From Megalonaias nervosa (lineage: Eukaryota > Mollusca > Bivalvia > Unionida > Unionidae): a stretch of 64,000 nt of DNA. A program made the translations under genes and the position numbers. Where the stretch lies: NCBI GenBank assembly GCA_016617855.1, contig JAECUM010001776.1:1-64000 (forward strand), in the 5' to 3' direction. Positions within the stretch are counted from its first letter, which is position 1. Each line of letters begins with the position of its first letter. Positions 1 to 64,000 of the stretch are shown here, in pieces. The notes below the pieces were generated by a model that ran no database searches, had not been told where the DNA came from, and worked only from the letters and a program-made list of their open reading frames with translations.

Positions 1-2599
1 AATGGAACTCCGATAGATATTATTGATCATAACGCGCACGCATGGACTGCTGCAGTAACAATATTTCCATGAGATAGAACGGTTAAATTTTATGACGGTG
101 ATATCTTTGATTTTATCAAGAATATTAGTAAAACCGATCCTGTTTCTGTTTGGTTATTTCAGAGTTCGGAATATAATCATTACGATCAATTTGTACGACC
201 TAATGGTGATATTTATCGTACAGAATCTCTCCATGAGGAAATGGAACATCTTGCACTGAAATATACCTCTGATGATGTCATAGTTAGACAATTGTTGAAT
301 AACTGTTTAACTTTTCCGTCAGTCGCTGCTCATTTCGCTCAGGAGAAAAATTCATGGAAAACGACACGATCGGAATTTCTTGAAGATGTCAAGAAAAGTT
401 GTATAGAATATGGGCACGGTGGATTATGGAACACCAAATACAACCATAGTGATGTTATCTCGGTTGATATGGTAGCATGTTATCCTGGGAGTTTTCTTGG
501 ATATGGAGCATGTTCTCAATACTTTAAGAGATTCGGACATCCTACACATGACATGACCAGGGTTCCAATAAACGGACCCTTACCAGATTTTGACTTAACA
601 GGATTTGCTCACGTAGAATCATTCGAGTTTAGAGAAGATCTCCATGCGATTACTTATACTTGGTTCGGAAAACATTTTTCAGAGCGACGTTGGGTTCCGA
701 TAGTACTATTGCGATATATGCTTGATGCTGGATTTTTAATATCGTTGAGAATAACTGAAGCGATTATATCGTATAGTTCACAGAAGCAAGTTTTGTTGCC
801 AGAACCTGATGTATTTGATGCTAAACACGATGAGAAACTTGCAAAAGATCTCGGCAGAAAAATAATCGGTAAGTTTACTCAAGAAGGATCACATGATCAT
901 AAACGAGCGTGTGCAAGATTGATTATGGACGATGCTGAACTCGATTTTATAATCGCTGATATGATGGAGAAAAACACATTTATAATCCGATGTAATACTT
1001 ATTTATCAGATGAAACAAAACTAGGCACCATTGTGAGCTATACTGATGGCGAGTCACCGCAGTTTACTCATTTACGATCTTCGATGCTAGCGTACGTTTC
1101 GATAAATCTATTATCGATGATAAATAAATTTCCTCATCACGCTGTCAGAGTCGCTACGGATTCATTTTATGTACACAAAAAATATAAAGATTTATTAAAA
1201 CTCGGTAATGGTGAATGGGGGACATGGAGGATAAAACAAGAAAATATACTTAGTTATTCTGAATCTGCCGATGTTGAAATTGCGGAGACATATTACAAAA
1301 ATAATAATCAAATATCAATGTCATCTGCACCATCTGTGTATGATCCTGTATCTAGACATATAACCGTTTATCTTAATGGGTGTGGTGGTTCAGGTAAAAC
1401 AACTCGTGCGATTAACTTATTTATGAATAATAACTCAGATATAATTGTTTTGAAACCTACACATAAACTTGCTAGAGAAATAAAGCAACGAGGAGTAAAA
1501 TCATGTACATATCACAGTTTCTTTAGATGGTGCGGAGATAAATATATACCCAGGTATATTATATGGGACGAGATATGCACGGTGTCGTTAGAAACACTAA
1601 AAACATTTCTTGATTGGTTGTTATTGAAGAATGCTGCTGTGATTATGTGCGGCGATCATGGTCAACCACCACCCTTTGTTGGACAGTCTCCACATGAATG
1701 GCTAAAGAATAATGTAGATTATTATGAAGAAATACATGATGACCATAGAGCTATTGATGAACCGCTAAAAGAGTTTAAAAGATTAATCAGACTACAGCCA
1801 GATAAAATACAATGCTAGATACTGCGTAAAGTAATTGCAGAAACTTCTATGAATGAATTTTGGATTTTATGGAGGCCTGCTGATTTGATAGTCGCAAGTA
1901 GAAAGATAGTTCGTGATGAACTACAAAAGAAATTATTTACGTTACATAAAGAAAAGTTTCCGGATCTACCCGTACCTTTGTGTTATCGCCCATCAGATAC
2001 TCGACGACAAAATATTGAAGTTGAAATACCAGGTGCCTTGGTTCCACCTAGGGTAAAGAATCTTGTCTTGAATGATATCGTGTTGGTTGCTGTTGATGTT
2101 GTTGAGAACGCGTTGAACATGGATAAATCACCATGGACGTTAGGATACGCTATAACAATTCACTCGTCGCAGGGATTAACTATAACTGATACTAGAATCT
2201 GGATTGTAGATGATCGTATTGAATGGTCGAATTTAGTCTATCTCGCCGTATCTCGAGTCAGGAGAATATCGCAACTGTGTAGGGTTATTGTAGATTACGT
2301 AATAACTGAAGAAATCACTAACAATATCGATATCAATAAAAAATTAGTCAGCTATAAACAGTGTGACAAAAAAAAATAAGCGTGACTTTGATCTTGATGC
2401 TGAATTTATTATAACACTAAAACAACTACAGAATAATCATTGCGCAAGTTGCAACTGTAATATGTCATGGCAGTGTTTTAATCCAAGACAATTTACCGTA
2501 GACAGAATTAATAGTAATCTCGGTCATACACGTGATAATGTGATGCAGACCTGTCTTGAGCGTAATCGACGTCGAGGCTCTGGACGTTTACAAAATTGA
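1..2599 (+). pseudogene. DNA polymerase B / SF1 helicase / HNH nuclease fusion (5' partial, broken)
   Basis: Domains in order are: a PolB palm with motif A (DMVACYP, near 475) and a motif C-like ATDSF (near 1153); an SF1 helicase with Walker A GCGGSGKTT (near 1380), Walker B IIWDE (near 1560), GDHGQPPP (near 1651), HSSQGLT (near 2160) and LAVSRVR (near 2245); and a C-terminal HNH with CASC and the DRINS/GHTRDN signature (2440-2590). The reading frame enters from the window edge. Breaks are a TGA at 70-72, a TAG at 1816-1818 and a frameshift in the A-run near 2370. In B's copy the three domains lie in one gene, which argues for a true fusion. It probably replicates the element. Motif C has Ala where the first Asp of DTD is usual. 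The HNH role is unknown. Confidence 0.85.
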
Positions 2600-2628
2600 G
2601 CTTGGTGGTAATTGCGCATCCTCAGGAA

Positions 2629-3563
2629 TTACTTGTAATTGTTCACGTACAAATCCACGTTGAGGGGCTGTAGATCTAGTCTGTAGATTGGAGGTCTACC
2701 AGTGGATCTTACCACGCTAGAAATTTTATGTGTAGTCACGCTCCAGATAGGATCGGTTGCTCTTTTTTTACCACCTTCAAGTTCGCCAGGTTCATATAAA
2801 TATCTTACAGTTACATTACCTAATACTGGTTGAGAGAAAAATTCACGTCGTTGTATTGGTATATATTTTTTTTTTTTTGATCGCATTAGAAGGTTTCATG
2901 GAAGTTGCACGAGTAATTTCATTATTCAACGCAGCTATCACACCCGGTAATCTTGCAACCCATTCACGAGATCTATCCTTAAAGTCAGCGGATATTTCCC
3001 TTGCATATTGGTATCCAAATAACCGCTCAGCAAGTGTTCTATTAAATCGTTCAACGATTGCCTGATCACGATGAATTTCAGTATGTCCTCGTCTAATTTT
3101 AACGTTATGCTTGTTCATCAACGATGATACTACTCCAAGAAATTCTTTACCAGGATCAACTTGTAATAACCGTGGCCATCGTAGACCACCACGTTGATAA
3201 ATGCGCTCAAACGCAGATGCAACTTCAGATGCTGTCTTTGTTGATAATGGCTCCGCTTCTTTATATCTACTTGCAACATCAACGACAGTTAACGCGTATC
3301 TATACGTGTATTGACGTCTACGTGTTTTAATGGTATCGTGTGGTAAAAACAAAAATATCTGCTTGATGAACTTCATTAGGAACGCTAACATCAAAATGCG
3401 CATACTGAATTCTTTTAGGTGGACTTAGGAAGATTTGCCATATTGCCTGTCGTGCTAACCATGATGCAGCAACATCACGTGAAACTTTTGCTGCTTCGGC
3501 GAGTTTACTAATCGCTGCTTTACCTCTCCAATACCATCTCGGGGAATAATAAACAGATTCCAT
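2629..3563 (-). pseudogene. Retroviral-type (DDE) integrase, frameshifted
   Basis: Starts at 3563 with an N-terminal helical region (YYSPRWYWRGKAAISKLAEAA), then the catalytic core. The first Asp is in HQAD, the second in LLQVDPGKEF, and the Glu is in IVERFNRTLAERLFGYQYA. A small C-terminal region (RYLYEPGELEGGKKR) follows, without a recognisable chromodomain. Two frame changes are visible, one near 3345 in an A-rich stretch and one in the T-run at 2868-2878, so it is inactive as it stands. It converges on the polymerase-helicase gene with about 30 bp between them. Members of this family insert element DNA into the host with a 5-6 bp duplication. Confidence 0.85.
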
Positions 3564-3580
3564 TATGATAGTTATATAAT

Positions 3581-4081
3581 TTAATTGCCAGCCCCTAGCA
3601 CTAGTTTACCTTTCATAGCAGTTTTTACTAGAAAGCTAGCGAGAGATTCTCTGAGAGATTTATTAGGTATAGAATTTAACGCGTGAATCAATTTCACATC
3701 TGCGAGATGTCGTTGTTGCAAGTCTTTACTTTTATACGCGACATCATGAACGTGACACGCTTGATCAATCTTATTTACTGGATACTCTCCTGGTTTTGGT
3801 TGATCTCGGTTATCGAGTCGGATATCGAGACGATTTCCTGGACCACAATAATTATATCCGGGTAAATGTTTCTCACCGGGGTATTTAGCCCATGGAGTTC
3901 CTGGTAATTTTCCTAACGAAGCAGCGATATCCCCACCTGTTTTTGATGAAATAAATTTATATTTCTTGGTGCCACATTTCACACACTTACCTGTAAGTGC
4001 TCGTCTTTTATTTGTTGTTGTTATTGTCGTTAATTCAGTAGTAGGTGTAAATGCTCTGCATCGAACACAATATAGACTCAT
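3581..4081 (-). CDS. Zinc-ribbon (DUF5679-like) plus phospholipase A2 protein, intact
   Basis: 166 codons from the ATG at 4081. The N-terminus has paired CVRC and CVKCGTKK, a zinc ribbon resembling DUF5679. The C-terminal half has the calcium-loop motif YNYCGPGNRLD and the catalytic HD pair in DQACHVHDVAYKS. Both are typical of the parvovirus-VP1-like PLA2 found in several DNA virus groups, where it helps the particle breach an endosomal membrane (family knowledge). It is divergent from the ATPase gene, with only 12 bp between the two start codons, so they probably share a promoter. It is the one undamaged gene of element A. I preferred this ATG over an upstream in-frame extension because B's copy starts at the same place. 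Confidence 0.82.
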   Translation of the reverse strand: MSLYCVRCRAFTPTTELTTITTTNKRRALTGKCVKCGTKKYKFISSKTGGDIAASLGKLPGTPWAKYPGEKHLPGYNYCGPGNRLDIRLDNRDQPKPGEYPVNKIDQACHVHDVAYKSKDLQQRHLADVKLIHALNSIPNKSLRESLASFLVKTAMKGKLVLGAGN

Positions 4082-4093
4082 ATTATTAATTAT

Positions 4094-4758
4094 ATGGATA
4101 TAATTGACTTTTCTGCGACACGAAAACAAGAACCAGTAAAGCACCATCCAGCGCTTCCGAATTCTATCAGAATGATTATAATAGGCCCATCTGGAAGTGG
4201 AAAGACGCAATTATTGCTCAATCTAATAATGAGGTGGCTGAAGTGGGATAAATTGTATTTGATAGCGCCATCTGTAGATGATCAGCGATGTTACGAAGTA
4301 CTTAAAAGATTTTAATGAAAACGCAAAATTGTTGCATGAAGACAGTGAAGTCATAGACTTTATTACTGATATTGATGAAGCGCCATCCGTAGATGATCTG
4401 GATGGATTCATTAATAACCTCGTGGTATACGATGATGTCATGCTGGACAAACAATCCAATCCAGCTCGGATATTTTCACGAGGCCGTCACAAAAACACAG
4501 ACGTGATTTATGTTACACAGCGTTATACACAAATTCCAAAAGTGATCAGGGATAACTAACATTTTAGTTGTGTTCAACGGAGTTGATAATCATACGCTGC
4601 AAAATATTTATTATACTTGGTGTTCTGGGGACATGGACATGAACAAATTTAAAAATTTCTTTTCAAAAGCACAAGCTGCTCCCTTTGGTTTTGTAACAAT
4701 AAATTTACATGTTCCAAGGTCAAGTTATCGTAACGGACTTGATACAATTTTTGGATAA
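4094..4758 (+). pseudogene. A32/FtsK-type genome-packaging ATPase, broken
   Basis: The ATG at 4094 opens a protein with Walker A GPSGSGKT (near 4185) and Walker B LVVYDDVML (near 4425), followed by the motif SRGRHKNTDVIYVTQRY that is typical of Polinton packaging ATPases. An extra A near 4308 shifts the frame, and the frame breaks again at a TAA at 4557-4559. The C-terminus (FVTINLHVPRSSYRN) is still readable to 4758. In DJR viruses this ATPase drives DNA into preformed capsids. Its neighbour, the PLA2 gene, is divergent. The gene ends 8 bp before the terminal repeat module. Confidence 0.87.
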
Positions 4759-4765
4759 AAACCAT

Positions 4766-4948
4766 AGCAGCAGAGAGGGTGAACGACATACGCGTAGTGA
4801 CCAGATTGTGAAAAAATCAGAAAAAATCTGGTCAATTAGAGAAGTTTTTACTGTTAAAGCAAAAACTTTTTTTTCAGCCTTCGTAGGAACCCTTAAATTT
4901 CAAAAATAAGGTCTCTACAAAGTTGTAGGGTCCACCCTCTCTGCTGCT
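4766..4948. repeat. Terminal module of element A bounded by an inverted 16-mer
   Basis: AGCAGCAGAGAGGGTG at 4766-4781 recurs as its exact reverse complement at 4933-4948. The ~150 bp between them resembles the matching module of element B: both share an ATAAGGTCTC block followed by CAAAG just inside the outer copy. The outer copy is probably the element terminus, and the inner copy may be part of a longer terminal repeat. The bases after 4948 (CTATAG) would be one copy of the target duplication; the other lies outside the window. Confidence 0.7.
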
Positions 4949-5883
4949 CTATAGCTGCCGCTGTTAGAGAAACAAAGACAAAACGTTGTATTTGTCACAG
5001 GTTTTAAGTATTGAACCATGATCGTCTCGAGCCACGTGCTGTCGTTGTAAATAACTTATATTAATACGAATATGTTAATGGAGGAGGTCGGTTGGCCTAA
5101 CGAATGTAAATACACATATTCTACGCATAAGAACATAGAAACATAAAAACATTTGATAATATTACTGTAGTATCATATTTAATCGACGAATGACATTAAA
5201 ATAACAATGAGTATTTAATATTTTATAAGGACACCTTTTAACTTTATCAATTCTAATTTGGACAAATTATATGGTAGCCAATGATACAATGCGTGTAATG
5301 ACTGTAGTACGATTTATTTATTATACTATTCACAGAGAACTGGAGATCTGTGCTATATCATATGTTACTCTTCTTTTGTTTTCTTTTTTTAAGAGGCGAA
5401 ACTGTATGTTACATATAGGAATAGCAATTGATCTTGATTAAAAATATTACCACCATGTATCAAATAACCCTAAACATAATAACCAGATGAACAATATGAA
5501 GAGATTTCTAGTTCATAATTTTCTTTGAAATTTATATTTTCGGTCCTGCTGTTACTAGTGTAATGATACGCTACATGGAAATCTTGTAGAATAGCGTGTG
5601 GACTGATGAATGAACCATTCTCATTGTTAGGAGTATTAGATTTCCTTTGCAATTGGATTATTATGTTTGATACAACTGTGGCTTATATGTGGGTGTTTGA
5701 CAAACGTTTGAAGAATTCAAAACTGAAATAGCACATTTTGTTGCCAGATTTGAAGTAGTTGTTGAGAGTTTAAATGATGTGGTCAATCATGTGTATAGCC
5801 TGTGTTTATGGAACAGTGTTTTCTGCTAATTTCAAATGTAAATATTTTCCAACGCTAGAGTGGATATAATCTTTAATAATCTT

Positions 5884-5937
<54 letters not shown>

Positions 5938-6440
5938 TACCTTTAATAGTCAATTTTGGCAAGTTTGTATTCACAGCCTTATTTCCTTAAGGTACACAGC
6001 TTTCTTTTCTTTCTTGCCCTAATAGTGCCCATAAATATCCATTGCTCATTTGTCCCAGGTGCATCCACAATGGTTACATTGGAAAGGTTGAAGGATGAGA
6101 GGGTCACAAAAATCACTGGACCATTTGTTCTTATAACATTTGTCGATACAGGACATTTATCTGGAAATATGGGGTAAGCGTACATTCTTGATTTTTCTCT
6201 GCTTGTGTTGTTTACGCTTTCCCATGGTCCAGTCTTCATCTGTCTCTCATTAAAAACTCTAAATATTCTAATTTAGTTCATAATCCTGCTTTCAAGAAAT
6301 ATGTCCAGCACATGATGCCTCTGTATCATCACCCCTCCCAGTTCATCAAAGTGCAACATGCTGTTAAGCCATAAAAGTGTTTAATAACGTCGATGGTGTG
6401 TAAGAACCCAACAACGAGGATTTAAACAGTAAATTTGTGC
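4949..6440. repeat. Host DNA, copy 1 of a diverged dispersed repeat; no gene seen
   Basis: AT-rich sequence with no convincing coding region. Segments near 5030-5190 and 6335-6430 resemble 15310-15470 and 15850-15970. Shared landmarks are the CACGTG stretch, the TTTGATA.TATT.CTGTA stretch, and the TTTAATAA followed by GATGGTGTGT stretch. The two places therefore look like copies of one old repeat family, of unknown type. Confidence 0.45.
5886..5936. repeat. (TAA)n microsatellite
   Basis: Uninterrupted TAA repeats, about 17 units, in non-coding host DNA. Confidence 0.97.
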
Positions 6441-6498
6441 AGTTTTGGGCTATATGATGTGCTTTTATTTACGAGCTCTACCAAATATCCAACTCCTC

Positions 6499-6504
6499 GT
6501 GTGT

Positions 6505-6554
<50 letters not shown>
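6499..6554. repeat. (GT)n microsatellite
   Basis: GT dinucleotide tract with a single interruption. It produces a spurious CV-repeat reading frame that should not be called a gene. Confidence 0.97.
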
Positions 6555-6555
<1 letters not shown>

Positions 6556-7037
6556 AAACGTTTTGTATGGTGTCTTATAAAAGTTGGAGAGACCTTAAGT
6601 TGCTTGATAAATGAAGTTCCTCTTTGTATAGATCTGTTGTTGTTGCTGTCGCTATTAATGTTAAAACACCTCCGTCTGGCACAGCAAAAGACAACATGGG
6701 TTTCTTCCCTTGAAACGTAGTTCCTAGCGCGTGCACACTATGATTGAGATAAGAAAAGCAAGGTTAGCAAATCAGAGTGATTTCTCTGTTGCGTTGGTGC
6801 GAAAAGAATGATCGTTATAGATATTGGTTAGAAATTGGATAAGAGGCAATATCTAGTTATTGATATTTACCAAGCTAAACATATTTTGTTGTAATTGACG
6901 ATTGTGCAATCTTCATGATGTAGGTTTGATTTTGTGGGATTAACGCAATTTTCTCAGCACAAGAAAAACGTGACAGTCAGTATATTTGCTGGAGAAAGAA
7001 CGAGAGAAGACTACAGTATTCGCACGCTAGTTTAGTC

Positions 7038-7122
7038 AGGATCAGAATCCCCGCGAACCGAGATGAACTGTGACTGATCTGACAATGTGAGTGCTTTAGC
7101 CCACTCGGCCACCTGGGAAACC
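7038..7122 (-). repeat. tRNA-derived SINE head, minus orientation
   Basis: On the minus strand the segment reads like a Ser-type tRNA gene: an A-box region GGTGGCCGAGTGGGCTAAAG is followed about 50 nt later by a B-box-like CGGTTCGCGGGGAT. The acceptor arms do not pair, so it is not a working tRNA. The rest of the SINE would lie at lower coordinates, but I cannot set its end. Confidence 0.6.
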
Positions 7123-7464
7123 CTCTGTGATGTAAAGGAATAGCAATTTAACTAACCAGACCAGATTTTAGTGGATGACCTTTGGAAATCAGAAAGGGTC
7201 ATTGTGCAAAGTTTCTTAAAAGTTTTAACAGACAATGCACGTTCTTGGTGGTGCTTTAAAGCAAGGACAAAAAGCAATGGAACCTGTCAACGGAAGAAAC
7301 CATACCAGTGTAGATGAAAAGACATGCAAAAGGTTAGATAGCTTAAAACAGAAAAAAAATGAACATACTCTTAATGCGTTTAGAGCTTCCGTTTCAGTAC
7401 AACGTACTCAAGTATCCTTAAATGTAATATGTTTACATTTTCTATAAAAAGAAGAACGAAAACG

Positions 7465-8300
7465 ACTAAATACTACTTTATTGATTTTGGTTCGGTAAAT
7501 TCCATGACTGCATGATCTGGTTAAATTTCGCATCATGGTATTCTTCCGTGTGATTAAATGGGTAAATTCATCACGAATATTAGATTCTTTGTTATCAAAC
7601 AATTTTGCATCCCTTTGCAAACTTTGTTTCGTCTTTAATCAGTCCTGACTGAATTAAGTTTAAATCTCAGTCGTACAAACGTTTGAATAGATATGATGTT
7701 AGTTAATCTTTGAATACACTTGGAAATTTTCTATACAGATGTGGAATATGAAATATGGTGTACATGAGATGGTCGTAATATCCATAATGCTTGATGTGAT
7801 TATTTATATTTTTGTTATAAGTTGTATGTCTGCACAAGGAGTCTGTATCAGGCATAAAAGAGTTTCGTTTTAATAAATTGTAATTACGTGTACCTAAATG
7901 TAATCTTGTAATATGTTGACGAAACAAAACAATGCTCTCGTTTTAAGAACTCGGTGCTACTTTGTTTATTTTGGTGCTGCAAATTCCATGATTGCATGAT
8001 CTAGTTAAATGTGATTTCTTGCAGTGATCGTTGTGGTTAAATAAGCAAGGTTGGTGCATCTCGAATTTTAAATTCTTTGTTAACAAACATATTTGAACTG
8101 TTTCATATTCGTTCTTTTAGTCTTTATCAGATCTGAATGAATGAAGTTTGAATGTCAATCATATAAACTCATGAACAGTATAAGATGTAAGCTATACTTT
8201 GAAAATCCCAAAGAAAATTTTATTCATATGTGGGATACAATATATTTTGTCTACGTGATGGTCATTAGCACCATGAAACTTAATTTTAGTGTTCATGTCC
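7465..8300. repeat. Diverged tandem duplication of ~480 bp, non-coding
   Basis: 7470-7830 and 7950-8290 carry the same ordered landmarks: TTCCATGA.TGCATGATCT, ATTCTTTGTTA.CAAAC, GTCTTTAATCAG versus GTCTTTATCAGA, ATGTGG.ATA.AATAT, and GATGGTC.T. The copies are far diverged and hold no maintained reading frame. Confidence 0.6.
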
Positions 8301-9780
8301 TTTCTAAAGTTTTCTGTCTTTGCTCTAAAGTTAATAATGTTAGTGATGGTGTGTCTGTACCGATGTGAAAATCAATATTTTTATGAACATTAATCAACCA
8401 TGACTGAGACAGAATAAGCTTGTATACGGAACAAGTCAAGACATCAGGAATAACATCTAACCTAAATCATTCATGAAAAGAAATCTCCTTCCACCTTTTT
8501 ATACAAAATGACAAAAGCTAAATTTGCCTTTCTTGCATCTACCTAGTATTCGATCATTGCTTGACTTGTGTAATGACTTGAAAAACAGCCGAGCTTAGCA
8601 AGTCAGTCCTTCTACTGGACTCTGTTGAGAGATATATCTACTAACCGAATTAGAAAGGATCGTGCATATTTATTTTGGGCCCTGATTTTTTCTTTCTTTA
8701 ATATCACCATTTTCTCCCAGTAGACCGAAATGCTCTAATCTGGAAACCGAAAATCAATTTCAATCGCAAATTTAAATTTTACAGTAAAGAAACATATTAA
8801 ACTGAAGTTCACTTCCTGATACATCTGTCCCGGACTAAATGATTTACAGTTCACAATTAATGCAGGAGGCTTTACGGTGAGAAAATGTTCTAAAGGCAGG
8901 AAACATCAAAACAAATAATTGACACTCGTGCCAACACAGATTAGGGATGCCTATAGGCTAATCCGAAGTCCTCACACTATAAAAAATGACCCGCTTGTAT
9001 ATAAGCCTCTTAAGAAAGATTATGTTTGGGTGCCTATTATCAAGTGGTGATTGGTGCTATTCGCTTCTATAAATAATCCATATAACTATTTTATTTTTAA
9101 TAGAATATGCGGTCTCATTTTTGATACTTTGCCGATGGAGACAGGCAAACAACTATGTTAAAAGATCCCTTCAACCAATATTCAAACGAGTACAATTATG
9201 ACACACATGCATTTAATTAGCCACGACTGTCACTTGTCTTCATTATTATATAAACATTATGAACTAAACAGAGCATTTAAACATTATTGATTATCAATCA
9301 TAATTATAATAGACTTATAGTAAAGTTGTAAAATGGTGTCGTTCCTTGAATGTTACATGAGACCAGGAACATTTTTCTGTGCGGTATAACTGTATTTAAA
9401 CATTTGAATTGAATGTGATTTTGGAAGAAAGTACGTTGTTCAACTAATTGTTCATTAAATATTAAAAACTAAATAGTGTTCCTTATTTGTACGCTATTAC
9501 ACACAAACACATACTTATATACACAGATGTTCTCTCATAATTACTTTTTCTTCCTCTCTTTCAAGTCACTTCAGTGCTTTTAGAAACACATACCTTATCA
9601 CATATGCCAGTCCCTCACCAAACCCCAAACCTTTCAAAGCCAACCATTAAATTTGGTCCCAAGCGTTTTCGGCTGTAAGGCGTTTACTGCAGTATCTTTC
9701 AGTGATGAATAATGTCTTGCACAAAGTTTCAGCAGAACTTTGTCCGACAACTTGTGATGACTTTAATGATGATTGAGTTA
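8301..9780. other. Host intergenic DNA, nothing recognised
   Basis: AT-rich, with stops in all frames. No repeat structure or gene is visible beyond short low-complexity stretches. Confidence 0.6.
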
Positions 9781-9790
9781 TTAATGTCGT

Positions 9791-9885
9791 TTATATTATT
9801 ATTATTAGTAGTAGTAGCAGTAGTAGTATTAGTAGTAGTAGTAGTGGTAGTAGTAGTAGTAGTAGTAATAGTAGTAGTAGTAGTA
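9791..9885. repeat. (TAG)n/(TTA)n microsatellite
   Basis: TAG repeats with a few interruptions, preceded by a short TTA block. The poly-valine reading frame across it is an artefact. Confidence 0.95.
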
Positions 9886-10574
9886 AACCACCAATTATAT
9901 CAATATGTTAATGACGTGTAAAGACATCATGCCAATAATCTGATGAGCAGCAACATTTGAACAACATCATGACAAAGCTATTGATATTGTCTGATTTGAT
10001 GGATTTTATACAAATAAACGTTTGGAAGTATTTACAACACGGATACTTTCTTGTTTACCAGCTGCTTGTAACAAGAATTTGACTCTATATTTCTCCATTC
10101 TAGGCCGTTCCATTCCTTTCCTCCTAGTAGAGAAACCAGCAGAGAACTAAACTTAACATAAATGCATAATGTATTAACTCATCTTTAAGCTATTACTAAC
10201 TTGGAATGCATCTTACGACATTATATAATCGGAGCAACATTTAATGAATGAGGTGACCTTCAAGTGGAAAATGGTTCCGTCTTACAAATGTCCACCATAA
10301 TTTCTTTATGTATATGTCCCAACTTTACTAGGACAAACTGAGGTCCTCATTTCGCATTTCACTTGTGTTTCTTTGTTACTGTTGTTTTTCATTCCTTAGG
10401 GAAGGGGAGAGTAGAATTGTCTTACTGCTCGAGGCATATTAGTTTTGAAAACGTTTATACTGAGAATATCTGTCGTTTTGTTCTGAAGATTTTCAAATAT
10501 ATAGAACTGGACTGTAATATGTGATAAGAACTATTAAGTTGCTTATATAATACCATCACAAATCAGGATACCCA

Positions 10575-10945
10575 TTGACATAACAGGTACTAGGGTATTA
10601 ACACAGTCGTAGACAGTTACTATGCTGCCTAACAGCCTTGCCATTACAATTACTTGTGTCCTAACACAGTCTTAGGCATGTTACTGTGCTACCTGACAAC
10701 AATCCCATGATATGTACAGTCTGAGGAAAGTCAGTATGTTATCTGACAAAATTGTCGATAAAGGTACTAGTGATGTAATATCTTGTTGGGCACGCATGTT
10801 GCCTGAGAACATAGATATAGAAAGTAATATTGTCTTGACATGGTCTTATGTAAGTTAGTATCGTTTATCTGAGCACACTGGCATAACAGGTAGCCTTGTT
10901 TTAACACAGTATTAATCAGGTTACTATGTTTCCTGACTAAATATA
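10575..10945. repeat. Degenerate minisatellite, unit roughly 75-80 bp
   Basis: About five imperfect units carry the recurring order CAGGTA, then AACACAGT.TTA, then GTTACTATG.T.CCTGA. The spacing is irregular and divergence is high, which suggests an old array. Confidence 0.55.
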
Positions 10946-12435
10946 CTTGAGTGCAAATGAATACACTTTCAACAAATAATTAACCTTTCTCATATAATTA
11001 TATTTCTTAAGCCACAAACTGGCAAGCAATCTTCAAAAGAAAGTTATTTCAATCATACATAGCATTAATTCAAGAAAGTCTGCGCTGATTTAAAAAATGA
11101 ACGAAAATAAAAGTTTGGAATAACACCTAATCTTGGGATGTGCAGAAAATGAATATGGTGAATACATTACAATGCCAAACATCTAACTGTGTCCGTAATT
11201 TGTAAGTCTCTCCTATTAGCTCCATAGTTGATGTTTATTCCTTTTCCTGATACTGTAGTAGATTTTTTCTTTTCTCCGAACTATTTGATAAATGTTCTGG
11301 ATTATAATAACCTGGTTTAGATAGCAGTTGATGGCCTAAAGGAAAAATGTATTGTCCTATACCACATGAATGAATCTATATGACAATTTTTGCAAACCAG
11401 ATTCGATCAATCATCTGAAGTATTGCTTACAAAGAAAGTAATTCAATGGGTAAGATAAACAAAAGCAAGCAAGTCTGTATGCATTTCAGTTTTAAAAAAC
11501 AATTGTTGCAAACTTTAAGATGGGAAGTTTTGCAAGGGGGGGGGGGGGCAATAAGAAATAAGTTTGCCATTCTATGTTTGTATATCCAGTGCGTCATTGA
11601 GTTTGTTGCACAGGCGATAAATCTAGACAGGGCGTCTATTGTTTTTGCATGGAACAAACAAAGTAATAATATTCGTGTACCCTGAAGAGTCTCACTTTCA
11701 GACAATTTATTATCTGGGTCTTATGTTCCATCCAAATACACGTAAATAGGAAACCAAGGGAATAGTAATCATGTGTGTTGTGAAGAACAATAACTTTGCA
11801 TTACTTTCTACAGAAACTCGTAAAATATGATTTCAATAAACCAATAAGAAATGATAAATTGACATTGATCTCTATCGATACTTTAAAATAGCATTAAACA
11901 AGGCCACTACTCTATTCCAGGACCATAGGATTCCATGAATATGTCTTACGTTTAATATTGAAGTGAACGCACGTTGTTTAAGTTCTGCGTAACGAATGAT
12001 TGAGAGGCTTAAGCAATGCTGGATCCCTGCTCAAGCAGGACTTGGCTCTGCCTATTTGCTTTTTGTCTCAGTGATGTAGATACAAGCTCCAGACTTTATT
12101 GACACAGTAACAATAGGTATGTACGTATATATGTAGGTAGATATGCATGCATGCGTGCAGGTGGATAGGTAGGTATGTGATTTAACAGCATGTCAGCACA
12201 AACTTTTCTCATAGTGCTGATTAAATATTGCAGTATATCATCCGAAAAAAGAACTCGTTCATATTGTCCCATACAAATGCAGTAACCTATAAATATAAAA
12301 TTTCTTTCGAATAAAATATAAAAGTAAAACTACAAATCTTTAAATATGGAGTCAAAATGACTCACATTGACGTTATTCCCTCAAAAGGTCAAAGATTTTG
12401 TCCTATGGTACTTCACAAAAACTACTTAAATGACT
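10946..12435. other. Host intergenic DNA with a 13-bp G run
   Basis: No supported gene. The run of G at 11536-11548 lies in a stretch open on both strands (11427-11705), but neither reading looks like a protein. A short GTAGGTA-type simple repeat occurs near 12115-12175. Confidence 0.6.
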
Positions 12436-12793
12436 TCACATAAAAAATTTAAAAATAAGTCTCTCATGGTGGAAATCGATACACTCAAAAAGAATGTGAT
12501 CTACTGTTAGTGACACCTGGCAAGGTATGCACTCTGTATATTCACCGTACAGGAGATATGCATGGATCAGCCAAGGTAGCACACCTACTTTGCGGCAATG
12601 TTGGCAGATAATCGCATGGTCAGCGTTGAGAATACGACGTTGGGCCAACGTCGGACCATTCTGGAAAGGCAATATTTGGGTTAACGTTGTCCAGTGGTTG
12701 CAATTCCGACGTTGGAAAACACTAATTGGACAATCTTGCTTTATGGTTGTAATGCCCACGTTAGGCAATCTGCGATGGCCCAACGTACAGTGA
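12436..12793 (-). mobile_element. Non-LTR retrotransposon 3' scrap joined to a CAACGTTGG-rich repeat
   Basis: On the minus strand 12440-12545 encodes CIPCQVSLTVDHILFEC followed by a conserved His/Arg stretch. This is the zinc-knuckle-like C-terminal signature of Jockey/RTE-type reverse transcriptase ORFs. The part at 12590-12790 instead carries scattered copies of the palindromic core CCAACGT/ACGTTGG, seen as CCAACGTCGGACC and GACGTTGG, and looks like a separate non-coding repeat fused in frame by chance. Confidence 0.5.
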
Positions 12794-12972
12794 TATTTTT
12801 CAAGTATATTTTCTACCCATAAATTGAATCACGTGAGGATACAAATGGCTACTTAGCAAAAATAACTCATTCACCTATAATACTATGTTGTACCAAGATT
12901 TAAATCTGCTCTACATTTACATTTCTAATATACGTAATTATAAAACCAGATTCCAACATGACCTCCAACAAT

Positions 12973-13892
12973 TGTTACGTATATGTAATTTAATTGTTTG
13001 TGTGTTAGTTTTAAATTCTCCTTTATTTTATTTGTATTTTCATTAAATGTTATTGTAATAATTTTATTCACTGGATTTGACTTTTTTTTCGGAAAATTCA
13101 GTTTTCTGTTTTGACCTGATAAATACAGTACATTGCTACATTCTATTTTTAGCTGGCCTTGGTTCAAAATTTGGTAAACACTGAGTGAAAATGATTGGTC
13201 ATAATCAAGGTCATACTTAGCTTGCTTGATAGCTTTATTTGTAAGTAAATGTTTTTTATTGAATCTTATAAGTAAGATTTGTTTAGTAGAATTAAGTTCT
13301 TCCATGGCGTACGTGTCTATCGGCTGTGCGCTTTTACTGCGTTGTTCCAACTGGGTGAACACGTGGGCCATCAATGATCTAAAATCGCGGGTTAAACCAG
13401 ATATTTTGTAGAGATTTTGTCAGTCGTAAAATATATACCTTCGGACTCAAGGTATTTATCTTGTTCTTGCCATTTGAGTTGATTTTCGTATTTAAAATAA
13501 TTTACTCACCCTGGAAAATACTTGCGTTGACAAAGATTCTTGGACAAAGACATTCAGTGGAAATTATTTCGAATTCTAAAGCCGGTATACTATTCTTGAT
13601 TCATAAAATTCAACAAGGAACTGTTGACACAACAACACCTTATAGAAGACGTCATCGCCTTCCATATTGGAACTTCATCGGGATTCGAACTTCGATTGAT
13701 TTAAGACTTTTTAGTGATAGGACTTATGTTTTTGAATTCTAGGATTAATTTTTGGATTAGATTCATAAACCGTAAATCCTATTTCATATTTTTACCTCGT
13801 TTTCTAGGGAAATAAATTATTTTGTTAAAATTGCAAAGATTAATGACTTCACTCTTTTCTTTTGTTACTTTTGTACTAGTCTACACGTAACA
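12973..13892. mobile_element. Solo LTR of a Ty3/Gypsy element
   Basis: Begins TGTTACGTATATG and ends CACGTAACA, giving a TG...CA terminus, and is flanked on both sides by CAAT (12969-12972 and 13893-13896), a clean target duplication. It aligns along its length with the LTR at 46096-47026. For example, CGTCATCGCCTTCCATATTG and TTTTCTAGGGAAATAAATTA occur in both. No internal region remains, as expected after LTR-LTR recombination. Open frames inside it are not genes. Confidence 0.9.
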
Positions 13893-14010
13893 CAATTGCA
13901 AAGGAATAATTAAGATATAACAAGGACTGATATTCCATGGATAGCAAAACGATAGTACTCTACATTCAATATTGCAGAATGGATTCATTTGTGTTGATGG
14001 TAGGCTACTT

Positions 14011-14018
14011 TGTCTATC

Positions 14019-14075
<57 letters not shown>

Positions 14076-14087
14076 ATCTATCTATCT
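14011..14087. repeat. (TATC)n microsatellite
   Basis: Tetranucleotide repeat with two single-base interruptions. Confidence 0.96.
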
Positions 14088-15299
14088 CCCCGTGTAAGAA
14101 ACCTACATCATAGCGCGATATGATGTATAATTATCTGGATCAATTAAAGTCGATCCCGCAAATCATTACCACTCCGCACCCAGTCCACCCGCGATCGTTG
14201 TACCTCGGAAAGTTAACTCTAACATAGTTCCTTATTTGGAATTTTATTGAAATTTTAGAGTAATTACACAGCTGTGGAATGAACAATATGCTTCAAATAT
14301 AACATTATCTTTTCGTTTAATTAAAAGTCAGTAATATCAGCTCCATATTAGGAATATGTACATGGACCAGGGGGCATGAGCTTGAAACAAAATCATTTAG
14401 ACCTATTTAATTTCGGGGTAGGGTCTGGCACTTTTTTTTGGAACAAGCTCCAGCACATAAATAAACTGAAAATTTCTTGCTCTGATTTATAGATAAAGGA
14501 ACCAATTACATCCAGTATATTAATAAAAACAAATTAAATTAATTTTCGTCAGGTAAAAGATAAAAAATATCCGGACTTAGTCGAAAATCAGCACTCCACC
14601 CACCTACACACCCAAGAGAAATTTAGACGTGTATGTTGTTTATATGATTCTAGGATGGTCTTTTGAAGAGGAATGAAAGCAGGCATCTTTATGTTTTAAT
14701 ATTCAGCTTCTTTACGGCCCAGCTTAGTTCTTAACAGTATATGGTGATTAGCCCTCACTACCACTTGACAACGTATCCCTGTGGGCCATGCAAGAGCTAA
14801 ATGTAAAATATTGTAGTAATGAATATATATTTCCGGATAAATATGCACTTCAGCTTTTCACTAAACATTTTGTCACTTCACGTCATGATGCTAATTCGTG
14901 CCTATGTCATCTTAGGAAACCAAGCTAAAGACTAATCGGTATTGTAGCATGTTATGATACACATAAGACCAAACATAACCTGGAACTTGCGTAAACACAA
15001 GGAAATCTCAATCGCGGAGTTGCATTATTTGATTTCTCTCGAGGTTCTGCGCAGCATTGATTATTTTTCTCACCCATTTTTTTTTCTAGTCAAATTAAAA
15101 TATCTTCTCACCTTTGCAATGTATTTAACAGATTCAACACAAACATTAGTCATCAGGTATTATTTTTGTTCACATTTTTGTATAAGTCATTCTGTCTTAT
15201 AATGTGTTCTAAAAATGTGAATAATTATTTAATAGAATCTAAAAAAGACCAAACAACAATTTAACAGTTATAGGTGTTAAGCTGTTTAGTGTTGTATGC
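14088..15299. other. Host intergenic DNA, nothing recognised
   Basis: AT-rich. A short open frame near 14954-15202 has no recognisable features. Confidence 0.55.
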
Positions 15300-15975
15300 A
15301 TTGCATCAGCTTTTGATGGCACGTGCCATTGTTTTATAATCACGAATATATTAATGAGGGCAATGGCGTCACCTGTCGATCCAAAGATCACATGCTCTAA
15401 GCGCAAGAAAATAACCCAAAATCATTTGATAGTATTGCTGTATTATTGTACTTAATCTTCCCGTGGTATAGCGTGCAGACGGATAAATTATACACTCTGA
15501 TTAGAAAGTGCAGGTGGTTTCATTTCTGTTTTCATAATCAGGATTGATTGAACCGGACAGATCGGGATTGTTTGGCAACGTTGGAGAAAAGCAGACTTGA
15601 CATAACACTGGTTGTAACTAAGTATGCGGTAGTTGCTGAGAGACTTATGATTTTTGTGGTCAGAGTTGTGCATAGTTACTGTGTCAGGAATATTATATAC
15701 TATTATATTCAAATCATTATCACACGCTTTAATTTATAAAGTGTTATAAGTCAACTCAGGCAAGTTTGCTTAAACAACAATTTTGTTCCTTATGGTATAA
15801 ACTTTCCTTCCCGTAAAGCCATTGCTCCCCACTTGATGTTAATGTGTTCCTTACCACCTCCCCGTACCACAAAATGCAACTTCTTGTCAGATTATAAACG
15901 CTTTAATAAACTTGATGGTGTGTTAGGGCCCAATAACAGGGATTCAAACAGTTTATTGATGTCATCCTCACTGAC
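15300..15975. repeat. Copy 2 of the dispersed repeat seen at 4949-6440
   Basis: Carries the same ordered landmarks as copy 1, including the GCACGTGCCA region, ATTTGATAGTATTGCTGTA, and CTTTAATAAACTTGATGGTG followed by a CCCAATAACAGGGATTCAAA-like tail. Divergence is high and the frames are closed. Confidence 0.45.
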
Positions 15976-17252
15976 GACATAAGCAGCTTGGGGTTTGTTC
16001 CCTTTCCATTTCTTTTTCAGTTTATTTGGTAAAATTTAGGGTCATAGACTATGCTGCATTTGTATCTGTGTCGTCTCAGGTACAGTTTAGATCTTCCCGT
16101 CATGCCTTTTATAAATTGAGTAGTGTATGCGTTGAGTAGCTAGGGGTAATTTGTTTAACTACTGGTATGTGTCACACATACCCAACCCAAAAGTACCTCC
16201 TGAAAGATGAGCCTCAACCAGCGTACATACCATGTCAGTTCCCGTGCATGAAAATGCATTTTTACCAGATGTAAGGGCTGATTAGAAGGTAAAGTTAATC
16301 AAATCATTTGCCAAGTTCCTGTAATGTTTCAATACAAGTATCTAAGAAATGAACCATCGACTTCCACTTGCATTACACTTTTCCAGATGTTTTAAGGACT
16401 GAGCAGCACGTTGCACACAATGTATATAAACACTTAAGAAATATTAAAGGTCCAATGGGTCCAAAAAGATCGGTTCCTGACCTCAGACCACCTTAATTTT
16501 CATGTCATGTCTATATAACATATATGTGATGTTAAATGCAGTATCGATTACAATGTAAGATCTCTAAAATTGATCAGTCATATAGAACTGCATAATTTTT
16601 ACATAGCTGTTTCATTTAGACAAAATGAACCAGTATTTGAGTGCATAATTCAGTCACTGAATATAACGTATAACGTATCATTTGTGCAAACGTTTGTATA
16701 ACACTAAAGAGCGGTTTAAAGTGTATTGTAAAAGTACATATACGGATTTTCCAGCGGAAGCACATGATATAAAATAATAGTTAAAATCTATTTGTCAAAC
16801 TAAATCGTTATCAGTCTATCAAAGCAACGTAAAATACAACAACAGAAGAATTGATGGTGGTACGACCTCAAAACCATCTCACTGAAAGAACATTGGGGGA
16901 TAATGTGTCCCTGTTTATAACGCAAAATGAAAAATTCTCATCAAGTTCGCCAATTCATTCATGTATGAAATACTAACCTTTAGTCTAAGTGTACTGCAGT
17001 ACATTTTTACATTCTGATCCATTGGTTAAGTATTATGTACTGAAAGGCACAAAACTGAAACAGTTGCCACGGAGAGGGATTATTTCAAATGACTACAATA
17101 CATTTCTTTTCTTATTAAAACAAATATCTACATTACATGACTAACGGTAATAATTAAGATTCAACATAAAGTACATTTTGTATCTGCAACAAATAAATAT
17201 ACGGCATGAGAAGTAACTATAGTGCGGTAACTGGTTCCTTAATTCTATAACG
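15976..17252. other. Host intergenic DNA, nothing recognised
   Basis: No coding region, RNA gene or repeat could be supported by reading. Confidence 0.55.
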
Positions 17253-17429
17253 CAGGGGTCTGAAACACGCGGCACGCGGGCCGCATGCGGCCCGCCAAGC
17301 CATATCCTGTGGCCCTCAAAATGATTGGCGTCACATGGTGTCATGAGAGATTACAAATGTGGTGCGGCCCTTGGGCCATCGAAAATTCCCTCATCCGGCC
17401 CTCAGGGTGGTTTGAGTTTGAGACCCCTG
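17253..17429. mobile_element. hAT-type MITE (177 bp)
   Basis: Terminal inverted repeats CAGGGGTCTGAAAC and GTTTGAGACCCCTG match at 13 of 14 positions, and CAGGGG termini are typical of hAT/Charlie non-autonomous elements. Flanking octamers CTATAACG and CTGTAGAG agree at 5 of 8 positions, consistent with an old 8-bp target duplication. The interior is GC-rich (CGGCACGCGGGCCGC), unlike the host around it, and has no coding capacity. Confidence 0.82.
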
Positions 17430-20331
17430 CTGTAGAGGCTAGTTAACAATCATTATCTTCGGAACTGGAATGGTTAGTGAGGAAACGAACCTTAAAAAGA
17501 GTATTTACATTGGTTTGCAAACAAAAACAAAACCATAACTGATATAGCTTGCTGATCATCAGAAATACTGAACACAAAAAAATCCTAGTGGCTGCTACAG
17601 AGCATAACACCTTTGTAGAATTTATATAAAGTTGCATATTTATAAACGGTTTCGTGGTACTAAAGTATAATGTCCGGATACAAACATAGACGAATTTTCT
17701 AGTTTTTTTTAAATTTTTTCTTCTATCCTCTTGTTAAAGATAGTAACCGAACTAATTTCATTTTCCATAGTGATATTAAAAACTCTTAGTAACCTCCACT
17801 TACGCAGTTTTTCTTACAGATAATTATACCACTAACTAAAGATAGTAACATGTTATAATTGTATTTGATACATGGATATAAACAATATTAATAGTCACCA
17901 CTAATTCATTTCTTTGTTTATAAGTCACCACTAACTCATTTCTTTGTTTATAAATAAATGTACATAGTATCATACACATTGTCGTTATGTTTTATGCTTC
18001 AGCATTTGGTTGTTATCCATCTTACTTTGAAATGATAAGCAGTATTTTTATCAGATTGTATGGTTGGAATTATTGTCTATGTGGAATTATCATCAATGCG
18101 GTTTGACCATGACCATCTCTTTTCTTCTTTTCTCTTCCTTTCTATTCGAAGACAACTACATCATGAAGATTGGATGGCGAAACATCACAATAGACTCACA
18201 GATTTATATAAATGATTGTAACTCCTTTTGGCTCATCAGGATTCTGAAGTATATTGACCGTAATATCATCTGTGATTAGAATTTTGATTGATGTACAGTT
18301 GACATCTGTATTTTTCTGCCCTGACCATCTTTCTTCTTCAGTTTGTTTACATTGAATTGTGAAAAGGTTTACAGCAAGATCATATGACGGAACATCCCAA
18401 CTTTCTAATAGATCTTTAATTCATTTTTCTGAAACCTAAAATATAAGTACATTTAATGGCCCCCCACCCCCACCCCACCAAGACTGAAGGTGGTCGAGCG
18501 TGCTGCATCGTGTGAAAGAAAGTTAGTATTTTGATATTGCAATGCCTAAAACCAACGCACCCAGAGCAACGATGAACACGGCCAACAAATCCATCTTCAT
18601 TTTTGTCCATACATAATAGAAGGTACACAATTCCGGGCCACTATTCCCTCACTAACCATAATACTTACGTGACTATGCAGCCAACATTACATGCTCTTCT
18701 TCTCCGGATTGTATTCACATTGAGGCTTTCAGAAATTAAAGTTCTAGATGCTCTCAGACATAGTTGAAATCTATGATTGTGTATTGGATCATACATCTCC
18801 ATGTAAAATTTCAACGCTATCCGTTTACAAACGAACCATAGTCAATTTTAGTCCTGTATAATGGGAACATGACCTTTCATGCTGCTCCCCAAGTCGTTTG
18901 CTATAAATGATATTAAATCCAGTTGTTCAGACATTATTATGTGATGTACTCGCTATGTGGAGCAAAAAAACAAAATGTCTCAATATTTTGTTTGGGGTCA
19001 TTAGGAATTCGGTGCAACAGGAATAAGTGCATGCATACAGTGTTAGAGTTCGAAAGCGTGAACTTGTTACAATTTCTGAAATTTGTTTAATCATATCTGT
19101 AGTTATATATGCGTGCTTATTGATCCATATCCGTTATAGACGTTATCGACATGTAACGATGAGTCAGTTTCTGGATTAAGGCATTTCACTATGTTAACCT
19201 TGATGCTGAAAAGTGCGATAGTCAACATGCTACACTGAGGTACATTATCATCCTGAGAATAGCTTTCAGAAAGTGTTTGTCCAACATTAATTCAGGGACA
19301 TCCATCTTTCCAAATAACTGATATAAAGACAGACAAGCCGCCCTTAAACTTAACCTGAGGTGATCAGTCATCATGCTGTACTTCGCGTCATAATTTTCCA
19401 TCACCCTTGCTTCTCGCCAAGAAGGAGGACAATAGTGACCAAAGGCTAATTAAGAAAAGTAATAGCATTACGAAAGTCTTTAGTAAGTTAATATTTTCTA
19501 AACAAAAGTAAACATGTGTTCCTATACTACAGAGTATAAAAGGTTTACCAAAAAAATGCTTTATCATGTAAATGGTAAGATCTTTGTTCATGTGTCAAGT
19601 ATGTGTGTTCTATATGCGAGAGACAAAACACCATCTCATAGTTCCTGTTAGTTCTATATGATGGATGCTATTCTCCTATGCCATGATGGTTATTTGTGCC
19701 AGATTCAATCATGGACTTATTTAAATAATGAAGTTAATATAAACGTTCAATCCTATAATCGAAACAGGTTATGTTTTTACTTCATTTTTTACAGAATATT
19801 TACACGTTCACCTTTAGTCTTATGCGAGAACATGTTTAACTTTGTTCAGGAGCGCTTATTACATACAAACTTTAGCAATTTTTCAAATTTACCAATGATT
19901 TTAATTAATATTTACTTCACATTATATAGCCCGGAAAATATTTAAACCTGATACGTATAGAAAGGAAGACATGAATTCTTCTGTTCAATGTCATCTATAC
20001 GTTATCATTTCAAAGTAAAGGGGATATATTAAACATGTTTAAATTGCAACTACTTGTGATGTTGTGATGTTTTAATACCGTGAATTTTACTGCACATATT
20101 TCACATGTTATAGTAAACGTAACCAACAAACTGTGCTCATTGGGCTGATATATTTAGGATTTGAAATGATGTACGCTGTGTAGCTTTGACACAGATTTCA
20201 AAGGCCACATAATCATCACAAATAGCTTGATTATCGTTGATAAGAAAGCTTTTAGTGTTCACGAGATCAAAGCAGAGGCACGACTAGAGCAATTACTTTT
20301 GTCAGAAGACATACCTTTGTCAGAACTTACA
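17430..20331. other. Host intergenic DNA with minor local duplications
   Basis: No gene supported. A ~30-bp tandem duplication (CACTAA.TCATTTCTTTGTTT) lies at about 17893-17952. Two loosely similar blocks containing CTGACCATCT or CATGACCATCT and GGCGAAACATC or GACGGAACATC occur at 18100-18200 and 18330-18410. Confidence 0.5.
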
Positions 20332-20864
20332 ATGATTGCAGTTAAGTTCACTCGACTGATCGTCGCTCTCTGTGCTTTAGTAGTTACTGTAAAAGCACGA
20401 GATTTCAGTTATTATTCTTACAATGATGTTATCCCCAAGTTACTTGACAGGACGGAGACAATGGAGAAAAAAATGAAAGAAATGGAGAATTGAGAACTTT
20501 CAATGCAAGCAGAAATTTGTATTATAAATAAAGACCTGTACAAGCAGAAGGAGGAAATTAAACCTCTTAAAGTTCTTTAATCTTTAGCTGGAACAGAAGC
20601 ATATAACAGTGATGATTGTCGAATTCGAAAGAAAGGCAAGGAATCGGAGTCTGATACAAAAGCTGTGAATAATGGCTGTCAATCGTGTAAAGCAGAATTC
20701 TGTATCAGACACGCCTCAGACAATACGTAGGCACATATATCACAAATGGTAAATTTTGACTCGTAGCTTAATCAGAAATTATGTAGTCCAGTATTTAAAT
20801 ACTGTTACAAAATGGAACTGAAACAAAATATACTTCGATAAAATAAATGAAGGGTCCGATAACT

Positions 20865-20921
<57 letters not shown>

Positions 20922-20942
20922 GTCTGTCTGTCTGTCTCTCTT

Positions 20943-21003
<61 letters not shown>

Positions 21004-21981
21004 CGAATACAATATCACGTGTGTCAGGGATTAAGATAAATGCAGTGAACTGATAACAAACAGTGCAAAACTAGTATCTAACTAGCCTGAGCGCTTTCGA
21101 CTCGTAAGGAGTCTTTTTCAAAGGCATAGACAAAAAACATAGACAAGACAAACAATTAAAACAGAAAAACGGTTGTGTTTGCAAAACTGTACATGGCTGT
21201 TTCTGCAGGAATTTAACCTTTAAATATATTATGTTTCAATTAGTTTATTCCAGCTTGTTGCGGATACTGGAAAATATTTGTATTGACCTAGAAATCGATG
21301 AGCCATAACGACCTCTGTTATTTTTAGTACATTTATGTAAGCGCAAATTATATCCATGATATTTCAATGTTATGGTAGTAATTGTAGGATATTAAGCAAA
21401 TTTAGAGAATTATTTAGAAGAAAACGTGTCGACTGCGAAAGTTAATTGTAATTGTTAATATAAATATAACTATGCTTTGAATTGCCAAACTGCAGTAATA
21501 CTCAGAAAGACCTTCGTGAAAAACAAAAGTCAACTGGTTAAATATAACTAACCCAAAACTATTAAAACAATTTATTTTCAGAAGCAGTGGCATTTTCAGC
21601 ATATGTTACTAACTACGTGTTACACCTTGGAATCAACCAAACGATAAAATATAAAGGAGTATTGACAAACGAAGGCAATGCCTACAACTCTCAAACAGGA
21701 ATGGTCCGCAGGATGGTCTGTACCGTATTTCATTTTTTGTCACGACTATAAGCAATCAAGTTGTGTGGGTGCAGCTCATGGCCGACGGTATTAATATCAT
21801 TGACGCTGTAGCCTATAGTATACATCAAGATCAAGAGGACCAAGGGGATAATGTAGCTATACTACGACTCAGAAGGGAACAATTAGTATGGATATCGACA
21901 CACTTACACAGCGTTTCCACACTAGCCAGCACTACAGAATTTTGGCAGGTGACGTTTTCAGGCGTGCGTTTGAGTGACTGA
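20332..21981 (+). pseudogene. C1q-domain-containing protein gene, two exons, decayed
   Basis: Exon 1 (20332 to about 20490) encodes a hydrophobic signal peptide (LIVALCALVVTVKA) followed by charged heptads (TETMEKKMKEMEN), read as a coiled coil. It runs into TGA at 20491-20493. Exon 2 begins after the acceptor TTTATTTTCAG near 21580. It opens with VAFSAYVTNYVLHLG, continues with NEGNAYNSQTG, and ends with STTEFWQVTFSGVRLSD before a stop at 21979-21981: the start, middle and end signatures of a globular C1q domain. A one-base frame change near 21705 separates the two parts. Secreted C1q proteins act as pattern-recognition lectins in invertebrates (family knowledge). Because of the stop and the frameshift I call it a pseudogene; an assembly error is possible. 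Confidence 0.8.
20866..21002. repeat. (CT)n / (TCTG)n / (TA)n compound microsatellite
   Basis: Pyrimidine-rich CT/TCTG tract followed by about 29 TA units, inside the putative C1q intron. Confidence 0.96.
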
Positions 21982-23139
21982 AAATCTCAAACATTTACAT
22001 ACAAGTCTACATATTACTTATTGTTTCGTCTCGTTTTCACGGTTGACTGATTGCCCGTTCAATATTGTTGGAAAATAAATACCTATTTAGATAGGCGGCT
22101 TAAATAGGAGGTTACGTCATGTTATACCAGCACTGGGGATTGTACGTGTGAATAGACACATTTTAAACCGCACCAGCCACTCTTCTTTCAACATCCTAGA
22201 TAGTTTCCACAAATTTATATACAAGTATTTGTCTAGCAAAAGCATATCATCATTTGCTACCATTTGGCCATTTGTCTAAAAACTACAATATTTAGATTAG
22301 TAAGATCTAATTCCATGTTGAAACTACTGTCAAAATCTTGATTTTCAGAAGTTTTGTTTCTTGAGACTTTGCTCAGTAAAAGGAAAGAAAATTAAAAACA
22401 ATAACTTTTCTTTCGCTGAGCTTCAGTTTGAGTTTCATGTTTTATAAAGGAAACACAAGAAGAAACAAACTGACCAGTCACACACTTGAATCTTTCTCTT
22501 TTCGTTTAAAAGAAAGAAAAATATGTGTCACGATTGCAATAACTATCACAGACTCTATTTAGGAAAATAATTGGGGAACAACTTTCACATATATTTGATT
22601 TTACAATCGTAGTTAAATCATTCTTTAAGCTTTGACAGAACCTAGACGTAAACTGAACAGATACTAATTCATTCAAATGTATCACTCAAAATGACAAGGT
22701 AGAAATTGCCGAGTACCCAGTCAACTGAAATGTAAATTGCTGTTTCAGATTGGAAGGAAACAGCATTTGCACTATTTGGACTGATGAAACCCGGCTGAGA
22801 TATAAAAGGGTGTTTCCAGACTTACTAAAACTGTCTAAATAAATATTGCGAAACCTGTCTATTGAAAGAATAAATTAAAGTAGTTTCAGCTGTGCTTCTA
22901 TTAGTGCTCTTGGTAAACAAAATGCAAAATCTTTTTTTCCTCTTGAAAAAGCATATATTATAAAAGTTTTTCTATTTTAAAACCCCATAACGTCAGTAGT
23001 ATATATAAATGAGGATTCTGGGTCACCATTTTCCCTACGTTAAACAAGTGAGCGATGCCCCTTTGATATATAGTACTAGGTTGTGGGGTTTTCTGGCTCA
23101 GTTGCTTTTCTCGTATATAGGTTATCGATGTTTGTATGT
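21982..23139. other. Host/element boundary DNA, nothing recognised
   Basis: No coding region supported. The left end of element D must lie somewhere here or at its right edge, but I could not find a terminal repeat. Confidence 0.45.
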
Positions 23140-24090
23140 ATGTGTGTGTGTCCGATGGCGAATGTGTGAATGTCGTCGGTGGAGTATCGATTATCGTCAA
23201 AGGGGCACAGTCCTTTTGTGTTAATGAGTAGTGTAGACATGTCATCTCGATGGGATTGGAATATTTTCATAGTATAATAGTGTAAATGTCCTTATAGTGG
23301 TTATCTGTAGTGATCGGTTTACCGACCACAGGTTTTCTGACACCTTTAGGGTTTTTTTTCTTGACGCTGCCATCATCGAGAGCGATGCAGTACATTTTGG
23401 ATCGAAGTCCAATGAAACCTGCAATGGGTATTCCATTGGTTTCGTCTTTGAACTTTCCTATGACATTTTTGTTGTTGGCGAAGTGAAATAGGTTGTGTGT
23501 AGGATAATTTTATTCACGAGCGAGTCTGTATCGGTCATGAGCCGAGTAGCACGTTCTCCGTATTTGTTTTGATAAAATCATAATGGAACTCGTACATGAG
23601 CGTTTTGGAGAGATGGGGAGTGGCCGCGCCGACGTAGATGGGTTTATCGAGTTTGAGATTGGTTTTAATGGATTCGATGGCGAAGAGATCTTCATCGAAT
23701 ATTTTTCATGTGGAGAAAGGCATCGTTGGCGACAAGTTTATCTCGTCTTTTGGTTCTGTTAACAATTTTTTTTTTTTCCGATGTCGAATGTTTTTGCATA
23801 TGTTATTCCGAGGATGCTGTTGTTCATGAGTTTGGAGAAAGTTTTGCGAAAGTCTGTGGTGGTTTTTGCCAGCTGTTTCGTGATAAAGTAGATATAGGTT
23901 TTCTTCCACGGGGAACATTGAAATTTGTGAGCGCGATCAACTTTATCGAGCACGAGTCCGTGTTGGATAGTTTGTTCAAGTAGACGATGATGCAAATGTA
24001 CTTCTTTTTGTTCATGAGATTCGACACAAGTTTTTTCACTTTGGCATTTCCAAGACCGAACCAATATTTTTTTTCGCGCTATTCCCAAGA
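23140..24090 (-). pseudogene. DNA polymerase B, C-terminal part, frameshifted
   Basis: Minus-strand pieces in several frames give the ordered signatures of a protein-primed-type PolB: HHRLLEQTIQHGLVLDKV, SPWKKTYI, FSKLMNNS (motif B region), LDKPIYVGAATPHLSKTLMY, MTDTDSL (motif C), FKDETNGIP, FIGLRSKMYCIALDD, and the C-terminal DDNRYSTDDIHTFAIGH near 23150. At least four frame changes separate them. The N-terminal exonuclease and motif A are missing: upstream of 24090 the sequence passes into a plus-strand zinc-ribbon gene. This polymerase differs from both the A/B fusion and the C polymerase, so a third polymerase lineage is represented here. Confidence 0.8.
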
Positions 24091-24129
24091 CAGCATTTCA
24101 CTAGTGACAAGTCCTTTACTTCCATTTTA

Positions 24130-24280
24130 ATGATTAAATCTTGTCCACGGTGTGGAGTAGGTGTTCGTGGTGATTTACCAGTGTGTAAAAAAACTGTGGT
24201 GGTCCAAACATTAGAGCAACCAAATATTACTATGAGAAATTGAGAACAAGCAGCAAGATCAATAAAATCCCTGAGGTGAT
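24130..24280 (+). pseudogene. Small zinc-ribbon protein, frameshifted
   Basis: From the ATG at 24130 the frame gives KSCPRCGVGVRGDLPVC. After a shift in the A-run near 24190 another frame gives NCGGPNIRATKYYYEKL. The C..CG.GVRG...C..CGG pattern is the same as in element B at 36362-36580. It is probably a zinc-binding accessory protein of unknown role. Position next to an HNH gene is shared with B. Confidence 0.6.
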
Positions 24281-24569
24281 GGGCGTATATACGAAACAGA
24301 TTAAGTATGATGCATCGCAAGTCGACATTTGGAAAGTTCTTCCAGTGTTTAATCGCTACGAAGCTAACATGACTGGAGATGTGCGTATCGTGTGCACTAA
24401 AAAGATGTTCGTGTTAAGATTTAACAGAACTGGCTACTACATCCTTAATTTGTACCTAGGTGGTATCAGAGCCACGATGTATCGCTATGTGTTTGACGCT
24501 CACCGGGCATCATTTTCATCGGAAATATGGTTACTCGTCTCAACGAGGTTAAATCTGATAATCGATTAG
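24281..24569 (+). pseudogene. HNH endonuclease N-terminal fragment
   Basis: The stretch FNRYEANMTGDVRIVCTKK, then TGYYILNLYLGG and YRYVFDAHRA, aligns with the start of B's HNH protein (NYEASRDGVIRN, TGYIMFTAG, HRFVFECFHG). This is the region before the HNH motif. The catalytic His-Asn part (NHIDGNK in B) is not found here because the frame ends at 24567. The call rests on similarity to B plus the shared gene order. Confidence 0.55.
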
Positions 24570-24683
24570 GCAATTTAGAGAATGTAAAACAGCCTTAAAT
24601 TAATTGTTTGCTGGATTTAAAAACTTTGTAGCAGAGGATGTTAAAAGAAAAACAAAGAAAAAAAAATTATGCGTGTCGTCTTC

Positions 24684-25103
24684 TCAGGGTGGAAAAAGAA
24701 AATAATAGGTGATTGTTGTGAGTGTGTGTAGTAGTTTTGTGCGTTGCTTTTTATCCATGTATGAGTTTAATGAGTTCTTTCGATGCATGCAAGAGATGCT
24801 GTATTTGATAATGAGATCTTTCTTGTAGACGATGTTGAGCGTGCTATTAACGTGGAGCACTTTCTGCTGTGCCGCCGTGAGCAATACGAGGTCTGCTCCC
24901 ATGCCGACCACTTTGGTGAGCATGAGCTACACACTGATGTCAATACTGAGATAGTATGCATTGACGATGACATCCTCGAGATCTTTACGATTTTCTACGA
25001 TGACATCAGTGAGATGTCGGATTCTGTCCACCTGGTGAACTGTGTTGATTACGTGAACTTGGTCAACTAGGTCAACTTTGTTGACTACGCTACGGTCAGC
25101 CAT
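24684..25103 (-). pseudogene. Unknown minus-strand protein of element D with one internal stop
   Basis: From the ATG at 25103 the frame runs 140 codons to 24684 with a single TAG after about 67 codons. It starts MADRSVVNKVDLVDQVHVIN and is rich in V/D/L with a helical look; the second half contains LVLLTAAQQKVLHVNSTLN. No family is recognised. Its repeated V-[NDQ]-x-V-D pattern near the start may be a short coiled coil. It follows two similar small genes on the same strand. Confidence 0.35.
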
Positions 25104-25132
25104 GTTTCCCCTGTTTTATGACTGGGATAATT

Positions 25133-25420
25133 TTAAGTCTTTGAAAGTACTTTTTGCCCGTACATCTCACACAGTACTGCCTGATGAGGTCCTCGTCGTA
25201 ACTGAGCCTGACGATGTTGTTCCTGAATAACTCTGATCCTTGCTTTCGCGTGCGCAAGATCTGTCAGCTAGCTGTTCCTAAATATTTTCCTCGCGGTAAG
25301 TTCTAAAGCTACAAGATCATTATTTCTCACAAGATTCGCGATAGCTTTGTCGAGCAATTCCGGGTTGTGCAGAATCACGTCGGTGACAAATACCTGTCCG
25401 TCGTCGTCGTTAAAAGACAT
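25133..25420 (-). pseudogene. Unknown acidic small protein of element D, one internal stop
   Basis: 96 codons from the ATG at 25420, beginning MSFNDDDGQVFVTDVILHN, with one TAG at about codon 51. Its start overlaps the end of the next upstream frame (25410-25562) by about 11 bp, a compact arrangement typical of viral genomes. Nothing identifies its function. Confidence 0.35.
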
Positions 25421-25562
25421 ACTTTATATTAAAAGATAATATTTTCTCGACATCATCTCGGTATTTGTTGTCGTAGTACTTTTCAAATCGGCTCAGCGAA
25501 ACCGGGATTATATAAATGACGAGGTCGTCGACGGTTCTCATTTCACGAATCAGTAACGACAT
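25410..25562 (-). CDS. Unknown 50-aa protein of element D
   Basis: An open frame of 51 codons from the ATG at 25562, starting MSLLIREMRTVDDLVIYIIP. It is too short to classify and may be a fragment of a larger decayed gene. Listed because it is co-oriented and overlaps the next gene. Confidence 0.25.
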   Translation of the reverse strand: MSLLIREMRTVDDLVIYIIPVSLSRFEKYYDNKYRDDVEKILSFNIKYVF

Positions 25563-25619
25563 GCCAAATTTAGTACTAAAAATACAGCATTATTTTTGAT
25601 ACGCTAGAAACGCAAACAA

Positions 25620-26654
25620 CACCTGCTTGGTATTAGTTTATGGCCTCCATTTCTGGTTCGTTTGTTTCATCATCGCTTCTAAGTCTAGTCCGGATCGGGA
25701 TAGAATCAGCATCATCGGATTTTCCAGCGCGCCCTTGGACACTACACCTGCAGCAATCTCTGAGAGCGGTGATAATATCACTCATAAAATCTTATTATAC
25801 CGCCTGTACTCATTCTTCTGCACGTAGATTTTCGGTGTTGATAGCGATAATACGATTCCTTGTGGAAGATCGCTTCCTTTCTTAACACGGTTCAGTTTTT
25901 GCTCAATTTCATCTGGCTGAAATTTTCCAAATGCGTATATGACGCCGCATCTACATCTGGATCGATTTTTTTTTTTTATGCACGTTATATACGATCACTT
26001 TAAAAAGTGATTCCATGGTTTTGTTGTTTTCAAAAAATTGTTGTTGCGAAACAACTGCATCGTCGTCAGGTGCGTTTCCGGATCTTTCTTCGAGCGCTAT
26101 CACTTCCATGATAACCTCCATGTCCTCGTACTCTAATCCGGCATGTTGAAAAAGTGTTCTTTTACCGACCGCAGTACACAGTTTTCGGTTTAAGAGAAAT
26201 TTCTTTTTGGATACCACATTGTCCATCTTTCTTTGGTACAAACCGTCGTCGTTTAATGTGTCCAGTTTTCACTACGGCATCAACTATATTTGCATGCAGA
26301 TTCCTGGATAATCGTGTGAACAATTCCCTCGAAGTGGTTTGCCAGCCGTTTAGATTCTTTATCGTTAAAAAGCTAAATACAGCAAAATACTTGTCTATGG
26401 TATCTCTGAGCTGCTGTTGTCGTATATGTCCAACTGAAATATGAAACAATTTTATCTTATCCCGTTTCCACTGCTCATGAGCATTCTCTACCGAACACTT
26501 ATACAAATTTCTCACTTGACTGATATCTGCATAAATTCCAGTGGTCTTCTTGAGCACGTGATTGTCATTTGCAGCATACGACACATCCTACCTGTAAGTA
26601 TCGTGGAACACACACTGCTAAAGTTTGATAGCTACTCGGACAATTTCCGCCATG
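25620..26654 (-). pseudogene. Large unknown protein of element D, frameshifted
   Basis: Minus-strand coding pieces in consecutive frames look like one gene of about 340 codons. An N-terminal piece has YKCSVENAHEQWKRDKIKLF and FTRLSRNLHANIVDAVV (26162-26584), a middle piece has KRTLFQHAGLEYEDMEVIMEV (25951-26241), and a C-terminal piece has GKFQPDEIEQKLNRVKKGSD (25640-25950). Early stops occur near 26620 and one at about 25800. I recognise no domain. It lies directly downstream of the fiber-like gene on the same strand. Confidence 0.4.
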
Positions 26655-26730
26655 GTTAAATCTATATTAGTTGGAATATTGTAAAATATCGACTTATATT
26701 AGGTCGTTGAGTGCAAACATTTGGAAATAC

Positions 26731-27330
26731 TTAACCAGGATTAGACTGTTCTGCATTGAGCGCAGTAAACGTGAACATAGAATACTTCGTGTACGTGCTT
26801 TCAGCGGATATGTAAAATGCAAGCGTCGTTGAAGCAATAGGAGAGGTATTGTTATAAAGAGCTTCAGCAGAGCTGTCTGGTTTTATTCCATCTGACCTCC
26901 ACGTCAGAATGCGCTGTGTTCCAGAGCCGCGTGTACTTGAAATTTCCATATGGCCACTGCAGCAGATAATTGCACCTGAAGCCAGAAATTGGATGTAATT
27001 TCAGCCTTGGCAACTGGTTCCCTGCAACGGACGCCACCAGGTGATTTGCAAAAACATAATAAAGCTGGCAGAATCTTGATGCTGATACAGAAACTCCACA
27101 CCGGTATCCACTATTTCCAGTGAGCGTTGGAATGTGCCCAGAGCTGTTTCTGACACGTCGCGTATCCACGTACATTTTCATGGCTATCTCGTTGTTTACC
27201 GTTGGTGGATGATCCGTCACTAAAATTTTTGCTCAAGTGGACACGGTAAGATTTCCCGTGAGAATTTCTCCCACGGCAGATAATTTTGTGCCACCAAACG
27301 AGTTCAGATAAGCTTCTGGACATGTTAAAA
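26731..27330 (-). pseudogene. Fiber-like protein with phage-tail-type repeat signature, frameshifted
   Basis: Near 27280-27170 the minus strand reads AVGEILTGNLTVST, then TDHPPTVNNEIAMKMYVDT. This matches the [LM]TGxLx...P....AA.K.YVD signature also present in element B's fiber-like gene (MTGTLNMNGNKI, DAATNKYVDN) and common in phage tail fibers. The C-terminal 70 residues (SPIASTTLAFYI, YSMFTFTAL) are beta-rich, as expected for a trimeric head domain. Two frame changes lie between these parts. Probable role: receptor-binding surface protein. Confidence 0.5.
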
Positions 27331-27369
27331 TCAACCAAACGATATCAGCAGATATAGCTGGACGAGCTA

Positions 27370-28260
27370 GTGCCTGCGCTAGAAAAAGATGAGACAGAGC
27401 TGATAAGAAGGGCCGAAGCAGAACAAAAAGGAAAACCTAGAAAGGCTGAGCTGCAAAAAGAAACTGGAGGAGAAAGAAACAGCAGTGAGTCTGAAGAAGA
27501 TGCAAAAAGAAAAGAAAAATGCGGAAGCCATCATGGATGCACTGAAAAATAATATAAAAGGTTTCAGCATGAAGAAGAAAAAATACTTCAGCATGAGAGG
27601 GATAAGGAAGGACAAGAAAAAAAAAATTAAACGAGATAAGACTGACGAAACTTATGTTGATTTGAGTATGGAAATTCGTTATGAGCCACCTGTTGCATTA
27701 AGCAAACAATGGTTAGAGGAGTTTGTGACAAAAACAGTTCCAGAAATACACGAGTTTCTAAAGCTAAAATCATCTGCCGAGGATAATTATTTCAGGGTGG
27801 TGGCGGCACGTGGTATGTTAAGTATGACCAACAATAAATATGATTCGTCGATTCAGCATATTAAAGACGAGGGCCAAAAAAAAAAAAAGAGCAAGTTGCT
27901 TGACACATTAAAAACGTACAATGCTAAACTGAGAGAGGTAGAAAAAGCAAGAGAAAACGTCTATCCATCAGGTGTTAGGACCTTATTTCCAATGAAGCAG
28001 TTCCTTTAGAGGTTGCAGATGCAACACCTTCTTCAACTATGCACAAGGAGTTGCCAAGACCACCTTTCACTGCTGCTGAACTTAAAAATCCATTTACTCG
28101 TGAACCTCCAGGTTTCTTTACCGGAAATCATAATTGGTCATTAGATCAGGTGAAAAGCAACTTGAGGAAGAAAAAATAGCGTGTAGATGAAGAGAAGTTG
28201 CCTGAGGTGGAGGAGAATGTTAGGAGATTAGCTGAGATGGCGGACAGAGAAGAACTTTAA
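27370..28260 (+). pseudogene. Lysine-rich coiled-coil structural protein, frameshifted
   Basis: A long plus-strand coding trace starts with charged heptads rich in K and E (27400-27600). It continues as YVDLSMEIRYEPPVALSKQW and VPEIHEFLKL (27650-27780), and after a shift near 28005 as PRPPFTAAELKNPFT and RRLAEMADREEL to about 28258. One TAG lies near 28178. Family unknown. Position immediately upstream of the penton gene suggests a late or virion role. Confidence 0.45.
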
Positions 28261-28334
28261 AAAATAGCTTGTAAAAACATGCGAAGAGGAGAAGCAGACT
28301 GGTACTGGCATTGGCAGTTTTGCCATCGGTTACA

Positions 28335-29018
28335 ACCTATTATATGATTCACGTTTGGTCACTTCGACAGTTCGGTATAATACTCCACTGGAATTAGACC
28401 AACAGGCGTCGTACGAGATCGCACTGATTTCCGCGGAAATATGAAATAGCTTTTTCAAAGTTACCGCGAGCAACAATCAGTTTTCGTATTTTGCGTCAGC
28501 TCAGCACAAACAATCACGATTTCCCCAGATGATAACTATAACACCGACTTCGGCACATAAATTTTCAGACTTGGTACAGCTAGCTGACAGACGTGAGCAA
28601 ACATTAATATTGAAACCATTATTCCACGCTGAGAACCGGAATAACGTTATCAGGCTGTTATCGTATTGGATTTGATATTCCAAATTCTATTGGTGCTATC
28701 CTTGGTTTTAGTTCAGGTGTTGTTTTAAGAGTCAGTGGAGTACACGAAGGAGATTTACCCATCAATATCACCGACTTGAACAGTTTAGTCATCAACTGAT
28801 CGATTGCATAGGGATCTCTTTCGTTGGTCGGTTCTTTCTCCAACATGATTTATTCTACAGCGATTAAAGTGCTTCTTGAATTGCTTATGCAGATTCGTCA
28901 ATTCATTTATTATCCCATCAAGAACACTTACGAGATATCGGAAATAAACATGTGGGTCACTTATCAGTCTGGAAATGCTGTAGATTATACCAACGAATCA
29001 CCTATTACCTGCATGTAA
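28335..29018 (+). pseudogene. Minor capsid (penton) protein, decayed
   Basis: Readable pieces follow the penton plan of Polintons in order: VRYNTPLELDQQASYEIALI (N-terminal strand and membrane-facing loop), NQFSYF, then RIGFDIPNSIGAILGFSSG (the diagnostic SIG..LGF motif), ITDLNSLVIN, YYPIKNTYEISEINMWVTYQ and VDYTNESPIT at the C-terminus. There are three in-frame stops and two frame changes. The single-jelly-roll penton fills the five-fold vertices of DJR capsids. Confidence 0.72.
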
Positions 29019-29085
29019 GACGCAGAGCGTCTTCAGCGGCAGAAAATCTTCACCGATAAAGCAGTAGCTGTTAAAAGTGTAAAAG

Positions 29086-29277
29086 ATGAGACGATTACGC
29101 ATGCAAAGACGTAAAATCGTGGGTGGATTTTTATCCACGTTATTTTCTTTTTTTCGAGCAGCGCTTCCCGGCATTTCAGCGAAAGCAGCTCCTATTGCTC
29201 TCAAAGAGGCCGAAGATGGAGCTACCGGAAAAGCATCTGCAGCTAGAACTGCAGTAAGTAATAAATTCGCTAGTTAA
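29086..29277 (+). CDS. Small basic core/pVI-like protein
   Basis: 63 codons, MRRLRMQRRKIVGGFLST then FRAALPGISAKAAPIA. The Arg-rich start, GG and amphipathic stretch are typical of small Polinton core or membrane-lytic proteins. It sits between penton and capsid genes. B's counterpart at 45052-45438 likewise lies just upstream of the capsid gene. The frame is intact but short. Confidence 0.55.
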   Translation: MRRLRMQRRKIVGGFLSTLFSFFRAALPGISAKAAPIALKEAEDGATGKASAARTAVSNKFAS

Positions 29278-29280
29278 ATC

Positions 29281-29499
29281 ATGTCACAGACTAATATGTT
29301 GTCCACAACCACGGTTCCATTGCCAGTAACGCACTTGCTGGATCTTTCTTCGCTGGCAAGAAATGCTCTTACAAAAACTGCAACAGTTCTCAGTGGAAGA
29401 TCAGAAAAGATTTTACAGGATCTTGAGAGAAAAGTAAACACACCAGCACCATTTATTGGTTCTATTATATTTGGCTATGAATTAAAAATATTGTGGTGA
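29281..29499 (+). CDS. Unknown 72-aa protein of element D
   Basis: Starts 3 bp after the preceding stop and reads MSQTNMLSTTTVPLPVTHLLD, then LARNALTKTATVLSGRSEKI. It could be a separate short late protein. No family recognised. The tight spacing argues for co-expression with its neighbours. Confidence 0.35.
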   Translation: MSQTNMLSTTTVPLPVTHLLDLSSLARNALTKTATVLSGRSEKILQDLERKVNTPAPFIGSIIFGYELKILW

Positions 29500-29574
29500 A
29501 AATTAGCTGACATGGTGTCATTTTCATAGCTGTGTGATTTTATCATGGTGTTATTTTTATAACACTCCCACAGT

Positions 29575-30439
29575 ATGCAAAAACCACGTATCCGAGATTT
29601 ACTCCTTATTACCTTCGGCTGAATGATGACACTCCCGTCGAAGATTCCACTTCGGAACACGAGTATGTCGATTATCAGGATATCAAAATGACAAATCTCA
29701 ATGCGGGTACGTACCGAAAAATAGAAACACGTGACAAAGATCCGTATTTGAATTCCCGTGAGGCTGATCTGGAAATACTAGGAAAGTAAGGACAAGCGCA
29801 AATCCTCCAGGAATTTATCTCGCCAACACCTAGATTGCTCTTCAGAACAATGGGTGGTCGTTAGTTAAGTCAGCTTAACAATCAGACCGTGGAGAAATCA
29901 GCGTCTATTTACCACAAGCTAGCACGATGCTGAATCTGCTCATGTCGTGGTTCAGAGACAACGCTGCTGGTGACGCTATGAGTTCTGAATTCGATACGGC
30001 GGCAAATGTTCCTAATGCTACTGAACTTACCGGAGAGCATTTCAGAACCCATTTCGTTTTTGCACGCAACGATGTACATAATGTGGGGTTTTCTGCTCGA
30101 CGTGCTCTCAAGGATTCCAGTCGTGAAATTTGCATGATGCTTCCTTTGAGCAGCATTTTGGTTTATGTCGTGATATTCGTACCGGGTTAAAAAGGGTTAA
30201 GCATAATCTCGTTCTGGAAAGAGATTCACCAGCACAATACATGTATAGATCAGGAGCTTCTACTGCTCACATGCTCGAATTAGAATCCACGTTGACCAGA
30301 TTTCCAAGATATTTACTTTGAACAACACAGGATTTACATGCAAAAATTTGCACGGGCCCATTTGACCACGTCGTGGAGAGTATCTAACAATCCAGGCAGC
30401 GACTTTCCCAGGCACATGTTTGTGGCGTTTCAGTTAGCG
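29575..30439 (+). pseudogene. Major capsid protein (double jelly-roll), frameshifted and truncated by element B
   Basis: The N-terminal piece EYVDYQDIKMTNLNAGTYRK (near 29650) and later pieces NLLMSWFRDNAAGDAM, RALKDSSREICMMLPLSS, and PRHMFVAFQLAS (ending at 30439) correspond in order to B's capsid protein (SYDARIPDQRGRIEL, RKSMLKDRMFSCAIPLSH, PRHIFIALQNNA). Several stops and frame changes interrupt the gene. Coding similarity ends exactly where the AGCAGCAGAGAGGGTG terminus of B begins, so the 3' third was displaced by the insertion. Confidence 0.8.
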
Positions 30440-30643
30440 AGCAGCAGAGAGGGTGAACAGACCACTTTGCCCGAGACCTTATTTATGAAAAATAAAGCTT
30501 CGTACGAAAATGAAATCTCAACGTCAATAACGTTAACCAGCACTTCTAACTTTGCCTCGTAGGAAACCCTGTTGGGTTAGCTTGCTATGTTACTGCGATG
30601 ATGATTTTGTATCACTTTTGTTGGTCGCACCCTCTCTGCTGCT
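30440..30643. repeat. Terminal module of element B bounded by an inverted 16-mer
   Basis: AGCAGCAGAGAGGGTG at 30440-30455 and its exact reverse complement at 30628-30643, as in A. The outer copy abuts the interrupted capsid gene of D. The six bases before it, TTAGCG (30434-30439), are the candidate target duplication; its partner is not in the window because the right end is lost. A short open frame across the module is not a gene. Confidence 0.75.
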
Positions 30644-30648
30644 GTGGT

Positions 30649-31326
30649 TTATCCAAATATTGTATCAAGTTCGTTACGATATCTCGACCTCGGATCATGT
30701 AAATTTATTGTTATAAAACCAAACGGGGTAGCTTGTGCTTTTGAAAAAAGTGTTTGAACTTAATCATGTCCATGTCCCCTGAACACCAAGTATAATAAAT
30801 ATTTTGCAGCGTATGATTATCAACTCCGTCAAACACAACTAAAATATTACAGTTATCTCTGATCACTTTTGGAATTTGTGTATAACGCTGTGTAACATAA
30901 ATCACGTCTGTATTTTTATGTCTACCTCGAGAAAATATCCGGGCAGGATTTGATTGTTTGTCCAGCATGACATCATCGTATACTACTAAATTATTAATAC
31001 TTCCATCAAGGTCATCTACAGATGGCGCTTCATCAATATCAGTGATAAAATCAATAATGTCACTGTCTTCATTTAACGATTTTGCATTTTCATTAAAATC
31101 TTTAAGTACTTCATAGCATTTCTGATCATCTACAGATGGTGTTACTAAATATAATTTATCCCACTTCAGCCATCTCATTATCAGATTAAGCAATAATTGC
31201 GTCTTCCCACAGCGTCTTCCCACTTCCGGATGGACCTATTATTATCATTCTGATAGAATTCGGTAGCGCTGGGTGATGCTTAACTGGCTCTTGTTTTCGT
31301 GTCGCAAAAAAGTCTATTATATCCAT
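30649..31326 (-). pseudogene. Packaging ATPase, broken by a 13-bp duplication in the P-loop
   Basis: Same protein as in A (MDIIDFFATRKQEPVKHH start at 31326; LVVYDDVML Walker B; SRGRHKNTDVIYVTQRY). Immediately after GPSGSGK the bases TGTGGGAAGACGC repeat the preceding AGTGGGAAGACGC, a tandem 13-bp duplication at about 31201-31226 that shifts the frame. A second one-base shift near 30740 displaces the C-terminus, which otherwise ends at 30649, six bases inside the terminal module. Divergent from the PLA2 gene with a 12-bp gap, as in A. Confidence 0.87.
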
Positions 31327-31338
31327 ATAATAAATAAT

Positions 31339-31834
31339 ATGAATTTATATTGTGTTCGATGCAGGGCAGCCACGTCCACCACTGGATTAACAACAATAAC
31401 AACAAAAATAAAAAGCGTGCACTGACAGGTAAGTGTGATAAGTGTGGCACAAAAAAAATATAAATTTATTTCAAGTACAGCGACGGGAGGTGATATCACC
31501 GCTTCGTTGGGAAAATTACCAGGATTACCATGGGCGAAATATCCCGGGGAAAAACACATACGGGTTATAATTAATGTGGACCAAAACTCGTTTAGATATT
31601 CGTCTTGACAATCAAGATCAACCTCGACCTGGTGAATATCCCGTAAATGGAATCGATCAAGCATGTTACGTTCACGATATTGCTTATCGAGATAAAGATT
31701 TACAACAACATCTTGCTGATGTAAATTTGATTCATGCCATAAACGCTGTAAAAAATAAATCACTTCGAGAAAAATTAGCTGCCTTCTTAGTAAAAACTGG
31801 TATGAAAGGTAAAATAATGTTAGGGGCTGGGTAA
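31339..31834 (+). pseudogene. Zinc-ribbon/PLA2 protein, frameshifted
   Basis: Starts MNLYCVRCRA at 31339. A shift near 31410 removes the second CxxC from frame. A TAA replaces a Tyr/Cys-region codon near 31571, and the GPGN loop reads CGPK, so the calcium loop is damaged. The catalytic region DQACYVHDIAYRDKDL is intact in the last frame (31574-31834). Compare the undamaged copy in A. Confidence 0.8.
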
Positions 31835-31854
31835 TTAATTATATAACTATTATA

Positions 31855-32786
31855 ATGGAGTCCATTTATTATTCCCCAAGAGGATATTGGAAGGGCAAAG
31901 CAGCGATTACTAAACTTGCTGAAGCTGCAAAAGTCTCACGTGCTGTTGCTGCAGCGTCGTTAGCACGACAGGCAATATGGCAAATCTATCTACGTCCACC
32001 TAAAAGAATTCAGTACGCGTATTTTGATGTCAGCGTCCCCAATGAAGTTCATCAAGCAGATATTTTATTTTTACCGCACGATACTATTAAAACACTTGGA
32101 CGTCAATCACGCACATACAAATACGCGTTAACTGTCGTTGATGTTGCAAGTAGATATAAAGAAGCGGAACCACTATCAACAAAGACAGGAACGGAAGTTG
32201 CTTCTGCGTTTGAACGAATTTATCAACGAGGACTATTATGATGGCCACAGTTGCTACAAGTTGATCCTGGCAAAAAATTATCGGTGCAGTATCATCTCTG
32301 ATGAAAAAACATAACGTTAAAATCAGACGAGGACACATTGCAATTCATCGTGATCAGGCAATAGTTGAACGATTTAATCGAACACTCGCTGAGCGGTTAT
32401 TTAGATACCAGTATGCGAAGGAAATAATTCATACAGATACAAGATCTCGTGAATGGGTTGCAAGATTACCAAATGTGATATCTGTGTTAAATAATGAAAT
32501 TACTCGTGCAACTTCTATGAAACCTACCGTTGCAATTACAAAAAAACATGTACCCCGTAGCGATGGTTACGGACAACGACGTGACTTTTCAAAACAACCA
32601 GTGTTAGGTAGTGTTACTGTCAGGTATTTATATGAACCTGGTGAACTTGAAGGGGGTAAAAAAAGAGCAATTGATCATATCTGGAGTGTGACCACACATA
32701 CAATTTCTAGCGTGGTTAGATCCACTAGTAGACCTGCCATCTACAGACTAGATTCAACTGCTCCTCAACGTGGATTTGTACGTTAA
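31855..32786 (+). pseudogene. Retroviral-type integrase, one stop and one frameshift
   Basis: ATG at 31855, then YYSPRGYWKGKAAITKLAEAA, HQADILFLPHD (first Asp), VDVASRYKEAEPLSTK. TGA at 32239-32241, then LLQVDPGK (second Asp) with a frame change near 32275, and AIVERFNRTLAERLFRYQYA (Glu). The C-terminus RYLYEPGELEGGKKRAIDH is a short beta-rich region without a chromodomain. Same position relative to PLA2 and PolB as in A. Confidence 0.86.
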
Positions 32787-32828
32787 CAATTACAAGTAAT
32801 TCCTGAGGACAAACAATTACCACCGCGT

Positions 32829-35702
32829 TCACTTTTGTAAATTGGAACCCCTGCGTCGATTGCATTCAAGACATGTCAATGTGACATTATCACGTGTATG
32901 ACCAAGATCACTATTAATTCTGTCTACGGTGAACTGTCTTGGATTATTACTCGAATATTTCCATAGCCTATTACAGTTACAACTTGCACAACGATTATTC
33001 TGTCGTTGTTTTAGCGTCATAATAAATTCAACATCGATATCAAAATCATGATTATTTTTTTTTTGGTCACATTGCTTATAACCAAATAGTTTCTTTCTTA
33101 TTACGCCAATAACACCTTCAGTGTCACTAACAGTTTGATTATTATTTTCTGTGGAGTCTATGACAACTCTATGCAGTTGAGATATTCTCCTGACTCTAGA
33201 TACTGCGAGATAAACCAAATTTGACCACTCGATTCTATCATCGACAATCCAGATATTTGTATCAGTAATAGTTAGTCCTTGTGACGAATGAATCGTTATG
33301 GCATATCCCAATTTCCACGGTGAGTTATTCATATTCAACGCGCTTTCAACAACATCAATATCAACCAAAACAATATCATTCAATACAAGATTTTGTTTTT
33401 CATTTGTTCCTGGAATTTCAACTTCAATATTTTGTCGTCGAGTATCCGCTGGGCGATAACATAATGGTACAGGTAACATTGGAAATCTTTCCTTGTGTAA
33501 CAGAAATAATTTCTCTTGCAATTCATCACGAACTATTTTTCTACTCGCAACTATCAAATCATTTGGTGTCCATAAATTCCAAAAATCATTTACAGGAGTT
33601 TCCGGAATTATTTCACGCATTATCTCACATTGTATTTTATCTGGCTGTAGTCTGATTAATCTTTTAAATTCTTTCAGAGGTTCATCAATAGCTCTATGAT
33701 CATCATTTATTTCTTCATAATAATCAACAAACGTTTTTAGCCACTCATGTGGAGACTGACTGACGAAAGGTGGTGGTTGACCATGATCGCCGCACATAAT
33801 CACAGCAGTATTTTTTATCAGTAACCAATCAAGAAAAATGTTTAATGTTTCTAGCGATACTGTACAAATCTCATCCCAGATGATGATTTTGGGAATATAT
33901 TTTTCACCCATTCGCTCAGGTGTCCACGTATCTCCACACCATCTGAAGAAACTATGATAAGTTTGAGATTTTACTCCTCGTTGTTTTATTTCTCTTGCTA
34001 GTCTGTGTGTAGGTGTCAACACAATCATGTCCGACGACAAAGTCGTCAATGAGGAACTCGGCCGATATAATTCAATCGCACGTGTTGTTTTACCAGATCC
34101 TCCAGGTCCATTGAGATAAATGGTGTTATGTCTAGACACGGGATCAAATACACATGGTGATGTTGATACTGATATTTGATTGTCATTACCGTAATATGTC
34201 TCCGTGATATCAACGTCTGCTGATTCAGAATAGTCAAGTATACTTTCTTGTTTTATTCTCCATGATCCCCATTCGCCGCTACCGAGTAACGGTTTTACCA
34301 AATCCACATACTCGCTGTTTATATAAAATGAATCCGTAGCAACTCTGACAGCGTAACAAGGAAATCTATTTATCATCGATAATAAATTTATAGAAACGTA
34401 AGCGAGCATAGAAGATCTTAAATGAGTAAATTGTGGTGGCTCACCATCGATATAACTCACTATTGTACCTAGTTTGGTTCCGTCTGACAAATAGGCATTG
34501 CTTCTGCTTATAAATGTTCCTTTGTTTGTTGTATCAGTAATTATAAAATCTAACTCAGCATCATCCATGATTAATCTTGTACAATGTCGTTTATGATCAT
34601 ATGATCCTCTTTGAGTAAACTTGCCGATTATTTTCCTACTGAGATCTTTTGCAACTTTATTTTCATAATCAATTTTATCCCAATCTTCGCCTGACTCTGT
34701 CAGGGGTGAATGTTTCTTTTGTTGTGGTAACCAAACTTGTTTCTGCGAATGATATGATATAATAGCTTCACTTACTCTCAAAGACACTAAGATTCCCGCA
34801 TCAAGCATGTATCGTAATAGCACCGTTGGAACCCAATATTTTTCTGAGAAATGTCTCCCAAACCACACATACGGAGCTTAAATGATTTTTCACAAGCAAA
34901 TCCAGTTAAATAAAAATCAGGTAATGGTCCATTTATCGCAACTCTTGTCATTTCGTGTGTGGGATGACCAAATCTTTTAAAGTATTCAGAACATTCTCCG
35001 TATCCAAGAAAACTTCCAGGATAACACGCTACCATATCAACCGATATAACTTTACGATGATCGTATCGGGTATTCCATAATCCGCCATGTCCATATTCGA
35101 CACAACTTTTCTGAACATCTTCAAGGAAATCTAATCGTGTTGGTTTCCATGAATTTTTATCTTGAGCAAAGTGAGCCGCAACTGATGAAACTGTAAAACA
35201 ATTATTTAGTAATTGTTCAACTTCAGCATCATCAGAATTATATTTCAATGCAAGATTCTTCATTTCTTCATGGAGAGATTCTCTACGGCAAATATCTCCG
35301 TTAGGTTTTACAAACTGATCGTAATATGCGGATTCTGAACTCTGAAATAACCAAACAGATACAGGATCACTCTTACTGATATCGCTGATAGCATCGGATA
35401 TATAATCGTCATAAAATCTGACTATTCTATCTCGTGGAAATATTGTTACAGCATCAGTCAATGCATGCGCGTTGTGATCAATGATTGTTATTGGAGTTCC
35501 TCTTGATGGGTATTTTGACTTATATATAATCTCTCCGGTTAGTGTTTTTACTGTTATTGGAAATTTTATTTTTTTTTTCTAGCTGAGCAACGTCGCTGAT
35601 AGATGCTCCGGTATCTCTAACTGTTTCTGCCCACGTATTTATTTTTTTACGTCTTAGATCAGTTAAACCGTTTCCGCTTATTGCTTTTGAGAAATGTTCC
35701 AT
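32829..35702 (-). pseudogene. DNA polymerase B / SF1 helicase / HNH nuclease fusion (about 957 codons)
   Basis: From the ATG at 35702, approximate residues: PolB motif A DMVACYP at 219; a motif B-like KDLSRKIIGKF at 354; motif C-like ATDSFY at 455; helicase Walker A GPGGSGKTT at 530, Walker B IIIWDEIC at 605, GDHGQPPPF at 637, HSSQGLT at 806 and LAVSRVR at 834; HNH with CASCNC at 903 and CLECNRRRG at 948. Helicase and HNH are in one uninterrupted frame (32829-34868) with the end of the polymerase, so the fusion is real. Breaks are a T-run frameshift near 35575 and a shift near 34860. No 3'-5' exonuclease motif is obvious in the ~200 residues before motif A. Ala replaces the first Asp of DTD, and Arg/Ile replace the Asn/Tyr of motif B, in both A and B. 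Confidence 0.86.
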
Positions 35703-35705
35703 AAC

Positions 35706-36267
35706 TCACTCAGCTACACAGCTTAGTCTCCTTGACAATTTCATCGGGTTGAAATTATCAACGCTAGGTTTATTATTTAGCGGATATATTGCATATATAA
35801 CTGCCGTTTCAGAATACGCTCGTTCATAATACGGTTTATCAATACCGGTTATCACACCTGGTTTTGATTGTTTATTTAATGTAACAGTATTATTTCCAGT
35901 ATGAAGTCGTACAGGTTCACGTTTATCACGAATAATCCAAGTGTCATCATCTGTCTGCACAATACATTTTACTAGAATAATATATCTCTGATTGTCGAGA
36001 TAGTTAATAATATTTTTACTTCGTTTGTCGCTCATTCTAGCGTCAACAACACCGCTGGTGTCGTTCATAATCTTGAATGTCGACCAAGTATGAGCCGCAC
36101 CATCGTTGCGAAATTCTTTTTTACCTTCACGGATACGATCGGTTATATCGCTATTTATCAAAGCCAGATCTTGCATCGGAAAAATTAAATTCAGATTTTG
36201 GTAATGTGTCAAGATCAAATCTTGCGGTGGAAGGTTCAATTGTGGATAATCTCTCAAATTCCTCCAT
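35706..36267 (-). pseudogene. Unknown protein upstream of the polymerase fusion, frameshifted
   Basis: From the ATG at 36267 the frame begins MEEFERLSTIEPSTARFDLD. After a shift near 36170 it continues DITDRIREGKKEFRNDG through YIILVKCIVQTDDDTWIIRD to a stop at 35706, one base beyond overlap with the polymerase ATG at 35702. The coupling suggests it belongs to the replication module, perhaps a polymerase accessory or DNA-binding protein, but no motif supports a specific function. Confidence 0.5.
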
Positions 36268-36297
36268 ACTATATTTAAGACAAATATATGTTTAATT

Positions 36298-36300
<3 letters not shown>

Positions 36301-36328
<28 letters not shown>

Positions 36329-36330
36329 AT
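36301..36330. repeat. (AT)n tract between divergent early genes
   Basis: Short AT dinucleotide run in the 95-bp gap between the minus-strand unknown gene and the plus-strand zinc-ribbon gene, a likely bidirectional promoter region. Confidence 0.85.
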
Positions 36331-36361
36331 GATTTAAACAAACAACCGATGCAGATGGCTT

Positions 36362-36580
36362 ATGATTGGTTATTCAACTCCTTGCAATAAATCATGCGTG
36401 AATGAATTTTGTGGCCAACATATGCAAAGTTTCCGAAGAGGTAGTCTAGGACCGAAACCGTGTTTACGATGCGGCGTTGGAGTCAGAGGAGAAACCCAGT
36501 TGTGAGTAAAGTGTGGTGGTAAAAGATACAGAGAGTTGAAACAATATTATGACAAGAAGTTGTCGGTGAATCTCCATTAA
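36362..36580 (+). pseudogene. Small zinc-ribbon protein, one internal stop
   Basis: 73 codons from the ATG at 36362. The first half has CNKSC and FCGQH, the second CLRCGVGVRGE and, after a TGA at about codon 51, VKCGGKRYRELKQYYDKKL. Two zinc-binding sites are likely. The homologue in D (24130) keeps the C..CGVGVRG core, so the family is conserved. Function unknown; position is always just before the HNH gene. Confidence 0.62.
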
Positions 36581-36645
36581 AAACCGCTGAAGATTATCTG
36601 GCCAGATTTCAAAATAATCATTTAGACAAATAATATTATATATAA

Positions 36646-37146
36646 ATGGAGCAAAATAAATTTATAGAGCACCCTATCATTAAAAATTATGAAGCGTCTC
36701 GTGATGGTGTCATCAGAAATTGTCAAAGGAAAACACCAGTTGGTTATGTTATTAATACTGGATATATCATGTTTACTGCTGGAAATAAAAAGTATCTATC
36801 TCATAGGTTCGTGTTCGAGTGTTTTCATGGGGTCATAAAAGATGGACTTGTAATTAATCATATTGACGGTAATAAACAAAATAACTCTTTATGTAATCTC
36901 GAAGTTGTTACACAAAGTCAAAATTCTACATGTGGAAATACTGGAAAATGTAAAATATTTGACAAGAGATCGGTTATATCCATAAATACAGAGACTGGTG
37001 AAGAGAGAATTTTTAATTCCATATACGCGGCTGGTAAATATTTTGGTATTCACTCGCGTGCGGTACAATTTGTGGCGGATAATATTACTAAATCAACATA
37101 TTCAGTTAAATACGATCAAAAAATTATATTCCGGTATGTACAATGA
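36646..37146 (+). CDS. HNH endonuclease with NUMOD-type DNA-binding tail, intact
   Basis: 166 codons. The N-terminus NYEASRDGVIRN resembles the NUMOD4-like start of phage and algal-virus HNH proteins. The HNH core is HRFVFECFHG...NHIDGNKQNNSLCNLE, with the His and Asn residues present. The C-terminus TGEERIFNSIYAAGKYFG is NUMOD1-like. Such proteins cut specific DNA and are often mobile themselves. It is undamaged although every neighbour is broken, and a remnant of the same gene occupies the same place in D. Whether it serves the element or is a passenger is open. Confidence 0.85.
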   Translation: MEQNKFIEHPIIKNYEASRDGVIRNCQRKTPVGYVINTGYIMFTAGNKKYLSHRFVFECFHGVIKDGLVINHIDGNKQNNSLCNLEVVTQSQNSTCGNTGKCKIFDKRSVISINTETGEERIFNSIYAAGKYFGIHSRAVQFVADNITKSTYSVKYDQKIIFRYVQ

Positions 37147-37727
37147 AGCGAGATAAATCCGTCATCGCTGATAGAGCAATCAAGCAGTTGTCTCCCTTTT
37201 TTATTATTGCGTATACTTAACCACGCGTTTATATTCAGTGATAAGAATACGTCATCACTGATAAAGTAATTGAGCAGTTATTGTACTACAGTCTAATAGT
37301 AATACTTAAATATCTCTCCAGTCCAAACATCTCAACTATATTACAGAAAATATATCCTCAAACAAACATAAAATCCTCAGCCGTGATATTATATCATAGG
37401 CCGATATTGTACACATATCGATCGCAGCAGACTACATGTATCATTGTTACTATACTGAATGAATCCACGCAGTTCTGTAGCAGGCGGAATATACCACAAT
37501 GATATCGATCCATGCATTCATTGCTAGATAGTTCTGCCTTGACTGCATGAAGAAGCTTGAAAATACAGTATTTTAACAAGGCAGAAACGGCAGGAATATA
37601 TAACATTGCAGAATTTATTCAGAATCAGAATATTCTTTCGGTGTAGGGATTTGCCGTCCATGACATTGGCACGTGTGAGACAGTGCGAGTAGTTATATAC
37701 TTAAATTTGACTGTAATTCATAAGAAC
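37147..37727. other. Non-coding DNA within element B
   Basis: No gene. Two ~30-bp direct repeats (CGTCATCRCTGATAR followed by AGCAGTT) lie at about 37161 and 37249. The base composition is like the host. Confidence 0.5.
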
Positions 37728-38200
37728 TCCGATAGCCGTGTGGTTGAGGCGTTTGCGTGCGGATCCACTAGTGTAAACGCTGCGTGTTCGAGTCTCCAAA
37801 AATGCTAAAGATATATTATCTTGCATTCGGCGACAGATGCTATTATAATTGGAGGCGCAAGCAAGCCCCATGAGATTTCATGTAACCCTCACCATGTTGA
37901 ACAACGTGGTAAGTGCAGTTTTGCATTTACCCGGGGTTTGATTGGGGGGGAGTACATGAAATCGATATGCGCTTGCGCCCCCAAAATAAACAGCAGGGTG
38001 ATGTGAACTCGCGACCTTGTGACCTCACTGAAGGGTACCCACATAGGGGCATTCAGAAAGAATGTCCGCCGGATCAAAAGTCTCAGTAAGGTGCCTGTGG
38101 ACCATAAGACAGGCCTTAACCATGAAGAGTGCCTGTGGGCCATAAGAAAGGCCTTTACCAAATAAAAAAAGGATTCCTAGGACCTTATTGGCAAAAGACT
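37728..38200 (+). repeat. tRNA-like sequence plus foldback and short tandem repeat
   Basis: 37730-37800 has an A-box-like TAGCCGTGTGGTTGAGGCG and a B-box GTGTTCGAGTCTCC but no pairing acceptor arm, so it is a tRNA-derived repeat. About 50 bp on, GGCGCAAGC...GATTTCATGT (37853-37884) is matched in inverse by ACATGAAATC...GCTTGCGCC (37952-37980). Two ~38-bp units GTGCCTGTGG.CCATAAGA.AGGCCTT follow at 38090-38160. It looks like a composite SINE or MITE inserted in element B. Confidence 0.5.
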
Positions 38201-38369
38201 TTACCGGCAGAAGGGACCCCAGTGGAATGGTAGACTGAGCGTCATCGCTGCTGTTTCTTTTTGAATTTATAAAATATATTTTTATTTTTATTTTTATTCA
38301 GAATATATTTTTTTTTATTTATCTGATCCGGAAATACTTTTATTATAATAAAATTTTATTTTTTATGAA

Positions 38370-38880
38370 ATTCAGTCAGATTTTCTAAATTTGATAGGTA
38401 ATATACCCATCAAATTGTGACTTTGGTCAGATTTTCTAAATTTGATGGGTATATTACCCGTCAATATTGTGACTTTGTCAGATTTTCTAAATTTCATGGG
38501 TATATTACCCGTCAATATTGTGACTTTGGTCAGATTTTCTATTTTCGCTAAGAATATTTTATTTTTATTCTGATTCCGAATATATTTTATTTTTATAAAA
38601 TTTTATTTTTTATGAAATTTAGTCAGATTTTCTGAATTTGACGGGTAATATACCCATCAAAATTGGACTTTGGTCAGATTTTCTGAATTTGACGGGTAAT
38701 ATACCCATTCCAAATTGATGACTTTGAATTTTGTCAGATTTTCTGAATTTGACGGGTAATATACTCATCAAAATTGTGACTTTGGTCAGATTTTCTGAAT
38801 TTGACGGGTAATATACCCATCAAAATTGTGACTTTGATCAGATTTTCTAAAATATTTTTATTTTTATTCAAAAATATATT
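38370..38880. repeat. Array of ~52-bp repeats, each with a 23-bp imperfect palindrome
   Basis: About nine units of the form GTCAGATTTTCT.AATTTGA followed by GGGTAATATACCC and TCAA.ATTGTGACTTTG. The core TTGACGGGTAATATACCCATCAA has 10-bp arms with one G:T mismatch around a 3-nt centre, and some units carry its exact reverse complement. The array is bordered by AT-rich TTTTATTTTTATT stretches and lies between the plus-strand early genes and the minus-strand late block. It resembles baculovirus hr regions or iteron origins in design. Confidence 0.85.
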
Positions 38881-38935
38881 TTATTCAGAAATATTTTATT
38901 TTTATTTAAACAAATAATTTATAATATAAAAAATA

Positions 38936-39392
38936 ATGAATCACGAAAACATCACATCAATTATTACTGCTATTAAGCAATTACGACACAGCGGCGTGAA
39001 AATATCTGACCAACTTGATCCTGAAAAAATAATGAGTGATTTTGAATCATTACAATTTCGGAGGTCAGAAAATAGGTATACCTTTACCCGCCGATTATAG
39101 ATTTATAAAGATAATTCAGCAGGCGATGTTACGATCGCTGGCGGCAATCACGGATACGCAGGTGAAATTATTTGTGCCGTTATCACGGGCCATCGAGCGG
39201 GTTAGGTTAGAATTATCTCACGAATACGAAACGAAAAGAATCGTACACGCTCGTATAAAACAGCTGAAAGATATCATGGCGATGACGGAGTTGATGAACA
39301 AAGATGCGGAAGAATTACTAGCTAAAGATAAAGACGGTGACTTGTCACCGAGTGTGACTGTAGTAGATTGTATCACTAGTGACCGTCACTGA
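38936..39392 (+). pseudogene. Unknown helical protein of element B, frameshifted
   Basis: The ATG at 38936 opens MNHENITSIITAIKQLRHSG. A shift near 39050 passes to a frame reading FVPLSRAIERVRLELSHEYE and KQLKDIMAMTELMNKDAEEL to a stop at 39392. It is predominantly alpha-helical by eye. The gene directly follows the palindrome array. Family unknown. Confidence 0.5.
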
Positions 39393-39559
39393 CAACGTCA
39401 TAACGAACGAATCATGTCACCTGTACGACGACGAAGCCGAATATTTTTGTTGATATAAAAAAATGACGTTACATTTTTTTTTTTGATGTTTTCCGCCGTG
39501 ATGTAATCACGGACTACGATGAGTCTCTACGATGACGCTCGATGAGCGCACATACAAGT
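39393..39559. other. Gap between convergent genes
   Basis: Short Arg-rich frame at 39414 (MSPVRRRSRIFLLI) and a T-run. Too short to call a gene. Confidence 0.4.
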
Positions 39560-41026
39560 TTATATTAACGACTCCGACCTAAGATCGAACAAGTGGCCAG
39601 ACTGGTCAGTAAGTTTGAAATGTATCCGTGATAAGAGACGACTATGACATTTTAGATAAACAACATTGATTGGTTCTGACACAATCAAATAACCTGGAGG
39701 GACTTGAGGGGTAAATTAGTAGAGAATGTAGCCTTGTTGGGCCTGATTGGATTTATCAGTGTCCACTTGATAACTGCCGTCGATAACATCACATACTAGA
39801 TTGACGGCGATCGTTGATGTGATATTAACGATACCCGGTGAAACATGACGACCACCCGAATACGGATCATTATTGTGTCGAAGAATACTTGCTGGTGGTG
39901 ATATTTTTCTCCATGATTCGAGAATTTGAGGAAAATATTCATCGATAATATCCGTGAGTTTCTTTTTTAATTCAGTTATATTAAAATCCGGTATTACAAA
40001 TGTTTGAAGTTTATCTCCGGTTATATTGTAATGATCAAGAAATAATTTTACAAAAGACATAAACCAGTTGCTTTTGTAATCTATAACATAATCTGTGATA
40101 ATAGTTTTGTTGATGAAATACATATCTGATCTAATCTGATTTAAATCTGTTATTTTTTAAATGATTTGTTGTTTTATATCATCGCTGTAAAATTGCGACA
40201 GTGACAGAAATAGATTTTTTAAATCAGTAATTTTGCGATTACAATCAGCATTAATAGCTGCAGAAATATTTTTAATTGGTACATCATAAAAATAATACTC
40301 ATCATCAGAATTTTCTTTCAGTTTGTAAAATTGAAAAGGGCCTTCCTTAAAATGTCCTTCATCTGACGCATATAAAACCCTTTTTCTGATTATAGGATAC
40401 TCCATTCCATCAATATCTTGATTAGTAAATGATTCTATTTCAACATGATCGGTAAGATATTTTGGAATTTTTGTGTATCTTCGCTCTGCTATGGAAAATT
40501 CATCTCGACGTGGTTCTGTTGGACCTTCATAACCCGGTGCAGCCTCGGGCCATCCTAACACTGTCCAGATCGAACTCTGATATATATCCACAGCATAATC
40601 CGGTGATAATATTTCAACGGCCGAAGACAACGTTGACTCGTGGACGGTAATGGCAATCTTTGATTCTTTTCCTGTGATGGATTTAATTCTGCGCTTGAAT
40701 TCTTCATTGATCTGTTCTATTTGATAACTTCCCGTTGGTACACTGACTACTTGCCAATCAGGAGTTCCATCGGGTTTGTTTTTATTTGCAAATACTAATG
40801 AATTATTCGGTTGTAGTCCACCAAACGATTTTGACCTAATATTGGGTCAACTATAATAAACCCGTAATTGCGCTAGTGCTATTTCGGAAGCTGGTATTGC
40901 AGTTGGAAAATTAATACTGAATTCAGGCGAAGTTGAACTCGCTGAAATCATTGCGGTTCTTACGGGAGCAGTATTAGTGACGATCTGTTGTAATAATTGT
41001 TGCGATCGCTGATCGAACGTTGACAT
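39560..41026 (-). pseudogene. Minor capsid (penton) protein with a large internal insertion, three stops
   Basis: One frame of 489 codons from the ATG at 41026 (MSTFDQRSQQLLQQIV). The N-terminal half has SINFPTAIPASEIALAQL, WQVVSVPTGSYQIEQINEE, and DIYQSSIWTVLGW (the SI..LGF position). The C-terminus has SPGIVNITSTIAVNLVCD, PQVPPGYLIVSEPINVVYL and FKLTDQSGHLFDL, again penton-like. Between them about 190 residues are not part of the usual penton. In-frame stops lie near 40850, at 40157 and at 39714. Pentons close the capsid vertices and anchor fibers. Confidence 0.72.
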
Positions 41027-41036
41027 TATTATACTA

Positions 41037-41537
41037 TTATTGTTTTAAATCACCGACGGTGACACAGTCACTGACGTCGCGGTCAGGAATTTTTTCATTA
41101 ACGACGTTGTCGTCGAATACTTCATTGTAGATCTTTATTGCGATACTGAATTCTTCCTCAGATATTATTCCATCATTAAGCGACTAAGAAATCAACGATG
41201 ACAATTTAGAATTTGCTGTGTGGAATTTCATCATGTACTCGTTCAATTTTTCATTCGTCCACGTATTTATCTTCTTTGCGATTATATTAAATATTCCAGC
41301 GATCGACGTTGACGATGAAACAATGATTGTTATAACGATCGGCGCCGTCATCGTCAGCGTTGATAATACTACGCCGGTTCCAGCAACTAGCGTAGAAACC
41401 GAATAAACCATGATATCAACGACGGCTGCACGTCTACGAGATTTCTTTATTTTTGTTATATAGTTATCGATGATGGTTTTTAATTTATTTGGCCAAGTTA
41501 TTACTTGATCGTATCTGTATCGCTGAACGTCTATCAT
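41037..41537 (-). pseudogene. Two-helix membrane protein, one internal stop
   Basis: The ATG at 41537 begins a protein with a helical N-terminus (IIDNYITKIKKSRRR), then a hydrophobic stretch AAVVDIMVYSVSTLVAGTGV and VLSTLTMTAPIVITIIV (two membrane segments). After a TAG near 41182 an acidic tail SEEEFSIAIKIYNEVFDDN follows to 41037. It lies between fiber and penton genes on the late strand. Likely a virion membrane or assembly protein; no family assigned. Confidence 0.55.
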
Positions 41538-41543
41538 TATACT

Positions 41544-42504
41544 TTAGTTGTTGTCTAAGACAGTGATAAATTCCAGACACCACCAGTAACGTCTCGGAGG
41601 TATTTCCGTTGATATCAACGTAAATGTTTCTTTGGTGTCCTTGGTTAGCATCACCAGTAGAGGATTATGATATACATTCGGCGATGATGAATTGGCCGCA
41701 GTAATTTCCAAACCATACATGGACAACCGATATAACCCAGTTACTTCTGCGGTATATTCGAGAGTGTTATTGCGTAGTGTCCACGTTGATACCCCAGACG
41801 CCACCGTGTACGTGATGTTGCTAATTTGTTTGTGTGGAATTTTAATCAGACTCATTTTGTCATTGATATTAGGAATTCCACTGACAATATCCTTGAGTTT
41901 TGTATGAATGTCGGTGAGTTTAATATCAACGATTGGTGGTTTTCCAAAAAATTCTTCAGTGGTTCTGTTTAAGTTCCTACGAAAATTCAGAAACATTTGT
42001 ATGTGATTAAAAGATTCAGTTCTAGATGCGGTTATTCCATCATTGATCGTTGACAACGAAGTTGTCATCGGAATATTTTTATTGTCCACATATTTGTTTG
42101 TTGCGGCATCTTCATCACCTGCTGGTTCTCTTAAAGCAACGATTTTATTTCCATTCATGTTAAGTGTACCTGTCATTGTATCACCGGCGGATTTTAAACG
42201 ATCAGCGACACTTTTCTTAATTTCATCTCTGATAGTTGCTATTGATACATTTGAGTCTCTGATTTTACCGTCAATAGTAAATACTGGAATATTGTCCGTG
42301 GTGGCATATATCGACCCACTTGATGTTACTCGTCTTTAAAACACCGAATTTATCCTGAAAAATAACAACTTCATCTCGGTCAACTCCAGATAAATTCATG
42401 ATATCGGCAAGATCGTCTTTGGTGGCGTATTTTGATAAATCGATATCATCTTTGCTCTTGCAGGTGCGAGCACTAGTAGAAGATCTTCCATAAATATCAA
42501 CCAT
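41544..42504 (-). pseudogene. Fiber-like protein with phage-tail-type signature, one frameshift
   Basis: Starts MVDIYGRSSTSARTCKSKDD at 42504. A frame change near 42305 leads to a stretch ending SVADRLKSAGDTMTGTLNMN and then NKIVALREPAGDEDAATNKY. The MTG.L.M.GN.I..L..P....AA..KYVD signature is the shaft-repeat motif of phage tail fibers. The C-terminal half is beta-rich (TWTLRNNTLEYTAEVTGLYR). It should be the trimeric attachment protein inserted in the penton. The gene follows the protease closely. Confidence 0.68.
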
Positions 42505-42523
42505 TATATTTACCAATGTCTGT

Positions 42524-42960
42524 TTAAAACATTGGTGCGCGGCTATGCCTGGTGATGGTACATTCGTGTACAGTTTTATGAAGTGGTTTTGTTGATCTTG
42601 ATACAACATCAAGTACTGCTAGTGTTTCACGGCCACATATCGGTGGATCCGTTAATGTTTGTGTTGGTAGCGTTGAATACCAGATTGGAATACTTTGAAG
42701 TCTGTCGATATACTTTAAAAATTCTTTTGGTGGTGCCAACCCATACGAATCAAAATAAACAATTCCACGTGGATCAATTGCATATGCAACCCAATGAGTG
42801 CCACGACCAGAGCTTTTATCGAGATTAATAATACCTGTTTCTGACAGATTTGGATTTTTTCGGTAATTGATCACGCATAAAAACACCTCTGAAATTCTTT
42901 ATATTTAGTTGCTTAGCAGCATCGAGTAAGTCAAAATTCGATAGTGGAACTATCGTCGGA
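42524..42960 (-). pseudogene. Adenain-like (Ulp1/C5-type) cysteine protease, frameshifted
   Basis: Catalytic landmarks in order: His in RGTHWVAYAID, the YFDSYGLAPPKEFL stretch that carries the Asp, and a Cys in ICGRETLAVL. An N-terminal piece LSNFDLLDAAKQLNIKNFRG lies in another frame, and a second shift falls near 42610. The family cleaves capsid and core precursors during maturation of DJR viruses. Confidence 0.78.
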
Positions 42961-43115
42961 AAAATCAACAAGTCCCTGGAAGTCTTAATCCTTTTCCGTA
43001 TCGAGACCCTGGAAGTCTCAGACCGCGACCGTATACTGGGCCTGATAATCTTAGACGCCCCGGCTGTGGCACGTTTGGTGCTCTTAGACGTCTTCCGTGT
43101 TGTTTTGCCCGTGAT
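42961..43115 (-). pseudogene. Short Arg/Pro/Gly-repeat basic peptide
   Basis: One minus frame reads GRRLRAPNVPQPGRLRLSG then RGLRLPGSRYGKGLRLPG, an RLRLPG repeat about 12 residues apart. It resembles the very basic pX/mu-type core peptides of adeno- and adintoviruses. No clear start, and it merges with the protease 5' region, so low confidence. Confidence 0.35.
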
Positions 43116-43123
43116 CTTTTTTT

Positions 43124-43516
43124 TTAAAGTTTTTCTGCGTGTATAATTCCTTTTCCTGTTGCTTTCTTTAATGCCATTCCAGCAGCGGTTCCAACTGCAC
43201 CTAACGCTGCAGCTTTTGCAACAGCTGGAGCGGCTGTGGCTATTAATGCTGGGATAGCTGCGAGAAGGGGAAATATTCCTCCGGTTTTAATAGTATCCTT
43301 GATTGCACCCACGGAAAGATTTAATCGTATTCCTTTATTGGCGCGTTTAGCTTCGTTGAATCTCTTGAATTGACGCTCGGTCAACGATAATTTATTTGCG
43401 CCGCTCATTTGTTCTTGTTTTAATGTTATTTTTGTTCCGCATCGTGATGTTAACGGTGATTGTAATCGTTTAATCTGACCCGGAGTTAGACTGACACTGA
43501 CATGATGATATGACAT
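43124..43516 (-). CDS. Core protein with GG-hydrophobic C-terminus, intact
   Basis: 130 codons. The N-terminal half is basic (TPGQIKRLQS, LSLTERQFKRFNEAKRANKG). The C-terminal half has GGIFPLLAAIPALIATAAPA and ends KKATGKGIIHAEKL. This layout of basic head, GG.(F/L)PLLAAIPA and GKG tail recurs in Polinton and adintovirus core or internal membrane proteins. It sits 30 bp downstream of the capsid gene. Confidence 0.72.
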   Translation of the reverse strand: MSYHHVSVSLTPGQIKRLQSPLTSRCGTKITLKQEQMSGANKLSLTERQFKRFNEAKRANKGIRLNLSVGAIKDTIKTGGIFPLLAAIPALIATAAPAVAKAAALGAVGTAAGMALKKATGKGIIHAEKL

Positions 43517-43548
43517 TTATGATATATATTTGATTTCTAAATACTGAT

Positions 43549-44940
43549 TTAAATCAGCTCTTGCATATTCTCTACGGGAGCATCAACGACTCTCATGCGG
43601 CCACCAACACCTTCAAGTAACATTGTTTTATCGGATAATATAACCGCGATTGCTCTGTAATTAGGAATTTCTACGATATTTCTGTTAACACGAGCTCGAA
43701 AATGTATATCTACAACAGATTGTCTGGTTAAATCTAAATGTTCCAGCGAAAAGCAATAAATCGGATACAGCGTTGTAAAATCTAACTGTGATATTTGTAA
43801 ACCAGTATCAATATTTTGATCACGTCCCATAAACGTCATCAGTCGATGATACGCACGCGCTACATGATTTTGATCAAAATTCAATAAAATATCCTCGGAT
43901 GGTTCTTGATGCCCATTTATTCTTAAGGAAACCTCGGAAACACCAAGTTTGTCAAATATCATAATGCTACGTATTTGACTATTTACTCGTGCATTATTTT
44001 GAAGCGCAATGAAAATATGTCGCGGTGCAGAAATACCTTGCTGAGAAGCTATTTGCCATGTAAATAGACCATTAATTGCACTTTGAATAGCATCTGTGGT
44101 CATTGTTAACCATGATAACGTCGATTTACCACCTTGACCCATAAAAGAGAGTAGACGGTCTTCTTCATATATTGTTGGAGTCATTACTGGCATCCACAAT
44201 GAAAGTTTAGTTAGTACTGTTTTACCATGAAGTGCCGCAGTTGCACCTGCGTCAGCTCCTTCAACGTGCCATATTGCATCATCGTCCGTGGCTATTCTTA
44301 CAAGTACAACTGTGTGCTTAGCTCCAAAAATAACTTTTCTAACATTTCTGCAGAATCCAAAAATATGTGATAATGGAATTGCACATGAAAACATTCTATC
44401 CTTTAACATTGATTTACGTGATGCAAATCCTAAGTTGAAATTTGCGTTCATTGATATTACTGCGGAAGTTTCTGCGGTTCCTGCAGCGTTTCTTACATTA
44501 CCTGTAGTTACATTTTTGTGACTTGGATGATCAGAAGTGTCCTTGGTAAACATCATTGATGGACCAGCTGATCTTGAATAATCGTCGCTGTATCGCGCAA
44601 GACCAAGTATCGTTGTGGCAACGTCAACATCTTTTTGAATGGATTCAATATTTCTTCCATCAATCATGTACGTGGCACTGTCAAACAAAGCCATGATACC
44701 GTTGTTAACAAAACCAAAACCAACATCGTTATCGTATTCAGTATTATCCGCTTTAAAAATGTTACCTTCAACTTCAATAAATGCTTCAGCGGGTAAGAAA
44801 TACCTACTTGTATCTTGAACTTGAAGTTCAATTCGTCCACGTTGATCTGGAATTCGAGCGTCATAAGAATAATATTGATAATCACGCACAGACTCATCCT
44901 TGAGAACCGGTGCATCCATGTCAAATGCAGGATCAGCCAT
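43549..44940 (-). CDS. Major capsid protein, double jelly-roll, intact
   Basis: About 463 codons, with MADPAFDMDAPVL as the likely start (an ATG 12 bp further upstream is in frame). Landmarks shared with D's broken copy: RGRIELQVQDTSRYFLPAE, RKSMLKDRMFSCAIPLSHIF, PRHIFIALQNNARVNSQ, and the C-terminal FRARVNRNIVEIPNYRAI. Length and two-domain layout fit DJR capsid proteins of the Polinton/adintovirus group, which form pseudo-hexameric trimers. No stop or frameshift, unlike the replication genes of the same element. Late block, minus strand. Confidence 0.85.
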   Translation of the reverse strand: MADPAFDMDAPVLKDESVRDYQYYSYDARIPDQRGRIELQVQDTSRYFLPAEAFIEVEGNIFKADNTEYDNDVGFGFVNNGIMALFDSATYMIDGRNIESIQKDVDVATTILGLARYSDDYSRSAGPSMMFTKDTSDHPSHKNVTTGNVRNAAGTAETSAVISMNANFNLGFASRKSMLKDRMFSCAIPLSHIFGFCRNVRKVIFGAKHTVVLVRIATDDDAIWHVEGADAGATAALHGKTVLTKLSLWMPVMTPTIYEEDRLLSFMGQGGKSTLSWLTMTTDAIQSAINGLFTWQIASQQGISAPRHIFIALQNNARVNSQIRSIMIFDKLGVSEVSLRINGHQEPSEDILLNFDQNHVARAYHRLMTFMGRDQNIDTGLQISQLDFTTLYPIYCFSLEHLDLTRQSVVDIHFRARVNRNIVEIPNYRAIAVILSDKTMLLEGVGGRMRVVDAPVENMQELI

Positions 44941-45051
44941 ACGTTTGAACATGTTATGTTATTGATCATCGTCTAATACGAAGACCACTTCGGGGGAGAC
45001 CACCGCCCCCACCCCCACCCGCTATCAGACTTGCTGCTACATTTTTTCCCC
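44941..45051. other. Short gap with a GC-rich C-run before the capsid gene
   Basis: CACCGCCCCCACCCCCACCC at about 45001-45020, in otherwise AT-rich DNA. Probably part of the capsid promoter or leader; no motif can be assigned. Confidence 0.35.
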
Positions 45052-45438
45052 CTATTCAGCTAACTCTGCTAGTTTTTGATTTGCGGCTTGATTTATTATT
45101 TTACTAACACTTGCAGGCATCACTTCAGTGCTGGGTAATTTTACTGGCTGAGGTCGGACCGCTTGCGGTCTACGTATTAATCGTGCTAGCCTATCCTTGA
45201 TTGCAGAAAATGCTTTACTAGTAACGTCACCAACAGTACTAATACCTTTTTCACGAATAACGTCAATAGCTTTCATACTTAATTGCTTTATAATCGGTAT
45301 TGCTTTTGGGGCTATCCTCGAAAATAAACCCTTAACAACATCACCGATTCCACCTCCGTAAAATGTCTTGTATACAGGTAATCTTGAATTTACCACCCTG
45401 ACCATGGTTGGTCTACGTTGAGCAGCGTGTATGATCAT
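45052..45438 (-). CDS. pVI/core-like basic protein, intact
   Basis: 128 codons with YGGGIGDVVKGLFSRIAPKA followed by an amphipathic helix (IPIIKQLSMKAIDVIREK) and a basic tail (IKDRLARLIRRPQAVRP). The GG-F/L-x-x-I/L-P start is like the membrane-lytic pVI-type and core proteins of related viruses. First gene of the late block as preserved. Confidence 0.6.
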   Translation of the reverse strand: MIIHAAQRRPTMVRVVNSRLPVYKTFYGGGIGDVVKGLFSRIAPKAIPIIKQLSMKAIDVIREKGISTVGDVTSKAFSAIKDRLARLIRRPQAVRPQPVKLPSTEVMPASVSKIINQAANQKLAELAE

Positions 45439-45584
45439 CTATTATAATAATAATATCTAACTGTTTAATCAGTGACTTAGTCGGGCGACCTTTAGTCGCT
45501 ATAATAATCATCGGTAATTTCATTAATGAGTGACCGATACACCGGTAAATAATTGTTGACAAGTTGATGAGATTTCATTGATAA
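45439..45584. other. Right edge of element B, terminus missing
   Basis: AT-rich sequence with GTGACTTAGTCGGGCGACC and a partial inverse (GGTCGCC..GACTAAGTCAC direction). The 16-mer terminal motif is not present, so B is truncated here. Confidence 0.5.
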
Positions 45585-45960
45585 TTTCAGGAGAATTATC
45601 TCTGGATGCAAGTGATGTTGGGGTTGGAGCAGTATTGATTCAAGAAGACAGAAATGGTGTTGATCACCCAGTGTGCTATTTCTCTAAGAAATTAAATAAG
45701 CACCAAAGAAATTACTCAACAATCGAGAAGGAATGTTTGGCCTTAATACTGGCAATACAGCATTTTGAAGTTTACTTTAGCTCAGCTCCTTCCCCGGTTG
45801 TTGTGTTTAGTGATCACAACCCCCTTACTTTCATCGACAAGATGAAAAATAAATATCAAAGATTATTAAGGTAGAGTTTGTTTTTGCAAGAATATAATCT
45901 CGACATCAGGCACATCAAAGGAAAAGACAATTTGATTTTAGATGCACTTTCCCGTGTATA
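45585..45960 (+). pseudogene. Ty3/Gypsy RNase H domain, 5'-truncated
   Basis: Encodes LSLDASDVGVGAVLIQED, NYSTIEKECLALILAIQHFE and FSDHNPLTFI, the DASD..GVGAVL, EKE and SDH signatures of the RNase H that follows reverse transcriptase in Gypsy pol. A TAG at 45873 replaces the expected Trp, and the frame resumes FLQEYNLDIRHIKGKDN to a stop at 45959. No integrase follows; the 3' LTR starts 135 bp later, so this copy is deleted at both sides. Confidence 0.88.
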
Positions 45961-46082
45961 GAAATATTATTTCATATACACTTTATATAATTCATAGGAA
46001 TTTTCTTATGTAATTTTGTTTACTTCGTGTATAATTTACATATGGTAAAAAGAAAGCTTTATTATATAAATCTTTCCTTTTC

Positions 46083-46095
46083 TTTATGGGGGAAG
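46083..46095 (+). promoter_or_regulatory. Polypurine tract of the Gypsy element
   Basis: TTTATGGGGGAAG directly abuts the TGTTACG start of the LTR, the normal position for plus-strand priming. Confidence 0.8.
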
Positions 46096-47026
46096 TGTTA
46101 CGTATATGTAATTAAATTGCATGTGTGTTAGTTTTAAAATTCTTATTATTTTACTTTTGTTTCATTACATTTTATTGTAATGATTATTTTCACGGGATTC
46201 GAAATTCTTTTTCAGTAATTCGATATTTTCTTTAAGTGATATTGTTTATCTAAGACGTAAAACGTGTTACATGAACAATAGTTTTAGTTCACCTTTGTCC
46301 GCGGTAGTGTAAGCTCTACGCGAAAACGATTGACTATTGCCAAGGTCATTTCGTCTAGTCTGAATAAACAATGTTTTATTTTTAAATTTATTTCAGAGTG
46401 AGAGTAGATAGGGGTTCTTGCTACGAGACAAATTACATATTTACTATTGCGTTGTTCAAGTGTTAAGAGACCACGTGATCTATCTCGTGAGAACGGGATG
46501 ATGATTCATTTTGATATAATAACCCTTTCTGAGTGCTTGTCAGTCAGTTGTATTTTGAAACCTTAAAGGCTGGATAGGGTTTTGTTGTTGAAAACAGATT
46601 GTTTTTGAAGTCCATTTGTTTTTGAAATTTAAGAATTTTTCTCTAGAAAACTAAACGAGTGTACGGTTTTATAAATTCTGGGAGAAAGTAATTCAGTGGA
46701 ACTTTATTCTGGAATTATTCGGAAACATAAACTGTGATTCAATTGAGGAATTGTTGCTATTTGTAAAATAACCACATCTGACGTCATCGCCTTCCATATT
46801 GGAACGTCGTCGAGATTCGAACCTGGATTCTAATATAACTATTAAGTGATAGGACTTGTATTTTTCATGCTTAGGATTAAATTTTGGATTATATTCACAA
46901 ACCGTAAGTCCTATTTTTAAATTTTTACATTGTTTTCTAGGGAAATAAATTATTTTGTTAAAATATATAAAGCTTGTTGACTTCTCTCTTTTCGTCTGTT
47001 ACATTTGTACGAGCCTGCGCGTAACA
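46096..47026 (+). mobile_element. Ty3/Gypsy 3' LTR
   Basis: 931 bp, TGTTACGTATATG...GCGTAACA, homologous along its length to the solo LTR at 12973-13892. It is preceded by a polypurine tract and followed at once by PolB coding sequence of element C (CATG at 47027-47030 would be one target-duplication copy). The Gypsy element therefore inserted into C's polymerase gene; the 5' half of both is missing. Confidence 0.9.
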
Positions 47027-47028
47027 CA

Positions 47029-48576
47029 TGGAAGACTTGTACCAGGCCACTTGTCAGCGGCGCTTGAAATTAGAAGAGCAAGTATACCAAGTGGTAGAAA
47101 TGTGGGAACACGAGTACGATCACCGTTTGAAAACTGATCCCGAGTTTAAGGGTATCGTGGAAAGTGGACCCACTGAACCCTCGGGACAGTTTTTTCGGAG
47201 GACGGACGAATACCACCTGTTTGCTGTACCAAGTCGACGAGGGGAAAGGAGAGGAAATCAAATACTTGGACGTGTGTTCTCTGTATCAGTACGTGTGCAA
47301 ATATTGTCACTTTCCCGCAGGGCACCCGCAATTGCTGACGGAACACATCGACCTGGAAAACATTCGACAATACGAAGGATTGATCAAGTGTAAAGTCTTG
47401 CCTCCCACTAACTTGTACCATCCCGTTTTACCTCATCATTTCCAAGGAAACCTGATGTTTTATTTGTGCAACCAAGACCGACCTTGTCAGCATAGCCAGG
47501 AAAAACGCGCCTTAACGGGAACGTGGGTCAGCGTGGAATTGTTCAAAGCTCTGGACCTGGGATACCAACTGTTAGAAGTGTACGAAATTTACCACTTTCC
47601 CAAGACAGAAAAATGCCACAAGGGAGACGAGACTCAAAAGGGCATTTTCGCAGACTACGTGAATGCCTTTTTAAAACTGAAACAAGAAGCCAGCGGCTAT
47701 CCTTCCTGGTGCCACACTCCCAAAGGCCAAAAGAAATTCAAAGAGAAATACTGGGAGCAGGCAGGCATCACTTTAGACCACGTGGAGAAAAACGAAGGAA
47801 GGCGATCGTTTGCCAAAGTGTTGTTAAATTGCTTGTGGGGCAAAATGGCACAACGACCATGCTTACCCGAGACGGAGTATTTGACAGAACCTTCCCGCTA
47901 CTTCCAGATGATTCACGACAAAACCAAATACATAAAACACGTGGACGTCGTTCGTGAGGACTTGATCTTAGTCAATTACGAAGAAGAACTGGACTTTGTA
48001 GAAGCCGACGAATTTGGAAATGTCATCATTGCGGCTTACATGACAGCCCATACTCGCTTAAAATTGTACGAAGCTTTAGAACTGTTAGGAGATCGTATGC
48101 TGTATTTTGACACGGACAGTTGCATCTACATCGATCCTCTGGGTCAACAATAGCCTAACATCGAAGGAGACCGTTTAGGAGCCTGGACGGACGATCAGTC
48201 CGACGACAAGATTCTAAGTTTTGCAAGTGGCGTTCCCAAAACTTAAAGCTACGAATACAGAGACCCACTAGGAGAAGTGCACACCGAGTGTAAAGTGAAA
48301 GGATTGTCTCTCAATTATCGCACCAGTCGACTGGTGAACTTTGGTGTCTTGAAAGAAGTCTTGCAGTCTGGAGAGGATGGAAATTTTAAAGTGACCACCC
48401 ACGAACCCCACAAGAATGTACGTTTACCCACACACCAAATCGTCAGCCTGTCCTTGGAAAAAGTCTATCAAATCGTGTTCCAGAAGCGAGTACGGCTTCC
48501 CAATCACTTCACTTTACCGTACGGACAAACTGATATTGGTCAGCATATAAAAAGGGACAACGTTCAAGACCGATAG
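47029..48576 (+). pseudogene. DNA polymerase B C-terminal half, interrupted by the Gypsy insertion
   Basis: Landmarks: FFGGRTNTTCLLYQ, motif A LDVCSLYQYVCKYCHFPAGH, motif B KVLLNCLWGKMAQRP, motif C LYFDTDSCIYID, and NHFTLPYGQ near the end. This is the Maverick-type protein-primed PolB, with a canonical DTD. One frame change near 47160, TAG at 48151 and TAA at 48244. The exonuclease half lay upstream of the LTR and is absent. Confidence 0.88.
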
Positions 48577-48608
48577 TTCATTGGAACTACCAATACCAAG
48601 CAAGAAAG

Positions 48609-48869
48609 ATGAATCCTTTCAAACAACAAGTATCGAGCGTAAGAGTCAAGTCCAACGAGAAACTCTAGTACGATGTTGTGCCTTGCGATGGCATGGATGC
48701 CGTACGCTATGACCTCAGCGATTCAGTACCACATCATGGAAACTTTGCTATACCTACCATGAAAAGTGATGCTATGTGTGTCAAACCTGACGGATGCAAA
48801 AACGATGCCACTCGTCATCGTTCACCTTTTGACTTTACTGTTTTTAATGGTGGATGTCATCATTATTAA
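48609..48869 (+). pseudogene. Unknown small protein upstream of the BIR gene, one stop
   Basis: From the ATG at 48609 (MNPFKQQVSSVRVKSNEKL) a TAG follows at codon 20, then YDVVPCDGMDAVRYDLSDS to a stop at 48867-48869. A TATA-like TATAAAAAGG at 48546-48555 precedes it, so it may begin a transcription unit that includes the BIR gene 3 bp later in the same frame. It may be the N-terminal part of one longer BIR protein split by a stop. Family unknown. Confidence 0.45.
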
Positions 48870-48872
48870 ACC

Positions 48873-49235
48873 ATGCTGCTTCCACTCTACGCATGTCATC
48901 CAAAACTGAGCAAACTTCTACATATTTCACCTTACCCTCATCGAAATGAACCTGTGAAAGATGAATATTCGTTCCCTGTGCGATTGCCTGAATACTGCGA
49001 CTTTGAAAGTCGATTCCAAACTTTCCGAGGAAAATGGCCAAAGTATCTGGGAGGACCTACGCCCGAAGAATTAGCTAGAGCCGGATTTATCTACTTGGGC
49101 GAAAGTGATAAAGTTAAGTGCTTCAGTTGCGGTTTGTCACTTCACGAGTGGGAGAAGAAAGATTGCGTTTACCTGGAACATGCTCGATGGTCTCCAGATT
49201 GTCACTACTTACCTTTAGTGGGACCTCGTCATTGA
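48873..49235 (+). CDS. BIR-domain (IAP-type) protein, intact
   Basis: 120 residues with a single baculovirus-IAP-repeat: SRFQTFRGKWPKYLGGPTPE, LARAGFIYLGESDKVKCFSC, then GLSLHEWEKKDCVYLEHARW and a final Cys in SPDCHYL. The C..C, His and Cys zinc ligands and the Gly-Leu turn are all present. No RING finger is seen. IAP proteins bind caspases or signalling partners and block cell death; in a virus-like element this would keep the infected cell alive (inference). Open frame among broken neighbours. Either acquired from a host or inherited within the lineage. Confidence 0.9.
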   Translation: MLLPLYACHPKLSKLLHISPYPHRNEPVKDEYSFPVRLPEYCDFESRFQTFRGKWPKYLGGPTPEELARAGFIYLGESDKVKCFSCGLSLHEWEKKDCVYLEHARWSPDCHYLPLVGPRH

Positions 49236-49246
49236 AGTGGCATACC

Positions 49247-49640
49247 ATGTCGTTTAAGAAACCAGCTGCTTCGCTAGGAGTCAAACGTTGGACAACACCT
49301 AGACAAGTATTTAAACCCCACTGGAAAAATAATCTTCAAACATTACCAAACGAATTGCAAGAGAAGATCCACAAGGACATTTGGCTGGAACTTGCCAGAG
49401 CAAAATCTCGATGGATGACTGAGGAACCTTTATGTCGAGAAATTCACAAGAGGAAATTGACAAAAGTCAACAAACAAGTCAGATTTCTCTGGATCAAGGG
49501 TGCGTTCTTCCGAATATTTCGCTTTAGACCTTTTACATTTGAATATTTTTATTGATATTCTTGATCGTTTAATGGAATGGCAGTGGTCAGAAATTACACA
49601 CTACATTCGTTACTTTCGCTCTAGGAGAAGTGTTTGATTG
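49247..49640 (+). pseudogene. Small helical protein 1 of a tandem pair, frameshifted
   Basis: MSFKKPAASLGVKRWTTPRQ then LQTLPNELQEKIHKDIWLEL. The frame closes at 49555, but an alternative frame from about 49495 reads ILDRLMEWQWSEITHYIRYF, matching the layout of the next gene. The LP.ELQEKI stretch is reminiscent of an F-box start, but nothing more supports that. Unknown function. Confidence 0.45.
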
Positions 49641-49648
49641 ACATAGTC

Positions 49649-49942
49649 ATGGATACTTTACAAGAGAACATTCGTGGTTTGCATGTGGAGTTAAGAGAAC
49701 GCATTTACCGCGAGTTGATCAAAATACAAGTGAAACGCAAAGAACAATTGCATCCGTTACATCACCGATGTTTGAACCACTGGTACCTGAATGCTATAAA
49801 AGGACTGATTCTGATGAAAGCGTTCCAATGGTCAGACATTGTTCGACTACCCCTATGCGAGAAGGATTGGTTTGTTACTGATTCTTTTTACTACAAGGTA
49901 GACATACTGCAACGAATTCCAGAAGAAGAATTAAAGGGTTAG
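49649..49942 (+). CDS. Small helical protein 2 of a tandem pair
   Basis: 97 residues: LQENIRGLHVELRERIYREL, then IKGLILMKAFQWSDIVRLPL and FYYKVDILQRIPEEELKG. Shares with the preceding gene an N-terminal L..L..EL.E.I helix and a later [MF].W(S)[ED]I segment, so the two look like diverged duplicates. Intact; function unknown. Confidence 0.5.
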   Translation: MDTLQENIRGLHVELRERIYRELIKIQVKRKEQLHPLHHRCLNHWYLNAIKGLILMKAFQWSDIVRLPLCEKDWFVTDSFYYKVDILQRIPEEELKG

Positions 49943-50087
49943 CAAAATCTTTTACACAATATAAACTTAGTTCAAGAAGACACTTCTAGTGACTAAACAA
50001 TTTAGATTTGCTACTGGAGTACGACCATCTCTGTGCAGAAAGTACACTTATTGCCTCCGACAAAAAGAGGTATAAAAACGGACTACC

Positions 50088-50558
50088 ATGCCACGTCGTT
50101 TATCAATCGTGATACTACAGATTCTTTGGAAGAAAATCAATGACATTATTCAGTGAGTGGAGGATTACCATTGTATTTTACAAGGACAGTTTCCATTGAA
50201 TTGGGGTCGACTTGTACTGTGTGTCTTGGTGACTTGCTTTCTGGGATTTCGTTTATCGGCGATTCCTTGTGGACTATTTACGAACAGTACATACCCCCAA
50301 AACATGAAAGTGGTCCATTTAAATGTGCACGAAAAACTCATTCTGCTCAAAGCTATGCACTTTCATCTCGATACTTCTCGACAACTTATACAGGAAAGAA
50401 AGATTCACCAACTTTTAGGTTCTGAAGATGTTTACGATGATGTGTGTGTAGCTTCTGACTTACACCCTCACTGGAAAGATGTACGTGACTGGAAAAGTTG
50501 GGGTTTCGAGGTTTGGACAAAAGAAGTGGCCCACTATGCCCAAGATTTGTCATCCTAA
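50088..50558 (+). pseudogene. Unknown membrane-associated protein, one stop
   Basis: From the ATG at 50088 (MPRRLSIVILQILWKKINDI) a TGA occurs at about codon 23. The frame then has a hydrophobic stretch LVLCVLVTCFLGFRLSAIPC and a helical tail (NVHEKLILLKAMHFHLDTSR) to 50558. A TATA-like TATAAAAA lies at 50071, too close to this ATG to be its own promoter unless transcription starts inside. Family unknown. Confidence 0.4.
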
Positions 50559-50925
50559 AATATTAAAACATTCAGTGAAAAAAGTAACTTTTAAACCTGT
50601 TAGTGACAGTGCCAGAAGAAAAAAAAGTCATGACGGAGGAAAACCACTTTCTTTAGGACAGGACCGTTATTGACATCCCCGAAAGGTCATTCTGGGAGGA
50701 CCCTTGTGTGACTGTGCCAAGGAATGTAGAGACTCTAAGAACATTACACACTGTCCCTACAATTCCACTTCTTGATCACCACAAATGTTGTACAGAGACT
50801 TGTTTATATTCCACTATGATCGTTTTCATGTCTTTTATTCATGTACTTAACCATTTGGCTTTTATGTATTTTTGTCTTTCGTGTTGTTCACAATTAAATA
50901 TGGCAATAAATGTGTCCTGAAAAAA
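50559..50925 (+). pseudogene. Possible decayed small membrane protein
   Basis: One frame gives VKKVTFKPVSDSARRKKSHD; another, after a shift near 50665, gives IPERSFWEDPCVTVPRNVE and ends with a hydrophobic segment (FIHVLNHLAFMYFCLSCCSQ) at 50920. An AATAAA lies at 50905-50910. Evidence for a real gene is weak. Confidence 0.3.
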
Positions 50926-50926
50926 G

Positions 50927-50934
50927 TATAAAAA
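50927..50934 (+). promoter_or_regulatory. TATA box of the ATPase gene
   Basis: TATAAAAA, 53 bp before the ATG at 50987; good spacing for a start site near 50960. Confidence 0.55.
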
Positions 50935-50986
50935 CTCTTGCTTTGTCTGTCTTCGTACCAAAAGTGACATTCCTTACACTACTACT

Positions 50987-51270
50987 ATGGATAACTCTAC
51001 TGTCTCTGCTCCCTCTTTCTCCATTTTCAAAGTCATCGACGAACACTTAGATTGTGCTAGTTGGGAGGCCTTTTATCTTCGCCATCCCTTTAACATGCTC
51101 ATTGCCGGACCTAGCGGATCAAGCAAAATCGAATTTGTCAAACGTTTGATCGAACATAAACATTAGATCGATCGTCCACCTTAACGAATCGTGTGGTGTT
51201 ACAAAGTGTGGCAATCGGCGTACAACCTTCTGCGAGAAAGTCAAGGCGATTCCATCGACACATGTTCAGT
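50987..51270 (+). pseudogene. Packaging ATPase N-terminal remnant
   Basis: FYLRHPFNMLIAGPSGSSK is the Walker A region of Maverick packaging ATPases with the final Gly-Lys-Thr altered to Ser-Ser-Lys-Ile. After stops near 51165 and 51182 the piece RIVWCYKVWQSAYNLLRESQ fits the strand that follows. Walker B and the rest are missing: the sequence passes into a Lys/His-rich frame at 51280. An internal deletion is the simplest explanation. Confidence 0.7.
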
Positions 51271-51289
51271 GTATTTAGTGCACCAAAAG

Positions 51290-51490
51290 ATGTTCCCTCA
51301 TCGTCGTTCTCCTGTCCAGAAAGAAAAAAAAAAAAAAGACAGTCTCGTCATCCGAAAAAGTTCTTAGCCAAACATCGACGTCACCCCCAGAAAACACACA
51401 CTCGTCCAAAGAAAGAGAGGAGCAACCAAAGAGGAGCATTCTTTTTCGATTTTGGAAAACACATCGTCACCTTTATGACGAAGCGATAGT
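51290..51490 (+). pseudogene. Lys/Arg/His-rich basic peptide, frameshifted
   Basis: MFPHRRSPVQKEKKKK in one frame and SRHPKKFLAKHRRHPQKTHT then RPKKERSNQRGAF in another, with the shift in the A13 run at 51328-51340. Very basic, as expected for a DNA-condensing core protein. No family assigned. Confidence 0.4.
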
Positions 51491-51578
51491 CCCAAATAAA
51501 GGATAAAAGGCCGTGTGACAAGTCATCGACGTTAGTGTATTTTTTGGTTTGTGCCACGGAATTAACCAACCAAGAAAG

Positions 51579-51998
51579 ATGTCACCCCCCCCCCAATAGA
51601 TATTCCTCTTCTACCCCCAAAGGAAAGAAAAGGAAAGGACTGCCACCTCGTTTATTCATACACTGGGACATGTTGTCTGTCCTGCCCAAAGCTTCTACAC
51701 CTTTGCGAGAAAACTCATTCAAACCGCCTCCAATGACGTCATTGATACCGTGAGTGAATGTTGTCTGATTGTCTTGAAAGGAACGATACCTTTCACTAAA
51801 CACCAGAATAAATGCTTTACCAAACATCGACACGTTCTTCGCCAAATGGTACAAAAGAAAATATTCATTCGTCAAAAGAAAAAGATGTTGGTGCAACGCG
51901 GAGGAATTTTTCCCCTGTTAGGACTACTTACCAATGTAATAGTGAAACCTATGTTGGATATGTTGGGAAGAGTTATACCCGCCATAGCTCCAATGTAA
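51579..51998 (+). pseudogene. Conserved Maverick core protein, frameshifted
   Basis: After an N-terminal piece broken at the C-run (51583-51592), one frame reads RKLIQTASNDVIDTVSECCL, then IVLKGTIPFTKHQNKCFTKH, RHVLRQMVQKKIFIRQKKKM, and LVQRGGIFPLLGLLTNVIVK to 51998. The KG..P.T.HQ...F.KH...L..MV.KK...R.KK.LVQRGG plan is a recurrent small Maverick protein with a basic body and a hydrophobic GG tail. Probably virion core. Confidence 0.65.
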
Positions 51999-52053
51999 AA
52001 GGGTCAAGAAGATGAAAAGGACCTCTGGAGTCAAAAGATCTCAGACGTGATCC

Positions 52054-52733
52054 TTGAAATCCAATGGAAGGACGAAAACCGCCTTTAATATCTTACACAC
52101 GATGGATGGAATAACATCGTTGGCAAGAACAACGAACCACGCATTTACCTCCCAATCTTCATTTGACGAGATGTCCCAGTTACAACACGAATTGCAATCG
52201 TTGATGGATCGCAGCCATTTGTCAGAAACGGAAAAATCGCAACGGTACGGTCAACTATTGCAACAAATGCAACACTTTCACCAGAAAGCTTTAGACGAAA
52301 CAGCTCTACCTACTCTGAAAGGTTTTAAGAATCTAATGAAAAGTTCACCACCACCCCCAGCGGTCAAGACAGATGCAGCCTCACGGATGTCGGAGGAAGA
52401 AGAGGCAAGAGAAGTATTTCAAAGACCGTCAGCAGCTTCCATCCCTAGTAAGATTGCAGCGTTCTTGTTGACCCCTTCCCCTACACCACAACGAGAAGAA
52501 CTTAAAGCTTGGGTTAAAAAGATGATGTCCACAACACCTTCGACAGAAGTGAAAAATAAAGAAGGGAAAGCAGAAGTAAAAAAGAAAAGAAGACCAAAGC
52601 CATTCCAGTACCATCACCACCACTACCACCAAAATTACCTTCGACTTCTACTCCCGTGGCACATCGGACACGTAAAGCCCTTTATAGACCACTTCAGAGT
52701 ACCATCAGCGAAGAGTGGATCTCTTATTAAAAA
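52054..52733 (+). pseudogene. Conserved scaffold-like/coiled-coil protein, frameshifted near its end
   Basis: MSQLQHELQSLMDRSHLSET and EKSQRYGQLLQQMQHFHQKA form a helical N-terminal domain. A Pro/Ser-rich linker and a Lys-rich tail follow (EVKNKEGKAEVKKKRRPKP). Past about 52590 the better frame reads RTRKALYRPLQSTISEEWIS to a stop near 52733, next to the integrase ATG. The DRS.L...EK..RY...LQ pattern is common in Mavericks just before the integrase; function not known. Confidence 0.55.
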
Positions 52734-53842
52734 ATGGAGAAGGTGTTAGCTAGCATTTACTACTATCCATCCCATCCTGAAGGTTACGAAGTAGTTCAGA
52801 AATTGCATCGTGCTGCAAACCTCGACTGAAAAGTGTTCGTTTACCTCAAGTGCAACGATGGTTACAAGAACAAGCCACGTACACCTAACACAAACCCATT
52901 CGACGAAAATTTTCTAGAAGTCGCACCTGAGTGGAGGGTATCGATCATCAATGGCAAGCCGATTTAGCCGATGTCTCTCATTTGGCCACCTACAATCATG
53001 GTTACAAATATTTGTTTTGTGTCATCGACGTCTTTTGCAAATTTGCTTGGGTCGTGCCATTGACTTCCAAATCGAGCAGTGAGTTAGTGAGAGCCCTCAA
53101 ACTGGTGTTGAAGCAAAGCGGACGTCAACCTCTTCGATAGCAAACCGACAAAGGCACCGAATTTCTGAACCAAGCTTTCCAAAAAAGAATTGAAGAAACG
53201 TGACATTCATTTTTTCACCACCGAGAATCCCGAAACCAAAGCCAGCATCGTGGAACGTATTCAACGCACCTTGAAAGAACGCATGTGGAAATATTTAACG
53301 CATCAACACACTCTCAAGTACATCGATGTCTTGCCACACCTAGTCCAAGAGTACAACCAATATTACCATCTGAGCATCGGACGTGCCCCCAAAGAAGTAA
53401 CTCCCGACAACAAAGTGGCCGTCTTCAAGGCCTTTTTGGTACGTCCCAGACAGTGACTGTCCCCAAGAAAGGTGGAGTGTTGGCAGCAGGAGATTGGGTG
53501 CGCAGTGGCAAAACCAAACACACTTTCGACAAAGGTTGCGTACTCAACTGGACCAAAGAATCGTTTCGTGTCACTGAACGTGTGCGTGGCCGTCATCCTC
53601 CAGTCTATAAATTGGAAGACATGAACGGGGAAGTGTTAAAAGGAACGTATTACTTGCCCGAGTTACAACGTGTGACCAAAAAAGAAGACGAAGTGTACGA
53701 GATCGAAGGCATACTCGATCGAAGAACCCGAAAAGTAGGAATAAAACGTGTCAAAGAAGTCAAAGTACGTTGGAAAGGATATCCTCCCAGTTTTGACTCT
53801 TGGATCGACGCTTCGCAAATCATCGACTATAAAAAGAAGTGA
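52734..53842 (+). pseudogene. Retroviral-type integrase with C-terminal chromodomain, broken
   Basis: MEKVLASIYYYPSHPEGYEV at the start; core with WQADLADVSHLATYNHGYKY (first Asp), QTDKGTEFLN (second Asp) and ASIVERIQRTLKERMWKYLT (Glu). The C-terminus has GILDRRTRKVGIKRVKEVKV followed by RWKGYPPSFDSWIDASQI, a chromodomain. Breaks include TGA near 52828, TAG at 53138 and frame changes near 52900, 53185 and 53450. The chromodomain, absent from A and B, could steer insertion to modified histones (family knowledge). Confidence 0.88.
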
Positions 53843-53847
53843 CCATC

Positions 53848-54252
53848 ATGCCCTTCAACAGAGCCTCAGCTACTGCAGTGACCACTCCTTCGCCCAGTTC
53901 TTCTGTGCAAGATCTACAAAAGCAACCCTTGTGGGTGTGGTGTGGAGAACGTGTGCCTAAAACGCAAATCGACTTTTTCTGCCAAATCTTTGTGGTGTAT
54001 TGTGTCATCGGTGCTGCCATTGCCAATTTGAGTTTGCAACAAGGAGACAAACAATTGTGGACCATTTTACTCAGCAGTTGCATCGGTTACCTTCTTCCCA
54101 ATCCGTCTCTGAAATATTCCTCTAACGAGAACAACAACGGAAGTCTTGCGTCCAACGTTAGTCCCGCTTCCAACAGTCAGCCTAACCATCCTCTTTTAGA
54201 CACTCCTCTGACTTCCAGCAACTCCTCGGACACTAGAACTCTGGAATTATGA
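53848..54252 (+). CDS. Membrane protein of Maverick type, intact
   Basis: 134 codons from the ATG at 53848. After a Ser/Thr-rich start, GERVPKTQIDFFCQIFVVYC and VIGAAIANLSLQQGDKQLWT then ILLSSCIGYLLPNPSLKYSS give two membrane segments separated by a short polar loop and followed by the LGYLLPNP-like motif common in Mavericks. A low-complexity Asn/Ser tail follows. The stop overlaps the penton ATG (ATGA), implying coupled expression. Confidence 0.72.
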   Translation: MPFNRASATAVTTPSPSSSVQDLQKQPLWVWCGERVPKTQIDFFCQIFVVYCVIGAAIANLSLQQGDKQLWTILLSSCIGYLLPNPSLKYSSNENNNGSLASNVSPASNSQPNHPLLDTPLTSSNSSDTRTLEL

Positions 54253-55159
54253 ACTACCAATTTTACTTAACGTTATCCAGTGACAGTTCCATGGAGGTGT
54301 TTCCCAATAACACCTTATGCTGTTACACGGCCAAATTACCTCAGCCATCCAATTAGATCACCAAGCCCATTGGGAAGTGGCTTTAGTGGAAATAATTCAC
54401 CCAACACAAATCAAAAACATCGCCAAAAATCAAAACACTTTTACGGTAGAAATTCATGACAAGCAAGTACAACAACACTTGGATGAACGCACCAGTGTAG
54501 ATGACTCTATGAAATCACAAGACACCAAAACTAAACGGACCAATTATCGGTTGAAAATTACCCCAGGCTATTATTTTAGTGGTCAACATTTGCTGAACGC
54601 CATTGCTGACAGGTTCATTGCCATGTTTGGTAAAGTCCTGGAGAAAACCAGAAAAAGTGTCACGATTGAATACCACAAAAAAACTCGTCGTCTACTAATC
54701 AAATTTTGAGAAGACAAAGTATTGGCCATTACATTTTGTCCTGAATTGTATGACATTTTGGGTGGGGACCCGAAGATGATTAAGATTACAAACGAAATAC
54801 CAGCCGTGACCGGTAACTCGGATTTTGCGAAATATTTTAAATTCCCTGTAGAAATGAACCAAGGACTAAATTTGATCTTTGTGTACTCCGATGTGGCGAA
54901 GTACAACGTGGTGGGACACACCTCCGTACCGTTATTGCGTGTCATTCCTTTGAAAGTGGATTCTGTCACCAATGCTGACGAGGGAGGTGGAAAAATTTAT
55001 CACGTTCACCGCGAATTTGTACATCCTCACTGTTTACCCGTTAGTAAGTCGTATTTCGACACTGCCAACATTACTATAAAAGGAGATCTGGGGCAAAATA
55101 TTCCATTCATCAAAGGGAAAGTCACAGTGAAACTCCATTTTCCAAAACGATTAGTCTAA
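54249..55159 (+). pseudogene. Minor capsid (penton) protein, one frameshift and one stop
   Basis: MNYQFYLTLSSDSSMEVFPN, then after a shift near 54345 LDHQAHWEVALVEIIHPTQI, YRLKITPGYYFSGQHLLNAI and ITIEYHKKTRRLL-type stretch. TGA near 54707, then LAITFCPELYDILGG, MNQGLNLIFVYSDVAKYNVV, GHTSVPLLRVIPLK, and a C-terminal FVHPHCLPVSKSYFDTANIT. This is the standard Maverick penton plan and length (about 303 codons). Confidence 0.82.
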
Positions 55160-55172
55160 CCCCTTCTCAGTC

Positions 55173-55614
55173 ATGTATCCTGTGTACCAAGGAGTCGCAA
55201 GACAGCGATGACATGGTTTAGGTGATATGTTAAAATCATCCTTTCGTTCGGTGGCTCCCGTTTTGAAACCGATGGTGACAAGGGGGATTTCACGCCTTGA
55301 AATATGCCGCGTTGACGCAAGGTAAATAATTTCTCCAAAATTTCATCATTGACAAACAAAATCCTAAAGAAGCTTTCTTGAGAGCAGGCAAAAATGTCTT
55401 GCTTCAAACAGGCAAAGACATTTTGGGCCGACGAGAAACTCCTATAGATGCCCTGGGCGATGCCAAGTCAGGAATTCCTGCTTCCCTGACGCCACAGCAA
55501 GGACAAGGCAGAAAAATACGACGAAAACACCCCTTCTGAGGACTTTACACCACTAGAGCTAGAAAGACTAAGAAAAGAAAAACCGTCCGAGACTTAGACG
55601 TTTTTGATTATTAA
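55173..55614 (+). pseudogene. Core/pVI-like protein beginning MYPVYQG, frameshifted
   Basis: MYPVYQGVARQR, stop, then HGLGDMLKSSFRSVAPVLKP; after shifts FLRAGKNVLLQTGKDILGRR and a basic tail RKTKKRKTVRDLDVFDY ending at 55614, 10 bp before the capsid ATG. The GHGLG..L...FR...P.L.P layout and placement between penton and capsid are typical of Maverick internal core proteins. Confidence 0.65.
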
Positions 55615-55624
55615 AAGAACGACA

Positions 55625-56970
55625 ATGATACACCGAGAGTCTTGTGCTTGTTCCAAGTCGGAACTGGATCTGTTTGCCATGCCACCCACCATGATGACGA
55701 TGCAAGAATCCCAATGGGTCGAATTTCATCCTGTCTTCTCTTTGACGGATTCAGCTTCCACTGAGTTTGAAATCAAAGGACAACCCGAAGATTACATCGA
55801 TCTGAATAACAGTTACTTGTACATGAAACTCAATGTGATCAAATCGGACAACACCAATCCGGGTGCCGATATGCTAGAGTAGCTCCCCTCAACAATTTCA
55901 TGCATTCCTTGTTCAGCGAAGTGGATTTGTACTTGAATAACAAACTGGTTAGCAGTAGCATGGATACTTACCCTTACCAAGCGCACCTAAAAAATCTCTT
56001 GACGTACGGAAAAGAGGCTAAGAACACTCATCTGGATGCTTGCGTGGTATGGAAACCTGACAAAGCAGGTGAGGACACGTTTAACGACACAGCCCTGACA
56101 GCAGATGACAATCCTCACAATATGGGCTTTAACGACCGTCGAAGGAAACTCCTGAAAGGTCGTAGTTTAGAACTGATGGATCGTTTGCATTTGGACATGT
56201 GGTTGTAAGACAAGTATTTGCTCAACGGAGTGGATATTCACCTGAGACTCAATCGCAGCAGTGTCTCCTTCCATGCCAACGAATACAAAACCATCATCCA
56301 AGAAGCCAGACTTTGCGTACGCCGCATAGAAGTGTTACCTAAAGCGGGAAACGACATCAGTTATACATTGAGCAGAACGACCGTCAAGTATCGGATACGA
56401 CGCGTAGAAGTGAAAACGTTCAAAGTTGCTGCTGGTCTCTGATCCAAGATCGAAGATCATCCGTTCCAAGGACAGTTACCCAAACGTGTAATCATTGGCA
56501 TCGTCAGTAATGCAGCCCTCAATGGAGCCCTCGATCAAAATCCTTTCCAGTTCAAGCATTACAGAGTGTCCAAGGTCGAACTCAGTCGCGAAGGAAAGAC
56601 CTTGTGTACCAGACCCTTCGAATCTAACTTTGCCCAGAAAAATTACTTGAGATCGTACTTGCTCCTGTACGAAGCTACCGGAACACTAGGAATCAACACC
56701 AGTCACGGTATTTCGAACGAAGATTATGTAGGAGGTTACACTTTCTGGGCCTTTGATTTCATTCCAGACCAAGGCAGCGACGAGGGACATTTTCACTCTA
56801 TAAAATCCGGTCAACTGCGTGTGGAAGTTCAGTTTGCAGAAGCTCTCGCCGAGACTGTCAACGTCATCTTGTATACCGAATTCGATAATACCATAGAAAT
56901 CAACAGTTTGAGAGAAGTCATTCAGACTATTAGAAACAATGAAAGACTCTTATTCCTCATTGAACGGTAG
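55625..56970 (+). pseudogene. Major capsid protein, double jelly-roll, one frameshift and two stops
   Basis: About 448 codons. Landmarks: WVEFHPVFSLTDSASTEFEI, NNFMHSLFSEVDLYLNNKLV (shift near 55880 just before it), RRRKLLKGRSLELMDRLHLD, TAA at 56206, NGVDIHLRLNRSSVSFHANE, TGA at 56440, then HYRVSKVELSREGKTL and a C-terminal DYVGGYTFWAFDFIPDQ. This is the Maverick/adintovirus hexon plan. It is recognisably different from B's capsid. Confidence 0.87.
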
Positions 56971-57447
56971 CGAATCTTTGGAAATGGAATCTGAGGATAG
57001 CGTGAAATCAGAACATCAAGACAAAGACGAAGACCGCGTGATGGTCACGTCCAGATGGCCAGAACAAGAACAACATTTAATGTACTGTTTTGCCAAACAC
57101 CTGGCAGATAAAATTACGGAACTGACCAAGAAAAATTGCTATGGATGTCGAAACGATCATCCCAGTCAAATTCAACACGATAAATGTGTGATGATGAGTC
57201 AAGAAGAAAAATTGGACGAGTACCTGGATGAGGCTTGCAGTCTCATCTTGGAAGAAATGGTGTTGCATCAGTGGTATAAAGGCTTGCGTGATGATTCCTG
57301 CCCTCCACTGACTGCTAAAGAGATCTATCACGTCAAAGCTCTCTTGGCTCAAAGTACAGAGAGGAAGCAAAGAAACGGTTGCTTGTCAGAGATTTTCAAA
57401 CAAAAAGTTAGAATTACCTGTGGAATAAAAAAAAAAACACAACAAAA
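56939..57447 (+). CDS. Conserved zinc-binding Maverick protein (CxxC...HPSQ..H..C)
   Basis: Begins MKDSYSSLNGSESLEMESED overlapping the capsid end by 32 bp. The core is KITELTKKNCYGCRNDHPSQ followed by QHDKCVMM: a C..C...HPSQ..H...C cluster found in many Mavericks between capsid and protease genes. A helical domain follows (LDEACSLILEEMVLHQWYKG). The last codons overlap the protease start, and the true stop may have been shifted in the A10 run near 57430. Role unknown, possibly virion maturation. Confidence 0.62.
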
Positions 57448-57998
57448 ATGGATACCTGGGAACTTTATTATCTTTTGAATAACAGTTCGTATACTGCTTC
57501 TTGGAATCCTGTCGTGTGCGCTAAAGATGAACTACCTCATCGCAAACCTCAAGAGCATCAAGCTTATGTCATCAAGACGGATGTCAGTCATCTCCCAGGA
57601 ACTCACTGGGTCGCCGTCTACTTCCCTAAAGATGATTGTGTAGAGTATTTTGATTCGTATGGATTACCCCTTTGGAATACCACATCATCGACTTTATGAG
57701 AAGAAATGCCCAGACGACACGATAAAATAATGTGAAATTACAAGGCACAGATTCCATGGTGTGTGGACAATATTGTGTGCATTTTCTTCATCAACGCAGT
57801 CTTGGATATTCTTTAGAACATTTAGTGACTTATTTTGATCGTAACTCTTCTAGAAACGATGAGAAAGGAGGTCGATGGTTTTGTAACCATTATGGCTATC
57901 TTTTGTCTTTGTCTAGGAAACGTAGTTTACATCAATGGCCTCGTGACTTCCATCAATGGAAATCTCACATGATTTCACAACGTTGCCAACCTTGTTAA
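57448..57998 (+). pseudogene. Adenain-like cysteine protease, frameshifted
   Basis: Landmarks: AYVIKTDVSHLPGTHWVAVY (His), CVEYFDSYGLPLW (Asp region), then after a shift near 57675 QGTDSMVCGQYCVHFLHQRS (Gln and Cys). A TGA or shift near 57733 separates the halves. A poly(A) signal AATAAA at 58050-58055 is followed at once by an A15 run. The family matures capsid proteins. Confidence 0.85.
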
Positions 57999-58180
57999 AA
58001 ATAGTTTGTTTGATGTTATTGTTAATTGTTAATGGTTAATTGTTTATTGAATAAAAATGTTGTGTTTAAAAAAAAAAAAAAACATGTGTCTGTCCTTTGA
58101 ATATATGCTCTTTATCTTTCTCTCTATCCCTCACCATGACATTAGCTATCATAACGTTTCGACTAACAAAAACCCAGTAA

Positions 58181-58260
58181 GGATATTTTCTGTCGCGTCC
58201 GCGTTTCAACCATATAAAAGCGGGTCGATCTCCAGTCTGGCCATCCATGGTTGACTCGTC
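58181..58260 (+). promoter_or_regulatory. Promoter and leader of coiled-coil gene 1
   Basis: GGATATTTTCTGTCGCGTCC followed by TATAAAAG at 58213-58220 and a leader CAGTCTGGCCATCCATGGTT then GACTCGTC. The same blocks precede gene 2 (58930-59008) and, more loosely, gene 3 (60285-60335), so they are functional promoter parts shared by the three genes. Confidence 0.65.
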
Positions 58261-58265
58261 TACCT

Positions 58266-58637
58266 ATGAACATGCCTTCCAGACTAGCCAAGCTGAACGA
58301 AGCTCACGTGAATTTACATCGCGTCAGGCTAAACCTGATACCAAAGCCTGAAGAGATAGAGAATGCCAGAATGTTAGCAATAGCCCAAGACCTGATAGAA
58401 GAGGTCTTCAGAGAGGAAATCAAGAAAGAACAAGAAGAATGGACAGAGATGTACAGACTTCAGAAGCAGAGAGAACAGCAACAACATCACCATCAGCAAC
58501 AGAAACAGCAAGAACCAGACAGAGGTTTTGTCGACTGTCGTGTGGACACCAAAGAGTTCTCCTTTTCTTTCAGCAGAAGCAGGCCGTATCGTATAGGAAA
58601 GCCTGCCGCCAGACGGGGACGCAATCTTAGACAGTAA
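58266..58637 (+). CDS. Coiled-coil paralog 1 (His/Gln-rich), intact
   Basis: 123 residues: MNMPSRLAKLNEAHVNLHRV, a helical charged middle (IAQDLIEEVFREEIKKEQEE), a His/Gln tract, and a tail FSRSRPYRIGKPAARRGRNL. The N-terminus aligns with genes 2 and 3 (RIAKLLELQMHLEYARRLLD; MERLIRLQEVVDTLFMVEEM), showing a three-gene family. A histone-type stem-loop lies 34 bp after the stop. Family unknown. The gene is downstream of the protease and transcribed in the same direction. Confidence 0.6.
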   Translation: MNMPSRLAKLNEAHVNLHRVRLNLIPKPEEIENARMLAIAQDLIEEVFREEIKKEQEEWTEMYRLQKQREQQQHHHQQQKQQEPDRGFVDCRVDTKEFSFSFSRSRPYRIGKPAARRGRNLRQ

Positions 58638-58670
58638 AAAAAGATTGCCATCACTCCCCGTCAACAATAC

Positions 58671-58707
58671 AGCCCTTTTCAGGGCTACCCCAATACTCTC
58701 GAAAAGA
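58671..58707 (+). terminator. Histone-type 3' stem-loop and HDE-like element, gene 1
   Basis: AGCCCT-TTTC-AGGGCT, a perfect 6-bp stem with the 4-nt UUUC loop of replication-dependent histone mRNAs, preceded by AACAATAC and followed by ACCCCA. GAAAAGA at 58701-58707, 14 nt after the stem, stands where the U7-binding purine element belongs. Confidence 0.75.
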
Positions 58708-58930
58708 CATACTAATTCAATTGCCAAACAAATTTTGTGTCTGTTTGTTAAAAAAATAGAAGTGTGTCTATAAGCAATTCGTTTCTTTGGTCAGTAAAAA
58801 AAAACATCTACACATCGTTTCACTGTCTTGTCGAATCGTGATTGTCTGTGTTTGTAAGTAAAAAAATGTCAACGTGAGTGTTTCTTTTAGGTCCGCGCGT
58901 TTGATGTGATGGTAGGTTTTGGTGTCAGGG

Positions 58931-59008
58931 GATGTTTACCTTCACGTCCGTGCTTCAAGTATATAATGCGGCGCTATGGTCAGTCTGGCTACCCATCGTT
59001 GACTCGTC
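58931..59008 (+). promoter_or_regulatory. Promoter and leader of coiled-coil gene 2
   Basis: GATGTTTACCTTCACGTCCG then TGCTTCAAG, TATATAAT at 58960-58967, and leader CAGTCTGGCTACCCATCGTT then GACTCGTC at 58981-59008, matching gene 1. Confidence 0.65.
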
Positions 59009-59018
59009 AACATTGAAA

Positions 59019-59522
59019 ATGAGTAACAGAATTGCAAAGTTACTGGAACTTCAGATGCACCTGGAGTATGCCAGGCGGCTGCTAGACGAACTGGCCATGT
59101 AGGCTGTAGCGGAAGAAGCAAGGATAGAAGAGGAAGAGAAGAAGAGGAAGAAAGAAGAGCAGAAGGAAATCAAGAGAGGGATCCTGCCTCACCTCATAAT
59201 GAGACCTGTGTTTGAGGTGAAGCCAATGATCAGTACACCTCCACAATCAGTACCGCCACCTCAGAAACAGCTACAGCCACAGTCACAACAACAACAACAA
59301 CAACCAGTACAGCATGCAGAGGAAACAAGGAGTCCACAGCATCCACGAGTGTGGCATAGAAGAACACAGAGGGAACAAGTCTTCACTATTGCACAAACGG
59401 AGGAATGGGATAGTGAAGCCACTCAACCTCCCTCAGCGCTCCCAAGAACAACTCTGAACTGGGCCAATGATTGGAGTAGGAGATGTGTCTGTGGTGCCAG
59501 ACCTGGGAGGTGTAACTATTAG
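59019..59522 (+). pseudogene. Coiled-coil paralog 2, one internal stop
   Basis: MSNRIAKLLELQMHLEYARR continues for 27 codons to TAG at 59100-59102. The frame then gives a Glu/Lys-rich helix (EEARIEEEEKKRKKEEQKEI), a Pro/Gln-rich linker and a C-terminal RCVCGARPGRCNY with three cysteines, to 59522. The stop is the only defect. A histone-type stem-loop follows 27 bp after the final stop. Confidence 0.55.
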
Positions 59523-59548
59523 CCAGGTGCATCTGAAGTTCTAAAAAC

Positions 59549-59584
59549 AGCCCTTCTCAGGGCTAAACAGATCTCTAGAAAAGA
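59549..59584 (+). terminator. Histone-type 3' stem-loop and HDE-like element, gene 2
   Basis: AGCCCT-TCTC-AGGGCT, perfect 6-bp stem with loop UCUC, preceded by CTAAAAAC; GAAAAGA at 59578-59584, 13 nt after the stem. Confidence 0.75.
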
Positions 59585-59656
59585 TACACTATTCAGTTTA
59601 CCAATTTGTGTGAATGTAGAGTAGTGTGACTATAAACACTCACTCGTTTACTGATA

Positions 59657-59657
59657 T

Positions 59658-59699
<42 letters not shown>
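59657..59699. repeat. (GT)n microsatellite
   Basis: GT tract leading into the minisatellite. Confidence 0.95.
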
Positions 59700-59700
<1 letters not shown>

Positions 59701-59754
59701 GCGTTCGTGTACGATTGTGTGAATAATATAGTGTGTGTGTGTTCTATGCGTTCG

Positions 59755-60270
59755 CGTCCGTTTGTGTGGATAGTAGGTATTGTGTGTTTTTTCTTCTCTT
59801 CCCGTCTGTGTGGATAGTATAGTGTGTGTTTTTATGTGTTCGCGTACGTTTGTGTGGACAGTAGAGTCTGTTGTTTTCTTCTCTTCCCGTCTGTGTGGAT
59901 AGTATATATGGTGTGTTTTTTGCATTCACGTTCATTTGTGTGGATAGTATATGTAGTGTGTTATTTAGCGTTCTCGTCCGTTTGTGTGGATAGTATATGT
60001 GGATTGTTTTATGCATTGGTGTTCGTTTGTGTGGATAGTAAATATGGTGTGTTTTATGCATTTGCGTTCGTTTTGGGGGATAGTAGGTATGGTGTGTTTT
60101 ATACATTCGCGTTCATTTGTGTGGATAGTAGAGTGTATGTTTTTTTCTTCTCTTCCCGTCTGTGTGGATAGTATATATGGTGTGTTTTATGCATTCACGT
60201 CCGTTTCTGTGGATAGTAAGTATGGTGTGTTTTATGCATTCGCGTCCGTTTGTGTTGATAGTATATATGT
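59755..60270. repeat. Minisatellite, ~44-bp unit, about 12 copies
   Basis: Unit of the form CGTCCGTTTGTGTGGATAGT followed by ATATATGGTGTGTTTT.TGCATT. The TGTGGATAGTA core recurs every 43-47 bp. A single inverted copy lies at 60963-60991. The CGTCCGTTTGTG part resembles the CGTCCGTGCTTC promoter block of the flanking genes. Open frames on both strands through the array are artefacts. Confidence 0.88.
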
Positions 60271-60284
60271 GAACTGAGTGTAAG

Positions 60285-60335
60285 AGATGTTTTTCCTTCA
60301 AGTCCGTGCTCTACGGATATAAAGCAGAAAGCTCG
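60285..60335 (+). promoter_or_regulatory. Promoter and leader of coiled-coil gene 3
   Basis: AGATGTTTTTCCTTCAAGTC then CGTGCTCTACGG, TATAAAG at 60318-60324, and GCTCGTCATTC in the leader; same order as genes 1 and 2 but more diverged. Confidence 0.55.
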
Positions 60336-60367
60336 TCATTCGCGCCATTGAACGCTGAATATAAAAA

Positions 60368-60856
60368 ATGGCAAGTAACATGGAGAGATTGATAAGATTG
60401 CAGGAGGTGGTAGACACACTATTCATGGTGGAGGAGATGCTAGTAAGAATGCAGTTTGGGGCTTATAGTTCCCACAGACTAAGTATGGAGATTAACAATT
60501 TAAAGAAAGGAAAGGACATCTTAAATGAGATGATAAGATTAGGAAAGGAAGAAAAGGAAGATATAGAATACAACCAGAGGATGAGAGAATGGAATGAAAA
60601 AATTGAAAAGGAAGAAGAAAATGAAAAGAGGAATAAACAGAAAGAGGAGGAGGAGAAGGAAAAAAGGAGGAAAAGAATGAAGAAAGACAAAAAGTGTAGG
60701 ACAAAAGATAAGAAGTTGGTGGAGGAAAATAAGAAATTAGAAAAGAAGAAGAAACCCAACGGTCCTTTTCAGGACCACTTTCATATGCCTCGAAAAATTC
60801 TTTATTCTTTCTTGCCTAAAACAAAATTTTTATTCGATTGTATAATTTATGTTTAA
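60368..60856 (+). CDS. Coiled-coil paralog 3, Lys/Glu-rich
   Basis: MASNMERLIRLQEVVDTLFM, YSSHRLSMEINNLKKGKDIL, then a long E/K heptad region (NEKIEKEEENEKRNKQKEEE) ending KKKKPNG at the stem-loop. The frame reads through the stem-loop to a stop at 60854, whereas genes 1 and 2 stop 27-34 bp before it. TAA and TAG occur in the other two frames 20-40 bp upstream of the stem-loop, so a recent one-base change may have removed the proper stop. Probably alpha-helical; function unknown. Confidence 0.5.
   Translation: MASNMERLIRLQEVVDTLFMVEEMLVRMQFGAYSSHRLSMEINNLKKGKDILNEMIRLGKEEKEDIEYNQRMREWNEKIEKEEENEKRNKQKEEEEKEKRRKRMKKDKKCRTKDKKLVEENKKLEKKKKPNGPFQDHFHMPRKILYSFLPKTKFLFDCIIYV
60761..60797 (+). terminator. 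Histone-type 3' stem-loop, gene 3 (consensus match)
   Basis: GGTCCT-TTTC-AGGACC preceded by AACCCAAC and followed by ACTTTCA: this fits the metazoan histone consensus at every stem and loop position. GAAAAA at 60792-60797, 15 nt after the stem, is a weaker purine element. Confidence 0.8.
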
Positions 60857-61010
60857 CTCTCAAAAACATTATTCTCTTGCCTAAAATTGGTTTAGTCGGT
60901 TGTATGATTTGGGTATGATAGATTGATGTTCATCAGCCTTTGGAAACGAACGCTATTGCATAAAACACACACTATACTATCCACAGAAACGTACTCGAAG
61001 GCATAAAACT
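60857..61010. other. Right edge of element C
   Basis: No gene. Includes TTCTTGCCTAAAA repeated (60810 and 60874 regions) and an inverted minisatellite unit at 60963-60991. Confidence 0.5.
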
Positions 61011-61130
61011 TTGTATAGGGACAATAGGAATGGAACAGGTGGGATGACGTCATGGTACTTGCCACATTGTTGCAAGTTTCTAGTACTGTGACGTCACCCT
61101 ACCTGTTCCATTCCTATTGTCCCTATACAA
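61011..61130. repeat. Long hairpin (49-nt arms) at the probable end of element C
   Basis: TTGTATAGGGACAATAGGAA...TGACGTCATGGTACT at 61011-61059 is repeated in inverse at 61082-61130 with about four mismatches, around a 22-nt loop. Each arm holds a TGACGTCA/GTGACGTCAC palindrome (CRE-like). It may be a small foldback MITE or the terminal structure of element C. Confidence 0.8.
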
Positions 61131-61335
61131 AATTCCCATTGTCGCTATACAATCCCAGGGTTTTGATTTTGTCGCTATAAATCTTGTCGCTATACAAACC
61201 CAGAGAAGTCTGTAATGTATTTTTCCCATTGTCGCTATAAAGGCAAGGCTGTGCCATTTGTCACTATAAATCTTGTCGCCATAGTGCCGCAGGGGGTCTG
61301 TAATGTATGTTCCCATTGTCGCCATACTACCCCGC
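61131..61335. repeat. Two ~95-bp degenerate direct repeats rich in TTGTCGCTATA
   Basis: Units start CCCATTGTCGCTATA, contain ATAAATCTTGTCGC.ATA, and end GTCTGTAATGTAT. The TTGTCGCTATAC core resembles the hairpin arm (TTGTCCCTATAC), so the region probably derives from the same terminal sequence. Confidence 0.6.
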
Positions 61336-62149
61336 TATACTACTAATGACACCAATATTATTAAAGAGTTTAGAGAATTATAATTCGTTCCGAGCTGGAA
61401 TCTAACACATGCCTTGAATATCAGCAATTATCGCTTTGCTTTCATGCATTATAAAACCAATCCACTTATTTATTTCCGCGTCGTGTCGTATTTCAAAGGT
61501 TCTACCTAGATCAATAACTTTGATTGCAACAAAAATGACGAAACGAGATAATGCAAGCAGAGTTATTATTTACACTTCAGTGCTTTAGACCGAATCGTTC
61601 ACCAGAATATATACGTTTAGTGGTAAATGGAGAGTTTCGAGTGTGATATTCTCGGAATTCGACACTAAGAAAATATTTAAGAAAATTGAATCAAAATGAA
61701 AGTTGGTAATATATAATTCATTCAAGATTTTCCCGTGCAATTGCATCGATAATATTTATAGAAAGCTGATAGATCTAAGAAAATAGTTTATAGTTGGCTT
61801 AAGTTTGTTGTGACAAGAACAAATGCGTATCTTGAGTGGTTTCAGTTTGTTCTGTTTGTAGTAGCATTTGTATCATTGTTTTTAGCAAAATCTGTAATCT
61901 GTTTCATTTTTTACAGTTGTAAATATTTTGGCTTCAAACTATACAGTAAAACGTCGATTCTCCTATTGCCATTTATCCTGATCATTCGCTCATACGGACT
62001 ACTAACGCATCCCCCAACGTTTGTGTTTATTACAATGTACATCCCCCAACGCTTATATTTGTTACAATATAATATGGGTATACTATAATGACAATGGTAT
62101 TATGACTAACTAACGTATCTTTCAAAGAAAACATGAATGTAATTAGATG
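61336..62149. other. Host intergenic DNA, nothing recognised
   Basis: AT-rich; an open frame at 61810-62088 has no features beyond hydrophobic low complexity. Confidence 0.5.
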
Positions 62150-62335
62150 AGAGGGATGGGGAGAGGGAGAGGAATGGGGAGAGACACGGGAATGCGGAAA
62201 GGGATGGGGGGGGGGCAGGAGAGGTATGGGAGAGGGAGAGGGATGGGGAGAGGAAAAGAAATGGGGAGAGAGACAGGGATGGGGAGAGGGAGAATGATAG
62301 GAAGTGGGAGAGGAATGGGGAGATGGAGATACAAA
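62150..62335. repeat. Purine-rich (GGGGAGAGGGAGA) minisatellite
   Basis: Strand-asymmetric G/A tract with many GGGG runs, capable of triplex or quadruplex formation. Apparent Gly/Arg or Pro/Ser reading frames are artefacts. Confidence 0.9.
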
Positions 62336-62934
62336 GAGTAAAAGCTTATTCTTGTACAAGACTGTGGCCAAATCATGCAATTTTCATACAGAAATCGCAG
62401 GCTAATCAAGCACGATTAACGAAGTCATTGCACTCCAATCGAAGACACTGTGGAGCCTAAGCCCATGTAAGTAACTGTCGGTCAATACTTTATGGCAGCT
62501 TAGTTCAGTTTCACACGTGTTTGGTTATTTATTTGTATTTGTTTTACTTTGAAATAATTACACGAGGTCTCTGTTATTAAGTCATTAAGCCAAAAAGAAC
62601 CAATTAGAAAATTCATTCAATAGTTCTCATGGACGCATACATTACTATTAATTGTCCCTGCTCTTATTCTCCTTTGTCGGTTACAATTGACATATGTTCC
62701 AGTCCTAATTGTTTGTCGTCAGGTATTGTACAATTTACCTTTGTTCTCTATCTCAGTTTATGTTAATGTTGTTCTATCTATTTATATCAGTAAATGAAGC
62801 CACGTGCTTATGTGCAAACAGCATTTGACAAGAAAATGCGATATAGATATAAATAGTTGAGTTGGTTTTAAAAAAAATAAAGTGTTGTAAAAAATTGTCA
62901 GACATCAGCACATACAAGCAAACACAAGCATGAA

Positions 62935-63055
62935 ATGGACAACTGTGTAGTTTGTTTCCAAAGAGTAAGACCACGGCAACATGCTTTACAATGTAACGCT
63001 TGCCAAAAGTGGCAGCATCGTACATGTGATACAGGTATGTATAATGATATTATTA

Positions 63056-63106
<51 letters not shown>

Positions 63107-63435
63107 GTAGTAGAAGCAACAGTAGCAACAGTAATAAAAGTATTGCTGGTGGTTGTTGAAATAATATTAACATTACTGCTGTAGGTACTATGCTAATGTT
63201 GTTGGTTTTCTTCTTAGGCAGATCACAAACGCTGTATAGGCAGTTATGTCGTGGTGATGAGACGCTGAGTGGCTGGCATTGCAAGGACTGTTCCCGACTT
63301 CCTCCACCACTGATTTCGACTGATGACAGTCTCGACAATATGGTGAACATTTTGCCTATAGCAGAGAGTACGCATGTGACTGCTGATGAAAGACATGATA
63401 TCCACGACCCTACATATGGGGATCTTTATAGATGA
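62935..63435 (+). CDS. PHD-type zinc-finger protein, two exons
   Basis: Exon 1 (62935-63034) ends ACAG/GTATGT; exon 2 (63218-63435) begins after TTTTCTTCTTAG/G, with a branch-like TGCTAAT at 63191. Joined phase is correct and gives 105 residues. Ligands: Cys4, Cys7, Cys20, Cys23, His28, Cys31 (CVVCFQRVRPRQHALQCNAC, then HRTC), and WHCKDC from exon 2, the C4HC3 order of PHD fingers. Similar fingers occur next to FLYWCH/MULE-type transposase-derived proteins in invertebrates, so a transposon origin is possible. A further exon may start after TTTTTTCAG at 63624. Confidence 0.7.
63048..63102. repeat. (ATT)n microsatellite in the PHD gene intron
   Basis: About 18 ATT units. Translation through it creates spurious poly-Ile and poly-Leu frames. 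Confidence 0.96.
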
Positions 63436-64000
63436 GACAATGAATGATGACGTCAATATTAGTGTCAATGATTCTGACATGCCGATCGACAACTCTTCAA
63501 TCCAGTTAGATATATATCCTTTTATTTCACCTTAATTGAATCAATCTTAATGAAAGAAACATATTCGTAATAAACGTGCAGCGTTTTCACATTAGGTAAC
63601 CACCGAAATATTCTATTTTTTCAGATTGCCACCAGATGTTAGTTCTCATATCTGTACAGCATCCCAAGATACAGAAGTGACATGCACCTTTAAGATAGAT
63701 GCTTCCTTCCAAGTCACAGAAAATCAAGAAGAACAGTAGGTTTATTCTTTTATAATCTTTGAGAATTGTATTATGTTGTAATGTAAATTTTCGTTCAATA
63801 CAATACAATTAAAATAGCTTACATAATATGATTAGCTACCTAGTGTCCTGGAGAAAAACATAATATATAAAACCCAGAATAGCACAGTATCCAAAACGTA
63901 CCATGTTCGATTGAAATATTCTTTATTCACGAAATCTAATTTTAATCTTTATATACAGGTCCATACATGAACCGACGTTACAGCTCATACTAAATCATGA
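63436..64000. other. Host DNA, possible downstream exon of the PHD gene
   Basis: An acceptor TTTTTTCAG at about 63616-63624 precedes LPPDVSSHICTASQDTEVTC then TFKIDASFQVTENQEEQ, open to 63737. No domain recognised. The rest is AT-rich without signal. Confidence 0.35.

Follow-up and report, generated by a model that had tools for sequence, protein, structure and literature searches.

Histone-type 3' stem-loops behind the small accessory genes of a Maverick-type element in Megalonaias nervosa

Why should genes that do not encode histones, and that reside on a mobile element, end in what looks like the 3' end of a histone mRNA? In animals, this 3' end is generally regarded as all but exclusive to histone mRNAs. 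The question is raised by three tandem genes in the window analyzed here, a stretch of 64 kb from the Megalonaias nervosa genome:

58213..58219 (+), TATA box of gene 1, within the common promoter block
58266..58637 (+), gene 1, open frame of 123 aa with a basic tail behind a helical N-terminal part
58671..58686 (+), histone-type stem-loop of gene 1, AGCCCT TTTC AGGGCT, 33 nt past the stop, conserved in other copies, Rfam score 23.5 bits
58701..58707 (+), GAAAAGA, candidate histone downstream element of gene 1, starting 14 nt after the stem
58960..58966 (+), TATA box of gene 2
59019..59522 (+), gene 2, whose 27th codon is followed by an in-frame TAG in the window copy
59549..59564 (+), histone-type stem-loop of gene 2, AGCCCT TCTC AGGGCT, 26 nt past the stop, Rfam score 23.9 bits
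59578..59584 (+), GAAAAGA, candidate histone downstream element of gene 2, starting 13 nt after the stem
60318..60323 (+), TATA box of gene 3
60368..60856 (+), gene 3, lysine/glutamate-rich and coiled-coil-like, frame open across its own stem-loop to 60856
60761..60776 (+), histone-type stem-loop of gene 3, GGTCCT TTTC AGGACC, Rfam Histone3 score 34.8 bits
60792..60798 (+), GAAAAAT, candidate histone downstream element of gene 3, starting 15 nt after the stem

The first-pass annotation had described three genes starting at 58266, 59019 and 60368, each followed by a 6-bp stem with a 4-nt loop, A/C-rich flanks and a purine element 13-15 nt downstream, and this histone mRNA layout is indeed what the window contains. 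The gene starts are correct, all three genes have a promoter-like block in common that includes a TATA box, and past each of them lies one perfect stem-loop of this size. These three are the sole matches, on both strands of the 64 kb, to a strict histone-type rule that demands a G at position 2 followed by four pyrimidines, a loop of the form YYY[AC] and a perfect stem. An order-1 Markov model predicts 0.05 such matches per window, and a single match was the maximum in any of 100 simulations; a chance origin is therefore ruled out. The gathering score of the Rfam Histone3 model (34 bits) is passed by the gene 3 stem-loop alone of the three. Matches to MIR and mir models at 61.0-61.1 kb were rejected, as they represent an inverted-repeat hairpin and stay below the gathering scores.

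That each of the three genes ends at its stem-loop is true of gene 1, but not of the other two, as gene 2 contains the internal TAG and the frame of gene 3 crosses its stem-loop. In the window copy, gene 1 is therefore the only uninterrupted frame that stops before its own stem-loop, and genes 2 and 3 are decayed. Among 27 other copies of gene 2, the first stop occurs at the same codon in 2 and after at least 135 codons in 9. The products had been described as non-histone proteins, and this holds: gene 1 is modeled (pLDDT 71, pTM 0.34) as helices at residues 6-24 and 28-79 plus a basic tail, which is of low confidence in the model and probably disordered. Genes 1 and 3 have no Pfam match. At least 150 copies of gene 1 were scored in the genome, and relatives among metagenome proteins are 68-83% identical.

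The assignment to a Maverick-type element is substantiated by the neighborhood, since genes 1-3 belong to a multi-copy element whose six further copies (6/6) are colinear and carry the same Maverick-type neighbor genes. Upstream of gene 1, the window contains:

47025..48573 (+), family-B DNA polymerase in broken pieces (Pfam PF03175, E 9.6e-24 on 47131-48153)
48870..49235 (+), frame with a BIR (inhibitor-of-apoptosis) domain (Pfam PF00653, E 2.2e-23)
53204..53842 (+), integrase C-terminal part with chromodomain (Pfam PF00385, E 2.2e-8), the label integrase being taken from position and from comparison with other copies
57412..57995 (+), reading frames directly upstream of gene 1
58050..58055 (+), AATAAA past the gene that precedes gene 1, with a counterpart at a similar position in 6/6 other copies

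No match to the rve-core domain was obtained in this element, and in copy L041 the integrase region aligns with the frame at 2846-3424 of the window. Neither Pfam nor PHROG matches were obtained for the capsid-region frames at 55.8-57.0 kb, and a PDB sequence search yielded nothing useful; the only double jelly-roll (DJR) capsid match of the window lies in element A, which occupies about 29-45.5 kb and likewise has a Maverick-type gene set (A32-like ATPase, integrase core, DJR capsid). In other copies, the stretch that matches 57412..57995 is related to the element-A frame 42527-42898, which we take to be protease-like and which had no database match itself. The frame at 54710-55156 matched two metagenome proteins in a protein search. 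Two features were absent from the first-pass annotation: two further genes, X and Y, carry the stem-loop signal at the left end of the element, and the outermost stem-loops of both ends are located within terminal inverted repeats. In the C1200 copy, these repeats are 97.2% identical between both ends over at least 106 nt, and from just before the gene 3 stem-loop onward, 269 nt of the window match the left end L047 at 88% identity.

Copies that were chosen by the gene 1 protein alone have the stem-loop and the purine element in the same positions; an absence from related copies, which would have spoken against function, is thus not what we find. The 96,106 bases read from other copies contain 18 strict stem-loops, every one at the end of an accessory gene, which again rules out chance, as 0.025 were expected (40 simulations). 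In the stretches read, no such signal was seen at the frames of the polymerase, BIR, integrase and capsid region. The purine element starts at 12-15 nt in 108 of 114 distinct stem-loops, and at 13 nt in 76, in a set in which many loci were found via Histone3, whose model reaches downstream of the stem. The distance from stop codon to stem-loop is 33-59 nt for gene 1 (21 records), 26-35 nt for Y (13 records), 16-55 nt for X (19 values, 15 records) and 11-30 nt for gene 3 (10 records), whereas it is long for gene 2 (90-176 nt in the four values that the motif found); a few copies were entered twice in these records. All copies and conservation data are from one host genome.

We consider it likely that the accessory mRNAs of the element are made like replication-dependent histone mRNAs, without poly(A), and that they are expressed mainly in DNA-replicating cells. 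In this reading, genes 1-3 are accessory genes on the right-hand side of a high-copy Maverick/Polinton-type element, and their stem-loops would be bound by the stem-loop-binding protein (SLBP) of the host. The RNA-binding domain of this protein was found in the genome in two pieces on contig C954 (PF15247, E 1.9e-15 and 1.2e-6). The purine element 13-15 nt beyond the stem would pair with the U7 snRNP, and CPSF73 would cut between stem-loop and purine element, resulting in a message that ends in the stem-loop. At the end of the gene before gene 1, by contrast, an AATAAA is present in 7/7 copies, window included. The element would thus produce two classes of mRNA: the genes for replication and those of virion type would have polyadenylated messages, and the small proteins histone-type ones. 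As to S-phase coupling and the avoidance of polyadenylation, which the first-pass annotation had proposed, we infer both from the layout, together with a likely pay-off: expression would be limited to, or highest in, DNA-replicating cells, in which the polymerase of the element can copy the element.

Could the stem-loops instead be passive relics, derived from one captured histone 3' end that spread by recombination between gene ends and lost its function in copies that are simply young? Sequence common to the gene ends does extend beyond the stem-loop, and single private stem changes are frequent. Erosion of the stem, which the first-pass annotation had listed as contrary evidence when uncompensated, is seen in part: 53 of 70 stem-loops are fully paired, and 17 have a broken pair, although such erosion in individual copies is expected of dead copies. 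In register, 394 of 420 stem cells are paired, but owing to the repetitive stem this still applies to 271 of 350 when partners are slid by +1. What little covariation there is lies mostly between different genes: genes 1 and 2 have A-T as pair 1, genes 3 and Y have G-C, and pair 3 is C-G, T-G or T-A; nevertheless, a relic would hardly explain that both sides of pairs change together between genes. Nor would it explain why the spacing from stem-loop to purine element is kept across five gene classes and why, in four of these classes, the stem-loop lies close past the stop codon. Moreover, the gene 2 stem-loop outlasts its surroundings: in copies chosen by the gene 1 protein, its pairwise identity is 0.93, compared with 0.65-0.83 in the gene 2 sequence before it, and only 3 of 225 windows are equally conserved, of which two lie on the stem-loop. 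The gene 1 stem-loop has an identity of 0.90, which is equaled by 142 of 385 windows of its region, many of them coding. Taken together, we regard a passive relic as unlikely.

A second possibility is that SLBP is bound for stability or translation, while the message is cut and polyadenylated further downstream, or that both kinds of 3' end are alternatives. In line with this, human histone pre-mRNA is reported to assemble histone or canonical mRNA-processing complexes (PMC9756948). Within 250 nt past the gene 1 stop, an AATAAA is present in 14 of 27 copies, 11 of which have it 119-125 nt past the stop, about 70 nt beyond the stem-loop, and this counts against a pure histone-type end. However, there is no AATAAA in this range in the other 13 copies, among them that of the window, and a purine element at a fixed distance is expected only with U7-guided cleavage, which makes this second possibility quite improbable. 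That the hairpins are DNA-level signals for replication, integration or packaging at the element ends is very improbable, as the position of the outermost ones within the terminal inverted repeats would suit such a role, but those of gene 1, gene 2 and X are internal, and the stem-loops are sense-oriented past genes, with the pyrimidine loop and the 3' purine element in histone order.

How widely does the histone-type signal occur in this genome? Of 75 scored Histone3 matches in the 2.19-Gb assembly, 66 match element genes, and in the stretch read around each of the 75 no core histone was found. None of these loci matched H1, H2A, H2B, H3 or H4 at E 1e-3, which rules out that the scored matches are histone genes; a 10-residue H4 match with an E value of 0.28 was seen once. 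In other copies, the Histone3 cut-off is exceeded by X, Y and gene 3, with up to 44 bits for gene 3 and Y and 40 bits for X in L047 (25 bits, below the cut-off, in L004), while the versions of genes 1 and 2 stay below it at 23-29 bits. Viral contigs, searched with a polymerase piece, gene 1 and the stem-loop pattern, contained no related locus, and prokaryote genome contigs contained no relative. The sole match of a second stem-loop pattern in the viral contigs, L049, was rejected, as it had no convincing element match and its frames look phage-like.

We lean toward the wider view that this Maverick lineage has a two-class mRNA program with five small SLBP/U7-ended genes, two of which would receive their 3' ends from the inverted repeats, that this couples the five genes to host S phase, and that, through the many copies, the stem-loops of the element form a major, perhaps the dominant, class of potential SLBP targets in the host. 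If the proposed processing is correct, the histone 3'-end pathway can be taken over by a virus-like mobile element for non-histone genes, and a DNA element can sense S phase without a regulator of its own. The element would then offer a natural collection of non-histone SLBP/U7 substrates, and its transcripts would be missed by poly(A)-selected RNA-seq. Annotators should in any case be warned that a scored Histone3 match in this host did not once mark a neighboring histone gene. In the open-access literature, we found no description of histone-type 3' ends on Maverick/Polinton or adintovirus genes.

How does the element relate to known systems? With the replication-dependent histone mRNA 3' end (Rfam RF00032, Histone3), it has in common the 6-bp stem, the 4-nt pyrimidine-rich loop, the A/C-rich flanks, the short 3' UTR and the purine element about 13 nt downstream. 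It differs in that the genes are non-histone and located on a mobile element, and in that the first pair is A-U in the gene 1 and gene 2 versions, which stay below the cut-off. With Mavericks/Polintons and adintoviruses it shares the family-B DNA polymerase, the chromodomain frame, the inverted repeats and frames related to the ATPase and the protease-like frame of element A, whereas the BIR gene and the five small genes with histone-type 3' ends, two of them at the inverted repeats, set it apart. Element A has no strict histone-type stem-loop, and the histone-type end is thus not a trait of all Mavericks. DNA viruses that encode histones (PMC9145170) may be compared in that they exploit histone biology, as the element would, but there the protein is a histone, whereas here the mRNA end alone is histone-like.

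The three stem-loops that the first-pass annotation had placed behind tandem genes of a Maverick-type element were found at the same positions when the sequence was re-read, and each stem is followed at 13-15 nt by a purine element, GAAAAGA or GAAAAAT. The features concerned are:

from 58266, plus strand: gene 1, accessory gene with stem-loop
from 59019, plus strand: gene 2, accessory gene with stem-loop
from 60368, plus strand: gene 3, accessory gene with stem-loop
about 29000-45500: element A, also of Maverick type, encoding an A32-like ATPase, an integrase core, a helicase-type ATPase frame and a DJR capsid

Under a strict rule (perfect 6-bp stem, G at position 2 followed by four pyrimidines, YYY[AC] loop), both strands of the 64 kb contain only these three histone-type stem-loops, with 0.05 expected and at most one in any of 100 simulations, and element A has none. 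The Rfam Histone3 model (RF00032) accepts the gene-3 stem-loop with 34.8 bits and reports those of genes 1 and 2 at a lax threshold with 23.5 and 23.9 bits. Upstream, all three genes have in common a promoter-like block that contains a TATA box.

On the same strand upstream of gene 1, Pfam recognizes fragments of a family-B DNA polymerase, a chromodomain frame and, at 48870-49235, a BIR (inhibitor-of-apoptosis) frame; two BIR-like matches also lie in another copy (L046:4806-5916). Six other gene-1 copies, taken as 8.5-kb stretches, are all colinear with the window from 53 kb to about 59-61 kb, with 78-98% identity by segment, and in L041 a part is missing or replaced. The frame directly upstream of gene 1 in these six is related to the element-A frame 42527-42898, which we read as protease-like on our own judgement, without a database match, and in two pieces of other copies the A32-like ATPase of element A has a relative. 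The frames in the putative capsid region of the stem-loop element match no Pfam or PHROG model. Two window frames, 2846-3424 and 4278-4556, can be aligned to the integrase and ATPase regions in copies of the element and are possibly a third Maverick-type piece. Genome-wide, 126 of the best 150 gene-1 matches, scored out of 7,973 first-look candidates, have no internal stop, and metagenome-derived protein data contain 11 gene-1 relatives with 68-83% identity.

The annotation had also considered that related elements might lack the stem-loops. They are present in other copies of this element: in 30 loci picked by the gene-1 protein alone, ignoring stem-loops (29 and the window's own), all six pairs are formed in 18 of 30 gene-1 rows (window included) and 24 of 29 gene-2 rows, and the overall count is 53 of 70 fully paired rows, including six of gene 3 and five of gene Y, a further stem-looped gene; here the selection is biased, as every Y row and one half of those for gene 3 came via Histone3. 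Pairwise identity at the gene-2 stem-loop is 0.93, a value reached by 3 of 225 windows, two of which lie on the stem-loop itself, versus 0.65-0.83 in the preceding gene-2 sequence. For gene 1 (stem-loop 0.90, coding part 0.96, spacer down to 0.34) the test is weaker, because 0.90 is attained in 142 of 385 windows, many of which are coding. Pair 1 differs on both sides between genes (A-T versus G-C), and pair 3 varies on both sides within the outer class (C-G, T-G, T-A). In-register pairing is found in 394 of 420 cells; slides of -3, -2 and -1 leave 16, 77 and 152 of 420, those of +2 and +3 leave 137/280 and 70/210, and at +1 271/350 still pair because the stem is repetitive.

Between stop codon and stem-loop lie 33-59 nt in gene 1 (21 records), 11-30 nt in gene 3 (10 records), 26-35 nt in Y (13 records) and 16-55 nt in X, the other stem-looped left-end gene (19 values, 15 records), counts that require a C-terminal motif plus an intact stem-loop pattern and include some copies twice. 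For gene 2, the motif gave 90-176 nt in only four records and missed the 26 nt of the window's copy. A purine element follows at 12-15 nt behind 108 of the 114 distinct stem-loops (at 13 nt behind 76); the 114 include one chance match from a viral contig (L049) and many members of Histone3-selected loci. Across 96,106 bases from other copies, all 18 strict stem-loops are at accessory-gene ends (0.025 expected), and L045, L046, L048, L120 and L121, stretches with polymerase-side genes, have none; allowing G-U pairs adds five matches off gene ends (L039 has two; L040, L042 and L045 have one each).

At the left end of the copy on contig C1200 (L047), gene Y (77 aa) points outwards and gene X inwards. 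Behind each stands GGCCCTTTTCAGGGCC, and the polymerase lies past them. X and Y occur together in four of six left ends (L007/L046, L008/L045, L047, L120), the first two of which were chosen for fetching by their Y stem-loops; the pattern search did not recover the X stem-loop of L007, and no intact stem-loop was seen in the L120 stretch. L121 has an X-type stem-loop with a marginal protein match only, and neither gene was found in L048, the window or the copy on C52050. The latter two share a retrotransposon-like piece (our reading), which adjoins the polymerase at window 45560-45980 and agrees to ~97%. Gene Y has three relatives in the metagenome-derived proteins. The outermost stem-loops belong to terminal inverted repeats, since the Y and gene-3 stem-loop ends of the C1200 copy, ~21 kb apart, agree to 97.2% over 106 nt when one of them is inverted; this repeat is also shared by L047 and window 60752-61016, with 88% identity over 269 nt. 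Window 61007-61134 contains another inverted repeat (53 nt, spacer 22 nt), and L008 has a similar stretch past its gene-Y stem-loop. Genes 2 and 3 are separated by a decayed tandem repeat array with a 45-bp unit (59690-60290), which other copies have as well; in inverted form it lies immediately outside gene 3 and at the L047 left end.

Of the three genes in the window, gene 1 has an uninterrupted frame, gene 2 an in-frame TAG after 27 codons, and gene 3 a frame that crosses its stem-loop. In 27 other copies, the first gene-2 stop is at the same codon in two, after at least 135 codons in nine and between or earlier in 16. In the 28 further records of gene-3 type, the longest frame from an ATG stops ahead of the stem-loop by 18-30 nt in three (L072, L090, L092), crosses it in four (L039, L055, L100, L106; not all in the same frame) and stops earlier in the rest. 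Genes 2 and 3 of the window thus look decayed, as in most copies.

Gene 1 may have a poly(A) end as a fallback or an alternative, because AATAAA follows within 250 nt of the stop in 14 of 27 copies with a located stop, in 11 of them at 119-125 nt, ~70 nt beyond the stem-loop. The window and 12 other copies have no AATAAA within these 250 nt; ~225-240 nt upstream of gene 1 it occurs in 7/7 copies.

Histone3 was run over the 2.19-Gb genome, and the best 75 of 423,121 first-look candidates were scored (top 44 bits) and their surroundings read, ~1.5 kb on each side for L001-L008 (less at contig ends) and ~600 nt upstream plus ~150 nt downstream of the remaining 67 (two clipped by contig ends). Element genes were matched at 66 of the 75 (best label X 22, Y 21, gene-3 type 23, some of the last being short or low-complexity matches), and four of the nine unlabelled loci resemble X or gene 3 by eye. 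Within the fetched stretches, none of the 75 matches H1, H2A, H2B, H3 or H4 at E 1e-3, a result on the best candidates alone, which does not imply that host histones lack the signal. SLBP is encoded by the host genome.

Histone-type 3' ends of Mavericks, adintoviruses or other mobile elements are not described among the open-access matches listed, most subscription literature lying outside these; in PMC11071296, 'histone' turns up in passages about histone-like proteins in adomaviruses and their relatives, and the terms 'stem-loop' and 'polyadenyl' are absent. In histone pre-mRNA, SLBP binds the stem-loop, a purine-rich element pairs with U7 RNA, and cleavage between the two leaves a mature end of stem-loop plus 4-5 nt (PMC5636114). 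All sequence parts of this system are present, in order, at the element genes, and from this arrangement we propose that these genes are probably expressed as histone-type messages, which would be processed in the histone manner, be strongest where cells replicate and may benefit the element.
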